Source: Obelidium mucronatum (Eukaryota; Chytridiomycota; Chytridiomycetes; Chytridiales; Chytriomycetaceae). From it: 64,000 nucleotides of DNA. Position 1 is the stretch's first letter; every line of letters starts with the position of its first letter. The translations under genes and the position numbers were made by a program. Positions 1-64,000 of this stretch are shown piece by piece. The DNA is taken from contig JAIVFH010000026.1 of the NCBI GenBank assembly GCA_025765595.1, positions 280,912 to 344,911 on the forward strand, read 5' to 3'. The notes under the pieces were generated by a model. The model searched no databases and was not told where the DNA came from. It saw nothing but the letters and a program-made list of their open reading frames with translations.

Positions 1-1475
1 TGGATGCAAGCTGGGAATACGCGATTTACCCTTTTCGCGTTTCATGATTTGAGAGATGGGTTCGAGTTTCCGAGTTTGATGTTGAAAGGGCATTGTGGGT
101 GGTGATTGAAGCAGTGATATTATGTTTGGCCAATGGGTTCGGATAGGTGCCGTCTTGTTTTTGAGTTTTAGAACGAGACGTTTTTTTAAATACTCTTTAA
201 ATACCTCTGGGAAAGAGAACACAGCTGGAAAACTCGCGAGTCCGGTCGGCGGAGTATAGCCCGAGCCAGTTGGTGGCATGCAATGAAATCCGTCGGCCCA
301 AAAAGGAAGCGCATCCGAAACTTGGTAAATGAGAGATACATTCAGACACGTTGGATAGAAAGCCAGAAAGTCGTTTGTTCTAAGAAACCATGAGCAAAGA
401 CATACGCCTAATTTACAAAATAAAAATTCTGAGATTTACATGTGTTCGAGAGAAGTTGTATCTGGTTTTGACAGTTGATTCGCGTTCCAGTCTTTGATGG
501 TTGTTGTAGGTCCAAATGATTGGCATAGTACGCGCTGAAACACGATTCCAAATTTCAGGCTGATTGATTCAATAAAATGGTTCAACCAAGTTGATATGTG
601 AATGGTTGTATGTGCTTGCTCATGTACAGCATCAGTAGTCATAGGCGATGTGGCAAACAAGTTCTGAAGCCGAAAAGCAGATGAAGAAGAAGATCTCTGT
701 ACGTTTTGGTGATATGCTAAAGATGAAGACGGAGATGGAGATCGATTCGTTGGAGAGTCCAAACGTTTCAATGTAGTCAAGGGAATGCCCATATCTTGCT
801 GAAACGTATTCAGATCAGATAACCACTCTTTCAAGGATTTTTTAGCCTGATGCAAAGATACAGAAGCATCTTTGATGTTGAACTCGTCAATTTGTAAATC
901 AGCCAACAGGGATAACTTGAGCGTGGCGGCAAGACGAGCAGCATTCATGACAAAAAAGGACGCGCTTTGAATAACAGAGAATTTATCTAGAACCAGGACA
1001 AGTTCGCACAAGTCATCCCGTTGGAATCCTCTCTTCAGTAATTTGAAACTTCGAAAAAGTGCCAGTTGAATGGACAAGAACACTGCCATTTCAGATAAAT
1101 CATTTGACGGCGCGGATTCAAGTTCTCTATTGATGAGGTTCAGCAGAGATGATGCTTCGGCCTGTCGAGTTTGAGTGGTGAATGTTGGAACATGGAAGCT
1201 CACAAAAAACAATAAACCTCCAAATCCACTTCTTGGCAATCATCTTCAAATCCGAAAGAAAACAAATTCTTCTTCTTTTTCGTAATCCGTTTCTTGTAAA
1301 ACTGTAGCGACTCGCTTGCTTCGACAACACCAATCCACTGTTTAAGGTCAACCAAAGCACCAAGAAACCCATCGTCCGAAGCGACCACTAAAGACAGAGA
1401 TCTGCTTTCACCGGTTCCGAAATCGGATGAAATTGCACTCGATATTCGCGATAGAAATAGGGATGTTTGCGTCAT
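1..1475 (-). CDS. KICS2: KICSTOR subunit KICS2 (C12orf66)-like protein, partial
   Basis: KICS2 is part of the KICSTOR complex, which in animals anchors GATOR1 at the lysosome and restrains TORC1 when nutrients are low. The predicted protein starts MTQTSLFLSR at 1475. An intron of about 60 nt (roughly 1172-1231) joins DLE to AEASSLLNLI. A helical region aligns by eye with human KICS2, including a SLHQAKKSLKEWL segment (human SLHSAHTKLQTW) and a WLNHFIESISLKFG segment. After the apparent stop near 436 a second short intron is likely, because the next stretch towards position 1 encodes THWPNIISLL, matching human MHWPNVIMIM. The gene therefore continues past the left edge and its C-terminus is missing. 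Ser-rich residues separate the two helical blocks. Family assignment is from remembered sequence, not a search. It is fairly secure because three separate blocks agree in order. Confidence 0.7.
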
Positions 1476-1584
1476 TGTGGTTTTTTGTTTTGGATCGGAA
1501 AATTAATTGCAAGTACTTTTATGTCTAAATACTATAATTATGGTATAATCCACATTCTATAATTCTATCCACAGTAGAAATAAA

Positions 1585-2078
1585 TTAAATCAACAGAGCT
1601 GCCAGAACAGTCGTGCTCCACCCAGAAATCGCCAGCAATCCCAGAGTAGAGGACTTGCTTCCCGTACAAAGACTCACTAGCTGAGAAACGTCCGATGCTG
1701 CCGCCTGGCCGGAAGTGCCACAGCTGGTGACAAGTCCTTGGACTATTTTCAGGTTGTTCTGTGGTAAACAGAAGTCACTCCTTTAATCACAAAGTCATTT
1801 CGACAACAAGCGATCCTCACCGCTTGGCAGACACAGGCGGAAGCAGTCTGTGTATTTGCTGAAACTCCACAGCTTTGGTACATGGCCGCGACAGACTGGA
1901 GCTGCGTCAAACAAGCGGCAGTTGCCCCAGTCACAGTCGTGGGAACAACAGGAATCGAGATGGACGATGAGTTCAAGGCAGGCGCTACGCTTGTTGTTGA
2001 TACTGTCGCGGTTACAATGGATTGGCCATGGACTGCCAGGGATAGTGTTGAAATGGCTATTATGCTGAGAGAGATCAT
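1585..2078 (-). CDS. Small secreted cysteine-rich protein, probably GPI-anchored
   Basis: Function unknown. The ATG at 2078 opens a signal peptide (MISLSIIAISTLSLAVHG), followed by a Ser/Thr/Val-rich linker. A 62-nt intron with a GTGAGG donor follows the codons for CVCQA. Splicing it joins NNLKIVQGLVTSCG in frame and gives about 143 residues. Six cysteines remain, arranged C..C..CxC..C..C. The C-terminus is hydrophobic (LLAISGWSTTVLAALLI), which looks like a GPI-attachment signal. The pattern is not the eight-Cys CFEM or hydrophobin arrangement as I can read it. Similar small Cys-rich surface proteins are common in chytrids, but I cannot name a family. Confidence 0.65.
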
Positions 2079-2274
2079 TTTGTTGTAAATTGACAGTAAA
2101 TTGAATAAGGATTCAAGTTGTCTTCAATCAAAACATCAAAATAATATCCCTGTTTCCGCAATTTAATTGACACGATTCATCGACATATTGGGTCGTATAT
2201 TGTGCAATTTTGGTACTTTTGATGATTGATATAAAGAGAGCACTCAAATTACTGAGCAGCGAGTAATACAACCA

Positions 2275-3744
2275 TCAAATCAAAGCATCCAAAAACTTAA
2301 CAAGAAACTCCGGTGCTGGAAGGTTTGCAGCACCAACTCCACGAAGATATGGTCCAGCCATTAAAGGATCCGTCAGAAGTATCACATACATGGTGACTAG
2401 GTTCGCACCAACAGTCTGTTAGCTCATATAGAAAAACGGACTCAATCGCTGCAAACTACTCACCTGCCCAGCGCACCCACGGCCAAAGACCTTGCACTCC
2501 CCACAACTTTCCAAACCCAGTCACTTCTTGAATTCCAAATTCAACCACGCAAAGCAGCCCATGCACGAAAAAGAAGCAGAAGTTATCCCCAAGCGGCTGT
2601 GTTCCCAAGAAAAAGAGCCATACAAAGTATTCATGGGCTATTCCAGAGACAGTAAACGACGCGATACATCCAATAGCAGTAAATACGTGGTGAATGAATC
2701 GCCGTCCGCTTGACGACTTGTGTTTATCTTTCACAGTACCGGGGAGAAATCGGGATTCCAAAAACTTGATGGTTGGTGAAAACACCATGTGATGCAAATA
2801 GCTTTTGACGGGAATATTCCATCGACGCCCCCACTAAAACGAATCGACATTTCAATTTCATGGTAAATTCGCTGCCGAGTAGTACTCACAAACTCACGAA
2901 GGGACGTTGACCGATGCGGAGCGTTGAAGAGCGGGATAAATGGCGCATCAAAAATTGCGAAAACCAGAGAGGCGATGGGTGTATGCACTGTTTTCATAAT
3001 CAGAAACATAAATTGTTGTGCACTTCGAAAAAAAAACTGCACCCAAATCCATGATACAGAGCCCAGCCACACCCGACACAATATAATTCCTGAGTCCATT
3101 GAAATCACTAACGCTTAGAATTCCAACATGTGCAGTAAACGGGTACTTTCTGAAATAGGCTACACAGGTGCAGTAAATGACAAACACAACACACTGACGC
3201 GCCAACAACTTCATATAATACGCAAGAGTGCGATCTTGAGGGTGTACTTTCGCTATACCAGCCATTTTCCACGCATCATGCCTGTCTTGAGCTTTTTTCT
3301 GCTTTCTAAGTGGCCGGTTGTCTGCTGTAACATAGAACTCAATGTACTCGGCGAAACTCCAATTAGATACGAGAATCGATCTTAAGAATCGTTTGGATTT
3401 CGAGGTTAAAGTTGGGAATTGAACAATTAAGTGACGGTTTGCTCACCTTGACAGCACTCTCAATTCCAAAATTCGAAGGATCGAAAACACGAGCATCTCC
3501 AGTTTAATAAAGAGATCGACTTGCGCATGTGGAAAAGGGAAGAGAACAGATGCAATGACATGTGGGATGGCAGTGATCAAGATCTGTTGTGCCAGGTTCA
3601 CCGGTTCCTTCTGCCTCATGAGAGCATAGTGCACAATTGGCAGCACTGAAGACACGGATATCTAATCAAAAATAGATTAATGAATTCTTTCATGGCAATG
3701 CGAGATCCCCTTACACCAGCTAACAGCTCGAGCACGAACAACAT
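2275..3744 (-). CDS. Wax-synthase-like membrane-bound O-acyltransferase (MBOAT_2), copy 1
   Basis: Multi-exon gene of the wax synthase/MBOAT_2 type, which transfers acyl groups from acyl-CoA to alcohols or sterols in the ER membrane. I place the start at 3744 (MLFVLELLAG), spliced through a GTAAGG donor to ISVSSVLPIVHYAL. Later exons give a cytosolic segment (NWSFAEYIEFYVTADNRPL), then APFIPLFNAPHRSTSLREFW and the conserved SGIAHEY block. The His in that block is the expected catalytic residue. The terminal exon reads VTMYVILLTDPLMAGPY and stops at 2275. Exon order and block spacing match the three other copies in the window. It is the most diverged of the four. Acceptor substrate cannot be told from sequence. 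Confidence 0.75.
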
Positions 3745-3897
3745 TTCTGGTTAAATCCAGAAACGACATTACGAAGGCCTTGGTTCCCTTGGCAGGGACA
3801 GCCACAACAAGAACATTGAAATTAAGTGCTCTCCTCTTTTTGATTGATTGTTGACTTTGAAAAACTGGTTCGGCTCCCTTCACTTTTTCCAAACAAA

Positions 3898-6102
3898 ATG
3901 AGGATTGAACCATCAAAGGAAACGGAGGAGTTGCTCAAGCAGCAGATTGATCGCGAACAAGCATTGCATATTGCGCAAAGCTCTGGATCGACTACTAGGC
4001 GGTCATGCATCAAATGGTCTGTCTTCGTAGGAGTCTGTGTGATGATTGCTGTTGTTGCAAGCCAAACCATCCCAAAGTTGTCTCCACTCTCCACTGGAAC
4101 CCAATCTGCCTCGACCGCATCTGCGATTGCTGCCCCAACGTATTCCTGTAAATTCACTACCACGAAGCCTCCTTTGGATGGATCTCTTTCTGGAGCTTGG
4201 TTGAATGCCGAACAAACTTCTTCCTTCATCGACATTACTGGTACTGGGCCCACTCCGCGATACACTACAAATGCCATGATGCTCTGGGATAACGAATACC
4301 TGTACATTGGAGCCCGTATCCAAGATCCGGATGTCTGGTCAAACATGAAAACGCGAAACTCCCCACTCTACCAGGAAAACAACTTTGAATTCTTTATGGA
4401 TCCGGAAAGCGATGGACTCAATTACTACGAACTCGAAATCAATGCATTGGGAACATCATGGCAATTGAGTTTGGATAAGCCATACAACCAAGGGGGATAT
4501 GCCACAAACCCAAACGAAATTAGCGGGTTAATCAGTAATGTTCGCGTCCAGGGAACAGTGAATCGCGCATGGGATGTGGATCAAGGATGGACTGTTGAAA
4601 TTGCTATTCCTTGGAGCGGAGTCTCTCGATTCTCCAGCAAACAAGGTGCTCCCAACAACGGAAACTCTATGCGGGTCCAATTCGCCAGAAGTCAGTGGGG
4701 ATTCAATGTCGATGGAAACGGTAACTACGCAAAAACGAGCCAGAGTGATACCTGGGTTTGGGCGGGTATGAACGGACAAAGCACCATTCATGACCCATCT
4801 TCGTGGGGTACTGTTTACTTTGTTGGCGGGCCCACTATCGACCCCCCTTCCATTCCGGCTGGGTTTAATTACGTTGGCTGTTATAACGACGACAACAACA
4901 ATCGTTTGGTCGCCAACCGTCTCTACACTTGGTATGAAATGACTGTTGAGGAATGTGGGCGTTTGGCCGTTGCAGCTGGATATACTATTTTTGGTCTGCA
5001 GTACAGATACGAGTGTTGGGGCGCCAACGTCCTGTCATATGCTCCAACGTCCGGGGATCGTTGTAACATGGTTTGTCAAGGAAACCCTCTCCAAATGTGT
5101 GGTGGAGCTGGCGGTCTGTCAATCTATTCGAACCAAAACCCAGTTCCAGTAGCCCAATCAGCCAAGCCGTCTTTGCCACCAGGATACAAATACGTGGGAT
5201 GTTATCAAGACGATAACAATAATCGTCTTGTGGTGAATCGTTTGACTACGTGGCTGGAAATGACTGTGGAACAGTGTGGGCAGGCGGCCGTCGCTGCTGG
5301 ATACTCCATCTTTGGGCTTCAATACGAATATGAATGCTGGGGAGCAAACATGCTGTCATATGCGCCAAGCAACAGCGATCAATGCAACATGCCTTGTCTC
5401 GGTAACCGTGGCCAAACTTGTGGTGGCAGTGGTGCGTTGTCGATTTACTCCAATTTGAACGAACTTCCTGTCAAGCAAGCAGAAGCACCTTCATTGCCAT
5501 CCGGTTTCAAGTACGCCGATTGTTATCAAGATGACAACAATAACCGTCTTCTCTCCAACCGCCTCTACTCTCAATCTGGAATGACTGTCGGCATTTGTGG
5601 ACAGCTCGCCGTTGCTGCTGGATACAGCGTCTTTGGTGTGGAATACGGGTCTGAATGTTGGGCTTCCAACTCTTTGTCTTATGCGCCCACCTCCAGTAAC
5701 CAATGTAACATGCGTTGCCAAGGAAACTACAATGAAATCTGTGGTGGCAGTGGAGCAGCTTTAGTATACTCAACTCAAATTCCAGTTCCTTTCAACACGC
5801 CACAAGTTCCGTCTGCTCCTAACGGATACCGTTACGTTGACTGTTACCAAGACAACAACGGAAACCGACTTCTTCAACACAGACTTACTCCAAAGTGGCG
5901 CATGTCGCTTGAATTGTGTGCGAGTTTGGCAGATCTTGGTGGATACACAGTCTTTGGAGTGGAGTATTCGTCAGAGTGTTGGGCAGACTATGGGTTCAGT
6001 TATAGCCCGTCAGTGAGTGGAAGATGCAACATGCCGTGTGATGGCAAAAACGACCAAGTTTGTGGTGGAAGCGGCGCGTTGTCTGTTTTTGCAAAGAACT
6101 GA
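3898..6102 (+). CDS. Membrane-anchored CBM9-like protein with four WSC domains
   Basis: A single open frame of 734 residues from the ATG at 3898. An in-frame ATG at 3844 lies in pyrimidine-rich leader-like sequence, so I prefer 3898. A short cytosolic tail is followed by one membrane segment (residues ~37-53, KWSVFVGVCVMIAVVAS) acting as a signal anchor. Residues ~82-311 resemble the carbohydrate-binding family 9-like fold (LWDNEYLYIGARIQDPDVW, NNFEFFMDPESDGLNYYELE). Four WSC domains follow at about 321-415, 428-520, 535-625 and 642-734. Each has GYxYVGCYxD, ECWG, CNM and CGGxGxLSIYS-type blocks and the conserved cysteines. WSC domains bind glycans in fungal cell walls. The likely role is cell-surface or wall polysaccharide binding, since no catalytic domain is seen. 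The gene at 6140 is a tandem duplicate. Confidence 0.88.
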   Translation: MRIEPSKETEELLKQQIDREQALHIAQSSGSTTRRSCIKWSVFVGVCVMIAVVASQTIPKLSPLSTGTQSASTASAIAAPTYSCKFTTTKPPLDGSLSGAWLNAEQTSSFIDITGTGPTPRYTTNAMMLWDNEYLYIGARIQDPDVWSNMKTRNSPLYQENNFEFFMDPESDGLNYYELEINALGTSWQLSLDKPYNQGGYATNPNEISGLISNVRVQGTVNRAWDVDQGWTVEIAIPWSGVSRFSSKQGAPNNGNSMRVQFARSQWGFNVDGNGNYAKTSQSDTWVWAGMNGQSTIHDPSSWGTVYFVGGPTIDPPSIPAGFNYVGCYNDDNNNRLVANRLYTWYEMTVEECGRLAVAAGYTIFGLQYRYECWGANVLSYAPTSGDRCNMVCQGNPLQMCGGAGGLSIYSNQNPVPVAQSAKPSLPPGYKYVGCYQDDNNNRLVVNRLTTWLEMTVEQCGQAAVAAGYSIFGLQYEYECWGANMLSYAPSNSDQCNMPCLGNRGQTCGGSGALSIYSNLNELPVKQAEAPSLPSGFKYADCYQDDNNNRLLSNRLYSQSGMTVGICGQLAVAAGYSVFGVEYGSECWASNSLSYAPTSSNQCNMRCQGNYNEICGGSGAALVYSTQIPVPFNTPQVPSAPNGYRYVDCYQDNNGNRLLQHRLTPKWRMSLELCASLADLGGYTVFGVEYSSECWADYGFSYSPSVSGRCNMPCDGKNDQVCGGSGALSVFAKN

Positions 6103-6139
6103 TGAATTAAAAACCATTTCTTGTTGATTTCTTCCAATT

Positions 6140-7204
6140 ATGGACATTGATACCAAACCGTCCAAGATATTGGAAGAAGAGCCCCCTCCAACTGCGCTCC
6201 AGACTTTAAAGCAATCGCTTATCAAATTGTCTGTGTTTGTTGGAGTCTGTGTGGCGGTTGCTGTAGTTGCGAGCCAGACCATTCCAAAGTTGTCTCTCAC
6301 GACCGAAACTCAATCCGCCTCGAAAGCCTCTGCGATTTCGTCGCCAATTTATTCCTGTCAATTCACTTCTACGAAGCCTCCTTTGGATGGAACTCTCAAT
6401 GGACCTTGGGTGAACGCTACCCAAACAGCCTCCTTCATTGACATAACCGGCGATGGACCCACTCCTCGATACAATACAACTGCAATGATGCTCTGGGATA
6501 ATGAATACCTGTATATTGGAGCCCGTATCCAAGACCCGGATGTCTGGTCAAACATGCAAGGCAGAAACACCCCGCTCTACCAAGAAAACAACTTTGAATT
6601 CTTTATGGATCCGGAAAGCGATGGACTCAATTACTACGAACTCGAAATCAATTCGTTGGGAACAACATGGCAATTGAGTTTGGATAAGCCATATAGTCAA
6701 GGAGGAGTTGCAACGAATCCAAGTGAAATAAATGGATTAATTAGCAAAGTTGGAATCCAAGGAACGCTAAACAAATCCGGAGACGTGGATCAAGGATGGA
6801 TTGTTGAAATTGCTGTTCCTTGGAGCGGCATCTCCCAATTCTCTGGTAAACAAGGCCCTCCAAATCATGGAAACTCTATGAGAGTTCAATTCGCGAGAAG
6901 TCAGTGGGGATTCAATGTCGATGGAAAGGGTACCTATTCGAAAACGGGAAACAGTAGTTCTTGGGTTTGGGCAGGAATGAATGGGCAAAATACCGTCCAC
7001 GATCCGTCCTTGTGGGGAACTGTTGTTTTTGAACGCAATTCCGCAGGGACTGCTATTCCGTCCACGTCAGTAACTGTAACTGGTGGAGCTGGGAATGTCA
7101 CAACCAATGTGGCAACTGTGTTGCCAGTAACCAGCGCCAAGTCAACGACACCTCGTACTATGATATTTAATCCCATATTACAACTGATCTTGTGTGCGAT
7201 TTAA
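6140..7204 (+). CDS. CBM9-like surface protein without WSC domains (tandem paralogue)
   Basis: A single frame of 354 residues starting 37 nt after the previous stop. It is a clear duplicate of the gene at 3898: a membrane segment (residues ~30-48, KLSVFVGVCVAVAVVAS) and a nearly identical CBM9-like domain with LWDNEYLYIGARIQDPDVW and NNFEFFMDPESDGLNYYELE. The WSC block is absent. It is replaced by a short Ser/Thr/Val-rich stalk and a hydrophobic end (ILQLILCAI) that could be a GPI signal. If both ends are used, the anchor type differs from its neighbour. Probable role is glycan binding at the cell surface. Substrate unknown. Confidence 0.82.
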   Translation: MDIDTKPSKILEEEPPPTALQTLKQSLIKLSVFVGVCVAVAVVASQTIPKLSLTTETQSASKASAISSPIYSCQFTSTKPPLDGTLNGPWVNATQTASFIDITGDGPTPRYNTTAMMLWDNEYLYIGARIQDPDVWSNMQGRNTPLYQENNFEFFMDPESDGLNYYELEINSLGTTWQLSLDKPYSQGGVATNPSEINGLISKVGIQGTLNKSGDVDQGWIVEIAVPWSGISQFSGKQGPPNHGNSMRVQFARSQWGFNVDGKGTYSKTGNSSSWVWAGMNGQNTVHDPSLWGTVVFERNSAGTAIPSTSVTVTGGAGNVTTNVATVLPVTSAKSTTPRTMIFNPILQLILCAI

Positions 7205-7237
7205 TTTATTTTGTAAATACACGCCTCATATCCTCGT

Positions 7238-8262
7238 TTATTCATGTGTGCCACTTAATAAGTATTCTTCAGCCTCAATGTAGCTTTGCAAGCCCCCAAT
7301 ATCCAATCTTCCAGTAACTCCAACAGCGTACACAGGATAATTTGCAACCAACCAAGCAATTAGCTTTCCCGCAGCGTCTCTGGCCTCCAAACCTTCCCCA
7401 CGTGCGACACTATCCTTCACAAACTGATGAACCAGCGGTAAAGCCGGGGAAGAAAGGTAATAAAAGCAAGGACAAGCAAGACGCGATGAAGTCTCACTTG
7501 GGTGTGGCTTTTCAATCAATGACAGAACGCGGTTTGCATTTCCCACGCTGTCAGTAGCATCTGTGGCCAAAATCCCGGTCTTCAATGTATCCATATCATT
7601 TGCTACCAAGTAGCTTGCGACGAAACAAGGCGGACGCGCCGTGGCCGAGTTCAACGCTGCTTTTGTAAGGAATTCCTTCAAACTAAAGTCCTTCAGAAAG
7701 AGCGTGTCGCCAGCCACAACGAGAACTGCGGAATATTTCTCTGTATTTTTCAGAGAGAAATGGGAAATCGCGAGACTGAGGTCAGTGGTTGCTCCTTACA
7801 ATTATATTTGACGTTGTTGAATTTTGTATGTCAAGAGATTGATTCCTTTTCTCACCTAAGCGAGATTCATTTGTAAGAGTTCCGTCGTTGAAGATTCTGT
7901 CTTGTGGGAATACGGAGTCTTTAGCCCAAGAAAGGAACTGCGAGTGGTTGCTGGCATTGCAGATTATGAAAGCCTCCGTTGGGATACTGTCTTCGATCCT
8001 AAGGGTTTCCGAATGAGCCATGCTAGTTGCATTACCTTCCAGACACTCACTCCTTGAGTAGTTCTAGCCAGTGGCCAATTAATGGTTTCCCCGCCAGCGG
8101 CAGCAGTGCCTTTGAGACTCCTTTCTGTGCTTCGAAGCGACCTGAAGAGTCTGCTAGAATGTCTTTCTGAAGCCTTGTGCCGTATCCTGCCGCCAGAATC
8201 TAACTGCAATGAGTCGGATGTTGATATGATGATTTGTTTACCAGAACAGCGATTTTGGACAT
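7238..8262 (-). CDS. Sugar-phosphate nucleotidyltransferase
   Basis: Member of the nucleotidyltransferase family that makes NDP-sugars from sugar-1-phosphates. After a 38-44 nt first intron the N-terminus reads MSKIAVLILAAGYGTRL, the signature nucleotide-binding loop. KALLPLAGKPLIGHW follows. A later exon carries VLVVAGDTLFLKDFSL with the metal-binding Asp, then SLIEKPHP, the usual EKP sugar-site motif, and GRLDIGGLQSYIEAEEYL near the C-terminus. The join NESRLG/ATTDLSLAIS removes a clean GTGAGA..AAG intron. One junction, LLK to MAHSETLRIEDS, is only explained by a 28-nt intron, so it may be misread. Total length is about 300 residues. I cannot tell the sugar or the nucleotide. It is divergent to the MBOAT gene at 8407, with a 144-nt shared promoter space. 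Confidence 0.78.
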
Positions 8263-8406
8263 GGAATGACAATGGAATAATAAATATTCAAACAATACAC
8301 GAATAGCAACGAATAGCTATGTTGGACACAAAATGCATCTTGATCGTGCGTTGATGCGGAAGATGCAGAATTGGTTTGGCGATGGAACTTAAAAGGATTC
8401 GGAGAA

Positions 8407-9847
8407 ATGGCCTTGGCGATAGTCCATCCCTTAGTCGCCCTCGTACGTTTAGCCGATGCATGTTATGCCATTTCCTTTCTAAAATTGAAAACAGGCAATC
8501 CCTCTCGTTCTTTCTCCTTCAATCCACTTCCACTTGCTCCGAAATCAGAATCAATCCAATGCCGTAGTAGCGGTTTTAGGAGCAGTCCTCCTTGGCCTCA
8601 CACCGATATTGTTTCCGTGTAATTACTTAGAGATTGATTACAGCGTGAAGGGTGCATCCTTCTTTTTCGTAGTGAGGATCCTTGAGATGGCGACTTTTCC
8701 AAGGTCAAACCACATTACAATCTATCTAAAGTAAATGCTTTAACGAATGCGATATTAGATCCATGAATTCAAAGTGGAAGCTTGCGGATTATGGAGAGTT
8801 CCTTGCCACTTCGAGCAATAAGCCAGTCCGGGCAATGGAGGAAAGGAAGGGCAAGCAAGCATCCAAAGACTATGGAGTCGCACGAAAAGAAAGAAAATGG
8901 ATCCCTCGAATCGTGCACGCTAAAGATCGAAACTTGAAATGGTTTGTGTCGATGGGGCTGAGTCTCGTTGGGCACTGGTTATGCTACACGTTTACATTGG
9001 CGTATTTCCAAACGTATGGGTGCAGTTCGGAGTCGTGGCTACTGAACATATTTGATATCCGGGAATTAATGGATCATGTCATGTTTGCAATTATGTTTTA
9101 CTGTGATTTTCAGATAGGTATGTTTTCTTTCCCAACTCCCCATAATATGGTACTTATGGTTGGTTTTCCAGCATATGTTTTCGGTACTTTAGGGCTAGTA
9201 CTGTTTCTCGGCGCGCCATATACCCCACTCTTTGATAAACCATATTTGGCGACGTCATTGCGTGACTTTGTAAGCCCACTTAAATTGCTATTTCTTTTAT
9301 TTGAGAGTCTGAGACGAAGGCATTTATACAGTGGTCGCATCGATGGAACTACCCTATCAAATTGACATTCCATCGAATCGTGTTTACTCCAATTCTTCAT
9401 GTGATGGATCCATTCAACACGAGTTCAAAAACCAAGTCCTCGAAACGCCATTCAGAGCTCCAACTCGCGATAGCAACCTTCGCGTCTTTTTTGTTTTCTG
9501 CCTTGTTTCATGAGTATACTGCAGTGTTATTGTTTTCAGGCGAGCCTTTGGCAGTCAATTCTGTATTTTTTATTATGCATGGGATCTTATGCATCTTGCA
9601 AGTTTCGATCCAGCGTATTTCTGGCTATGGTATTAGTTGGGGAGTCGGTCCTGGATGGTCGGTTCTCGGTTGGATTGGTGAGTTGGTATTTTCCTGTCGG
9701 TGTTTCGCTTACTATTCGCCATCAGCGACTATGATTACATTGCTAGTAACTTGCCCTTTATTCCTTGGTCAATACGCGAGAAGTGCCGTCATGGTGCAGT
9801 GCCCAGTATCACCACAAGTTCTTGCGTTCTTCAAGACAATTGTTTGA
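8407..9847 (+). CDS. Wax-synthase-like MBOAT, copy 2
   Basis: Spliced start MALAIVHPLVAL (8407) joins AIPLVLSPSIHFHLLRNQ through a GTACGT..CAG intron. The exon at 8763-9115 encodes the large cytosolic segment and transmembrane helices. Further exons give FGTLGLVLFLGAPYTPLFDK, ATSLRDF, then WNYPIKLTFHRIVFTPILH and SALFHEY with the putative catalytic His. The final exon ends TCPLFLGQYARSAVMV..FKTIV at 9847. Hydrophobic segments fit an ER polytopic enzyme. Role inferred from family: acyl-CoA-dependent O-acylation of a long-chain alcohol or sterol. A 168-nt stretch of its third exon is almost identical to copy 3, although the remainder differs more, suggesting gene conversion. Confidence 0.8.
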
Positions 9848-9957
9848 AGGAGACTCACTTGAGTCTGTGCGTGTTTGTTAAGGCCGTCGATTAAAAAAAT
9901 AAAAATATGGTAGAATATGCTTCCGCCTTTACAATAACTGCCATTCTGCCCATTCAA

Positions 9958-10200
9958 ATTAGTTTATCCATCCCTTAGCTGCTCTGGTACGGATATGCCA
10001 TGCTCTTTATTCAATTTCGTTAACTAGTTAAGTTGCAAACCTGTCTCTGCGGATTATGGAGCAAGCATCCAAAGACTACAGAGTTGAACGAAAAGGAAGT
10101 AAAAGAATCCTTAGGATCGTACATGCTAAAGATTGAGACATGAAATGGTTTGTGCCGTTGGGGAAACATGAAATGGTTTGTGTCGATGGGGCTGAGCCTA
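9958..10200 (+). pseudogene. Decayed fragment of an MBOAT gene
   Basis: Between copies 2 and 3 lies a remnant of another copy. Around 9968-10040 the sequence resembles exon 1 and intron 1 of copy 3 (for example ctgctctggtacggata). From about 10050 it continues with pieces of the third exon (gcaagcatccaaagactac, then cgaaaaggaagtaaa). The stretch aaatggtttgtg..gatgggg appears twice in a row near 10142-10190. A deletion has removed most of exon 2 and part of exon 3, and stops interrupt the frame. It runs directly into the start of copy 3. Confidence 0.7.
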
Positions 10201-10224
10201 ACTGAACTCAAAAAGATTGGAGAA

Positions 10225-11680
10225 ATGGCCTTGGCGACTGTCCACCCATTGGCTGCTCTGGTACGGATAGCCCATGCCCGTTATTCAGAGTTTTTAACTA
10301 GCCGAGTTGCAACTTTTTGTAGGCAATCCCGCTTGCTCTTTGTCCTTTTATCCACTTCAACCTGCTCAGAAATCAGACCTTTTCCAATATCTTCGTAGCT
10401 AGTGTTGGAGCCGTCCTCCTTGGCATAACACCGATACTGTTTCCGTGTCCTTATTCAGAGGTTAGCGACAGTATTAAGGGTGTATCCTTCTTTTTCGTTG
10501 TAAGGATCTTGGAGGTTGCCACTTTTCCAAGGTACTCAATCTCTTTGGCGTGTATGATATTAACAATCGGATATAAGATCCATGAATTATAAATGGTCTT
10601 TCGTTGATTATGGAGAGTTCCTTGCCACTTCGAGCAATAAGCCTGTCCGGGCAATGGAGGAAAGGAAGGGCAAGCAAGCATCCAAAGACTATGGAGTCGC
10701 ACGAAAAGAAAGAAAATGGATCCCTCGAATCGTACATGCTAAAGATCGAAACTTGAAATGGTTTGTGTCGATGGGGATGAGTCTGGTAGTGCATTGGCTG
10801 TGCTACACATTCGCCTTGGCGTATTGCCAAAAGTACAACTACCGCACTGAGACTTGGATTCTGCCAATCTTTGATTTCCGACAAGTGATGGATCATGTCG
10901 TGTTCGCGGTTCTATTTTATTGTGACATCCAGATGTGTACGTTTACTTCCTTCTCTTTTTGACTGATGTCGTTCTCATTGTGGTTTATTTCAAGCGTATG
11001 TTTTTGGTACCTTGGGGTTGGTTTTGTTTCTCGGTGCACCATATACTCCTATTTTTGACAAGCCATATTTTGCGACGTCATTACGCGACTTTGTAAGGCA
11101 TTCTTGATTTCTCATTGACCTTCATGAAACTGAAACGATTTCTCCAGTGGTCGCATCGATGGAGCTACCCCATCAAATTGACATTCCATCGAATTGTTTT
11201 CACTCCTCTGCTCAACATCATGGATCAATACAATTCAAGTTCAAAGACTAAAGATCAACGATTCTCGAAACGCCATTCCGAACTTCAACTCGCGATTGCC
11301 ACATTGGCTTCGTTTTTGTTTTCCTCCTTGTTCCACGAGTATATCATGGTGTTACTGATGCCGCGCGAACCTTTGGGACTCAATACGCTGTTTTTTATGT
11401 TGCATGGTGTTTTGTGTGTCTTTCAAGTGTCGATGCAGCGTATTACTGGCTATGGAATTAATTGGGGTGCTGGTCCTGGATGGTCAGTTCTCGGTTGGAT
11501 TGGTGAGTCCTTTGGTTTTTTTGGTCAGTTGCTTACGTATCTTTTTTTATGGAATCAGCGACTATGATTACATTGCTAATAACTTGCCCTTTGTTCGTTG
11601 GTCAATATGCCAGAAGTGGTGTTATGATGCAGTTCCCAGTGTCGCCGATAGTGCTTGATTTCTTTAAGACAATTGTTTGA
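10225..11680 (+). CDS. Wax-synthase-like MBOAT, copy 3
   Basis: Starts MALATVHPLAAL at 10225 and splices at GTACGG..GTAG to AIPLALCPFIHFNLLRNQ. The exon structure is the same as in copy 2: MNYKWSFVDYGEFLATSS, then FGTLGLVLFLGAPYTPIFDK, FATSLRDF, WSYPIKLTFHRIVFTPLLN, SSLFHEY (putative active-site His) and a last exon ending FKTIV at 11680. It is the closest relative of copy 2 and lies in tandem with it, separated by the decayed fragment. Expected to be a polytopic ER acyltransferase. The exact acceptor is unknown. Confidence 0.8.
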
Positions 11681-11741
11681 ACAGAAAAGGAGAACACAAT
11701 AACTCTATTCGTGTCATAAAATAAAAATTATATATTATATA

Positions 11742-12950
11742 TTATTCAAAATAAGAATGTCTCCTGACATCCCCCAACAACAGATTCCAAACATGTCCAT
11801 GCGAACCGTTTCCCCCCTCTCTTGCTCCATCTGGTAGCGATCCCATTATGTCTACTCCTCTATTCGGAAGAATGCTCATAAACCTTACATTTCTCAATCC
11901 ACCCAACATCTCCTTGGGGATTCCTCCTTGAAACTTGTTGTGTGCAAGATGCAAGTGAACCACATTTAACCGCCCAATCTCAGCTGGAATTTCGCCAGTG
12001 AGTTGATTCCCACTCACTGATAAGAAATGGAGATTCGAAAGAGCGCATATTTCTCTTGGTAATGGCCCTTGCAAATCATTGCTTGCCAGATTCAGCTCAT
12101 ACAAGTTCCTCAAATTTCCAAGCTCTTTTGGAATAGGACCAGAAAACTTGTTTCGTTGCATTTGAAGATTGTGAAGGTTTTCCAGCTGGCCAAGTTGAGC
12201 TGGGATTTCAGAGTCCAGCATGTTATCGTTGAGGTTAATGTGTCTGATGCTGACCAGTTTGCCGATGGAGGACGGAAGCCTCCCCGAGAGAGAATTGCTT
12301 GCAAGATTCAGGTCCGCGAGGTTCTCTAAATTTCCGATTTCTTTGGGAATTGAACCAGAGAGCCCGTTGGAGCAGAGGTTGAGCAACTTGAGGTTCACCA
12401 GTTGTCCAAATGTTTTTGGAATCTTGCCAGTGAGTGAGCAAGAGCAAATCGAGAGTCTCTCAAGCTGGATAAGATTTCCAATCTCCGCTGGAAGCGATCC
12501 AGTCACTTTGGTCAAACAGATTGTGAGTGATGACAAGTTGACAAGCTTTCCAATTTCAACCGGAATTGGACCCTCCAAGTCGCTTCGAAACAGGTCGAGA
12601 GTAACCAGCTCAGTTAATGTTCCAATCGCTTTTGGAATCGATCCATTCTTTATATTCCACCAACTTAAACTGGAGACTGACATGAGCTTCATTCTGGCAT
12701 ACACATTCTGGTAGATTTCTGGGAAACTGAACCAAAGGCGATCCAAAGCATCTGGCTGCATAGTGCAAGTAACAGCTTGTTGCGTTTTTTGAATAAAGCT
12801 AGACAGATTCATGGACGCAAAGTACTTGTCGCTCAAGCTGTTATGAATATGTTTACAGGCTCTTCGAAACTTGAGGGATTCAGATGGATGTATGTAGCTG
12901 AAGATTATCTGCACAACTTCTGTTGGGACGCTGGTCTGAAGTGCGCACAT
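11742..12950 (-). CDS. F-box-like protein with plant-type leucine-rich repeats
   Basis: One exon of 402 residues if translation begins at MCALQTSVPTEVVQIIF (12950). Upstream frame lacks an ATG. Residues ~8-50 (VPTEVVQIIFSYIHPSESL, FRRACKHIHNSL) resemble an F-box, which would link the protein to SCF ubiquitin ligases through Skp1. From about residue 105 on there are roughly ten repeats of 23-24 residues of the plant-receptor type (IGNLxNLxxLNLxxNxLSG and IPxEIG). No membrane segment or kinase is present, so it is not a receptor kinase. The F-box match is weak. The LRR call is firm. Low interest for a transfer claim without phylogeny, since chytrids often encode such LRRs. Confidence 0.78.
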   Translation of the reverse strand: MCALQTSVPTEVVQIIFSYIHPSESLKFRRACKHIHNSLSDKYFASMNLSSFIQKTQQAVTCTMQPDALDRLWFSFPEIYQNVYARMKLMSVSSLSWWNIKNGSIPKAIGTLTELVTLDLFRSDLEGPIPVEIGKLVNLSSLTICLTKVTGSLPAEIGNLIQLERLSICSCSLTGKIPKTFGQLVNLKLLNLCSNGLSGSIPKEIGNLENLADLNLASNSLSGRLPSSIGKLVSIRHINLNDNMLDSEIPAQLGQLENLHNLQMQRNKFSGPIPKELGNLRNLYELNLASNDLQGPLPREICALSNLHFLSVSGNQLTGEIPAEIGRLNVVHLHLAHNKFQGGIPKEMLGGLRNVRFMSILPNRGVDIMGSLPDGAREGGNGSHGHVWNLLLGDVRRHSYFE

Positions 12951-13072
12951 TGTACCAGGAAAAGCTGGATATCTGAGCGATAAGATGTTCAAAAAACAAA
13001 AAGTCGGTGGCACTCTTCATGACGTCACGCAATTTTTTATGGCTTGACAATGTCAAAACAAAACCACAACTT

Positions 13073-14446
13073 TCAAATAAGTTTCTTGAAATACACCTTC
13101 ATCGATTGGGGAACAGGAAATTCCAGGAATTGTTCTGATCTCGCAAACGGCCCATTGAAAAAGGGACTTGTAAGCAACAAGAAGAATAACGTCACTGGCA
13201 GCAAATCAGAGTGTTAAAATAACAAATCTTAAAAAGAAAAGGCTTGTTTTCAAGCGTACTTATCCATCCAACGAAACGTTTCCAGGAAATCGATAATGAC
13301 GAAAGCAAATTCAGTCGTTCCCACAAGACACATGCTATTCCATGAGACATGAAAAAGATTGACATTTCTCCAGGAATCCATTCATGAGGAATCAGCATTA
13401 TGCAAGCATATTCATGCAATAGAGCGCTTCCTGCAAAGGACACCAATGTGGCTATCATCAAATGGGTTTGCCGCGCATCCTTCGTTGGGTCAAGTTTACG
13501 CAATAAAGCAAGAGTTGGAGCAAAAAATATTCTGTGAATCGTGATTTTGATGGGCTGGTTCCAGCTTTGAAAAGTGAAGAATCAGCTAAACGATACAGCA
13601 AAAGATAACCATATACCGATTTGACCAAAAATCCCGCAAAGACGTCGAAAAATACGGCTTGTCGAAAATGGGGGTATATGGGGCTCCCAACAAATCCACA
13701 ATCATCAAGGTTCCAGTTGTATACATCAAATCCATGGATGAGAATAATTGAGCCCCAAACATGATATTAACAAGAACACTTTTCAAATCCAGAAGATTCA
13801 AAAGCTGCATCTTCTTGGAATTTTCGCCAAATGGGTATTTTTCGAGATAGGCAGTGGTAAACGTCATGATCACAAGCATGACCAAAAGACGAGCCGCCTG
13901 GCGCAAATAGTAACCAAGCGTTCTATCTCTAGCTTGAGCGACTTTTGGCATCCACGGATCCGTTTTGCTGAGTTTGTCTTGATGGTTTTTGGAAGTGAAT
14001 TTGCGAATCGGTTCGTTGTCAGAAACGCCAATGAATTCGTAGTATTCGCGCATAGTCCACTTTGAAGTAAATGATCTAATTTTATACGTCCGAGTTAATG
14101 TTTGGTTGGGTAGAGCAAGCAATGGAACTCACCTCGGGAAAGTTGCGACTTCAAGAAACCGCATCATAAAGAAGATAAGGGAAACACCCCTCATTCCGTA
14201 GTTATAAAAGACGTGATCACAGGGGAAAAGCATTGGAGTGAGGATCAGCAGCGTAACTCCGATGGCCGTGACTGCGCTGTTGGGCAAAGTTGATCTCAGA
14301 AACTGGAAGTGCACTTGAGGAATGATAACTACAACAGCCAGCTAAGATATGTTAGAAGAGTTTTTTATGTTCGAAGGGTGGCCAAGACGTACAACCAAGA
14401 GCCATGCTGGAATGACAGCAACAATGGGAAGGATCTGGGGTCCCAT
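13073..14446 (-). CDS. Wax-synthase-like MBOAT, copy 4
   Basis: Begins MGPQILPIVAVIPAWLLV at 14446, spliced to LAVVVIIPQVHFQFLRST. The next exon (14122 downwards) gives SKWTMREYYEFIGVSDNEP and several membrane helices, then DLLGAPYTPIFDKPYFSTS. The following exon has KITIHRIFFAP and GSALLHEYACIML with the putative catalytic His. The last exon reads LLLTSPFFNGPFARSEQF and stops at 13073. Block order matches the other three copies, on the opposite strand to copies 2 and 3. Family role is O-acylation of lipid alcohols in the ER. Confidence 0.77.
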
Positions 14447-14576
14447 TTCGAGTCGCCTTGGCGATCTTTTTTAAAGTTTGTTTTTTAAAGGAATTAGATG
14501 AGAACATTAGGAATTAGATGAGAACTTTTATCTAAGCCATAAGTTAATGGCCATTTGTTGGCGTATTATTTATCTA

Positions 14577-15832
14577 ATGCCAAAAACAGAGCTTTGGACT
14601 GGTATCGCAATCGCAGCAGCACTAACAGCCGCTTTTGCTTATGCAAGAGGATCAGCAAAGAAAAGCCAGAAGAGGAAGAATGAAGTAACAGCCTCTGCTC
14701 TTGCATTCTTTGAGCCATCTCGAACCAGAACCATTGAGACTCCATCTGCCAAATACACCTGCTACGAATACGGACCACCAGTAACTTCAGCGAAATCTGT
14801 CATTTTGTACCTTCATGGAGTGCCAGGATCGCGACTTGTTCCAATTCCAGGATTAAACGCTTTGTGTCTGTTGAGTATTTCGAGTCAATTCAACCCGCCA
14901 GAGAACCAACAACCACCTGAACACATCTAGGGAAAAATCTATTCTCTTGATATCACCTGACCGCATTGGATTTGGTGACTCGAAGAGATTTGGATCTGAA
15001 GAATCAAACAACGTTTCTGAGTTCAACAAATTCGCGACTGAGCTATTCCACAAGCTGGATGTCGAAGCTGCAAGATTCGTTCGTGTAATAGTTGTGGGAT
15101 ACAGTTTAGGCGCGCCGTTGGCTTTGGGGCTTCTGCAAGTGATTCCTCCGGATAGTCATCGTGTCTCAAGTGTTCATATAATTGCTCCAGTTGGATTTAC
15201 ATCCTCCACTGGGTCTTTGGCGGGCGTGGTTCTTCCGAATAGGTTTCTTTCTTAGGTTTCTCTTTAAGTTGCCCTGATTTCTTTTTAATGGACAGAGTGT
15301 CACACTGGATGGTTCGATATGCTCCGAATGTTCTCAAAGGGGGCTGGGCGGTCTTTGGTTCTTTCATAGCTTCTGGAGATGGTTATATTGATGCAATGAT
15401 TGCGGGCTCTGGTAAAGCAGATCGCGACGGAATGACTGACCTGGATATTCTTGCCTGGGTATATATTCACGTCTGCTACCGTAGCTCTTGCTCAACTAAA
15501 CCTGTAAAAAATAGAAACTTACAACTCGAGAAACAATGAAACAAGGAACTCGGGCGTTTGTTTCAAACGTCCTCGAATTCTTTGGAAAAGACGCTCCCAG
15601 TGGTTGGGGGTTTAACGTGAGAGCCCTGTTGAAGGACCACGAAAATATCCCAGTCCATTTCTATCATGGGAATCATGATGTCATCACTCCAATCTTCGCT
15701 TCCGAGGAGCTTGTTGAATTGCTGGGATTGAAGGAAACCGACGCCTTGACTGCATATCCTGATCCCTCTTTAGGGCACTTTGGAATCGTAAAAAAAGTCG
15801 TACTTGATATAGTATCTGGTTCACTGCAATGA
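14577..15832 (+). CDS. Alpha/beta hydrolase with N-terminal membrane anchor
   Basis: Four exons. I choose MPKTELWTGIAIAAALTAAF (14577); an in-frame ATG at 14547 would add ten residues. The start forms one hydrophobic anchor. YLHGVPGSR follows, the usual oxyanion-hole HG motif. Splicing a GTGTCT..CTAG intron yields NALEKSILLISPDRIGFGDS. The nucleophile elbow is VVGYSLGAP (Ser in G-x-S-x-G). Later exons give HFYHGNHDVITP with the probable acid residue and SLGHFGI with the catalytic His. The triad is therefore complete. Substrate is unknown. Possible roles are lipase or esterase, given the membrane anchor and lipid-acyltransferase neighbours. Confidence 0.8.
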
Positions 15833-15848
15833 TTTGGAGAGAGCGGTT

Positions 15849-16944
15849 TTATTTTCCAACTCGTTTCTCACATTTAGAATACATAAAAACTCCATCCGCA
15901 AAATCTTTGTAGTCTGGCGTATGATATAGCTTCTCTTTCACGTGGCTATTAAAAAAACGTTCAGCTTCAATAGTCAACTAACAACAGACTTACCATATTT
16001 CAACCAGCCGAGTTTCCCAAGGAGGATAAGAATCCAGCGTTAACGCATCTAGCTTTCCGCCAAATACATACATGAGTTCAGGTTCTGGGAAATCTGCAAT
16101 TCAACCCAATTATTATTCATTCTCATCCCTCAAAAAAGACTTCACCAGTCGACAGCAGCAATGAGTCAATCATCTTGACATCAATCGAGTCACTGAATCT
16201 CGCTTTTTCGTCACTGCTACTTCCTCTTAAAATCAAGGGCCTTTTGCTGCCAACAATTTCGCTACTCTGACAAGATCAGATTTTCCGTCCCACCGCGCAT
16301 CAATAAAGCGAATCGTAAAAGTGAATATTTCGGCAGCATTCTCGCTCAAATCATGCTGCCCTTGGATTTGTTCCGTTTCGGCTGCTTCGTGCGACAAAAG
16401 CGGTTGTTGTTGATGGTCAATCTCGGAGCCTTCGTTTGAAAGAGTTCCCTCCGAAACCGGAATCAATACTTTGTTCATCTCCTGCTTCTTCTTCGTCGTT
16501 GGTATCATCATCGTTGCGGAATTCTCTTGGTTTTGAAAGCTCCAATTTGATGATACATCCATGGCCAGAGTCATTTCGAGAAAGAACATTAATTGATAAA
16601 GACGCAGCCTTTGCTTCAAACTCGGACATAAATGAATCCCTGCTGATTTGGAGGTGTGGGCAATGTATGGACACATGGGTTGACCCAGCAGCGCACGCCC
16701 ATAGAGTCCATTGAGCCAGATGTGAATGGTTGTGGTCGTTTGATAGTGAAAGAGATATGTGAGATGGAAACGGCTTTGTGGTTGACGTATGCAGAAGGAG
16801 CGCTTTGATATCAGCTAGTGACGATGGACTGGTTTGCTGGAGCTTCCATTGGAATAGCTTCAAGAATTGAGAAATCGACTGATGAATGAAAGAGGCAAAT
16901 GTAAGCAGTTGGCTCAGCAAGAAGGAAAAGACGCTTGCTGTCAT
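15849..16944 (-). CDS. nus1: NUS1/NgBR-like subunit of dehydrodolichyl diphosphate synthase
   Basis: NUS1 pairs with the catalytic cis-prenyltransferase to make dolichol precursors for N-glycosylation in the ER. The N-terminus (16944) is hydrophobic. Residues ~70-100 (HLAQWTLWACAAGSTHVSIH) match the conserved region after the pseudo-active site. A short intron then joins an acidic linker. Further exons give FTFTIRFIDARWDGKSDLVR, PELMYVFGGKLDALTLDSY and YPPWETRLVEIW. The protein ends YSKCEKRVGK, matching human YSTCEQRLGK. It therefore keeps the C-terminal RxG motif that NUS1 supplies to the shared active site. The middle linker with poly-acidic and Gln residues is lineage-specific. It is convergent with the hydrolase gene, 16 nt apart at the 3' ends. 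Confidence 0.85.
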
Positions 16945-16962
16945 TTTCGGTGATCTTTATTG

Positions 16963-17712
16963 TCACACTGTCCGTCCCAGCAATCCATCAACATCATCTA
17001 TTCTCCACTGCAAATTTGACTCGCTCCATTCAGTTGAATGATTTGACGTTAGAACCAGACTAATTTCTCCTCTTTTGTCACGCTCCAAAACCTCCCCACT
17101 TATCTGGTTCTCAACAATGTATTCAAAGTCCCCTGCAACAAAAACACCGACAGATAAAACACATCCATCTTTCAATGCAGATTTCAAGACTTTTTTCTGC
17201 TGGTCTGTTGATTCAAACACCGAGTCTTCTTGAGGTATTCGAAGAGAAACAGCCCGGCTCCATCGCTGGGTTAAATAGCCTTGAGATGCATCCTCGAAAC
17301 CTTTAATAGATCCATATGTAACATGCATCGAAGATACTTTGGGTTTGAAGTCCGTTGAGACAAGTTTGACAGTTGGAACCAGTTTCCTTTCCACCAACAC
17401 ATTCCGTCCCTCTCGAAACCGCTTCGAAATCGCCTTATGGATGAATACGTTGTTTGATTTATCCGATCCGTTGATTGTATTGAGAAGGGCCGGTAGAGAT
17501 GCAGCAACAAATGAAGTCACGGAAGAAGAGAGAACAACTTTTGGTGGCAAAAGGGATCCAACACGCTTGTCAACAGTTGCAGGAGTTCTCGAGACAAGAA
17601 TGCGATTAAAGATTGAAAGCGGCCTAAGTCGAGGCGGTGACTGTGAGTGGAGCCACGGAAACTCAATTGTTGACAATGCCATTTTTAGCGTTGTTCTCAA
17701 AATACAATACAT
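16963..17712 (-). CDS. Unrecognised protein, probably mitochondrial
   Basis: One exon of 249 residues, starting MYCILRTTL or, 30 nt later, MALSTIEFPWL. The start is rich in Arg, Leu and Ser without acids, as in mitochondrial presequences. No clear domain is seen. The end, NLQWRIDDVDGLLG, resembles the WKxADxDxxLI end of the two genes at 25.5-27.9 kb. An internal VTYGSIKGFEDASQGYL segment also recalls their ITFGxxxxATSTLLRG. It may be a distant member of the same Tim44/MAIP1-like group, but I treat that as a guess. It starts next to NUS1 on the same strand with only 18 nt between the genes. Confidence 0.55.
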   Translation of the reverse strand: MYCILRTTLKMALSTIEFPWLHSQSPPRLRPLSIFNRILVSRTPATVDKRVGSLLPPKVVLSSSVTSFVAASLPALLNTINGSDKSNNVFIHKAISKRFREGRNVLVERKLVPTVKLVSTDFKPKVSSMHVTYGSIKGFEDASQGYLTQRWSRAVSLRIPQEDSVFESTDQQKKVLKSALKDGCVLSVGVFVAGDFEYIVENQISGEVLERDKRGEISLVLTSNHSTEWSESNLQWRIDDVDGLLGRTV

Positions 17713-18033
17713 GCTCGCGTTTGTTTAGTGCAGTGTTGAATGGGTTTACAGTCCATGTGGCTTTATTTGCACGAATAACTGGCCGAAAATGAAAGTTATA
17801 ATAACCTTCAAGCCGGATGGTCGTAACAGAGGCGAGTGAAACATGGAGATGCGACAAGCGGCTCGTGCAATCCCCGAAAACTGAAAAAACTCCCCCACAG
17901 AAATTTCATTGCATCAGCTTTGTGCATGTTGACAATAAATGTCATTATAATTCGTTTGAAATCTTATTTGCCCAGAAACGGCCAGCTCTTGCAGTTTCTT
18001 GTGTCTGTCTGTCTCTCTCCTGGCTGAATCTCG
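17713..18033. other. Divergent intergenic region
   Basis: Promoter space between the minus-strand gene ending upstream and the first GATA gene. Pyrimidine-rich sequence (gtctgtctgtctctctcc) sits just before the ATG at 18034. I see no gene or RNA here. Confidence 0.4.
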
Positions 18034-19227
18034 ATGTCAACATCTACGGACCCCCACACCACCAATGCCAGCAACTCTGCACACACTTATCTGCTTTCGG
18101 ACTTTGTTCAGTTTCCTGTTGCTAGTATCAGCAAGCCATACGAGCCCGACTACACCGCAATGGATCAAAGCGAGGACATGTTGCAGTTAATTATGGCTGA
18201 GACACAGTGGCCGGGACAAGGCACTCAATCTCTTACCAACAGTACCTTCCAAACACCTATGGTCACACCCATTCCATCCCCACTGCCGCTGAAGAGGTCA
18301 CTAGAATCTATTCAAAGTTCCACACCAATGATGGCTTCTGCCCCAAACGGAATCATGATTCCGCAAGACCAAATGGATGTTTACAAATTCCTTCTTGAAA
18401 CTTCGACGGGTTTTGGAAGTTTTAACCCATTGTCAGCTGAGGCACTGTTCCGCAGCCACAGCACATCTTCAACACCGGTCAACACTCCAACTTTCTCCCA
18501 GCTTGAACCGCATTCACAGCATCCGCAAAATCAGTCTCAGAAGCAAAGACTCCTGTCAAACGCAACTCATCATAGATCTAGAAGCTTGGATTCTGATTTC
18601 CTCTCTCTCGTCAGTCAACATCAAAAACCGAAGCGAAAACAGAATACAAGTAGACCCCAATCTACACCGAACTCTCTCTTGTCATCACATTTATTCATGC
18701 CATCGGATCCCAATCTGTCCCAGATCATTCAAAAGTCATACAAATCGCAGCAACATCACAACTTAGCCCTCTTGAATTCCGCCAGTCAGAGTGCGCCGAG
18801 CACACCAGCATCCAAACTCCATTCATTTCTTCCCGTGTTTTCCAGATCTACCAAATGTACCAACAGTGGCAGCAGTAGTAGCAGTATCCGAGAGTATCAA
18901 GTCGAAACTTCAGCGGCTGGATCGAATCCCGCCACATCGTTTCAGCAACAACATACTTCGAAATGTTCAAACTGCAGCGTTACAAAGACTCCAGTTTGGC
19001 GTCGTGATGGAACGAACGGAGCCGTGCTCTGCAATGCTTGTGGGCTCTACTTCAAGATGCACAAGAAGCACCGGCCTTTAGGGTTGAAGAAGGGAGCCAA
19101 GGATGATAAGACGGATATATTCTCTATTGAAGAGGATGGTAATGATAGGAAAAGAGTACGAATGGATCTCTCATTGGGATGCGATACCGTTGCAGAAGAA
19201 GAGGAATCCAGAGAGCAGGACTTATAA
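18034..19227 (+). CDS. GATA-type zinc-finger transcription factor (cluster A, canonical finger)
   Basis: A single exon of 397 residues. Near residue 105 is the shared cluster motif ([20 protein letters not shown]). A long Ser/Gln/Pro-rich stretch follows. The GATA finger lies at about residues 310-335: CSNC, 18 residues including TPVWRRDG, then [11 protein letters not shown]. It is of the C-x2-C-x18-C-x2-C form with the DNA-contacting Trp-Arg-Arg intact. A basic segment ([13 protein letters not shown]) follows. The tail is acidic. It is the most canonical member of cluster A and a good candidate for the founder of the six plus-strand copies. Expected nuclear regulator binding GATA sites; target genes unknown. 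Confidence 0.9.
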
Positions 19228-19818
19228 GAAGAAAAGAAACAGAAGTCGGCTGGGTGCGGAGATATCTAGTTAGAACTTACACGTAGAAAAATTAAACTGA
19301 AAACTTGTGAAAAGCAATACAACGTGAAACATTTGGAATTTCATTCGTTAACAGCCTCACCCCACCAAAATGTAGATTCCCTTACCGAATAATTCCGTTA
19401 AAGAGAGAGGGGCAAGTGAATTTATCTTTGTTAACGCGCAAAGATCTTTGAAGCGGACTCTTTCAAATTCAAGCGGCGAATTATAATCCAGGCACCTTAT
19501 CCTCCAGTTGCAGCAAAAGAGAAACGAGACGCAAAATCTGTGTTTCTTAACGACGCCGCTAGTACAACTGCCTTATCCGTGTCAAGTCACTTCACTCTCC
19601 AATGTCCACAGACGCCTTTCATCCAGTGCACTTCAAAACCGACCACGGTATTGCATTCTTCTTTCCTTTACTCTAAAACTCCAGAATCACTTGATCGCTC
19701 GGTGTAACAGATTCTCTATCCGGCAGCGTCGCATGCGTTTCGAAAGCAGAGACAACAGCAAAAAATAGTACGGAGCAAGTTACGTCGCAACTGTAGCAAA
19801 CCTCTGAGTCCTCTCGTA
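19228..19818. other. Intergenic stretch beside a GATA relic
   Basis: No intact gene is visible. Open stretches are short and carry no recognisable motif. Part of it may be the eroded 5' half of the relic at 19819. Confidence 0.3.
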
Positions 19819-19917
19819 AGATGTGTCACAATTGTTGGAGATGCACAAGGGAATCAGATATGGGTTGCACCTGAAGACGCATGGAATGAATCGACTTAAC
19901 CGGGGGCTAAAATGTAG
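19819..19917 (+). pseudogene. Relic of a GATA zinc-finger gene
   Basis: The frame around 19820 reads KMCHNC, a finger start, then WRCTRESDMGCT after an apparent loss of about eight residues, and then a stop. Shifting frame, the next stretch reads GLHLKTHGMNRLNRGLK, the usual continuation of a GATA finger (CGLYxKxHGxxRPxELKRG). So one internal deletion and at least one frameshift have inactivated a former cluster member. No DQ-x3-YEFLL motif is visible upstream. Remaining sequence to 20202 has no gene. Confidence 0.6.
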
Positions 19918-20202
19918 TGTTAGTACAACTTTCCTGACAAAGACAGGTTTTCATAAGATAGTCTTGGAGAATTGGAGGTTAAATCATATATGTCTTTTCG
20001 ACTGCACAATAAAATCCATTTTGATGGTGCTTTCTTTTTTTTCAAGGGTTCAGAGGTTCGAAAATTTCCCTGCCGCAAAAAATTCCGTTTGAAGAGCGTG
20101 ATTGATTTGGATGAAATTTTACGCTTTCTTTTTTAAAAAAAGAACTCCATTAGACTCTTGTATTTGCACTTCTTGCAGATATCAAGATTGTTGTTTACAA
20201 GA

Positions 20203-20830
20203 ATGTCACTGATTCTATGCCACCCGCACCACTCAACACAAGAACATATCCGCGTCGCTTCCAACGGACACCACATCGAACAAGATCAATATGAAGCATA
20301 CGAATACTTAGTGGAAGTTTCCACGTATTTTGGACAAAGCAAGTCCACAACTTATCAAGAAGAAGTTGCTGGGGCTTATTCTACTTCCGTAAACTCAACC
20401 CCAGCCGCTACGAGACAACCAACCCCTGAAGTTTGTCGGTTGGACACGGTGCCATTCACCGAGAATGTTTTGTCGTCAGTGAACAGATCTGGCACGTCCA
20501 GCATAGACCAAAAAGTCCAACCAGTGTGCTTCAATTCTTTGCTAGCCGAGGCGGAAGAGCAAAAAAAGGCTAAAAACAATTCAAGCAATCAACGCAATAC
20601 CGAGGGACTCTTGGATTTCGAATTGAAGGAAAGTTCCAAGCGAAGACGAACAAATGTGTTTCCAGTGCGGAATCACCAAAACTCCCGTCTGGAGACGCGA
20701 TGCAGAACGTCGCAGATTGTGTAACTCGTGTGGTCTTTATAGAAAATTAACGGGATTGAAACGTCCTGTAGAACTAAATCGCGGAACGCAACAACGTAGA
20801 AAGCGTGGAATAGAAAAAGCAAAAAATTAA
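20203..20830 (+). CDS. GATA zinc-finger protein with a frame break before the finger (cluster A)
   Basis: Frame 1 starts MSLILCHPHHSTQ at 20203 and contains the cluster motif (NGHHIEQDQYEAYEYLVEVS). It stays open to the basic segment ESSKRRRTN. There the reading must move by +1, near 20650, to reach a perfect finger at 20657-20725: CFQC, 17 residues with TPVWRRDAE, CNSCGLYRKL. This is followed by KRPVELNRG and a basic tail ending at 20830. No clean GT..AG intron of the right length avoids stops, so this is either a one-base frameshift, an assembly error or an intron I cannot see. An ATG at 20654 could start a finger-only product of about 58 residues. Finger type is C-x2-C-x17-C-x2-C. Confidence 0.7.
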
Positions 20831-21159
20831 GAATAGATAATAAAATACATATTACTTTTTAAAACAAGTCGTTAACAGTGGATGTAATTATTACCAATAG
20901 AACACTTGTATTCGCAACACGCAAGCGGAAAATTAGACAACAGCCAAGAAAATTTAGTGAACGAACCCTTCAATTTGTTTCAAACAGTGTTTCAGCCATG
21001 TTTCAGAACTTATTTTTGAAGTGGCAGCTAGGAAAAGAATCATTTTCAACATAGAACCGCTCATTAAAATGAAATTTAAATACTCAAAAAGCTATAAGAA
21101 GTAGTGCGGTCAAGGAGAAGAGTGGGGTAACTGCTATCTAGTGTCAATTCTTACAAATA
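20831..21159. other. Intergenic region
   Basis: AT-rich spacer between two cluster A genes, with no gene or repeat that I can recognise. It presumably holds the promoter of the gene at 21160. Confidence 0.35.
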
Positions 21160-21620
21160 ATGCCTCATACGCCACTTCAAGTTGTCCACAACGACCAAAG
21201 AGAAATATATGAGTTCCTTTTGGAGGCGGCAAGTTGCCTAACTTCTCGAGCGGGTCGCAGTCCATCACCAACTCCATCGCTATACCACCAGTCCTCGAAT
21301 GGGAGCTACCACGATATTCAAACCCGAGATAAGCAGCAGTTATTTTTGGACTTGGCCGGCAACTTCTACCATTCATCTCAATCTGCGTCATCAGCCAATC
21401 TTCTTTGCCTTCACCGATTGAGCCTTTGATTGAAAGTTGTGGAACTCGAACTCCTTCCGTTTGCAGAAGAAATGCGGCTGGGGGAGTCATCTGTGACTCG
21501 TGCTCCATTTTCCTCAAGTCAAAAGGACTAACAAACACCATGGAACTGAAACGTGGAATGGTCTCAAAGCTTCGACGAAAGGCTACTGGTGCTCAAGTGG
21601 ACAAGTTTCAACCATACTAG
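21160..21620 (+). CDS. GATA-derived protein with remodelled finger C-x7-C-x9-C-x2-C (frame break)
   Basis: MPHTPLQVVHNDQREIYEFL begins at 21160, so the shared motif sits at the very N-terminus. The frame is open to about 21400. The finger (21438-21503) lies in the -1 frame, reached near the run cttcttt at 21400, and reads SCGTRTPSVCRRNAAGGVI followed by CDSC. Compared with canonical GATA fingers, the first Cys is replaced by Ile and the invariant Trp by Cys, keeping four cysteines. A conserved basic tail (LKRGMVSKLRRK) follows. The frame change may be a one-base deletion or a small intron; I found no convincing splice pair. Activity is uncertain. Confidence 0.6.
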
Positions 21621-22013
21621 AAGGAGAGAGGGCTGCGACGGAATAACTCGATAGAAGAAAGCCAAAGAAAAATATTTAGACATTAAAATTAAAGCATTAG
21701 TACAATTTTTGATGATGGTCATTCCGTATTGATGTTACAAGCTACAATCCGATAATCCGATTATCGCTTTTACGTATATTGTGTTGCAAAAATTCATTTT
21801 CGCAGTGAGCACGTCACCGCCTCAAATTAGAATCACAAGGAAATTTTACCTGAACGATCAACAGAGATTTGAGGTTGAAGATCTCTTGTAAAAAAAGTCT
21901 TGGAAAGAGAGACATGCTGCTGGACCAAACCTGCCCCTTCTTCGAATATTCCAGCCCTCCTCAAACACCGAATATGCATCCTTCCATCGTCAATTGCGTA
22001 CAACCACCACCGC
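21621..22013. other. Intergenic region with a possible alternative N-terminus
   Basis: Mostly AT-rich spacer. Near 21914 an ATG opens a Pro/Ser-rich frame (MLLDQTCPFFEYSSPPQTPN) that looks like GATA-family N-termini. It is out of frame with the gene at 22014. It could be an upstream exon or a decayed start. Confidence 0.35.
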
Positions 22014-22427
22014 ATGATAGCTATAATCCCTGAAGATCAACGAGACGTGTATGCCTTTCTAGTCGAGACGGCAAACTGCTTCGTAAACAACAGGGATCTA
22101 AGTCCTGAGAAATCTGTATCTCCTACTTTTGGCCCCATGGCCACTGATTTGGTTTCTCTGGTCTTCGATTCTTTCATTCTACCATCAGCGAAGGATCATT
22201 TGCCAATCACACCGATTATTCCTTCTTCACGTCCGGCGGGATGCGGAACCAATACACGTTCAATTTGTCGTTGGAGTGTTTCCGGAGGAAAGACATGTCC
22301 TCCTTGTTCCTTTTATCTGCAGGCGAAAGGAATCAAAAGCCGCTGGTCGGGTCGAGGCTCAGTGAGTAGAATCAGGCGCTTGAAAAAGGAGGAACGGGCA
22401 AGGCTTAAAAGTAAACAACAGCATTAG
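22014..22427 (+). CDS. GATA-derived protein with remodelled finger C-x7-C-x9-C-x2-C
   Basis: An intact 137-residue frame from MIAIIPEDQRDVYAFLVETA, which is the cluster motif right at the start. The remodelled finger is at 22242-22307: AGCGTNTRSICRWSVSGG followed by KTCPPC. The first canonical Cys is Pro and the Trp is Cys. The C-terminus is strongly basic (GRGSVSRIRRLKKEERARLK), nearly the same as in the next two genes, which argues that this tail is under selection. With one DQ motif, one finger and one basic tail it looks like a minimal GATA-like protein. Whether it binds zinc or DNA is unknown. Confidence 0.75.
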   Translation: MIAIIPEDQRDVYAFLVETANCFVNNRDLSPEKSVSPTFGPMATDLVSLVFDSFILPSAKDHLPITPIIPSSRPAGCGTNTRSICRWSVSGGKTCPPCSFYLQAKGIKSRWSGRGSVSRIRRLKKEERARLKSKQQH

Positions 22428-22708
22428 AACATACCAGCACGTGAATAAAAATCATAGAAGCATTTATCTTCTTATTTTCAGCACGACTCGTTTACGTATC
22501 GCAATATCAAAATATAACATGAGGGGGCACCTTCCAGAAATCTAACAATATGAAAATTTTACCAATTTCAACAAATCGAAAAACTCTAAATAACGTTTCA
22601 AGTTCCAGTTTGAGTTGACTCCAAGGCTTTTTTGATATAAATATCATTTACTTTTCTTGGCTGGTTTTAGAGTTGTCATTCATTATTATTTTCTTTGATA
22701 AACAAGCA

Positions 22709-23325
22709 ATGATGAGGATTGAAGCCCCGCTTACCCTGCTTCAGCCAATCAATCCATTCTCGATGAGTCAATTGGATCAAATTGATGCATACGGATTCCC
22801 TACTAGAAACTTGTTCGTCAACAAGGCCTATCGATGGCTCAAAACGACTTCCCTCTATTGAACGAGCTGCTCTTTGATACTCCTGCCTTCAACTCAACAA
22901 ATGGCCTGTATTTCTCTGGAATGTATTCCGGAGAATTCCTGTTTACTCCGACTGCACTGATGACAATGATGCTACCTTCGCCATTGGAAATGATACACTC
23001 TTTTGATTCACTCTTACAAATACCCGCCGAAGCTTCTTTATCTTTACCAATGGCGCCAATCATTCCGTCTTCACCACCATCCCAGAAAACACTGGTATCC
23101 CACCAAAAAGCCGAGAACGATACATTTCCCTGGTGCGGAACAACGACACCATCGATTTGCCGATTAAATATGTCCGGTGGTAAAATCTGTACTTCCTGCT
23201 CAGTATACTTGCAATCTAAAGGGATCTCTAAACGTTGGGAGGGGAGAGGATCTGTGAGTCGATTAAGACGGGTTAAGAAGGAAGAAAGGCGAGATGAAAG
23301 GAGTAAACGAAAGGACATTAAATAA
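22709..23325 (+). CDS. GATA-derived protein with remodelled finger C-x7-C-x9-C-x2-C (frame break)
   Basis: An upstream frame from the ATG at 22709 carries a weakened cluster motif (MSQLDQIDAYGF). The main frame from the ATG at 22834 (MAQNDFPLLNELLFDTPAF) is in the -1 frame relative to it and holds the finger at 23134-23199: WCGTTTPSICRLNMSGG followed by KICTSC. The first canonical Cys is Phe and the Trp is Cys. The basic tail GRGSVSRLRRVKKEERRDE is conserved with its neighbours. The main frame alone gives 163 residues and may be the real product. In that case the DQ motif has been lost from it. Confidence 0.65.
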
Positions 23326-23513
23326 ATTTATAGACAAATGATAATTTACTTGCGATTTCGAATTCAACCCTATGCGTTTTTGTGGTTCAAAGAGTGTGCA
23401 CGAAGTCTTGGAAGCCTCAAATGGAATTTTTGATGATTCCAAGAATCTGGAACATCATAAATTGAACCGGCCAAGAGGACATCATTAGTAAGTCGACTTC
23501 AAATCAACTGCAA

Positions 23514-23936
23514 ATGATGATTTCTTTAAAAGAAGTACCTCGTGATCAAAAACAGGCCTATGAATTCCTCCTGAGCGTTGCTCATTCCCTTCACGCTGTT
23601 TGCGAGCCACATTTGACTGGTACTCCAAGCGCAAGCCCCGCTTTAGCTGCACGCCCAACGGAGTCAGCGATTTCAGCACATTATGACCTTGACTGTTTTG
23701 TGCCTGGAATTGAAGGGAAATCAGTGCTAGGAATCACGCCTTCACGTTGTGGGAGTACTACAATACCAATTTGTCGTTGGTCTGCCAAAGGATCATATTC
23801 ACAACGTAAAATATGCGAAACCTGTGAGAATTACTTAAAGAAGAAATGCGTGCCCAGACGTTTGGAGCTAACTCGGGGCAGTGTGTCTCGATATCGAAGA
23901 AGGATGAAGGTGGAGAGGGAGAATCGAATAAAATAG
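23514..23936 (+). CDS. GATA-derived protein with remodelled finger C-x7-C-x13-C-x2-C
   Basis: Intact 140-residue frame. The cluster motif is at the N-terminus (LKEVPRDQKQAYEFLLSV). The finger at 23748-23825 reads RCGSTTIPICRWSAKGSY, then SQRKICETC, so it has four extra residues in the loop. The first canonical Cys is Pro and the Trp is Cys, as in the three genes upstream. The basic tail is LTRGSVSRYRRRMKVERE. It is the last plus-strand member of cluster A. Confidence 0.75.
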   Translation: MMISLKEVPRDQKQAYEFLLSVAHSLHAVCEPHLTGTPSASPALAARPTESAISAHYDLDCFVPGIEGKSVLGITPSRCGSTTIPICRWSAKGSYSQRKICETCENYLKKKCVPRRLELTRGSVSRYRRRMKVERENRIK

Positions 23937-24126
23937 AATTATAAGGGGATTATACATTGGCCGTAGAATTGACTCGTATTATTTTCTTAATTCATGATAA
24001 AAACCGACAATGCCCCACTTCCGCCATGTACTTTCCGTCAACGGCATGTTGCCTCCAAAGCCAACACCCGATGAAGGATTAAAAGGTAATAAGGAGTTGT
24101 TACGGATAAATAAGTCGGATGTGTTT

Positions 24127-25380
24127 TTAGTTTTTTGCAAACACAGACAACGCGCCATTTCCTCCGCAAATTTGGCTTGTCTTTCCATCACAAGACATAT
24201 TACAACTTTTGCTCGAAACAGCATGGTTGTTGCCGAATTTAATGTCCGCCCAACACTCTGACGAATACTCCACGCCAAAAATCGTGTACCCGGCGAGAGT
24301 CGCCAAACTGGCGCACAACTCAAGGGACATGCCACCCTTTCCACTAAGCTTATTTCGAAGAAGCCGCTTTTCATTGCTGTCTTGGTAACAGTCGACGTAA
24401 CGATATCCTTTGAGGGAAGGGGTGGGTCGTCCAACAAACCTAACCATTCCCCACGACGATGGATCGTGAACTGTGCTTTGTCCATTCATACTAGCCCACA
24501 CCCACGCATCACTCTGGCTTGTTTTAGCGTAATTTCCATTTCCATCGATTGTGAGTCCCCATTGACTTCTAGCGAACTGAACTCTTACGGAGTCACCGTT
24601 ATTGGGCGCACCTTGTTTGCTAGAGAATCGCGAGACTCCAGCCCAAGGTATAGCAAGTTCAACTGCCCATCCTCGATCAACATCACCAGGTCGATTCAAA
24701 GTTCCTTTCACTCGAACTTTACTGATTAACCCGCTAATTTCATTTGGACTTGTTGCGTGACCTACTTGGTTGTACGGCTTATCCAAACTCAATTGCCATG
24801 TTGTTCCTAATGCGTTGATTTCGAATTCATAATAGTTGAGCCCATCGCTTTCCGGGTCCAAAAAAACTTCAAAGTTGTTTTCCAGGTAGAGTGGGGAGTT
24901 TCGCGTTTTCATGTTCGCCCACACATCAGGGTCTTGTAAACGGGCTCCAATATACAAATATTGATTGTCCCAGAGCATCATCGCAGTAGTAGTGTATCGT
25001 GGAGTGGGGCCATTACCAGTGATATCAATGAAAGTTGATGTTGACGCAGCGTTAGACCAAGGTCCAGACAGGGATCCATCCAAAGGAGGTTTCTTGGAAG
25101 TGAATTTGCAGGAATAAGTAGGAGCGGAAAGTAATTGGGCATTTGAGGCAGATTGAGACCCAACTCCTGGAATAACCAAACAGACTCCAACAAACACAGA
25201 CCACTTGATACGCGACTGCCCAGTAGTCGACTTCCGAATCCTTTGAGAACCAGCCGATGTCTGTTCGCGCTCAATAAGCTGATTGAGCATGATGTCAGTT
25301 TCGTTTGAGCAATTTAATTGCAGATGCTTCTTGTTCCACTCACGATTTACAGCAATTAACTTATTCCGCGACACCCCCAT
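24127..25380 (-). CDS. Membrane-anchored CBM9-like protein with one WSC domain
   Basis: Third member of the family at 3898 and 6140. I start at MGVSRNKLIAVNREW (25380); a later in-frame Met before LNQLIEREQ is possible. One membrane segment (IKWSVFVGVCLVIPGVGS) precedes the CBM9-like domain with LWDNQYLYIGARLQDPDVW and NNFEVFLDPESDGLNYYEFE. A single WSC domain closes the protein (GYRYVDCYQDSN, ECWAD, CNMSC, CGGNGALSVFAKN). This WSC is most like the fourth WSC of the gene at 3898, so the copy probably arose from a precursor that lost or never gained the inner repeats. It lies between GATA cluster A and the mitochondrial pair. Confidence 0.85.
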   Translation of the reverse strand: MGVSRNKLIAVNREWNKKHLQLNCSNETDIMLNQLIEREQTSAGSQRIRKSTTGQSRIKWSVFVGVCLVIPGVGSQSASNAQLLSAPTYSCKFTSKKPPLDGSLSGPWSNAASTSTFIDITGNGPTPRYTTTAMMLWDNQYLYIGARLQDPDVWANMKTRNSPLYLENNFEVFLDPESDGLNYYEFEINALGTTWQLSLDKPYNQVGHATSPNEISGLISKVRVKGTLNRPGDVDRGWAVELAIPWAGVSRFSSKQGAPNNGDSVRVQFARSQWGLTIDGNGNYAKTSQSDAWVWASMNGQSTVHDPSSWGMVRFVGRPTPSLKGYRYVDCYQDSNEKRLLRNKLSGKGGMSLELCASLATLAGYTIFGVEYSSECWADIKFGNNHAVSSKSCNMSCDGKTSQICGGNGALSVFAKN

Positions 25381-25456
25381 GTGAACTAGCCTAGCCAATC
25401 AGTTATCGTGGTTTTATTGATTCGTGATGGTCAAAATAGCGTGGGGTTAAACACAT

Positions 25457-26582
25457 TCATAGTCCCTTCTCCTCTTCAAGCACGCGTGGATGAATTAAAA
25501 AGTTATCCAAGTCAGCAACTTTCCAGGACCCATCTTCAGGAAATTCCTTGACGAAATGCGATGTCTCCATCCTCACACTTATTCCATCCAAATCAACGGA
25601 GCCAGAAGCCACGACAGCCCCATCGGAAACCTGGGTCAACGAATACCCCAACTTCATATCACTTCCAGATACATCTGAATCAATGGCTAGCACCTGTCCC
25701 AACAGCATGACTTTTCGTTTCCATTGAAAATCAGGAATAGCAGCCATCACACCGTCCTCTGCGTCTTCATCGCCTTCGAGTTCCCCGGGTTCATAGACGT
25801 ATTCGAAACAGATTTCCCGGAATATTTTGCGTTCCAAAGGGATTTGGAGACCATTTGTAGATGAAGGGCGCATTTTACCAGCAGTTGGTTTTGTGATAAT
25901 CTTTCGCGTGAATGCAACCAAATGATATCGCGAGGTAACTGGTCCACGCAAGAGAGTTGAAGTGGCCATATGTTCTTCACCAAACGTGATCCAAAAGTGT
26001 TTGGGCGTTACGTTGAGACCCTCTTCATCCTCTGCATCTTCTTTTGTTTCGTTGTGATTCCACTTGAGATTCAAAATAACGTCTTCTTTGAAGAGTCCTT
26101 GATGTGCTTTACTTAGTTCCGTCAATAGGCCATCTGCCACGCAGGTTCTTAGGGAGAGGCCTTGTGGTGATTGCAAGTCTCCGTCCCACCCACTCAGGCG
26201 CTCAATGACAGCTGGTAGAGCGTATTTAACACCGTCTTGGAATTGATCAGGAAAAAAGTCAGGAGAGTCTTTGGCTTCTGGGTGGAGTGTTGAGGGGGTG
26301 CCAAATCGACCGTTGATAAATCCCGTCCCTAAAAACGAAGCACTCTGTATTTGATGACTGTGCGTGGTTTTTTCGCTTTAGTTTACCTGCAGTGAAAGCC
26401 ATCTTTAGTCGCATCGGCATCAGGATGGATCGTTCATGCCAAGGGGCTCCTGGGAACTGTTCGAAATATCCCCGTCTGCTTTCACTTAGATCCAAGAGGC
26501 GGATGGGGTAATTCGCTAGGAGTTCTTTGGAAAAGATTGGCTGGGAAGTTGTGAAGTGACGTGTTGCGAGTCGTTTTATCAT
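25457..26582 (-). CDS. Mitochondrial MAIP1/Tim44-like protein, copy 1
   Basis: Two exons. MIKRLATRHFTTSQPIFSKE (26582) is a plain mitochondrial presequence. A GTAAAC..TTAG intron joins MAFTAG to TGFINGRFG. The body has FFPDQFQDGVKYALPAVIE, RLSGWDG and a C-terminal half with FWITFGEEHMATSTLLRGPV and GSWKVADLDNFLIHPRV. The layout recalls human MAIP1, a matrix protein interacting with m-AAA protease, and Tim44-like folds in general (helical lead, sheet with an IxFG strand, end in W-x-I/V-A). I know this from memory only, so function is tentative. The next gene at 26754 is a tandem paralogue. Confidence 0.6.
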
Positions 26583-26753
26583 TTTCTTTATTAAATTACT
26601 TTTATTAATAATACACGTATCTTTATTTCTTTCTTTCTTTGAGCCATGTATCCCGGAAGATAATATACAATATTCAAGTGGATATCCTGACATTAAGGGT
26701 TTGAGGTTGTTCTATTTCAGCAAAGGCGGTATATTCTCTCTCCCAAAGCAAGT

Positions 26754-27856
26754 TCACACTGTCAAAACAGGTTTCCTCTCCTCCTCCACAACCCTCGGAG
26801 ATATCAAATAATGATCCACATCCGCAATCTTCCAAACCCCATTCTCTGGAAACTCTTTCCCCACAAAATGCGAACTCTCCATCCTTATTCCCATCCCCGC
26901 CAAATCCACATCCCCAGACTCCACAACAACACCATCTTCCAACCTTGTCACCTCGAAACTCAGCATACTAGCCAACACCGTGGAGTCCACAGCAACTCTG
27001 CGGCCCATGGAAGCGTCTGATAACCTGACTGAGGGGACTTGCCAAGGAGGGATAAACTCAAAGTCTTCACCCAGTCCTTCATCATTATAAACGCATTCTA
27101 AACAGACATCCCGCCATACATGTGTTCCTTGCGTGTTGTTGTTGCGGTTCGTGTTGGAGGCAGCAATCCGTCGGGTGAACATGACTGCATCATCGCGGTC
27201 CACCACAGGCCCTCTCAGCAACGTACTCGTGGCGTTTTTGAAGGTTCCAAACGTGATCCAAATGTTATCAGGAGCCACAGGGAATGCGCCCGTGTTTGTA
27301 TCCAAGAAAGACCCAGCAATAAAGCTATCGTAGCGGAACGATATACTGTGTCCGCTTTCGGTGATTAATCCATGTATTTTCGAGAATGAGTCAAGAAGTG
27401 TTGGTGTCATGATCTTGGTGAGTTGTACATGTTGCTGTTGGTGGTGGTCCCGTCCCATCCACTTAGACGATCAAAGAGAGTGGGTAATGCTTGGGAAACT
27501 CCCTGTTGAAATTGCCGTGGGTAAAACGGCTTTCCGGAGTCCGTTTTGAAACACAGGTTCAGAAAGGTTTTGCCGGCAAATCGGGCCAGTAGTAAGCGGA
27601 CGGGAAGTGAAACAAGTCTTTCGAATCTAAATATTAATAGTTTTTTTGGTTGTCGTTGAGCTCTTGTTTGTGCATTGTGGAGTGGGTTTGCAGTGTTGAC
27701 ATACAATGAGGCATTGGGAGCTGGAAAGTCAAAGTAGTTTTTTCGTTCGATCTCTGCAGGATACAGTCGAATCGGGTATGAGGCAATCAGCTGTTTGATT
27801 GAAGGAACCGGCGGTCGATTTTGGGTTGTTGTTGAAAAGGCCCTGAAACGAAACAT
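26754..27856 (-). CDS. Mitochondrial MAIP1/Tim44-like protein, copy 2 (frame change inside)
   Basis: Tandem paralogue of the gene at 25457. MFRFRAFSTTTQNRPPVPS (27856) is a mitochondrial-type start. SIKQLIASYPIRLYPAEIE and QQGVSQALPTLFDRLSGWDG follow. The downstream half (LTKIMTPTLLDSFSKIHGLI, IWITFGTFKNATSTLLRGPV, WKIADVDHYLISPRV) is in another frame. The switch is within 27407-27458, right after SGWDG. I see no normal intron there, so a one-base change or assembly error is likely unless a short unusual intron is used. Both halves are well conserved with copy 1, so any break is recent. Confidence 0.58.
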
Positions 27857-27999
27857 TAATAATATTATATTATCCAAAAGAACTTTTCTTTGACATCACA
27901 GATTTATTTATAATACAATAATATATATGTACAAAATACAAATATCAGGGAAGTAACGAGGAGGTAATTCAAGTCTTGGCAATAAATGGTGCCAATTAT

Positions 28000-28284
28000 T
28001 CATCGCTTGGCTTTTGGGCGTGGTTCAAATCCTTCAATCAGCCTGCGTAAAGTCTCTACTTGGAACGGAGACAGAAGTGGTCGGGATTCATTCGAATTAG
28101 AGCCACTGCTGCTACCAGTACTCCTGCCAGGGGAGCAAGTCCGCGTCGGCTTTGGGTTACATGCGATAGTTGTAGCTGTTTCGGGTTTTTGCCGCACGAG
28201 CAGTTGCTTGGTCAACAAAGAGATGCTAGAGTTGTCATCTTGTTGCTTTCGCGGGGAATACAATGGTTGCTTTTCAAAGAGCAT
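28000..28284 (-). CDS. Short hypothetical protein
   Basis: A 94-residue open frame from an ATG at 28284 with Ser/Pro/Arg-rich middle and a possible helix near the end (LLSPFQVETLRRLIEGF). I do not recognise it. The opposite strand is also open here, so coding status is uncertain. Confidence 0.3.
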   Translation of the reverse strand: MLFEKQPLYSPRKQQDDNSSISLLTKQLLVRQKPETATTIACNPKPTRTCSPGRSTGSSSGSNSNESRPLLSPFQVETLRRLIEGFEPRPKAKR

Positions 28285-28876
28285 TTTTACCTAAGTTTTT
28301 TGTCGATCGATTCTTGGCTAACACACACACATGTGGAGAAGAACAAAAAAAAAGAGGGTTTTTAGAAAAAATAACGATTCGCTGCGAATTTGGTGTCCAA
28401 AGACTTTTGTTTCTTTCCTTCTCTATTTCGCACCTGTTTTTTTTTTGTTTGGCTGTTGACGTTCTTCAAGGGTTAACCGGGAATCACTCAAACGCAAGGC
28501 CCATTTTGTGTAAACTGCGTTGAGCAAGATCTACGTACAAACAATTCACTTCTGTTTTTTTTCAAACCTCTCATCCAATTTCAAATGAATAATTCAAGTG
28601 GCACCATGAATAATTTCGGCCTCCCCAAATTGAACAATTTCTTTTTGTCATCACCCCAAATTGAAAAAAAAAAAAATCAAAAATACCCTCAGATCACGTC
28701 AAAGTCAAAAAAAAAAAAAAAGAGGAAAGAGTTTATGTAAAGATCTACTATACGTTATTTTATTATAGGGGGGAGCGGAAGGGATAGAATCAATCACCGA
28801 AAAAAAAACACAACAAGAAAAGAATACAGCTCAAGATCCCGAAAAGAAAAAATAAACAAACAACTGGTTATTTTCC
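28285..28876. other. Intergenic AT-rich region with A tracts
   Basis: No gene visible. Contains A tracts near 28665 and 28708 and pyrimidine runs. It separates the mitochondrial pair from GATA cluster B. Confidence 0.4.
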
Positions 28877-29845
28877 TTACGCAAAGTCCGCGTCACTATC
28901 TGAATCCACATCTTGAGCATGACTCACGGCCACAACAACCGCCGCTGCACCAGCACCAGGCGAAGACCGCTTTCTCTTTTTAACTTGCACTGCATTCGGG
29001 TCCTTCACTCTCGCTCTCCGTCTCTGCACAGCCGTTCCCCCCACCTTAACAACTCTATGAACCCCATTCATGCGAAAGTAAACTCCACAAGCGTTACACA
29101 CTCTGTTCCCGCTCAAATCCCGACGCCACATTGGCGTTACGCTTGTTTGGCAGTTGATGCACGTGTGTACTTTGGGCGCCAGTTGTTTGTTTGGTGATGT
29201 TGATGATGATGAAAGCGAGGATTCGTGGGCTGGCGGTGGAGATTGCATTTCAGTGACAGTGATTGGGGACGGTGACATTGCTGGAGAGTGTCTTGCTGTT
29301 ACTGTACAGCTTGGTGAGATTGGTGGTGGTGTTGATGTGACTGTAGATGCCGAAGGAGTGCGATGTTGTGATGGTGGTGATGATAAGTCATGATGAGTGA
29401 TATGGTGGTTGTGGTGGTGGTTGTGGTTGAGGGGTGAAATGTCCGCCATCGAAGGCATCCCGCAACCAGCGGCATCCAGGAACTGAAACAGTTCTTGTGT
29501 CTGTTGTTGTTGTAGAAGCTGTTGTTGTTGTTGCTGTAGCTGTCTGGCAGCGATCATGAGTTGGTTTTGGGCTGCTTGTAACTGTTCGAATCCAGAGGTG
29601 AAGGGGAAGGCAAACTCGTTCATGAGCATTGCTGAAGGGTGGAGGAAGAAGAAGGAGGGCAGGTCACTGGACGTTGTGGCGGTGGCTGAAGAGCCACTGC
29701 CGGCAGGGGTAGTGTTGAACAGCAGCTGTTGCTGCTGTACCTGTTCAGTCTTTATCGTTGGCTGCAGACAGGGACTGGACAGTGCCGCTGGTGGAGCTGG
29801 GTTCAAAAAGTCCCACAGTGAGTCCGAGTGTTCGTTTGCAAACAT
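28877..29845 (-). CDS. GATA zinc-finger transcription factor (cluster B, GGTA subgroup)
   Basis: A single exon of 322 residues from MFANEHSDSLWDFLNPAPP. The N-terminal part is rich in Gln and His. The finger near residues 235-260 is canonical: CINC, 17 residues with TPMWRRDLSG, CNACGVYFRMN. It is followed by RVVKVGGTAVQRRRARVKD, which closely matches the AreA-like gene at 31446. The DQ-x3-YEFLL motif of the other cluster members is missing, and so is DUF1752. The pair 28877/31446 thus forms its own subgroup. Confidence 0.88.
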   Translation of the reverse strand: MFANEHSDSLWDFLNPAPPAALSSPCLQPTIKTEQVQQQQLLFNTTPAGSGSSATATTSSDLPSFFFLHPSAMLMNEFAFPFTSGFEQLQAAQNQLMIAARQLQQQQQQLLQQQQTQELFQFLDAAGCGMPSMADISPLNHNHHHNHHITHHDLSSPPSQHRTPSASTVTSTPPPISPSCTVTARHSPAMSPSPITVTEMQSPPPAHESSLSSSSTSPNKQLAPKVHTCINCQTSVTPMWRRDLSGNRVCNACGVYFRMNGVHRVVKVGGTAVQRRRARVKDPNAVQVKKRKRSSPGAGAAAVVVAVSHAQDVDSDSDADFA

Positions 29846-31445
29846 GTCCGTTTCTATTTTCTTTTTCTGTGTTTTTTTTCCCTAAGAACCTTAAGGGGGA
29901 AAGCACTGGCAAGAAAAAAAAAATCTCACTTGCAAAATTTTCGTTGCTTCGAGCCTCCCAAAAATGTCTTTTTCCCTCCCTGGCTTGACACATAAGCCGT
30001 CCATCTCCATTTTTTTTGTCGTTTTCTGTTATCTTTTTGACATTTCTCGTGACACGAAGCGATGTGCTGTTGCTGAACATTCCAACGAGAAAACTTCCTA
30101 GCATCTTGAAACAAAACGGCAAACACTTTTCTTTCGAAACAAGAGGGGATTCCTTTTTGCGGTGCTGTTCTGAAACAAGCTGCCCCCAATCATGAAAATG
30201 AGACTCCAAGGGTGGCACTTTTTCTTTCCTGATGAATTTCCCTTATCATTGAAATCAAATTCGCGGATATCACTGGTATCACAGAAGCAACATTTGTGTA
30301 GAAGCCGACTCTTTGAGAATATAATGCGTTTCTTTTTGCGTTCGACATCAATGACACATGCATGATGATAAGATCGTTCTGACATGAAAGGGGTCTTCTT
30401 GGAAAAAAAAAAAAAAAAGACACAAGCAGAAGTCCAAAAGAATCCAGAAACCTTTTCGATTTTTCCAAAGAGATTACGCTTTTCAAGCAGATTACAATGA
30501 CATGAAGAAACAACATCGAAATGTCAAGGATTTCTAGAGACAACGACAATTTTCCCCACAAGTTATTGATGATGAATCGGACCGAAATCAGAAAGAGGGC
30601 CAATATTATCCACAAGACCAAAGTAGATGGGGGGGAGGAAGACGACCAAATTGGGTTCATCAATAACTGACGTTATATGCTGCATTATATGCTCACGTCT
30701 GTGCCACCAAAATTTCCCTCCAAATAACTTGAGAATATCCTGATCGTTTTGGTTTGCGAATTCGCTCATCGCTTTCGAAAGAGAAAAAAAACGGAAGGCA
30801 GTGGGGTCGGGCTGGTTTTCCTTTCAAATCGCCGCCGCAAAGCTGAAAGAATTATCGGTAATCGTACTGCGCAACGTTGAAACGCTATCGACATAATCAC
30901 TGTGACGCAAATATTCTGCCCTTCTTTTTCTCTGGGGTTCTTTTTTTATCGTTGTAAATCGTTGTAGATAGATAGAAACCGTTGGAATACAAATAGATAG
31001 GAACCTTTTTTTTTCTATCTAAAGAGAAACAAAAGCACGCACCACCACGTGTTACTTTATTTGGGCGTTCGCTGAGATGATTTTCTATCTTATCATATTG
31101 AATCCGGCCGGACTTTTGGGCAATCTTTTCCCCCCAAACTATCGAGAAAAAAAAACATTCTAAAAAAGACGAGAAAGGAGACACGCACACAACACACACT
31201 GCTTTCTGTAGAAAAAAACAATAGTTAAAAGTCAAGATATCATATTGATAAAAAAGGTGACATTTTTATTTTATTCCAAGAAAAATAGAAGTGTTTAAAA
31301 AAAAAACACATCACACACGTCGAACCGACGGGAAATTATACACACAAAGTGGCGGTTAAAACTAAAACTAAACTTAAAAAGCACTAAAAAAAAACTTAAT
31401 AGCAAGGGACAACAGCTGTTGATAACCTTCTCCGCCTGTGTTTTT
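29846..31445. other. Long intergenic region
   Basis: About 1.6 kb with no convincing gene. Open frames on both strands are compositionally biased (Phe, Lys, Ser) and have no motif. A tracts near 30399-30416 and scattered T runs. It probably contains the promoter of the gene at 28877 and the 3' region of 31446. Confidence 0.4.
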
Positions 31446-33550
31446 TCAAACATCAAACCTTGCCCTCTTCAAAGACCCAACCTGAGGATTCTGATCAATA
31501 CTCAAATCACTCGCTGATCCCCCAATCGCAATACCACTACCACTACTACTACCATTACTTTGTTCAAGCGTCGTTGGAGCAGCAACTTCAAAACTCCTAC
31601 CCAAAGAAGACGACACCGAAACCCCACTCCCATGCCTTTGAATCAACCCAGATCCTTTCCCCCCACCCGCGCCACCAAAAGAATGGCTTATATTCGTTGA
31701 CGCGCTTGTGGTTGTCGGTTTCAAATCCGGGACACTTGAAACTCGTCTGATTTCAGAAGACGATGAAGAGGAGGACGAAGGCGCTTCCTTGACACGAACA
31801 CGTCGTTTCACGGCGGTTCCACCATGTTTCACGACTCGGTTGACTCCGTTCACGCGAAAGTAGACTCCACAGGCGTTGCAGACGGATCGACCTTGTAGGT
31901 CTCGTCGCCACATTGGTGTGTTTGTCGTTGCTATTTGGCACAAAAAAAAAGACATTTTTTTAAAACTAAATCTGGAAAAAAAAGGACGGGGGAGTTATCG
32001 ACGCTTACCACAGTTGAAACAGCTTTGTTCCGTTGTCCCCGTCTTTCCAGATGTGTTCAATGAGGAGGAAGAGGATTTCCTTTGTGGCTGTTGTGGTATG
32101 TGTTGTTGTTGTTGCTGTTGCATCTGCATTTGGTAATGTTGTTGTTGTAAAATGTGTAATTGTTTATGAGATGCGCTTCGTTGCTGTTGTAGCGGTGATT
32201 GTGATTGTTCCCGGATCGTATTCGGAGACGGTGATTCTGAAATCGGGGACATTGGGTTATTATTGTTGTTGTTGTTGACGCTCATGATTGATGGTGGTGG
32301 GGTTTGGGAATACATGTTTGCGAGGGAGTCTGTTGACGAGAATACAGTGTTGCTGTATTTAAGAGAGGAGAGGGATGATGATAGAGCGATGGGGGCTGCA
32401 GCAGCAGGCGCTGTGCTTGAGTAGAATAGCGGTTGCTGCTGCTGTTGGGAAAAGTTGAAAAAGTCAGCAAAGTTGACGGGCGGGGTCGGTGCTGTTGTGG
32501 ATTCAAACAGCATATCGAATTGTTTGTCGAGTTCCATATCCAGGTTTGCTGAAATCATCATTTGGTCTGCTGACGGTGAGTATGTAAATGGTTTGAAGGC
32601 GTGTTCGAATCCAGTGGCTCCGAATCCATTCGCCGGTAGTAAAGTGTTTTCGCTAGTGTGGTGGTTTGAGCTCGTTGATGTTGCATTTCCGCCAAAGGAA
32701 AGCTGACTCTTTTTGTTGACTTGTGGTGGGGGAATCGGTTGTTTTGAAAAAATGGCGGCAGTGGGAGCAGTTGGAACTGCGGCAACTGGTTGAATAGAGT
32801 TGAATTCGAGTTTTGGCTCGGCGGCAGTTGCGGCTGGGGCTGAAGCTGAAAAGAACATTGGTTCATCACTGATGCTCATGTCAAAGAATTCCGACATTGT
32901 AGGACTAGACGGCTCCAGTTTTGGTTCATTCAGCGATGAACACATTGACGTGGCAGCGGCAGCAGCTATATTGACAGTGATATAAAGAAGTGTGACATTT
33001 TAGCTGATTTCATAACGAAATTTCGAAACGAGGGGGGTAGTCAGGGGTTCAAGTAATATAAGTGATATGGTTTCAAGCGTTCCCCCTCCAGAGACTCCAA
33101 ACACATCATAGTCCATGCTGCCAAGAATGCTTGGAGCCCCCATGAGTAATTCCCGCAGTTCCGGGCCTTTGGGCCACGATCAAAACAGGGTTGAGGTGCT
33201 TGGCGTGGCTCACCTCCGGCGGCCTCCTTCTCCTTCTTCTTGCGCAGCGACATGTGCAGCAGGCGCCACGACAGGTTCTCGAGCCTGTCGCCCGAGGGCA
33301 GCGCGCTCTTTGCCTTAGTGCACAGGCGCCAGATGCCCTCGGTGGCGGCGGGGTCTTCGTCCGAGGCGAAGCCCTTCAGCTTCGCGAGGAGGTCCGTGAG
33401 CGACTCTGTGGCGTCGATGGTGGCTGGTGTGCGCAGGGACACTGGGGGTTGAGTGACTGGAGTGACTTGAGTCGAAGCAGTCGACGGCAGCGGACTCTCG
33501 ACGAGCATCCGCAGAAGCGTCTTTCGGTCGAGGCTGGCGGAAGGTTCCAT
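31446..33550 (-). CDS. AreA-like regulator: DUF1752 plus GATA finger (cluster B)
   Basis: Three exons. MEPSASLDRKTLLRMLVESP starts at 33550. The DUF1752 region found at the N-terminus of AreA/NIT2 is clear: GIWRLCTKAKSALPSGDRLE and NLSWRLLHMSLRKKKEKE. A GTGAGC..ATAG intron leads to a long Gln/Ser/Asn-rich exon. A second intron splits the finger right after CFNC and joins ATTNTPMWRRDLQGRSVCNA, giving a canonical C-x2-C-x17-C-x2-C. RVVKHGGTAVKRR follows. In fungi DUF1752-GATA proteins control nitrogen use. This gene is a second such protein besides the one at 42010, from which it has diverged. Confidence 0.85.
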
Positions 33551-34154
33551 CGCAAGGTGATCTGGGCTGTGGCGCTGGGCGTTGGTTGACAAGAAAGAGC
33601 TTTCTGAAGGCAAGAAATTTCTTTTTTGGCTTTGGCTGATGCTTTCCCTTATCAGTCTTTGAAGTAAAACTGTCTTGTCTGATTCGGCCTTTAAAGTCGC
33701 TTTTCTATGATTTGATGGCTTTATTGTTTTTGAGTGCCGGAGACTGTTCCGGGTTAAGGGACCGGTAGGGTTCGTCAAGGCTCAACGAGAACCTGTAAAT
33801 TTGTTGATCTCCCTCCTTGACGGAAAATAATGACAGCTGCTGAGTGCCACTTGGCGCCTCCCACTCAAAAACTCCCCTTTTAATATTTCTGTATGCTTTG
33901 CCAAAAAGAGGGTTTTAAGCGGGACAAGGTTGCCGAATTCAATCTGAACTGCAGTAAAATTTATACTGCGTCTTATACACATGATTGCTCTCAACTGCGT
34001 TATCACAGCAATAAACCGTTTGTGATTAATGTTTGTAAATCTTTCAATCTGAAGCGTGGTTGAAACACAATTGAAACCGATAGGGTAAACAATACTCTTA
34101 CCATGTTTAATCATATTATTACAACTTCTACAAAAAAAAGTATAAAGGAGGGTT
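33551..34154. other. Intergenic region
   Basis: Promoter side of the DUF1752 gene and 3' side of the next GATA gene. The DUF1752 frame remains open upstream to about 33778 but without an ATG. No other gene seen. Confidence 0.35.
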
Positions 34155-35201
34155 TTATCCACCAAACTTGAGCATCCAGTCTTTAGATTCTTCAGTGTCA
34201 CAAGACTTTTTGAAATCGGGAGCCAACTCCGCGTCATCGTTTTCGGAATCCATTTCATAGTCTTCCTCTTCATCCTCTTCTTCTTCTTCGTCTTCTGTAT
34301 CGCTTAATGCACTCTTCCTCTTTTGCTTCCTGTTCTGCTTCTTACTAATTGAACCAGCACCACCACCTGCTTTCCGTTTCCGTGAATGAATGCTATCCTT
34401 CTTCAACTCCAACGGCCGCGGTTTCCCACCATGCGCATTCTGATACACTCCACACGGGTTACATAGCGTTTCGCCTGTTTTTTTGGCTTTCCGCCAGACA
34501 CTTGTTTCTGTGGATGAGCAGTTTGCACAGGATCGAAGGCCGGCGGTTCCTCTCCTTTTGTAGGTTCTACTCCTTTTGCTTTTTGTTGTGGTTGTAGTGG
34601 TGGTGGTGGTGGTATGTTTGTTGGGGATTCGGGTGGTGTCTCTTTTTGTCGGTGTGTGGCTTGATGGGTTGGGTGCTTGTTGCTGCTGCTGTCGTTGTTG
34701 TTGCTGTTGGAGTGCTTCACTGGCGTTATTGTCCATGGATTCAACTCGAAGCGGAGCAGAGGCATTAGCAGCAGCGGTCGCTGTGGCTGTGCAGATTTGT
34801 TGTTGGTGAGGTTCAATTTGTTGTTTCTCATTCCAGACTAATAATGGAGATGGTATGGATGCCTCTCTCTTTGCCGTGATTGTATTCGGTTGACTGTGTT
34901 GGCTGCGGCGGCGACATGGCATTGTTGTTGGTGCGTCTGACTCTGATTGCATTATGAGAGATGGGCACTCAGCAGCAGCAGCAATAACACTGCCACTACT
35001 CAGCAGGAACTCGTAGATTGACCATTGGTCCTTTTGGATAAGCACGCCGTTTGAAGCGAATATAGTGCATTCTGAGTCATTGCTGTTGCTGCTGCTGCTG
35101 GTTGGCGATGATAGAGCCGGTGAGTAATGCGGGGAAGTGCTGAAGTAATGGTCGTACTGGTACGGCATTGGTGGTTGGTGTTGGTCAGGATAGAAATTCA
35201 T
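34155..35201 (-). CDS. GATA zinc-finger protein with acidic tail (cluster B)
   Basis: A single exon starting MNFYPDQHQPPMPYQYDHYF at 35201. The cluster motif is NGVLIQKDQWSIYEFLLSSG. A Gln/Thr-rich middle leads to the finger: CANC, 18 residues with TSVWRKAKKTG, then CNPCGVYQNAHG. One Arg after Trp is kept and the second is Lys, and the loop is one residue longer. KPRPLELKKD follows. The C-terminus contains a long Glu/Asp run, unusual among the members. Nuclear regulator inferred from the family. Confidence 0.85.
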   Translation of the reverse strand: MNFYPDQHQPPMPYQYDHYFSTSPHYSPALSSPTSSSSNSNDSECTIFASNGVLIQKDQWSIYEFLLSSGSVIAAAAECPSLIMQSESDAPTTMPCRRRSQHSQPNTITAKREASIPSPLLVWNEKQQIEPHQQQICTATATAAANASAPLRVESMDNNASEALQQQQQRQQQQQAPNPSSHTPTKRDTTRIPNKHTTTTTTTTTTKSKRSRTYKRRGTAGLRSCANCSSTETSVWRKAKKTGETLCNPCGVYQNAHGGKPRPLELKKDSIHSRKRKAGGGAGSISKKQNRKQKRKSALSDTEDEEEEEDEEEDYEMDSENDDAELAPDFKKSCDTEESKDWMLKFGG

Positions 35202-35797
35202 TTGCTTCTTCTTTTTTTTTGGTCTTTCCCAAAAGTATACTGGAGATGGGATAGATCCGGATAGATTGGGGGCGGTGGGGTGGTTATTCGTTTCGGAATA
35301 CAAACAAATTTTTTCTCAAGAAAAAAACATTTTCCGTTTCCGGTTCAGAAAAAAATTTGATTTCTCATCGGGCAAAGCAACCCGCGACAAAATCACGGGA
35401 TTTGTCGCGTGTGGGCTTGACGATTTTATTTTTTGTTTCATCTTCTATTTGCCCCATTCCTGTTCAAAGTCTGGTCTTTGCTTCCCCCTTTTTTAGGCAA
35501 AACATCTTTCCCACCTTTGGCTGACGCACTCCCCAACGTATAGCGACGGAGTTAAACTGTGTACGTAAGCCAATACAACAGGTTCGAATTTCAAAGTATT
35601 TTTTTTTGAATAACAAATTTCTTGGTTCTTCACCAGTGTCCAGTCACGCCACGAACGAGAAGAAAAGGACTGTGTTTCGCCATAAATGAATGCTCAAGTT
35701 TCTCTATTCCGCGCCCCCCTGCGGCCCTGTCAAGAATAAGTTGAATAGCCACCGAATCATGCCTGTTTGAAGTCTTGGTATGTGTGTTGTGGCAACA

Positions 35798-35798
<1 letters not shown>

Positions 35799-35832
<34 letters not shown>
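35799..35832. repeat. Poly(A) tract of 34 bases
   Basis: An uninterrupted run of A on the plus strand. No flanking direct repeat or retroelement body was noticed, so I treat it as a simple repeat. Length may vary or be misassembled. Confidence 0.8.
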
Positions 35833-35834
<2 letters not shown>

Positions 35835-35953
35835 TGCCGAAAAGATCTCATTATCGAAGAAGGCACACTTTTTTTTTTTATATGGCGGATACGGATCAGA
35901 ACACAAAGCGTGGCAAGAACAAAAAACAAAGAACCAAGAGATTTTATATATAT

Positions 35954-35970
35954 ACACACACACACACACA
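35954..35970. repeat. Short CA microsatellite
   Basis: An alternating AC run next to a short TA run. Confidence 0.8.
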
Positions 35971-36002
35971 GCCAAACAAACAAAAAAAACTTATATTTCA
36001 AT

Positions 36003-36893
36003 CTATCGGTTCCGCCTCTTCACCTCCGCCTTTCTAAACGGAAACTCTGCCGGTCGATTCGTTCCATGAGCCTTCAAATACAATGAACACGCATTACAAA
36101 TAACATTGTTGAGTGGATCACGTCTCCAGACACTTGTTTTTGATGAAAGGCAGTTTACGCAGTGTAAATTAGGGTTTATCTTTCGGACCTTTTTGGGAGG
36201 TTTGGTGTCGTTGCTGCTGGTGTTGTCTTCTTCTTCGTCTAGAGATTTGGTGCATTTCTTTCGGCGGCGGTGGAGGTGGTGCGGTTTCGTGGCAGTGGCA
36301 GTGGCACTGGTGATGGTTGAGGAAGACCGAGATTTTCTTGGAGATGATGATGTGGTGGGAGGTGGGGAGCAACTAGAAACGGAGGAGTAGCTGCTGTCCA
36401 TATATGAATCCTGTTCCGAGGTTGGTGAATCACAGGACTCTGAATCGGTTCTCGTTGTTGACTGATGTTGTTGGTTTGAATACATCTCCATCTCTTGTTT
36501 CACACAGGTTGTCTCCGGGTACTGAAGCACGGTGGTGGACAGTGATGATGGATCAGAGAAGTGGGAGAGTTCAGAGAGGCCGGGGGTTCCCGGACTGGGA
36601 GTATTGTCATCGTCTCGGCCATGATGATGATTAAGGGGCCCATTGTTATTGAAGATTGTTTGGATGCTCATTAGGAAGTGGTAGGTGTCTGCTTGATCAG
36701 AGTGAATCAATGTTCCATCTGCTGCTAGAGTTGTTGTTGATGTCGCGGCGGCAGTGGCAGTAGGCCGTTGGAAGGACATAGTTGTAATGGCAGAAGGCTT
36801 TTGGAAGGGTTGAGACCTTCGGTGAAAGTGGTAGTAAGATTGCCGGATAGATTCCAAGTGGTCCAGGGCTGCCAGTCGTTCTTGGGGGTTCAT
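36003..36893 (-). CDS. GATA zinc-finger protein (cluster B, finger near the C-terminus)
   Basis: A single exon. MNPQERLAALDHLESIRQSY starts at 36893; the open frame upstream lacks an ATG. The cluster motif is DGTLIHSDQADTYHFLMSIQ. Ser/Thr-rich sequence and a basic patch (HHLHRRRKKCTK) precede the finger: CVNC, 17 residues with TSVWRRDPLN, then CNACSLYLKAHGTNRP. The Gly normally after the fourth Cys is Ser. The protein ends only about 15 residues after the finger (KAEVKRRNR). Otherwise canonical and probably able to bind DNA. Confidence 0.85.
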   Translation of the reverse strand: MNPQERLAALDHLESIRQSYYHFHRRSQPFQKPSAITTMSFQRPTATAAATSTTTLAADGTLIHSDQADTYHFLMSIQTIFNNNGPLNHHHGRDDDNTPSPGTPGLSELSHFSDPSSLSTTVLQYPETTCVKQEMEMYSNQQHQSTTRTDSESCDSPTSEQDSYMDSSYSSVSSCSPPPTTSSSPRKSRSSSTITSATATATKPHHLHRRRKKCTKSLDEEEDNTSSNDTKPPKKVRKINPNLHCVNCLSSKTSVWRRDPLNNVICNACSLYLKAHGTNRPAEFPFRKAEVKRRNR

Positions 36894-37454
36894 TTTTTTT
36901 CGAGAGTCTAATTTGTTAGGTGTCTTTCTCCCTTTTTTTTTGCTTGGGAGATATTGGGAGGCGTGGCCACGGCTTGAACGGTTGCACAAGTTGGTCGCTG
37001 GTCTTGGGATGGGATGGGATCAAAAGAGTTGCGGTCGGTCGAAGTAGTTATTCAAACAACTTTTTTGAAGAAGGTGTTTCAGCCTTCAGGTTTTTTATGC
37101 TTACTTTTTGGATGATTCTTGGCTCCCAAAGATTTGCGAACATGAAAAAATTTCATTTTCACAGTCATTATTTCCCAATTATTTCGCGCGATTGGTGATC
37201 GGCTTGAATTATTTTGGAGATGTGAGGTTCACAAAAAAAAAGAATTACGTTATGGCGTCCTTTTTTTGTGCTGGTGCATGACTTCAGTTTGTTGCTACTG
37301 ACTAATAGAACTATGCTCATTCATTTGAGAACGCGAAAGAAACGAAAACAAATAAATAACAAACAGAATAACATTGCTGAAGCAAAATTCGGCGATCTTG
37401 GAAACAACTGTTTTATTTGACACTTAAACACATAATTTTATATCTTATTCTTTG
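36894..37454. other. Intergenic region
   Basis: Spacer between two minus-strand GATA genes. No gene, RNA or long repeat recognised. Confidence 0.35.
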
Positions 37455-38003
37455 TTATCTATCCGTTTCCTTTTCATCTGGATGCTTTGCTTTGATCAAT
37501 CTCTTTGTGCGAGGAATAATATCAGGTTTCGACTTGACGGGTCGGGGTTTCCCGTTGGCACGTGAATATATCCCGCATTTATTACAAAGTAGTAGATGCG
37601 TGGATTGGTCTCGACGCCAAGCAGGTGATTCCTGGGTTCGACAGTTTGAGCATATTGGAGGGTTTGAATTCCGTGGTCGTCGTCGCGTTGTTGGTTCAGT
37701 GTTGCTTTGTAACGACGATGATGAGATTAGTTTACTTTCTTCTGATACTATTGGCAGTGGTTGTTGTGGCGGCGGTTCAATTTGAATCAAATTGGGTTGT
37801 TTCAGAATACATTTGTCAGCAATAATTGGTGATGTTGTGGAATCGTCGTTGTCGCCGATAAGGAATTCATATATATCTCGTTGATCGCTGTGTATTATTT
37901 TCCCATCAGATGCAACTGTGCTGCTGCTGCTACTCGATCCTGGAATGGCTGGTGGATATGATTCTGGTTGCAAGTCGTTGAAGCTTGTGTTTGAATAAGG
38001 CAT
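37455..38003 (-). CDS. Short GATA zinc-finger protein (cluster B)
   Basis: A single exon of 182 residues (MPYSNTSFNDLQPESYPPAI at 38003). The cluster motif DGKIIHSDQRDIYEFLIGD is near residue 35. The finger reads CSNC, 18 residues with SPAWRRDQSTH, then CNKCGIYSRANG, so Trp-Arg-Arg is preserved. KPRPVKSKPDIIPRTKR follows. It is one of the shortest complete members, with almost only the motif and the finger. Confidence 0.85.
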   Translation of the reverse strand: MPYSNTSFNDLQPESYPPAIPGSSSSSSTVASDGKIIHSDQRDIYEFLIGDNDDSTTSPIIADKCILKQPNLIQIEPPPQQPLPIVSEESKLISSSSLQSNTEPTTRRRPRNSNPPICSNCRTQESPAWRRDQSTHLLLCNKCGIYSRANGKPRPVKSKPDIIPRTKRLIKAKHPDEKETDR

Positions 38004-38344
38004 CCTGCCGCATCCAGGAAACCCCTTTTTTAACTCCGCTTTCTTCTTTTAAAAGATGGGTGTGCTGTTACACCCAAATTACTGGTTCGTTTTACTGGTC
38101 ATTTGGTAATGAGACCTTGAAATGGAATTCCAAACAACGGAATAGGGGTATTTTTCAGTAAGACGATCTGGTATGCTGCGGTCCCGATCTTCAGGATATA
38201 GCAATGTTCAAAGATTTGAAATGCGAGGCGGTGCTTTGAGGTTGGGTGTCTAGTTAAGCACCTCCCCCTCCCTTGCTGAATAAAAAAAGGCATACTCCAT
38301 TTGACTATAATACAGGGATTTTTATTATTATGATTCTTGTCTCT
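38004..38344. other. Intergenic region
   Basis: Spacer with no recognised gene. It lies upstream of the gene at 37455 and downstream of the one at 38345. Confidence 0.35.
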
Positions 38345-38989
38345 CTACTTTCCAGGATATCTTCCAAAATCCCTGAAATGCTGACGACAACTATTGCAGA
38401 CTATTTGGCTCTGATTCCGTTTCCACGCTGAACTGACTGTAGTTGCACAGCTTGGACAGGCTGCATGTGAAGCAATTACAGGCTGTTTCTTTTTTCGAGA
38501 TGGTGTTGGTTTTTGGTCAAGGTGTGGGATTGTTGGGCTTGGTGACTCCAGATGACGGTGTTGCTGCGGGTCCATTGACAGTGGGTCTGTTGATGCGGAA
38601 GACGTCATTGTCGGTCCTTGGTCTTCCAGTTTGATTTGATTGTGTAGTGGAGGCGGTAGTGGTGGTTTCTGAAGGTCTCCAGAGATCTGCAGGAGGAACT
38701 CGTAGATCTGAAGTTGGTCGTAAGCAACGGATACACCATTCGAGGCGTTGAATAAGCGGGCATCTGTTTCGTCTTGTTGTTGTTGTAGCAGCATAAAGTC
38801 CTCGTTTGTTTTGTATGAAAAGCCATTGTTGTTGTTGTGATGACAAGACATTGCGGGATGGCTGGCGGGAAGATAAGATGGTTCATGATGACTCCATTCG
38901 TGAGGAGCGGAGTGGTGGTAGATGTGTTGCATGGGGGGAAGTCGTGAACTGGTTTCGGTAACAAATTTCGAATGCCACAGAGAGGGCAT
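38345..38989 (-). CDS. GATA-like protein with shortened finger (cluster B)
   Basis: A single exon of 214 residues from MPSLWHSKFVTETSS. The cluster motif is intact (NGVSVAYDQLQIYEFLLQIS). The finger is eroded: CPSC, 16 residues with SSAWKRNQSQIV, then CNSCRQHFRDFG. Trp is retained but the first Arg is Lys, the loop is shorter, and the usual CGLY is CRQH. The protein stops six residues after the finger region, so the basic arm that contacts DNA is missing. Zinc binding is possible; DNA binding is doubtful. Confidence 0.8.
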   Translation of the reverse strand: MPSLWHSKFVTETSSRLPPMQHIYHHSAPHEWSHHEPSYLPASHPAMSCHHNNNNGFSYKTNEDFMLLQQQQDETDARLFNASNGVSVAYDQLQIYEFLLQISGDLQKPPLPPPLHNQIKLEDQGPTMTSSASTDPLSMDPQQHRHLESPSPTIPHLDQKPTPSRKKKQPVIASHAACPSCATTVSSAWKRNQSQIVCNSCRQHFRDFGRYPGK

Positions 38990-39273
38990 CTCTTGTTCAA
39001 AATTGAGGGTGTTTGAATGAGGCGGTGCTTATGTCCGTTTATAATCAAAAAGAAGTAACAAAAAAATTTGTAAGCGGCCACCAATCAAAAACGCTCTGTG
39101 ACAATCAAAAAACTATATCCAGGATTGTATTGACTGTGTCAAACAGACTCAAAAGACTGCATAAAATCAAAAAAAAATATATATGAACAGAATTACAGAA
39201 CGATAGGGAGACAAAAAGAAAAGAGATACATATTTCATAGGGGAAAAGTCGTTTCAACGTAGCGAAAACACTT

Positions 39274-40116
39274 TTAAAACATCTTTTTGGTTCTCTTTCC
39301 ATTCATTCGCTGCTTTTTTACAACCACATCAAGCGGTCTGTCCATCCCGTAGGCTTGAAAGTGCAAGCAACAACCGCTACAAGCCGATTTCCCTCCCACC
39401 TGCATCTCGACACTTGCACTTCGAGAATTACAGTTGTAGCATCGCTTGCTCTTCCTCTGCTTTCCTGGCGCCGCTGCCGCCGCGGCTGTTGCAGCCGCCG
39501 ATGCTGTTGTTGATGGAACTGCGTTCAGCGATTGGTCTCTTCGCCGTTTAACGCCTTTACTGGCTTTACAAATCATATCATTCAACGATCGGAAATGTAA
39601 CAAAGTTGGTGAAGGTAATGCAAATTTGGAGGTTGGAGATGTTGGTGATGAAGGGAGAACTGGTGCCGTCAATAGAGCTGTAGTTGTTCTGACGGTGGTC
39701 GTATTGATCGTAGCAGAGGAGCCAGCAAGTGGTGAAGACAGTGATGTATTGAACTGAGACGAACTTTCAAGGAGGAATTCGTAGACTTGACTTTGATCTT
39801 CTGCAATCAAAGCACCATTTGATGCAATGGTTTTCAATGAGGAAGGTGTAGTTGTTGGCGTGGTTGGGAAGGAGAAGACGCCAGCGTCGAATCCGAAAAA
39901 GAATGGCTGTTGCTGATGGCTGAGTAATTCCAGAGGACTGGCAATGCTCATTGTTGGGCTGATCATAGAAGGACTCATTGTTTCCATCATGAGATCCAGA
40001 GGGAAATCTGGGAATGGTGTCGCCATGGTGTCGATTGTTATGGGCGCGGCATGTTCTCCTTTCAATTTGTGACTACTGCTGTTGCTGCTATCGGCATAGA
40101 ACAATGAGGAATCCAT
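39274..40116 (-). CDS. GATA-like protein with Trp-less finger (cluster B)
   Basis: A single exon of 280 residues starting MDSSLFYADSSNSSSHKLKG at 40116. The cluster motif is a model example (NGALIAEDQSQVYEFLLESS). The finger keeps four cysteines but little else: CYNC, 16 residues with SASVEMQVGG, then CSGCCLHFQAYGMDRP. The invariant Trp is Glu and both Arg are gone. The region after it (LDVVVKKQRMNGKRTKKMF) is basic. This looks like a finger retained for folding, not for GATA recognition, while the N-terminal motif stays conserved. Confidence 0.8.
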   Translation of the reverse strand: MDSSLFYADSSNSSSHKLKGEHAAPITIDTMATPFPDFPLDLMMETMSPSMISPTMSIASPLELLSHQQQPFFFGFDAGVFSFPTTPTTTPSSLKTIASNGALIAEDQSQVYEFLLESSSQFNTSLSSPLAGSSATINTTTVRTTTALLTAPVLPSSPTSPTSKFALPSPTLLHFRSLNDMICKASKGVKRRRDQSLNAVPSTTASAAATAAAAAAPGKQRKSKRCYNCNSRSASVEMQVGGKSACSGCCLHFQAYGMDRPLDVVVKKQRMNGKRTKKMF

Positions 40117-40584
40117 TATGATAGGGGGTTTTTTTTGTTGAAAGATTGATAAATGTTTTTTTTTTCGAAAGGGGAGACATTGACAGTTGTGAGTGTGTAA
40201 AATTTCATGATTTTCAGTTTCGCGATTACCAAAAATGTCATATTCCCCACACGAAACTGATGGAGTCGTAGAAATAGGGAAAATTGAATGCAATTGAAAG
40301 GTTTAGACTCAATTTTCGCTCATTCACAACTTTCCCTGGGTAAGGGAAGAGGATCCGGTCGACGGACCTCCTCAGATCCAAGCGGTGTCGAAGAGAAGTG
40401 AGCCGTCCGGTAGTACCTTCTGTTCAAACACTATCAAAACTTCCAAAAAACACCGTCAACATAATTAGGATATGCGTCTCTATATTATTCTCTCAACTAA
40501 TCAAAAAATTGGTATCGAAAAAAAAGACTCCGAGAAAATGAGACTCAGAGTCGCCTCTATTATATCTTTGTTTTGGCGTAATTG
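40117..40584. other. Intergenic region
   Basis: Promoter space of the gene at 39274. The frame upstream of its ATG is open for about 180 nt but without a start. No other gene seen. Confidence 0.35.
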
Positions 40585-41031
40585 TCAATCGTCTCGCATT
40601 GAAGCTTGATACTCTGCTTTTGCTTTTTTGTCAGCGTATATTCGGTAGCAGGTGTTGCAAAGAACTCGTCCCTGGTCATTCCGCCGCCATACATATGATT
40701 GTGTAGTCTTGCAGTTATAACAATAAGGTTTATTTGATTGTAGAAGTTGCTGCGGTTGTTGTCGTTGTTGTTGGTTGGGGGAATGGGATTCTTGTTGGGC
40801 TTGAGTTGAGACCGTTGGAGTCAACAAAGCGGGGAGACGCTTGACTTTGGGTATGTTATCATTCGAATTTCCGTATTTCGGTAGTATTGGAGGGGAAGGA
40901 AGTAATATGGGGGTGGTATTTGTAGGAGGGAAATCTTGAGAAACGTTGAGCAGATACTCATACACGTCAAGCTGATCATTGGCAACCAAAACGCCGTTTG
41001 AAGCTTGAACCAAAGTAGAATTTGACGCCAT
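40585..41031 (-). CDS. Short GATA zinc-finger protein (cluster B)
   Basis: A single exon of 148 residues. The cluster motif lies at the very start (NGVLVANDQLDVYEYLLNVS, about residue 12). The finger is CYNC, 17 residues with SYVWRRNDQG, then CNTCYRIYADKK. Trp-Arg-Arg is kept, but the CGLY after the last Cys is replaced by CYRIY and the protein ends soon after, so the C-terminal arm is missing. It is the outermost minus-strand member, facing the AreA gene divergently. Confidence 0.82.
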   Translation of the reverse strand: MASNSTLVQASNGVLVANDQLDVYEYLLNVSQDFPPTNTTPILLPSPPILPKYGNSNDNIPKVKRLPALLTPTVSTQAQQESHSPNQQQRQQPQQLLQSNKPYCYNCKTTQSYVWRRNDQGRVLCNTCYRIYADKKAKAEYQASMRDD

Positions 41032-42009
41032 ATCCAGAGATGATAAAGTACGGTTTTCGTTCCAAGAGTACTAGCAAAAAAAGCGAACTGAAGCCAAACT
41101 TTCAAAAGTGGAGATCTAGCTCTTTTAGAGAGACCTTTTCAAATGTACGAAAAATTCAGTTTCGGTATTGTTTTTCTCTCGTGCTTTTTTTAATCTCGTT
41201 TAATATATACGCTTTTTTTTGCACGGTGTCTTGAGTGTCTGGGTGCTGAGGGGGTTGTAGACTAATTTTTGAAAGCAAGACTCCCTGGAATCAGCTGATG
41301 TGATATCCCAGCGCCTGCTTACTAAATGAGTTGATAAAAAAAGAGAATACAAGCTACGTGCGAGTATTCCATAGCTGTTTGAGTATTGGCTGTGTTCGTT
41401 GCGAGCGTAAGAGTCAACCACAAAACTGCTTAAATCTGACATTGTCATACTATGTCGTAAATACTACATTCACAAAACGTCTCTAACATCCGCTGATTAT
41501 CTAAATGCAATTAACCAAACATTGTATTAACTCAGGTTTCGTAAATATTCTTCAAGGAGAAGAGAAAGAAAGAAAAAATCACAATGCTCTTCAAGAAATA
41601 ATGAACGAAGCTGAAAGAATCGATTCAAGTAATTTTGTGTTTATTTGCAGCGATTATTAATATCATGTGGATGGGAATAGCTGCAAATAAATCGCAGATA
41701 ACATTGTCTAAAGCTAGCGGATACCTTGTGCTTGATATATTTTCAATTCGTTTCAGCAGCGAATCAGCGATATCTGGTTGTTGAAGCTGCGTTAGGGTTG
41801 TGTGGCGCGAAGTTGAATCTCAAGATTGAACAAGACACAAAGCCACACCTTCACTGCAAATTCAATGCGCAATACTCGAACATTAAAATCAAACCCAGAC
41901 CCACTACGACTACCGCAGGCGGCCAAAGTGCCCAAGCTGAAACCAATAAACCCCCGAACAAGTCGAACCAACAAACATTGAATTTTTCAGTTTTCTACTT
42001 TGATACTTT
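41032..42009. other. Divergent intergenic region upstream of AreA
   Basis: Nearly 1 kb shared promoter space between the minus-strand GATA gene and the plus-strand AreA/NIT2 gene. Several GATA-type tetranucleotides occur (for example around 41630-41735), as is common by chance in AT-rich DNA. No gene recognised. Confidence 0.35.
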
Positions 42010-44099
42010 ATGCCACAGCCCAAAGCAAGCGAACCCCTCGCAATGCCGCAGCCGCCCCGCAGCGCATCGCTCACAATGAGCGACATGTTTGCGCTGTCGC
42101 CTTCGCCTTCGCCGCTGTCGCCAGCCGCTTCGGCAGTGAGCTCCAGCAGCCACTCCGGGCTCTCCCACAGCCACCAGCACCAGACTCGGACCCTGTCGAC
42201 AGACTTGGGCCAGCAGCTCGAATCAACGGTGTCGCATGAAAAGAGCGGCAAGAAGAAGGATGTCTACAAGATGCTCTTCGAGAACCACCTGCACTCGCCC
42301 CTGGCCTCAGTCACAATCAACCCATCCTTGCAGCAGAATACAGCCTCCACTCTGTCACACAGTGACCACCACGATCATCACTCGGCTTCGAGATCTGCCA
42401 CTGCGTCGCTGTCTCCTCAGTTGAATCCAATTCAAAACAACAACACAAACAACGCCACTGCCAATGCCCTCCCCAGGTCCAGGCTGCACTCAATCACTAG
42501 CAATTCAACATCCGATCAGTTTTCTCCGCTGCCAAGGAGATCCACCTCCCCTGCCCCGTCATCTTCTGTCACATCGTCAGCAGCCACCGCTCACGAAAGA
42601 CCACAGCCAGTTCCCCTCAATGAAGTCGAAGAAGACTCGAAAAGATACCTGGACTTTGCCAAACAGCTGGCAGAACGCACAAAGGACCCCCTAGACTCAC
42701 AGGATATTTGGAAACTATGTACGAGAGCAAAACATGCAATCGATGGGGGTGAGCGGCTAGAAAACCTGTCGTGGAGATTGTTTGAGATGAGTTTATCAAA
42801 GGAACGAAAGGCGAGGCGAGATGGAGGTGAGAATCTCTTCCACCCTTTTCGTCTTTTTTCTTTTATTTTTGATGGATATCGTCGGTCTGTGAGTGCGGAA
42901 ATCAAAGATCGGATGCTAGATGCTGTCAGCTGTCAAATATAAACCACGTTTCCCGGGGGAAAGTGTTAAGAAAAAAAGGGTTTGAGGTTGACTTTGAGAA
43001 AATTTTCGGGCTTTCCTCAATCTGATGTGGCTGTGTCTCCTCTGTTCTCACATGGTTTTTTCGCCCCCCGTTTAGATTCTTCAATCAACGCCGAACCTAT
43101 GGATCTTGATAATAACCCTTTTATGCTGAGAGCGCGAACGCGTGTTGCATCGCCTGCTCCCTCAACCGCCGCCAGCAAAACAAATAACAATGGCACACAA
43201 ACAACGCCAAAGAAGCAGTTATTCCCTGTTTCTCCTGTACCATTATTTGCATCCTCCTCCGCCGCATCGTCGTCAACGTCTTCTTTGAATCAGCAAACCT
43301 CATCCAAGATGCATGTGGAGGAAGCTTCGCCATCAAACGGCTTTGACCTTCAAAGTCCAGAGAAGCAAGTGTCACCAAGTCCGGCACAAAGTTATACCAC
43401 CAGCGAGGACACAACCATGAGTCCACGCGAAGAACTACCGCAGTTCGAAGCCAACTCATTCAATCACTTCAATATCCAAGGAACTGGGCTCTTTGGGGCG
43501 GATCTCTTCCAGCAGAATCAGGGAAACTTTTTTCCTTCACTCTCTAGTTTTGGGCAACCTTCCCAACAACAACAACAGCAACAGGCGCAAAACGCATTCA
43601 ACTTTTCGGGCCAGAACAATAACCCAATGTTCCCCAGCTTCGGCGGCAGTTTTACTGATATAAATGGTGTTGGAAGCGGCAGCGACACATCCTCTGGAAT
43701 TTTGCAACGAGTTCAAAGCGGCGGCAGCTTGAGTGACATGAATCGTGTTCCCAGCCATACCCAATTGAATGGATTGAACCGTGTGTCGAGCGGTGCTAAT
43801 CTGAGCTCACTCAATCGAACAACGAGTGCTGTTGGTTTGAGTCAACTCCAACCCGGGTTCGGCAGTCATCCAAACTTGAACGCGCTAGGTGGTGGGGCTA
43901 GTAGTTCGCTGATGATGGAGCATGATCAGCAACAGATGCTAGGATTTTTGCTTCAAGCGAGTTTGGGAATGTCTGGCTTGGATTACCAGCAGCAACAGCT
44001 ACAGCAACAAGTTCAACAACAGTTGCTGCAGCTCCAGCAGCAGCAACTCCAGCAGCAGCAGTTCCAGCAGCAACAGCAGCAACAACAACAATTCCAGAT

Positions 44100-44135
<36 letters not shown>

Positions 44136-45197
44136 ACAACAGGAGCAACAGGGCGGCCTGCAGTTCAAGAGTTTAAGTGTAGCCGATTTGACAAGCTTCT
44201 ACAAGGCGAGTCAAATCAACAGCGGCATGTACCCAATGGTTGGTCAGAGTATGCAACCACAGCAACAACACTTTATGCCTGTCCAACAAAACGAATACAC
44301 AATGAATTCTATACCAGAACGCGTGGTTCCCGATCAACCACCCACCAAGAAAAACAAACGTCAATTGAACGAATTGAGTTCGTCGTTTGATAATTTGTCA
44401 TCCTTCTTGAATCAGCCACCTGCTCAGCTCCAACAGCAGCAGCAACAACAGCAGCAGCCGCAACAAAATCCCATGTCACAACCTCTGATTATAAACAAAG
44501 TTCCCTTGTTCCACAACAAGTACCAACAACCCCAACGTCCCCAGGATCTTCAGCCAACTTCAGTACCAGTAGCCCAGCCACTAGCAGTGCCGAGCAACCG
44601 AAATCGCCACCTGTACTTACAAAACTGCCAAAATCCCATTCAACAACAAGTTTAACAAGCCTTTCGAACCAATCATCGTCATCGTCTGGTGGTGGGAATT
44701 CATCAGTCTTGGCATCTGGGCCTCCTCGACGACAAATATCCATCCCAACAACTGCGCATTCAAAGAGTTCAGCGGCTTCGACACGGGAGAGACCCCCACG
44801 AGCAGCAGCCGCCGCGGCAGCAGCGGCTGTAACTGTCCAATCCCCTCCAGCCGCGCAAGTCCCATCCACAACAGCACCCACCGCTGCAATCTCATTTGCT
44901 CCAGCCGCAGAAGGCGAAATCCAATGCAAAAACTGTATGGCAACGCAAACCCCACTATGGCGACGCGATGGAGAAGGGAACCCAATCTGTAACGCGTGTG
45001 GCCTGTTTTATAAACTGCATGGCGTGCAGAGGCCGGTTGAGTTGCGACGAGATGTGATTCGAAAGCGGAATCGGGGGAAGAAGGGGGAACCGAAACCTAC
45101 GGGGGCGGCGGAGGGGAAAGGTAATGGGAAGGGGGGTAAAGGGAAGAGTGTGGTGGTGGTGAAGGATGAAGATTTGTTTGGGGAGATGGATGTCTAG
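42010..45197 (+). CDS. areA: AreA/NIT2-type nitrogen-regulatory GATA factor
   Basis: Probable orthologue of AreA/NIT2/Gln3. Exon 1 (42010) has DUF1752: [15 protein letters not shown], then [20 protein letters not shown] and [26 protein letters not shown] intron (about 42827-43074) joins [16 protein letters not shown] long exon is rich in Gln, with CAG/CAA tracts around 43985-44150 and 44430-44470. The C-terminal exon holds the finger: CKNC, 17 residues with [26 protein letters not shown] and then [14 protein letters not shown], very like AreA. Between the second Gln tract and the finger the reading frame changes (near 44430-44520), through an intron or a tract-length change. It is the only member with a full AreA signature and likely ancestral to the array. 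Confidence 0.85.
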
Positions 45198-45337
45198 TTG
45201 ACTAGGTTTTCTTCTACTTTCTTTGGCTTGTTGATTCTTTTTTTTTCTTTTTCTTATTTTTCACATCTCTTTTGACTCTCTGTGTGTGTGTACTTAAACA
45301 TAAAATATTGTTTATTTTCCTTGTCCGAATTCAAACT

Positions 45338-48300
45338 GATGTTGGGGGAAAGAAAAACAAGGCCTCAACCAACGAAACAGCATTGCTTGATAATGCTGCT
45401 GATATTGTTGTAGAGATATCAGATAACGAAGCAGAGAAAGGTTGAGTTAGCAGTTGTTTTAGTTGCTTAACGTCAAAGTTAAACCATCCTTGATTTTTAG
45501 AGCCAAAGCAATCAACTTCAAAACCATCAACAGCAAAGAAACAAACTCCTTCTGCTTCTTCTTCAAATCGTCGAAAGTCAAACCCCCCGCTTCCTTCTTC
45601 CGCAACCCAATCAATCAAGAACTTCTTTACCGCAACACCAAAACAACAACAACCGAAATCAGTCGCAAGTGAATCCGCAACACCGCTTCCAAATGGATGG
45701 ACTCGCTCTTTCACGACTCGGCCGACTGGTGCAAAGGATTTTTCATATTTTGCTCCAGATGGAACGAAATTCAGAAGTTATGTGGCTGTTGTCAGATATT
45801 GCACGGAGAATGGATAGAATATTGAGAAGGGAGAGGAAAAGGAAGGTGATGGAAGGAAGGGGATACTGAGAAAACTCCAGCTGCAGTTCATTGAAAAGGT
45901 ATTTTTGCTTTTCGTATTCCTTTCTAATTTAACGTAAACTGGGTATTTCGTTCCAGACAGTGAAAACTACGACCAAGAGTGTGGAGGATGCGAAAGTGGA
46001 CAAAGTGGCTCCGATTAAAACTACAACAACGACTTCTACTCCCGTTGCTAAAACTGCTCCTGATGAAGAGTCTTCCTCTGAAGAAGAAGGAGGAAATTCC
46101 GTTGGTTCGGAAGCGCCGAGTAAGTCTAGCCGTAAGTTTTGGATTTTCTAAAACTCGTTAACACTTTTTTTCTGATCTGTAAGGACTCACGTCCCTCCAT
46201 CCAGGAAAAGATAACCATCTCCTGTAAATGATAAGAAGAATGCTGGAGATTCAGTGAAAGCTGATGAAGATGATGTCCAGGTTTTGTTGATTTTGAGTTG
46301 GCCAAAAAAAAAAAAGTTTGAACTGATCTCTCGTGTCATCTCAGGCACCAAAATCCAAGCAAACCAAAAAACGCAGAATTATCAATGACGATGATGAAAG
46401 CGATTTTGAATGTTCAAACGATATTCAAGAAAGTAGTTCATCCGAGTCAGAGAATTCTTCAGACGCGATGGAGGAGGAGGAGAGTGAGCCAGAGATCGCA
46501 ACCGAAAAGAATCATAAGAAGCGAAAGAATGTTATCTCAGACTCTGATGATAATGAAGACATTTTTGAAGCAGTGAAGCCATCGAATGCCAGATTGAGCA
46601 TGGCTTCAGTAAAGTCTGTTGGTGGGGCTTCGTCGACTGGGAAGCCAAAGAATGTGCAGTCTTCCATTGCATCCTTTTTTGGTGGCGGTGGAAGTGCGAA
46701 GGGAACACCAGTCGCCGTGGCTGAGGTGAAGAAACGGAAGCCTGCACCCAAAAAGAAACCTGTTGCCAAAAAGGTGAAACTGGATGAAGACGGAGAAGGT
46801 ATGATGGCCTTATTTACTAAACTGTATATATTGAATTTTCTTTTGGTGCTTGCTTAGGCGAAAATGACAACGAGGGCTTGGCAGAACTAGAGCCAATCAA
46901 TAAGTTGGATGAAATGTTTAGTGACATGATAACTCGCGTTCCAAAGCTCTATGACACTGTAAAGACCCTATCGGCTGGCCGACCTCCCTTGCGTCTGGCG
47001 ACAATGTGTTCTGGTACAGAATCGCCCCTCCTTGCCATTAAATTAATAGGCGAGGCGTTGAGTGCCAAGTTGGGTATTCCCGATGTACTTAAAATCCATC
47101 ATGTCTTTTCATGTGAAATTGAGCCGTTTAAGCAAGGTTGGTATCTTTTTATTCGCTAGTTCCCAACATTAAATTAATTCCCTCGCATAGCATACATTGA
47201 TAGAAACTTCAGCCCACCTATTTTATTTCGAGACGTCCGACAACTTTGCAACGACACCGCAACAACAGCATACGGTGCGACTGTTGCCGTTCCAGGGAAC
47301 GTTGATATTTTGATTGCCGGAACGTCTTGTGTGGACTACTCATCACTCAACAACAAGAAGCAAGGAATTGAAGCAGCCGGAGAATCTGGAGACACATTCC
47401 GTGGAATGCTTGGCTGGGTAGCAAACCACCGTCCACCAATCGTGATTCTTGAAAACGTGTGTGGAGCTCCGTGGGATAAAGTTGTAGACTTATTTGATGG
47501 TGTCGGATATGACGCGTCTTTCATGCGTGCAGACACGAAAAAGTATTATATTCCACACACCAGAACGCGAGTTTACCTTGTTGCTTTATCGAGAGATGAA
47601 GGGCTTGGGTATGGAGATGATTTGGCGGAGGAATGGAAGGAAGTGTTCAAGGGGATCAGTAGAAATGCTTCGACGCCGTTGGAGGACTACTTGTTGCCGA
47701 CTGATGATCCTCGAATTCATCGCGCTAGACAGGACTTGGCAAAGACAAAGGTGTCGTCTTTTGGTGTTATGAGCTCAACCTGTTTTAACATTTGTGTTTA
47801 TTAGGACAATGTAGCCACGAACAGAAGAACCGAATGGTCTCGATGTGAATCGCGTCACGCGTTTGCCAGAATCAATGAAGAACTTGGAAATAAGCGGCCG
47901 TTGACTGCATGGAGCGAAGGAGGCATGTCAAACTTCCCCGACTTTGCTTGGAACGATTGGGGCCGTACCCAAACGGATCGAGTTTTGGATCTGTCTGACA
48001 TCAATTATCTTCGCTCTGCAAAGACTGGTGTTGACGTGATTTACAAGACGATGGTTTGGAATCTCAGTCAGAATGTGGACAGAAATACTGCGTGAGTAGC
48101 GTTATATAGTTTCGTCTTTTGTTAAATATAAATATGGTATAGGTCCTCGAATCCAGGTATTTGTCCTTGTTTGACGCCAACCATGATTGCGTGCATTACG
48201 AACCGTGGTGGCCCTCTTGTGGGATTGGAGGCACTCAGTCTTCAAGGAATTCCAGTGAATGAACTGTTGCTGACACGTGAGACGGAAGATCAGTTGGCGG

Positions 48301-51300
48301 ATTTGGCGGGTAACGCCATGACAAGTACGGTCGTTGGTGCCGCTTTCCTCGCCGCCCTCGTGGTTGGAGCTGAGGGACTTTTAACTTTTGGTCAACAATT
48401 GGCAGCAAACATGGATACTAGCGAAATTGCTGGGCCTTGTGTCGTTGAAGACATTTTGGATAACCATGTGATTGGAACACAAGTTTTGCATCCTGGTCAC
48501 CTGAAGCTTGGTGTTCAGGAAACCACGTTGGCAAGGGACATTATTATGAAAGCCGACAGCACATCCAGACATTGTGTTTGCGAAGGGCGGGAGGGTATTT
48601 CCAGGAGTCCTATCCAAACTTGCATTGAATGCAATCATTCTTCGTGTTTGAATTGCGGCGGTCGTCCTGAGCATGTATATGATGCTTCAAATACGATTTC
48701 CCCACAGAGCCGGTCTAATCCTTCGCGGTTTGCGGATACATTTAAATCTTCATTACCAATGAGACTGTTCATCAACTGGATCACCCTTGACGCGTTGAAT
48801 GAAATCGCTGATTCAATGAAACCATCTCCAAAGAGTGTTGATCTCGAATTGTTTAAGGCTTGGGCAGACATTGTTTCTGGAGTGCTAGCACCGACAGAGA
48901 CACAAAAAGTCTGCGAATTTCGATTTTCTACCTTGAAGCGACAGGAAGTATGGACAGCCGTATATGTTTCTGACCGAGCGCGTCTCGTTTTGGATCTGGA
49001 TCCCAAAGCGCCACAGTGGGAGTTGTATGTCTGTGCACCAAAAGGAACTGTCGGAGCTGTGAGAGAAGCATTGAAGAGCCCTGTGGCGCACATGAAAATT
49101 GACTTGGCCGCCGACCCGATGATTACACTTTCTGACGCGTTGGTGAAGGGAAAGTGGGCTGTTTTCATTCCTGCCTTGTTTAAGTTCAAGGTTTCTGTTA
49201 CTGGGGAGGGGCAGCTTGTTGACTCTTGGGAAGCGAGGTTGGGTTTGGAAGGTAGATTTAAAGGGAATCAGGTTTGGAGTAACTGGCGGGTCAAGAATGT
49301 ATCTGATGATACTATTACGCTGCCTTTTGGGGGGATCGACGGAACTTATCGTGCTATTGCAAAATGTGGAACTGCGATGGATTATTTGCATGTCAAAAAG
49401 GCAGAGGTAAAGATACCTTATTTCGTTTTTTCTGTTTTGGATACTCACTCGCTTTCATAACTCGTTCGAAAGGAAAACGGAAATCCCTTAGACTTATTCT
49501 TCTTTTTGGACCCAACTCGCTGTGGTAATCCTTCTGAAGATCCGTTTGTCTTTGCAACCCGTTCAAGACGCCTTGAATATGGAGAGCAGAGATCACCAAT
49601 TGCTTTGATTGACCCGTCGTGGCGACCTACCGCCGAAGCGGGCGAGCAAATGGTGGATGCTTCAGTTCATGGAATTTGGGCTGATTTGAATGGATCTGTT
49701 TCAATGAGCATGACAGAGCTGGAAACTAAGCAAGCCGACATTGCTGTTCTTCAGAAACAAGATTTCATTCCATTCATGGAATCCATTTCAACAACACAAG
49801 CCAGGTGCTGTGGGTCATCAGTTGCACTGGTGGAGCTAAAAGTGGAGTTGGGGACCTATGTGGAAGATGTTTGGTCTAAAAATGATTGGAATGAAGTTGA
49901 TTTAGTGAAGAGTGGGAAAGCCGTTTTTGAAAAGGTGGCTTGGTTCAGTGAAAGAATCAATATGCCCACCTGGGTTACTGATTGGACTTTTATGGATGCC
50001 AAAGAGCTGGGTCTCGGGTGTTTGGTATTGTTGAAACTTTTTGCGTTTGTTTTGATGTTAACTGAATAATTGTTAGACTCATGGAACCAGCCCATGTACA
50101 AAGTGTGCTCCAAATGAACCAAAGATCTTGTGGATACCAAATACGAAAGGAAATGCCAAGAGCTTCGTGGCCATTGAAGACCCTTCGCAAGCAGGAGTGT
50201 ATGAAAACGCACTAAAGAATCGACCCAATGTCTTTGTCTGTCAACTTAAGCTTGAAGAAAATGACGCAAAAAAGAATGTGGGGATCTTTAGAGTCGGGCT
50301 TAACTTTGCTTCCTTGATTCACCGTGCTGCGGCTCGCTTGATTACTGTTCCATTCTCTGTGGATTCGTCGGCTACAGGCTTCGAATTTTCATGGAAGCTG
50401 ACGTGTGATCCAACGTTTTCTTCTGTTTCGCGATCAATGGTTTTGCCGAAACTGGAACTTAAGAGCAACAGACACGACCCGCAAGTACCCCAACCGCCAA
50501 ACTTTAAAAAATACCCTTTGCGTCCAGAGCAAGTCCGATCTCTTGGATGGATGATTCGGCAAGAGGAAGAACCTGTGGAATTTACTGAGGAAGAAATTTC
50601 TGAAGCGTCGCTGGAATATCTTGGGTGGAGAGCAGAAGGGCGGGCATCTCGATCGGTCTTGATCCGAGGTGGTGTTGTTGCTGTGAGTAAATAATCTTGC
50701 TTGCAGCTATGTATTGATTCTGTTTCTTAGGATGAAGTTGGATATGGTAAAACAGCCATTACTCTGGGTCTCATTGACCACGGAAAAAATGAGAAGAGTT
50801 ACAACGAGCCCCGGCCCGAGATGCATGGACGGATACCTGTCAAAGCCACATTGATTCTAGTTCCGGGCCATTTATTGAAACAATGGCCGAGCGAAATTAA
50901 AAAGTTTACTGGAGAGACATTAACAACCATTGTAATCACGGACGTGGGAAATCTCAACAAGCTCACGATTCGGGAAGTCATGAAGGCGGACATTGTGATC
51001 ACATCTTCGAAAATCTTCAACTCGGCAAAGTATTGGGACAATGTCGAAGTGTTTGCTGCAAATGGGAGACTTCCTCCAGATCCGAAAAAGGGTGGGCGGT
51101 ACTTCAACTCAAGATATCAAGATTGTCTTGAAAGTATGAAAAACCAAGTGGAGAAACTCAAAAAGGGGGAGCTGAGTGATATGATTTCGAACATTGAAGC
51201 AGCGATGGATCAAGCTGTTTTGGACGATGAAAAAGCAAAGACTTTGAATTTGGTTCAGACAAAGAGGCTGAAGGGAAAACAGTACCGTGATAAGAGCAAG

Positions 51301-53691
51301 AAAGCCAGTGGTAAATCTGAGGAAATGGAGGTGGATGAAGCCGAAGAAGAGGAAGAAGAAGACGCCGAAGAAGAGATAAAGTCTGCCAAGAAGCATAAAC
51401 TGGGCAAGTCGTCGCTCGCAGACCCGTGGGGATTGATGAGTGGAGATGTGAAAAAGAGTTGGAAGAATCTCAAGTGTCCACCCTTTGAATTATTCCATTG
51501 GAACCGACTTGTTGTGGACGAATTCACATACTTGACAGATCGCATTCACGCTGCAGTCATCAATGTCAGCTCGGTGAATCGTTGGATTTTGTCTGGTACT
51601 CCTCCAGTGAAAGACTTTAACGACATCAAATCCATTGCCGTGTTTTTGGGTGTCCATCTGGGAGTTGATGATGAGTCTGATTTTTCGGGCGTCAAAGCGA
51701 AGCGCCGAAAGCGCGAAGCAACCAGTGTAGAACAATTCCATGCATTCCGTGAAATCCATACCCATGAATGGCATGCTCGCAGACATGGAATCGCGCAAGG
51801 GTTCTTGAATCAATTTGTGAGACAGAATATTGCCGAGATTGATGAGATTTTCGCCGAGGAAGTGTTGATTCGTGTCGAATTGCCTCCAGCGGAAAGAGCT
51901 ATTTATTTGGAGTTGGAACATCACTTGCAAGCACTTGATATGAATTCCAAAAAGGCGATTAAATTCAAGACTGGCATGGATGGGGATCGCGATAGGCGTA
52001 TGGTTACGGCTTTGGGTGCCTCTTCTACGGCTGAGGAGGCTTTGATGAAGAGATGCTCTCACTTTGCTTTGGATGAAGGAACAGACGGGGGTGGCAAGGC
52101 CGCCCGTGCCACTGCTGGCGATGAATCAGAAGAGGAAGACGAGGAAATTCCTGATGACAAACCAGTCAAAGAGTCCTCCTACTCCTCACCCAATGCAAAC
52201 CGGAAACTCATGACAGCGGCGGAAACTTGTCGTGAAATTGTTTCCACTAGAAATCGGCAGCTGATTGAATGTGTGTCTGACTTGTGGACGCAAATCAACC
52301 GAATCAAGCTGACCCGGCAAACAGCAAAGAGTCGGAGTGATTACAAGGACCACTGCCGTAGCACGCGATCGAAAGATGCAACTGACTCGGTTGATCATTT
52401 TGACAAGTGGTTGATGATGGTCGGGTCTGGAGGACACGTAGGAGATGTAGAAGCAATGGCGATTATTGTGGTTTTGATTCACAAAGCGCGTTGTGTGGAT
52501 GAAGGCTCCGTTGCCGATGATCTCATTTCTAAAGCGTACAAGGAACTTCTCGGACCTGAAAAGACTGTTGAGATTGTTGAGAATGTGTTGAAGATTCGTG
52601 GGTTGGTAGATATTGATTTGAAAGCTGTTTTGAAGGCTGGTGGTGTCAAAGGTTCAGCTGGAAAGCAATCTGACAGCAAAGGATCCAAGGCTGCCAAGAA
52701 GAAGTCTGAGGATGATGCTGAAGCAGACGAAAATGGTGACTTTGAGGCGACGTTGGCGAAGATCTCAGGAAAGGGGAAGTTTGACTTGTTAGAAGTGCTG
52801 CACTTTATTCGTGAAGAAACTCATGCAGGAGGGCGACTACAAAAAGAGCTTGTTGGAAGAGTTCGTTCATTGCGGTTCTTTAATGGAGTCGACAGTATTG
52901 TGCTTTCTGATCAGCGCTTTGATATCCTGTCGAGCGCTATTCGAAACTGTTCTCAGGAATCCTGCACATCGGACAAGAACGTGACGCCTGAAAAAGTGGA
53001 GTATGTTGTTCAGAATTCAGCGATTCTCTCTTGCTGTGGTCACATGGGGTGTTTATCTTGTGTTGAGAGGTCCGCCGCCAACCAAAAGTGCTTGCAGAAG
53101 GGATGCAGCATTGTGGTTCATGATAAAGCCATTGTTCCTACGACTGTGTTTGGCGACTTGCTCTCGACAGATGCGACAGGATCCTCGACTGCCTCTGGAC
53201 GGTTTGGTGCCAAGCTCATGCAACTTGTTAAGATTATCCAGGAGCACGTCTTGCCAAACAAGGAAAAAGTTTTGATCTTTGTGCAGTTTGACGACTTGAT
53301 GGAAAAGGTGGGGCATGCGCTTGATCAGTTTGGAATCGAGCATCTCGAAATCAAGGGATCTTCTTCAGCCAAAAGCTCTGCGTTGGCGTTGTTTCAAAAT
53401 GCGGAAGGGGGCGGCGGCAAGGGAAACGCAAAGAGTCCGCCGGTTTTGCTGTTGAATGTAGGGGATGAAAGCGCCGCAGGAGCAAACTTGACTGTGGCGA
53501 ACCATGTTGTATTTTTGAATCCGTTGTTCCACCAATCGAATGAGTGGATTCAAGCGTGTGAGACGCAGGCCATTGGTCGTTGTCGTAGATATGGACAGCA
53601 AAAGAAGGTTTGGATTTACCGTATGCTGGCGTCTGAGACCATTGATACCGTGCTCTTTGAAAAGAGAGCGAATTTTATCAACTCGCAATAA
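45338..53691 (+). CDS. DNMT5: DNMT5-type DNA methyltransferase/SNF2 ATPase with N-terminal MBD
   Basis: DNMT5 methylates cytosine in hemimethylated CpG using ATP hydrolysis by its SNF2 domain. Catalytic motifs: LATMCSGTESPLLA (I), GTSCVDYSSLNN (IV, with the catalytic Cys), ILENVCG (VI), HTRTRVYLVA (VIII), GNAMTSTVV (X). A Cys-rich finger (CIECNHSSCLNCGG) follows. The ATPase has DEVGYGKT, VVDEFTYL and QAIGRCRRYGQ. A RING-like CCGHMGCLSCVE lies between the two helicase lobes. Joins around 46858, 47138, 47802, 48141 and 50730 are in frame. The first exons (from about 45338, intron 45441-45500) encode acidic sequence and an MBD at 45683-45814, then in phase the exon at 45957. A TAG at 45815-45817 interrupts this. 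No in-frame ATG is seen for exon 1, so the start is unresolved. Confidence 0.85.
45683..45817 (+). other. Methyl-CpG-binding domain in the 5' exons of the DNMT5 gene
   Basis: The frame reads PLPNGWTRSFTTRPTGAKDF, then SYFAPDGTKFRSYVAVVRYC, the usual MBD/TAM layout (LPxGW.R....R..G....Y.SPdGkkFRS..ev.rYL). A TAG follows at 45815. Beyond it the same frame continues (NIEKGEEKEGDG) to a donor at 45899 that joins in phase with the next DNMT5 exon. Confidence 0.7.
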
Positions 53692-53964
53692 GCACTTTGT
53701 TTCTGTTTATTTGGGTTTTATTTTTGAGAGGGGATTGTACGTATGTATAGTTATCAGTTGTTGAATAAAAGGTATTTATTGTAAGTGGTGAATCATGTCA
53801 GCTTGACCACATGGAATATTCTTTAAAAAAGGTTTCCCCCAGATATCGGAATACTAAATAGAATGCCAACAAAACACGCGGTACGTCCACCTCACCTCTG
53901 CTAAAATTCCCCGATGCTGACTGCTCATTTATTTCTTTTTTTTCTTTTTACATCAATCTCAAAA

Positions 53965-55769
53965 ATGGCCCTGGTTCAACAGATGCCATCTCACTCTTCA
54001 GCGTCCAACAAAAAAGCAAAGCTCTCATCGTCATCCAAGACAACTTCTTCATCTACATCTGGACCCAACCCATCTATACTCCGCTTTGAGGGCCACCTGC
54101 ATCTGAGACAGAGGTTGCTCCTGGCAACAATCTCGGGGAGAACTGTTCGTATCGACAAGATCCGTCAGAACGAGGATGAGTTTCCTGGATTGGCTGGTAA
54201 TTGAAGCGACAATCTTTTTTTGTTTTTTATTTTCAATCCCTCACACGATCATCGAACTCTCTCTCTTTTTTCTTACAATGATGACTTGCATTATTTCGCT
54301 TTACCTATCTCAATACCCATTTAAAAACAACGGGTTAATGTGGAGCCTGCACTGTATCTGATACTCTTTTCTACGTCCCCTTCCCTCATTGTTAAACGTT
54401 TACGGTTTTTTTCTTGTTTTGGCTCAAAAACTAACTGAAACACCAAAATCCGCCCATCAGACTACGAAGTCTCTTTCCTCCGCCTCCTAGAAAAATTGAC
54501 GAACGGATCGCACTTGGAAATCTCATATACCGGAAGCTCGCTGCTTTACAAACCAGGTGTGATTACAGGCGGCAAGATTACACATGATTGCCCGCCATCG
54601 CGAGCGATTGGATACTTTTTGGAGCCTTTGATTGCGATTGCACCGTTTGCAAAAGTTGCGTTTCATTTGACGTTGAATGGGATCACGAATGATAATGTCG
54701 ATATTTGTGTAAGTTAAAACCTCAATTGCTCTTTCTTTCTTTTTATTGTATTTTTGTTTTCTTGTGTGTATTTATTCGTTTTTTGGAATGTTTTCGTCAG
54801 GTTGACACTCTCCGAACAGTCACACTCCCCACCCTAAAAAAATTCCTCCCCTCCATCGAAACCTCCAACGCCCCACTGGACCTAAAAATCACGAAACGCG
54901 GCGCCCCACCCCTCGGCGGCGGCCAAGTAATCTTCCAATGCCCCATCATCAAATCCTTAAAACCAGGCGTCCTCTTAACAGACCCAGGCCTCGGCGTGAA
55001 ACGGATCCGTGGAATCGCATACGCCACGCGCATCAGCCCGCAAATGGCGAACCGCGTCGTGGACAGCGCGAGGAGTCTGTTGAGTCGGTATATCCCGGAT
55101 GTTTACTTGTACACGGATGTGTATAAGGGTGCGGAGAGTGGGAAGGGGCCTGGGTATGGGGTTTCGCTTGTGGCGGAGACGACGACGGGGGTGTTGTATA
55201 GCGCGGAGTGTGCGTATCAGCCTAGGAAGAAGGCGGTTCAAGGTGTGTTGGCGGAAGGGGATGAGATTCCGGCGTTTAATTTGGATGCGGCGGGGAAAGA
55301 GAAGGAAGCGGGTGACGACGATGATGATGATGTAACTGCGGCGGTTGTTGGTGGAGTAGTCAAGAAGATTGTGTCAACTGCTACTCAGGAAGGGATTGTG
55401 GGACACTTGCAGAACGATTACACGTTCCCGACGCCTGAAGATTTGGGGATCCGGGCTGCACGTGTGCTGTTGACGGAGATTCGCAAAGGTGGATGTGTGG
55501 ATGCCAATTCGCAGTGGTTGGCGATTTTGTTATTGGCGTTGGGGCCTGAGGATGTGGGTAAAGTCCGCGTGGGAACGTTGACTCCCTTTTCTATCCAACT
55601 GTTGCGGGATTTGAAGCAGTTTTTGGGTGTGGTTTTCAAGATTGGCGAGGAGCCGCAGGAGGAAGTGACGGATGAGGAAGGGAATAGACTGTATACGAGT
55701 TTGAAGGGGACTGTGGTGTTGACTTGTCTGGGAACGGGTTATGTCAATGTCAACAAGAACGTCACATAA
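53965..55769 (+). CDS. RCL1: RNA 3'-terminal phosphate cyclase-like protein RCL1
   Basis: RCL1 works in the nucleolus in the small-subunit processome, delivering Bms1 to pre-rRNA in 18S maturation. Start MALVQQMPSHSSASNKKAKL (53965), a Ser/Lys-rich leader. Then FEGHLHLRQRLLLATISGRT and IDKIRQNEDEFPGLA, spliced to DYEVSFLRLLEKLTNGSHLE, and again to VDTLRTVTLPTLKKFL after an intron ending at about 54800. GAPPLGGGQVIFQCPIIK and KRIRGIAYATRISPQMANRV are typical RCL1 blocks. The enzyme-type cyclase His signature is not expected in RCL1 and is not seen. An Asp run (about 55316-55332) forms a lineage-specific insert. Length about 470 residues, somewhat longer than yeast. Confidence 0.9.
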
Positions 55770-56128
55770 AAAAGAATTTGACAGACACTCCCCTTTTGGT
55801 CCTGATCTTAAGAGATACTAAAATAATTCCGCCCAAAAACGATTCCAACGTGGGACTAGGTACGTACCAAAAGAGCTCCTTCAACATGCATATTGCAAGA
55901 ATGTGATTAAATGAGGAGACGGCCTTGACAATTTGACCGATAAATAACCCACTTTCTTTTTTACATAAATGTATTTGTCACATTTACAAGGATTGGATTT
56001 TATACAGCTGTAATAATACCCCTTGTTTGTTGAGATAGTCTTTTTTTTTTAATAATAATCCTCTCCCCCTTCATTACTTTTTGGTTCTAAAAATAGACCT
56101 GAAAAAAAATAATAATAAACAAAAAAAA

Positions 56129-57390
56129 ATGGCACCCAAAAACAAACCCAACCTGGGCCTCCAAATCGCACCCGGCGGCGGCAGCATTGGTGGAAACGTG
56201 ATATCAGTTGCAGATCAAATCGACCCTGAGAAGCTGATCCCCACCAGTGGCGAGAAGGATGCCATGAAGTTGCGGGACAAGGATTTGGAGTTTATCCAAG
56301 AGTTGGGTGCTGGAAACGGGGGAACTGTTTCGAAAGTTAAGCATTTGCCGACGGGGATGATTATGGCTAGGAAGGTGGGTCTGTTTTTTTTTGTTGGAGG
56401 AGGAGAGAAGGGTTAAGCAAGTTGGTTGGAACCATTGATCTCATCTGAAACACACACACCGATTCTAACCTGCTATAACCTACTATTATTATTATTATTA
56501 TTCTTGCAAACTAGAATATAATGGTTTCGGTAGACGACGAAGCCAACCGCAAAAAAGCGGAACGCCAACTAAAATCCGAACTCAAAATCCTGCACATTGT
56601 GCGTTCCGAATACATTGTGTCTTCGTATGGCGCGTTTTCTCACGACGGAGGAGTGTCTGTGTGTATTGAGTACATGGATTTGGGATCGCTCGATGGAATC
56701 TACAAAAAGAGTGGTCCGATTGCAGAGTCGACGGTTGCCAAAATCGCGGTGCATGTTTTGAGAGGGTTGTTGTATTTGGCGGATCACAAGATTCTTCATC
56801 GAGGTGGGTGTGCGGTTTTTTGGTTTGGTTCTTCACTAAACTTGAAAAAAAAACCGGGGGATAGACATCAAACCATCGAATATTCTCGTCAATAGTAAAG
56901 GACAAGTCAAGATTACAGACTTTGGAGTTTCGAAACAGCTTCTTAATACTGTTGCAAGCACATTCACTGGAACCCAAGGATACTTGGCCCCTGAAAGAAT
57001 CACAAGCGGAGACGTGTATACAGTGACGAGTGATGTATGGGCGCTGGGCCTCACTTTGATTGAGATTGCGACCGCCAAGAACGTGTATCCCATGATGACG
57101 CTGTTTGAGATGATGACATATGTTCAAGAATGCGAACCACCTTCGTTACCACCGGGAAAATTCACTCCACTGTTTGAAGATTTGATTGCGAAATGGTATG
57201 CTGTTTTTTTTTTCTTTTGGAGTGTTTGGTGATACTAATAATTTTTTCTTTCTGGTTTTCAAGTGTAATCAAAGACCATACCAAAAGAAGCGTTCCAGAG
57301 GAACTCCTTCAACATCCATATTGCATGGATGTGATTGAAGGTGGAATCGGGCTAGAAGAATGGGTCAAGACTTTGCAAAAGGAGGAATGA
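56129..57390 (+). CDS. MAP kinase kinase, Ste7/MEK-like
   Basis: Four exons. [20 protein letters not shown] (56129). Gly loop [14 protein letters not shown], then IMARK with the ATP-site Lys at the first splice junction, joined to [24 protein letters not shown] and [11 protein letters not shown] follow. The catalytic loop [10 protein letters not shown] is split by an intron. [20 protein letters not shown] is the activation loop. It has Thr-x3-Thr in the phosphorylation positions and resembles Ste7 (DFGVSKKLINS). APERI and DVWALGL close the C-lobe. The last exon ends LQKEE. The first intron contains a TAT repeat near 56483. In fungi this class passes signals for mating, filamentous growth or wall stress; the branch cannot be fixed here. 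Confidence 0.88.
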
Positions 57391-57649
57391 TTTTTTTTTT
57401 ATCGTTCGCGTTTCGTGTTTTTTTTTTGTTCATTAATCATCAATTCGTTTTTTCGTTTCTTTTATATGGAGTAGTAATCATAAAGAGAGTGTGTTTAATG
57501 AGTATTTTTAAAAGAGGAACCGCAAAAAAAGCATCTAGAACAAAACACGTTCATTTTTTAGAACAAAGGGGGATTGATAGAGAGCCCACCTTTTTTTATC
57601 CCTGGACCCCTCCATACCAGCAAAAAGCAGCCACAGCAAAAAACAAGCA

Positions 57650-60001
57650 ATGTTCTCCAAGCAGGACTCGCAGGGCCTCTTCTCGAAGCTGCTCAAGAAG
57701 AAGGACGACGACGAGTCGCTTGCCGCCAAGGCCGTTGCGGCCACGTCGCACAACTCGGTCGCCGGCCACGGCGCCGCGCTGCCGCCGCTCGACGCCGCCG
57801 CGAAGAGCCACGCGAAGAGCAAGTCGGTGCTGCTGGCGGACGACGGCAACATGCGGCGCGACGAGCCACGTGACGACGGTGCGACGTTACACGGTGCGAC
57901 GTTACACGGTGCGGGGGCGGGGTTACACGAGCGCAAGAAGTCAGTCGTCGGGACGCTGTTCAGCAGCCTGCGGCGGTCGAAGAGCTCCGTGAAGAGCAGC
58001 AGCAGCCAGCTGGCGGCGGACCCGAATGCGCCGCTGCCGCAGATGCAGTCGCAGATCCAGTCGGCCCACGGGGGCAAAGAGCAGGCGGAGAGCACGCATT
58101 CAATTGCGCACTCGACCACTGCCGGTCTGGGCTCTCTGCCGCAAAATGCAACTACAGCACCAACTACAACTGCCCCAACTACCACAACTACAACTACTAC
58201 AACTACTACAACTGCTGCAACTACCACTCAAGTTAGCGAATACACTGGAAGAATCAGCGTAAGCTCACGCCACCAAAACAAATCAAACAACAGCATCAGC
58301 GACGTGCCCACCGAAGCCGTACCCAGCATCCCTGCAAACCTGAAAAGAAACAAGAGTCTCACGAGCAAAAAAAGCACAACCAGCTTACACGCTCACGATG
58401 CATCTACTCCGAATCTGGCGCTTGGCGAAAGCGGGACCGTGTTTAAATCAGATGCAAATGTTCCTCCACTGCCCTCCTCCAACGCTTCGAACGCTCCCAA
58501 AAAGAGCATCTTTGGTCAAAAGTTTGACTTTCTGAATAAGCCGGGAGACGACGCGACGGCAAATGTCGAACCAAGTGAACACGCCCCGCTCACAAAAGAC
58601 AAGTCGTTCACAAAGAGTATGCCGAAAATCTCCCTCTTTGGTAGAAAGAGTATGAAGGGGTTACGAAGCGCAACTGAACAACCCGATAAGAAAACGTTAT
58701 CAACTGTCGGTAAAAACGGAATCCAAAGCAGTTCCGGACACGCCTTGGATCAACACAATACACCAGACGACAGCGGCGCAGGTGGCTCAAACAACGGTCT
58801 TGGAAACGCACTCACAGCCGACAAGAGAAACACGGGTCTTTCCGCGTACGAAATCAGCAACACTCAAGTAGAACGGCGATACACACTCGATGATTTCCAT
58901 ATTGTCAGAAAAGTCGGAAAGGGAGGATTCGCCACTGTATTCCTTGTCCGCATGAAGGCAAGCACAGGTCGATACTATGCACTCAAGGCAATCAAGAAGG
59001 CGGATTTGATTAAACTGAAGCAAGAGAAGCAAGTCATTAATGAAAAGGCAATCTTGAAGAATATCAAGCATAATTTCATTGTCGAGTTGTATCATTCGTT
59101 TCAGGATACGCATTATTTGTACATGATTATAGAGTATATCGACGGAGGCGATTTGTTTTCGTATTTGCGTAAAGTACAGGTGAGTTTGTCCAGAGAGTAT
59201 GCGTTGGTTGTATTTCAAAGTTCTAAATCGCTTCTTCTTTTCCTTTTTTTCTTTCAACAGAAATTCGGAGAAGACGATGGTCGATTCTATACATGCGAAA
59301 TTCTAATTGCCCTACAATATCTACACTCCCACAGCATCGTGTATCGCGATCTCAAACCCGAAGTAAGTTTGCTAAAGATATACAAACAACCTGGCTCAAA
59401 AGAACCCACACACACACCTACACTCTCAAAGAACATTCTCCTAGACACCACCGGCCACGTCAAACTCGCCGACTTTGGCTTCGCAAAAGTAATCACCAAC
59501 ACAACAAACTCATTCTGCGGCACACCCGACTACATTGCCCGTGAAATCGTCCGAAACCGCGCCTACACAAAAGCCGTTGACTGGTGGTCTTTTGGGGTCC
59601 TCATTTTCGAACTCGTGTCGGGGAAAACCCCGTTTGGCGACGACTCGTCTGAACAAATCTATGAAAACATTACGGAAATGAAAATCAAATGGCATCCTGC
59701 GATCAAGGGGCCTTGTAAAGATATTATTAAACGGTTGTTGGAACCGGATCCAACGAAACGGTTGGGGACGTTGGGCGATGGCGATGAAATCAGGGCGCAG
59801 CCGTTTTACGCCAAGATTAATTGGCAGAAGGTGGAGGAGCGGAAAATGAATCCTCCGTTTTTGCCGGCATGTGATACACCGGAAGCGATTGAAAAGAGGG
59901 CAAAGAGGGGTCCGACGGAGGATTATGCGAGTATGTTGAAGTATGCGAATGGGGCCAAATTGACGCAGGATTTGTTTTCGGATGCCTTCAAGGGATTCTA
60001 A
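57650..60001 (+). CDS. cAMP-dependent protein kinase-like AGC kinase with long N-terminal region
   Basis: About 390 low-complexity residues (Ser, Lys, Thr runs; a duplicated GATLH near 57880-57910; Thr tract near 58150-58220) precede a kinase domain most like PKA catalytic subunits. Visible are VGKGGFATVFLV, YALKAIKK, YRDLKPE, NILLDTTGHVKLADFGFAK, SFCGTPDY and VDWWSFGVLIFEL. The C-terminal extension ends FSDAFKGF, like the PKA FxxF. The APE motif is changed: GTPDYIAREIV has Arg instead of Pro. Two introns are inferred, about 59180-59261 (GTGAGT..CAG) and 59362-59432 (GTAAGT..AAG). Both have lengths that keep the frame without stops, so 783 residues is the unspliced reading. Spliced it is about 730. 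Confidence 0.86.
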   Translation: MFSKQDSQGLFSKLLKKKDDDESLAAKAVAATSHNSVAGHGAALPPLDAAAKSHAKSKSVLLADDGNMRRDEPRDDGATLHGATLHGAGAGLHERKKSVVGTLFSSLRRSKSSVKSSSSQLAADPNAPLPQMQSQIQSAHGGKEQAESTHSIAHSTTAGLGSLPQNATTAPTTTAPTTTTTTTTTTTTAATTTQVSEYTGRISVSSRHQNKSNNSISDVPTEAVPSIPANLKRNKSLTSKKSTTSLHAHDASTPNLALGESGTVFKSDANVPPLPSSNASNAPKKSIFGQKFDFLNKPGDDATANVEPSEHAPLTKDKSFTKSMPKISLFGRKSMKGLRSATEQPDKKTLSTVGKNGIQSSSGHALDQHNTPDDSGAGGSNNGLGNALTADKRNTGLSAYEISNTQVERRYTLDDFHIVRKVGKGGFATVFLVRMKASTGRYYALKAIKKADLIKLKQEKQVINEKAILKNIKHNFIVELYHSFQDTHYLYMIIEYIDGGDLFSYLRKVQVSLSREYALVVFQSSKSLLLFLFFFQQKFGEDDGRFYTCEILIALQYLHSHSIVYRDLKPEVSLLKIYKQPGSKEPTHTPTLSKNILLDTTGHVKLADFGFAKVITNTTNSFCGTPDYIAREIVRNRAYTKAVDWWSFGVLIFELVSGKTPFGDDSSEQIYENITEMKIKWHPAIKGPCKDIIKRLLEPDPTKRLGTLGDGDEIRAQPFYAKINWQKVEERKMNPPFLPACDTPEAIEKRAKRGPTEDYASMLKYANGAKLTQDLFSDAFKGF

Positions 60002-60329
60002 AAAAAGATGGGACTGTTTTTTTTTTTTTTTTTGTTTTGTTTCTTTTTACTTTTACATTCGTTTTCTGTACTTGCATCCTCGCCACCACCAAACGAGCTA
60101 ACCTATCATTATCAAGCCTTTTTTTATACTATATTTGTTGCAATGCACTTAGTTTATATTTCCCTCAGTCTATTTGGATTAAAAATGACAAATGACAATA
60201 GTTTTCCCTTTAAACAAGAGACGATTTTATTCCCTTATATCAAAAAAAAAACCAAAAACAAATGAGTCCCACGCGAAATCGTCAGCTTACTTTGCTTGCA
60301 CTGTGAAATTGTAAACTTATCAGTTGGAA

Positions 60330-60763
60330 CTACACAAATAAAAAATAAAAAAAAATAATTAAAATAAAAAAACAACCATTAGGTGGAAGTGGCCATCCAA
60401 ATGTCTCTCCGCTTTCCGCGATTCTCTTGTGTGCTTCGATTTTAGCGACTTGCGAAGGCCTTGTTTTTTTTTTTTCCCATCCACAAACAGAAAGAAAAAA
60501 ACGCACGATTTGTTTGGCGAAAAAGCATAAGCCGTCAGGAACAGCGCCGTGCCGCCCAGGTATCCCCACACAAAGACGGGCTCCCAAAAGTATTTGACCT
60601 TTTTGTTTCCCGGATCAGCAAGAAAGTAGCCAGCGGGTTCACCACCGCCCTCGTGGTGGTGGTGGTCATCGTGGGCGTGCGAAGCGGCTCGGGTGAGGGG
60701 GGCGGTCGAGAAGCGCCTGGTGTTGGTGAGTGAAAGTGTTCGCAGCGGTCGAAGGAGGCTCAT
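60330..60763 (-). CDS. NADH dehydrogenase complex I subunit ESSS/NDUFB11-like
   Basis: Accessory subunit of the membrane arm of complex I. MSLLRPLRTLSLTNTRRFST (60763) is a mitochondrial presequence. A His-rich stretch follows, then GYFLADPGNKKVKYFWEP and a single membrane helix (FVWGYLGGTALFLTAYAFSP). A GTGCGT..AAG intron removes the ORF's Phe/Lys-rich part and joins NKS to PSQVAKIEAHKRIAESGETF, then GWPLPPNG. The true C-terminus may end soon after PPNG; the annotated frame reads on through FFILIIFFYFLFV to 60330, which could be 3' sequence. Size and layout fit the family. Confidence 0.7.
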
Positions 60764-60819
60764 TTTATTGAGAAATAGTTAAAATGAATGCAATCTTTCT
60801 TTTATTCAAACACTGGTGG

Positions 60820-63547
60820 TCATTCTGCTACTGCCCCGATCTGCTTCAACAAGTCTGACCGCGATAGAGGCTGATCTTTCCCAAGCATAGCTACTCTCAA
60901 CTTTTGGATCCGTTCGTCCAATTCCAGATTCATACTGCCACCATCAAGCTGCGATGCCACAGCTTTCTCTGTTTGCTGCTGTTGACCACCACCACTCCGA
61001 TCGCCGCCAATAGTTCCATACGGATTATTCCCTGCCAACGTCATGGTATCCTTACTCACACTTTTTAAACTCTGAACAGTCTCCTCCCACTCCCCAAAAG
61101 CTTCTTCATTCGCAACAGCCAACACCTGAACATGCTCAGACCCCTGAGATTCAGCGCCACCAGCAACACCAACAACATCACTACCACCACCACTACCACC
61201 ACCACCACCACCACCAACGCCAATATTATTCTGATCCACTACAAACCGATACTTTAACCACGCAGGCTCCACCAACACACCCAACCCCGCTGGATTCTCA
61301 AGACCCCTTCCCCCTTCAACATCAACTTCACTCCTCCCACCACCACCACCACCGCCTCCAAGCACATCATCATTAAACCGTCTCGTAAACAACAACACTT
61401 TCCTCCCCGAACTCAACCCACGCACCCGGAACCCCACGCAAGCAACTTGCCGGAAATCCAAAATAGCCGGTTCAGCAACAACGTCTACCCCGCTGACTTG
61501 GATCTGCAAGCCGGGTACAGGTTGACTGATGCGTAACGTGATGAGTGGGCTCAAGTCTCCTTCTGTGAGGTTCAGGAACGGTGTTGTTGTTGTGAATGGG
61601 GGTGGCTGTGGTGCTGGTGCTGATGGTTCAACGCTTGGTGTCGGTAACGAGGAAGATGTGGGGTTAGGTGAATCAGTTGATTCCGTTGTTGACGCACCAC
61701 CACCACCTTCAACAGTGAATATCCAATACAACGAGCTATTAAACGCGCCCACGATTTTATCACCACTCACTTCACCCATATCCAACCGTTCATCCACAAT
61801 GCTATTAAAGATATGACACAGCGCCTCGCGGTGCGTCTTTTCACAGGTCGTGGCACTGATATGTGCCGTGTCGGGGCGGTTCCGTAGGGATAGTTGGAGT
61901 TGTGGGAGCAGGGATGTTAGGAACCGGTTCAGGAATACGGTTTCTTCTTTGATGCTGGCTTGGGCGTAGTGCACTTCAAAGTCGAGGGCCAAGAGGCCGA
62001 ATACTACTTGACGGACAGCGTCGTGTTGCCAGTGGCGGGTTGGGGGAGGTGGTGGTGTTGTTGTTGTTGGTGGCGCGGGTAAAGGTTTGGATGCGTTGGG
62101 GTGGTGTTGGTGGTGGTGGTGGTTGTTTGGGTTGAATGGGGGTAGGATTTTCGCGAGTGACTTTGGGTTGCATTGAAGCCAGCGATCGACGAATGCATCG
62201 ATTATAATGTCAACCTTTGTTGGATTAAAAAAACAACGATTAAAAACCGTGAATATTACAACGATTAAAAACTGTGAGTACTACAAAGACCATAAAACAT
62301 ATAGATACCTTATCACTCTCATCTGTTGGAAGCCGAAAGCAACACAACAGCATTCGAAAGCAAGGAACCAGATCCATATTATTAAAATTAAGAAACCGCA
62401 TATACGACTGCAGAATCAATGCATGTGATTGAAGCGCCAAGAATTTCCCCAACGCAATCTTGGATAACCGCGGTGTCGTCAACAGAAACGTTGCCACAGC
62501 TGAAGGCGTCCTCGGAAATATCCCTTTCGAAATCAAATACGAAATCGATTTCACTGGATGCGCTTCAAAAGTCCTGGAAACGACTGTTTCAATCTTGTGT
62601 CTTGTTTCTTGGTCAATCAACAGTAGACCGTTGTTGGGGTGTCTGGATTTTGGGTCGTTGAATGTAAATGTGGCGGATTGCAGGTTGATTATGGTGAGTG
62701 GCTTAAAGTATATGCGCTTGGAAGATCGCCGCTCGTATGGCTTTGTAATGAGAAGGATATCGTTGAAAAGAAATAGGTAGCACTCCTTGAGGCTTGAAAT
62801 TGTTGCGACTGTCCAAGCAGGACCCTCGGTTATTAAAGCTCGTTCCGCTCGTTTTGGTATGATGACGGGCTGTGGAGCATCAGCAACCGGAGTCGGGGTG
62901 GGTAGTTTGCTATGGCTGTTATTGATTCTTCACTGTCCGAGCCATTTCACCAATAGCTTCTTCAGTTATAGCAGTCTGTAGCGTTTCCCGTCCTCTGTTT
63001 TGAAGGTCCCCCCAGTCTCCACTTTTGAGTGTCATGAACCCCTTCCGAGAAATAGGTTTCACTTGCGGCAACACGATCCAGCAGAATCCCCCAGAAGTCA
63101 CAGCCGCCGCTGCAGTTTTAGATTTACTTGTAGTTCTGCTAGGGAATACGACTTCTGGTATTTCTTCTCCCACTTGTTGTTCTTTGGATTGTTGTTGTCT
63201 TCTTCAGTCATGGCCACAGGTTCCTCCACAACGCTCTTCTTTCCATCCTCATTCAAACCGCTGAGTCGCTTAAAATGATCCACAATGTTCTCTTTCGCTC
63301 TGCACACTGGTTTCCGTATAATGTCATCCTGCCAACCCAACAGTATTGTTCCGCAACGCTTCTTCATTCGCCATGAAAACATCGATCGAAGGCCTTCGAA
63401 TGTCGACAAGATTTGAGGCAAGGAAATCCGCTCTGCTGCTGCTGTGATGGGGCAATGGACTGGCAGTGTTGTTGACCCGTCGAGCCAACAGTCCCAACAC
63501 ATTGGATCTCGTTTGCTTTGGAGAAGCTGTGACTGAAAGAAGATCAA
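60820..63547 (-). CDS. Divergent Sec7-domain ArfGEF with a PH-like segment before Sec7
   Basis: ArfGEFs activate Arf GTPases on Golgi and endosomes. Reading from high to low coordinates: KENIVDHFKRLSGLNEDGKK, an uncertain joint at 62.9-63.1 kb, then ALITEGPAWTVATISSLKEC and YLFLFNDILLITKPYERR, like the first half of a RhoGEF-type PH domain. The Sec7 core follows: SISYLISKGIFPRTPSAVAT, KIALGKFLALQSHALILQSY, MDLVPCFRMLLCCFRLPTDE. The Glu finger appears retained after a one-residue insertion (LPTDES for LPGEA). An intron leads to VDIIIDAFVDRWLQCNP. A His/Pro-rich insert splits Sec7 before FGLLALDFEVHYAQASI. The C-terminal part, rich in Gly, ends at 60820. The 5' end is not defined and may lie beyond 63547. 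Confidence 0.62.
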
Positions 63548-64000
63548 GTTGATCCTGCGCCTGTCTCTCCTTTAGAGTCTGTTGGCGGAATCCATTCGGT
63601 TAATGACAAGCAGGTTTCATTTCACCTTTACCTGGGATCTTCAGCTTGAGCTCTAGCGTCGATTGGCCATTGTTCTCGGCTGCTTCTCTCTCCTTTTGGA
63701 GTAAGAGCTCTTGCTTTTCCGTTGGGCATTGCAGATAACCTCTCCATTTTGTCTTGGAACAGAAGGGGGAGATTCTCTGGAGAAACAAACAAATCTATAA
63801 TAAAATTCCATTAGTAACCAGTCATTTTGGAGTTTCATTCCGAGCTCTATCAAAAATCACTGACGGCCGGTACTCTGGGGTAACCAACTGGAACATGAAT
63901 CTGAAACACTCGCTACAATCCAAGTATTCACCAAACTCCCAAGAATAGCGATAAATGACGCATTCTAAAATATTGTGTGGTGTGTTTGGTTGTAGAACTC
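63548..64000. other. Right-edge region, unresolved
   Basis: Short open stretches on both strands. A Lys/Glu-rich minus-strand frame (SYSKRREKQPRTM, 63653-63853) could be an upstream exon of the ArfGEF gene. I see no motif that decides this. Confidence 0.3.

Follow-up and report, generated by a model that had tools for sequence, protein, structure and literature searches.

Few DNA-binding domains of animals, plants and fungi are as conserved as the GATA finger, whose four cysteines and tryptophan are usually regarded as untouchable. A selected family with two of these five residues exchanged would show a metal site shifting within a fold while function is kept. Several described systems bear on such a case. 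In the treble clef, ligands 1 and 2 come from a knuckle and ligands 3 and 4 from the start of a helix (excerpts of PMC4999995). Nuclear-receptor zinc finger II, C-x5-C-x9-C-x2-C, has the nearest spacing that we located in the literature (excerpts of PMC8741843). The degenerate upstream finger of nematode ELT-2 and the spider protein Fuchi resemble the genes described here in being lineage-specific or fast-changing GATA fingers (excerpts of PMC7712238 and PMC9535882). Here we describe four neighbouring genes of Obelidium mucronatum, a chytrid fungus of the Chytriomycetaceae, in which the first Cys of a GATA-like finger is lost and the Trp position is occupied by Cys.

The locus and its altered fingers

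The stretch of DNA analysed (the window) is the final 64 kb of contig C26 (344,911 bases) of a 48.3-Mb genome. Genes 1 to 4 (g1–g4), which encode proteins of 140–204 aa, form a plus-strand tandem directly 3' of a canonical-finger GATA gene (finger C at 20657) that encodes 208 aa. The features of this part of the window are as follows.

20203..20830, plus strand: canonical GATA neighbour; frame-broken in the window, open (208 aa) in copy b
21160..21620, plus strand: gene 1 (g1); frame-broken in the window; 151 aa, open in copy b
21184..21258, plus strand: g1 N-terminal motif, DQREIYEFLLEAA
21438..21503, plus strand: g1 finger, C-x7-C-x9-C-x2-C; first Cys is Ile, Trp is Cys; GATA HMM 22 bits
21552..21617, plus strand: g1 basic tail, RGMVSKLRRK...
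21914..22427, plus strand: gene 2 (g2); 170 aa in copy b and C338
22242..22307, plus strand: g2 finger; first Cys is Pro, Trp is Cys; Trp two residues later
22350..22424, plus strand: g2 basic tail, GRGSVSRIRRLKKEER...
22709..23325, plus strand: gene 3 (g3); 204 aa in C338; frame-broken in the window
23134..23199, plus strand: g3 finger; first Cys is Phe (window, C338) or Asn (copy b), Trp is Cys
23242..23322, plus strand: g3 basic tail, GRGSVSRLRRVKKEER...
23514..23936, plus strand: gene 4 (g4); 140 aa; open in all three copies
23748..23825, plus strand: g4 finger, C-x7-C-x13-C-x2-C; first Cys is Pro, Trp is Cys; four-residue loop insert; Trp two residues later
23874..23933, plus strand: g4 basic tail, RGSVSRYRRRMKVER...

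The locus is present in three copies. Besides the window copy, copy b (C26:180502-183355) lies inverted on the same contig and is 94% identical to the window, and a third copy at C338:1-2375 (98%) starts past gene 1 and so lacks g1. Small indels interrupt g1, g2, g3 and the canonical neighbour at 20203 in the window copy, where g4 is open; all five frames are open in copy b, and g2–g4 are open in C338. In g2 of the window, a one-base insertion cuts off the first ~35 codons and an in-frame ATG remains at 22014. Two deposited proteins carry the name O. mucronatum: P0002, identical to g1 of copy b, and P0003. Protein searches of the genome recovered 11 family gene copies, all at this locus (g1 twice; g2, g3 and g4 three times each) and none elsewhere, the remainder being weak GATA-gene matches and chance hits. 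In protein-database searches, g1 alone of the four genes was recovered, as an Obelidium protein. Other genes of the tandem array carry weakened GATA fingers.

Translation of the window gave fingers CGTRTPSVCRRNAAGGVICDSC (g1), CGTNTRSICRWSVSGGKTCPPC (g2), CGTTTPSICRLNMSGGKICTSC (g3) and CGSTTIPICRWSAKGSYSQRKICETC (g4), which read as described in the initial annotation. As reported there, the position three residues upstream of the second Cys (Cys2), where the first Cys is expected, is I, P, F and P in g1–g4, and the Trp position is Cys in all four (codon TGC or TGT, one base from the Trp codon TGG). The Trp had been placed seven residues after Cys2; seven residues do lie between the two, but the Trp itself corresponds to Cys2+8. 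The count of four cysteines holds, as C-x7-C-x9-C-x2-C in g1–g3 and with x13 in g4, and so does the canonical loop length, with x17 between Cys2 and Cys3 in three of the four genes and x21 in g4. The last C-x2-C of the GATA finger is intact throughout g1–g4. All four Cys are complete in 10/11 gene copies, the exception being g4 of copy b, one of three g4 copies, in which the third Cys is Ser. The finger patterns did not occur in any of 20 shuffled windows (single-base shuffles, six frames).

Codons vary silently between TGT and TGC at all four Cys positions. Invariant columns of finger plus tail number 16, the four Cys among them, and His, Asp and Glu are absent both from these columns and from the invariant columns of the full-length alignment, so the four Cys are the sole invariant potential zinc ligands. 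By eye, no substitute ligand is conserved within 30 residues N-terminal to the finger in the five sequences. A search for a five-Cys intermediate, with the first pair kept and the Trp already Cys, matched only low-complexity frames in the window and all retrieved loci (314,102 bases in total, with overlaps counted repeatedly).

The basic tail proposed as conserved, GRGSVSRxRRxKKEER, is present in full in g2, g3 and a protein of Siphonaria described below, but not in g1 (KRGMVSKLRRKATG) or g4 (TRGSVSRYRRRMKVER); the core common to all five sequences is RGxVS[RK]xRR. In the alignment of finger plus tail, the two parts show a similar degree of conservation. The N-terminal motif DQxxxYxFL, listed above for g1, is also found in g2 (22026), g4 (23535) and the canonical neighbour (20275), and recurs in further GATA genes of the locus. 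In addition to this DQ..Y.FL motif, the canonical neighbour encodes an ELxRG basic tail, the start of which is common to the g1–g4 family.

Descent, relatives and selection

Against the Pfam GATA model (PF00320; cut-off 26.8 bits), g1 scores 16.5 bits and g3 12.8 bits, g2 and g4 give no match at E ≤ 1, and the canonical neighbour, with a C-x2-C-x17-C-x2-C finger and Trp, scores 44.5 bits. The GATA signature C-x2-C-x17-20-C-x2-C is absent from g1–g4 and the Siphonaria sequence (5/5), which lack the first Cys (I/P/F/P, and Ser in Siphonaria), and Cys stands in place of the Trp of T-P-x-W-R in all five. A profile of the family matched 14 chains of the PDB at E ≤ 10 (best E 1.6e-8), all of them GATA/AreA chains (GATA-1, -2, -3, -4 and AreA) and none a nuclear receptor; the three alignments listed are gap-free over the finger and place Cys on Trp. 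An HMM built from 13 canonical fingers of the same genome aligns without gaps from Cys2 to the Trp column and places the new Cys there in g1, g2, g3 and Siphonaria, with a one-column gap past the Trp column, at the site of the additional residue in fingers with 18-residue loops. Its match to g4 spans the second half only, and in g4 the assignment of Cys to the Trp position is based on loop length and P-x-C-R, not on the HMM. A one-residue shift that aligns the T-P pairs was set aside, as it requires two compensating gaps and is also disfavoured by g4, in which P-I-C-R stays in register with canonical P-V-W-R. The profile matches to GATA/AreA, and the locus, N-terminal motif and tail in common with canonical genes, show that the family shares descent with GATA fingers.

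The pattern is also present in P0001 (165 aa; E 7e-22) of Siphonaria sp. JEL0065, a second chytrid genus, also of the Chytriomycetaceae; among the proteins covered by the database searches, this is the only match outside the Obelidium genome. P0001 encodes C-x7-C-x9-C-x2-C and the tail GRGSVSRLRRIKKEER, and has no N-terminal DQ motif. The record bears the label UNVERIFIED_CONTAM, and caution is warranted as to the source species. P0001 is 63% identical to g2 over the aligned part and 60–62% identical to the best Obelidium genome frames, and because identity is only 60–63% it is not a copy of any Obelidium gene. These searches, which cover word-sharing proteins of 0.55–1.75 times the query length, gave one match among 22 candidates and two among 4618, one of the latter being g1 itself. 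The canonical neighbour gave one match among 97 candidates, an Obelidium protein; a Siphonaria counterpart, and hence synteny, was not found among these.

Genes g1–g4 and the Siphonaria sequence form one clade among 19 fingers (support 99/98), and the same clade is recovered among 14 fingers after masking of the first-Cys and Trp columns (99/99). Within it, g1 branches first (97/95 with 19 fingers; 90/84 with 14 fingers, masked) and P0001 is nested among g2–g4. With g1 basal and Siphonaria inside the rest, the exchange is older than at least one duplication and the lineage split.

Over finger plus tail (10 rows), omega is 0.128, an approximate value because paralogue dS is near saturation (tree length 8.6). 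Neutral rates, which the initial annotation had regarded as incompatible with its proposal, are strongly rejected (lnL −926.24 at the estimated omega, −962.96 at omega = 1). Pooled dN/dS of g1–g4 between copies is 0.41–0.44, with Fisher p of 0.001 and 0.0095 for two of the three copy pairs. High values for single copy pairs rest on few changes: between window and copy b, g4 has a dN/dS of 0.91 over the whole gene, and between copy b and C338 the finger part of g3 has five amino-acid and no silent changes (pooled finger part for this pair, 0.59). Between window and copy b, pooled dN is 0.009 in finger plus tail versus 0.046 in the N-terminal part, and pooled dS is 0.028 versus 0.098. The probability that all four Cys are conserved by chance is 0.003 by a hypergeometric calculation (4 within 16 invariant of 64 columns) and ~1e-4 by codon simulation, in which Cys was retained by all four genes in 244/2464 Cys columns, a fraction taken to the fourth power; the simulation used the estimated omega and approximate codon frequencies. 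The single clade, recovered also when masked, the second genus and the rejection of neutrality together bear out the earlier proposal of one ancestral change kept by selection.

A candidate zinc site and competing readings

For the g2 finger (six rows), AlphaFold2 predicts two helices and no hairpin at a mean pLDDT of 58.1; for the canonical neighbour (four rows), the mean is 78.0, with blocks of ~90 in the finger and a hairpin plus helix, although this control is favoured by the abundance of canonical GATA fingers among solved structures. A canonical fold for the g2 finger is without support from these models, and the prediction fits either an unfamiliar metal-dependent arrangement or loss of the finger fold. 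The poor model is the main reason for limiting our confidence in the reading that we favour on balance, and with modest confidence: the sequences suggest a GATA-derived zinc site in which the first ligand has moved to the Trp position, the basic tail has been kept and DNA recognition has probably changed.

Under this moved-ligand reading, a canonical GATA transcription factor encoded in this tandem array would have given rise to a small family, specific to the lineage, of short proteins that are probably nuclear. Each protein would probably bind one zinc, the Cys at the Trp position substituting for the lost first Cys: the helix pair and one knuckle Cys would stay, the missing knuckle Cys would be supplied eight residues on, and the second Cys pair would still open the helix. 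A wide first pair makes chemical sense, since nuclear-receptor zinc finger II combines x9 and x2 with an x5 first pair. The basic tail, which has been retained, probably binds nucleic acid. Sequence recognition would be changed or weaker because the Trp and the canonical N-A of the last Cys pair have been lost; the loss of this N-A makes altered DNA recognition plausible. The residues that contact DNA in GATA-1 and AreA are partly lost in the family; with the tail kept, altered recognition or competition appears likelier than unchanged GATA binding, and the proteins may serve as modified regulators or rivals of the adjacent canonical GATA factors. We note that a Trp lies two residues past the new Cys in g2, g4 and Siphonaria (3/5 members), at a site that is mostly Arg or Lys in the canonical fingers listed. 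On a strand, the side chain of this second Trp would face the same way as that of the lost Trp, and we guess that it rebuilds the finger core. A fuller version of the proposal is more tentative and, in our judgement, falls somewhat short of even: migration of a zinc ligand within a treble clef, with the core rebuilt one step on, would have given a new DNA-binding family with spacing like that of nuclear-receptor finger II before Obelidium and Siphonaria split.

The same observations can be read otherwise. Helices alone, at low confidence, in the AlphaFold2 model of the former finger, a tail roughly as conserved as the finger and the loss of the third Cys from one g4 copy would suit a protein with no tetrahedral zinc site, in which the helical basic tail is functional and the Cys are kept instead for a redox switch, a disulfide or a protein contact. 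We consider this unlikely but deserving of some weight: the four Cys are invariant in four paralogues and a second genus (one g4 copy excepted) with silent codon change, their spacing is exact to the residue in 4/5 sequences, and by-eye inspection showed no signal-peptide-like N-terminus. Zinc could instead be held between chains, by the helix C-x2-C and partner cysteines from the family itself or the canonical neighbour, the wide first pair being a dimer contact. The zinc clasp and zinc hook are precedents (excerpts of PMC7614390) and one locus yields several related proteins, but four invariant Cys are enough for a within-chain site, and we regard the inter-chain arrangement as improbable.

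Decay of duplicates, with the fingers as unconstrained GATA-gene relics, is rated slightly lower again. It would account for the frameshifts of the window copy, the g4 allele without the third Cys, the weakened fingers of other array genes and those high pairwise dN/dS values that rest on few changes, but it is contradicted by the rejection of omega = 1, and frames are open in two further copies, Siphonaria has the same four Cys and tail, and dN is lower in finger plus tail than in the N-terminal part, though dS is lower there too. Sequencing or assembly error, the remaining source considered for the Cys pattern and one that the initial annotation had raised against itself, has a negligible probability. 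The window copy does have several one-base indels relative to the other copies, and some of its frameshifts are likely to be sequence error, but in the two other copies every gene present is open, the Cys pattern is identical in two (g1) or three (g2–g4) copies per gene, and these independent copies and the second species exclude error as its origin.

Comparison with known systems

The term zinc knuckle, used in the initial annotation, is wrong, as the family has no conserved His and its spacing differs from that of the CCHC zinc knuckle, which in its retroviral type is C-x2-C-x4-H-x4-C. In treble-clef usage, knuckle denotes the first Cys pair (excerpts of PMC4999995), which is exactly what g1–g4 have broken. 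ELT-2 and Fuchi differ from the family in that the excerpts of their accounts describe cysteine pairs or both fingers as retained and describe no Trp-to-Cys exchange (PMC7712238, PMC9535882). Among the matches listed from openly accessible literature, in the excerpts available, no report was found of first-Cys loss with a Trp-to-Cys exchange.

By analogy, nuclear-receptor zinc finger II indicates that a spacing class of this kind can hold zinc. The likeness is one of spacing only, in x9, x2 and a wide first pair; the first spacing of the family is x7, and no finger I precedes it. The full nuclear-receptor DNA-binding domain, C-x2-C-x13-C-x2-C then C-x5-C-x9-C-x2-C, is thus not what g1–g4 encode, each having a single finger with x7.

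The GATA-type finger (PF00320; GATA-1/3/4 and fungal AreA) is like the family in descent, in the Cys2–Cys3 loop length of three of the four genes and Siphonaria, in the last C-x2-C before the helix and in a basic tail at the same place. It differs in that the family lacks the first Cys, has Cys for Trp, falls below the Pfam cut-off in all four genes and reads x-x-C-[SE]-x-x where GATA fingers read N-A-C-G-L-Y. Because two defining features fail, we class the family as a GATA-derived variant outside the GATA finger family. The altered finger is probably a functional, novel form of an ancient DNA-binding domain, and its paralogues and canonical neighbours, assembled in one locus, are material for direct experimental comparison.

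Composition of the GATA gene array

GATA genes are closely packed on both strands of the window between 18034 and 45197. The N-terminal motif Qxx[VIA]YxFL[LV] has nine matches in the window, corresponding to nine genes, and one loose match among 19 loci of other contigs. Genome-wide, 69 GATA matches were detected (E ≤ 0.001), a count that takes in haplotype copies.

Other altered fingers and tails

Besides genes 1-4, the four tandem genes in which the Trp invariant in canonical GATA fingers is Cys, other array genes depart from the canonical form:

38345-38989, minus strand: array gene; Cys and Trp retained, tail after the last Cys pair shortened or non-GATA-like
39274-40293, minus strand: array gene with a Trp-less finger, C-x2-C-x16-C-x2-C, all four Cys present
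40585-41031, minus strand: array gene; Cys and Trp retained, tail after the last Cys pair shortened or non-GATA-like

The 39274-40293 finger has Glu where Trp is expected in an ungapped register, and this Trp loss is of another kind than that of genes 1-4, within the same family.

Duplicates of the array and a fused gene model

An inverted duplicate of the array lies on the same contig (C26:149000-186400), and its pieces match window 18145-28014 and 35535-45316 at 93.8-95.8% identity. Approximately 10 kb inside this copy b (L010, C26:166600-176500) are without a window match and contain integrase-like and reverse transcriptase-like frames, assigned by eye to two copia-type retrotransposons. 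The deposited protein P0003 (208 aa) is the copy-b counterpart of window 18034-20830, modelled as a two-finger protein in which the finger of the 18034-type gene is fused with that of the 20203-type gene, the canonical GATA neighbour of gene 1; the 20203-type gene also exists in copy b as a separate complete frame. Contigs C338 and C102 each match parts of the array. In C338, gene 3 is like that of the window but gene 4 like that of copy b, a mixed pattern suggestive of gene conversion or recombination.
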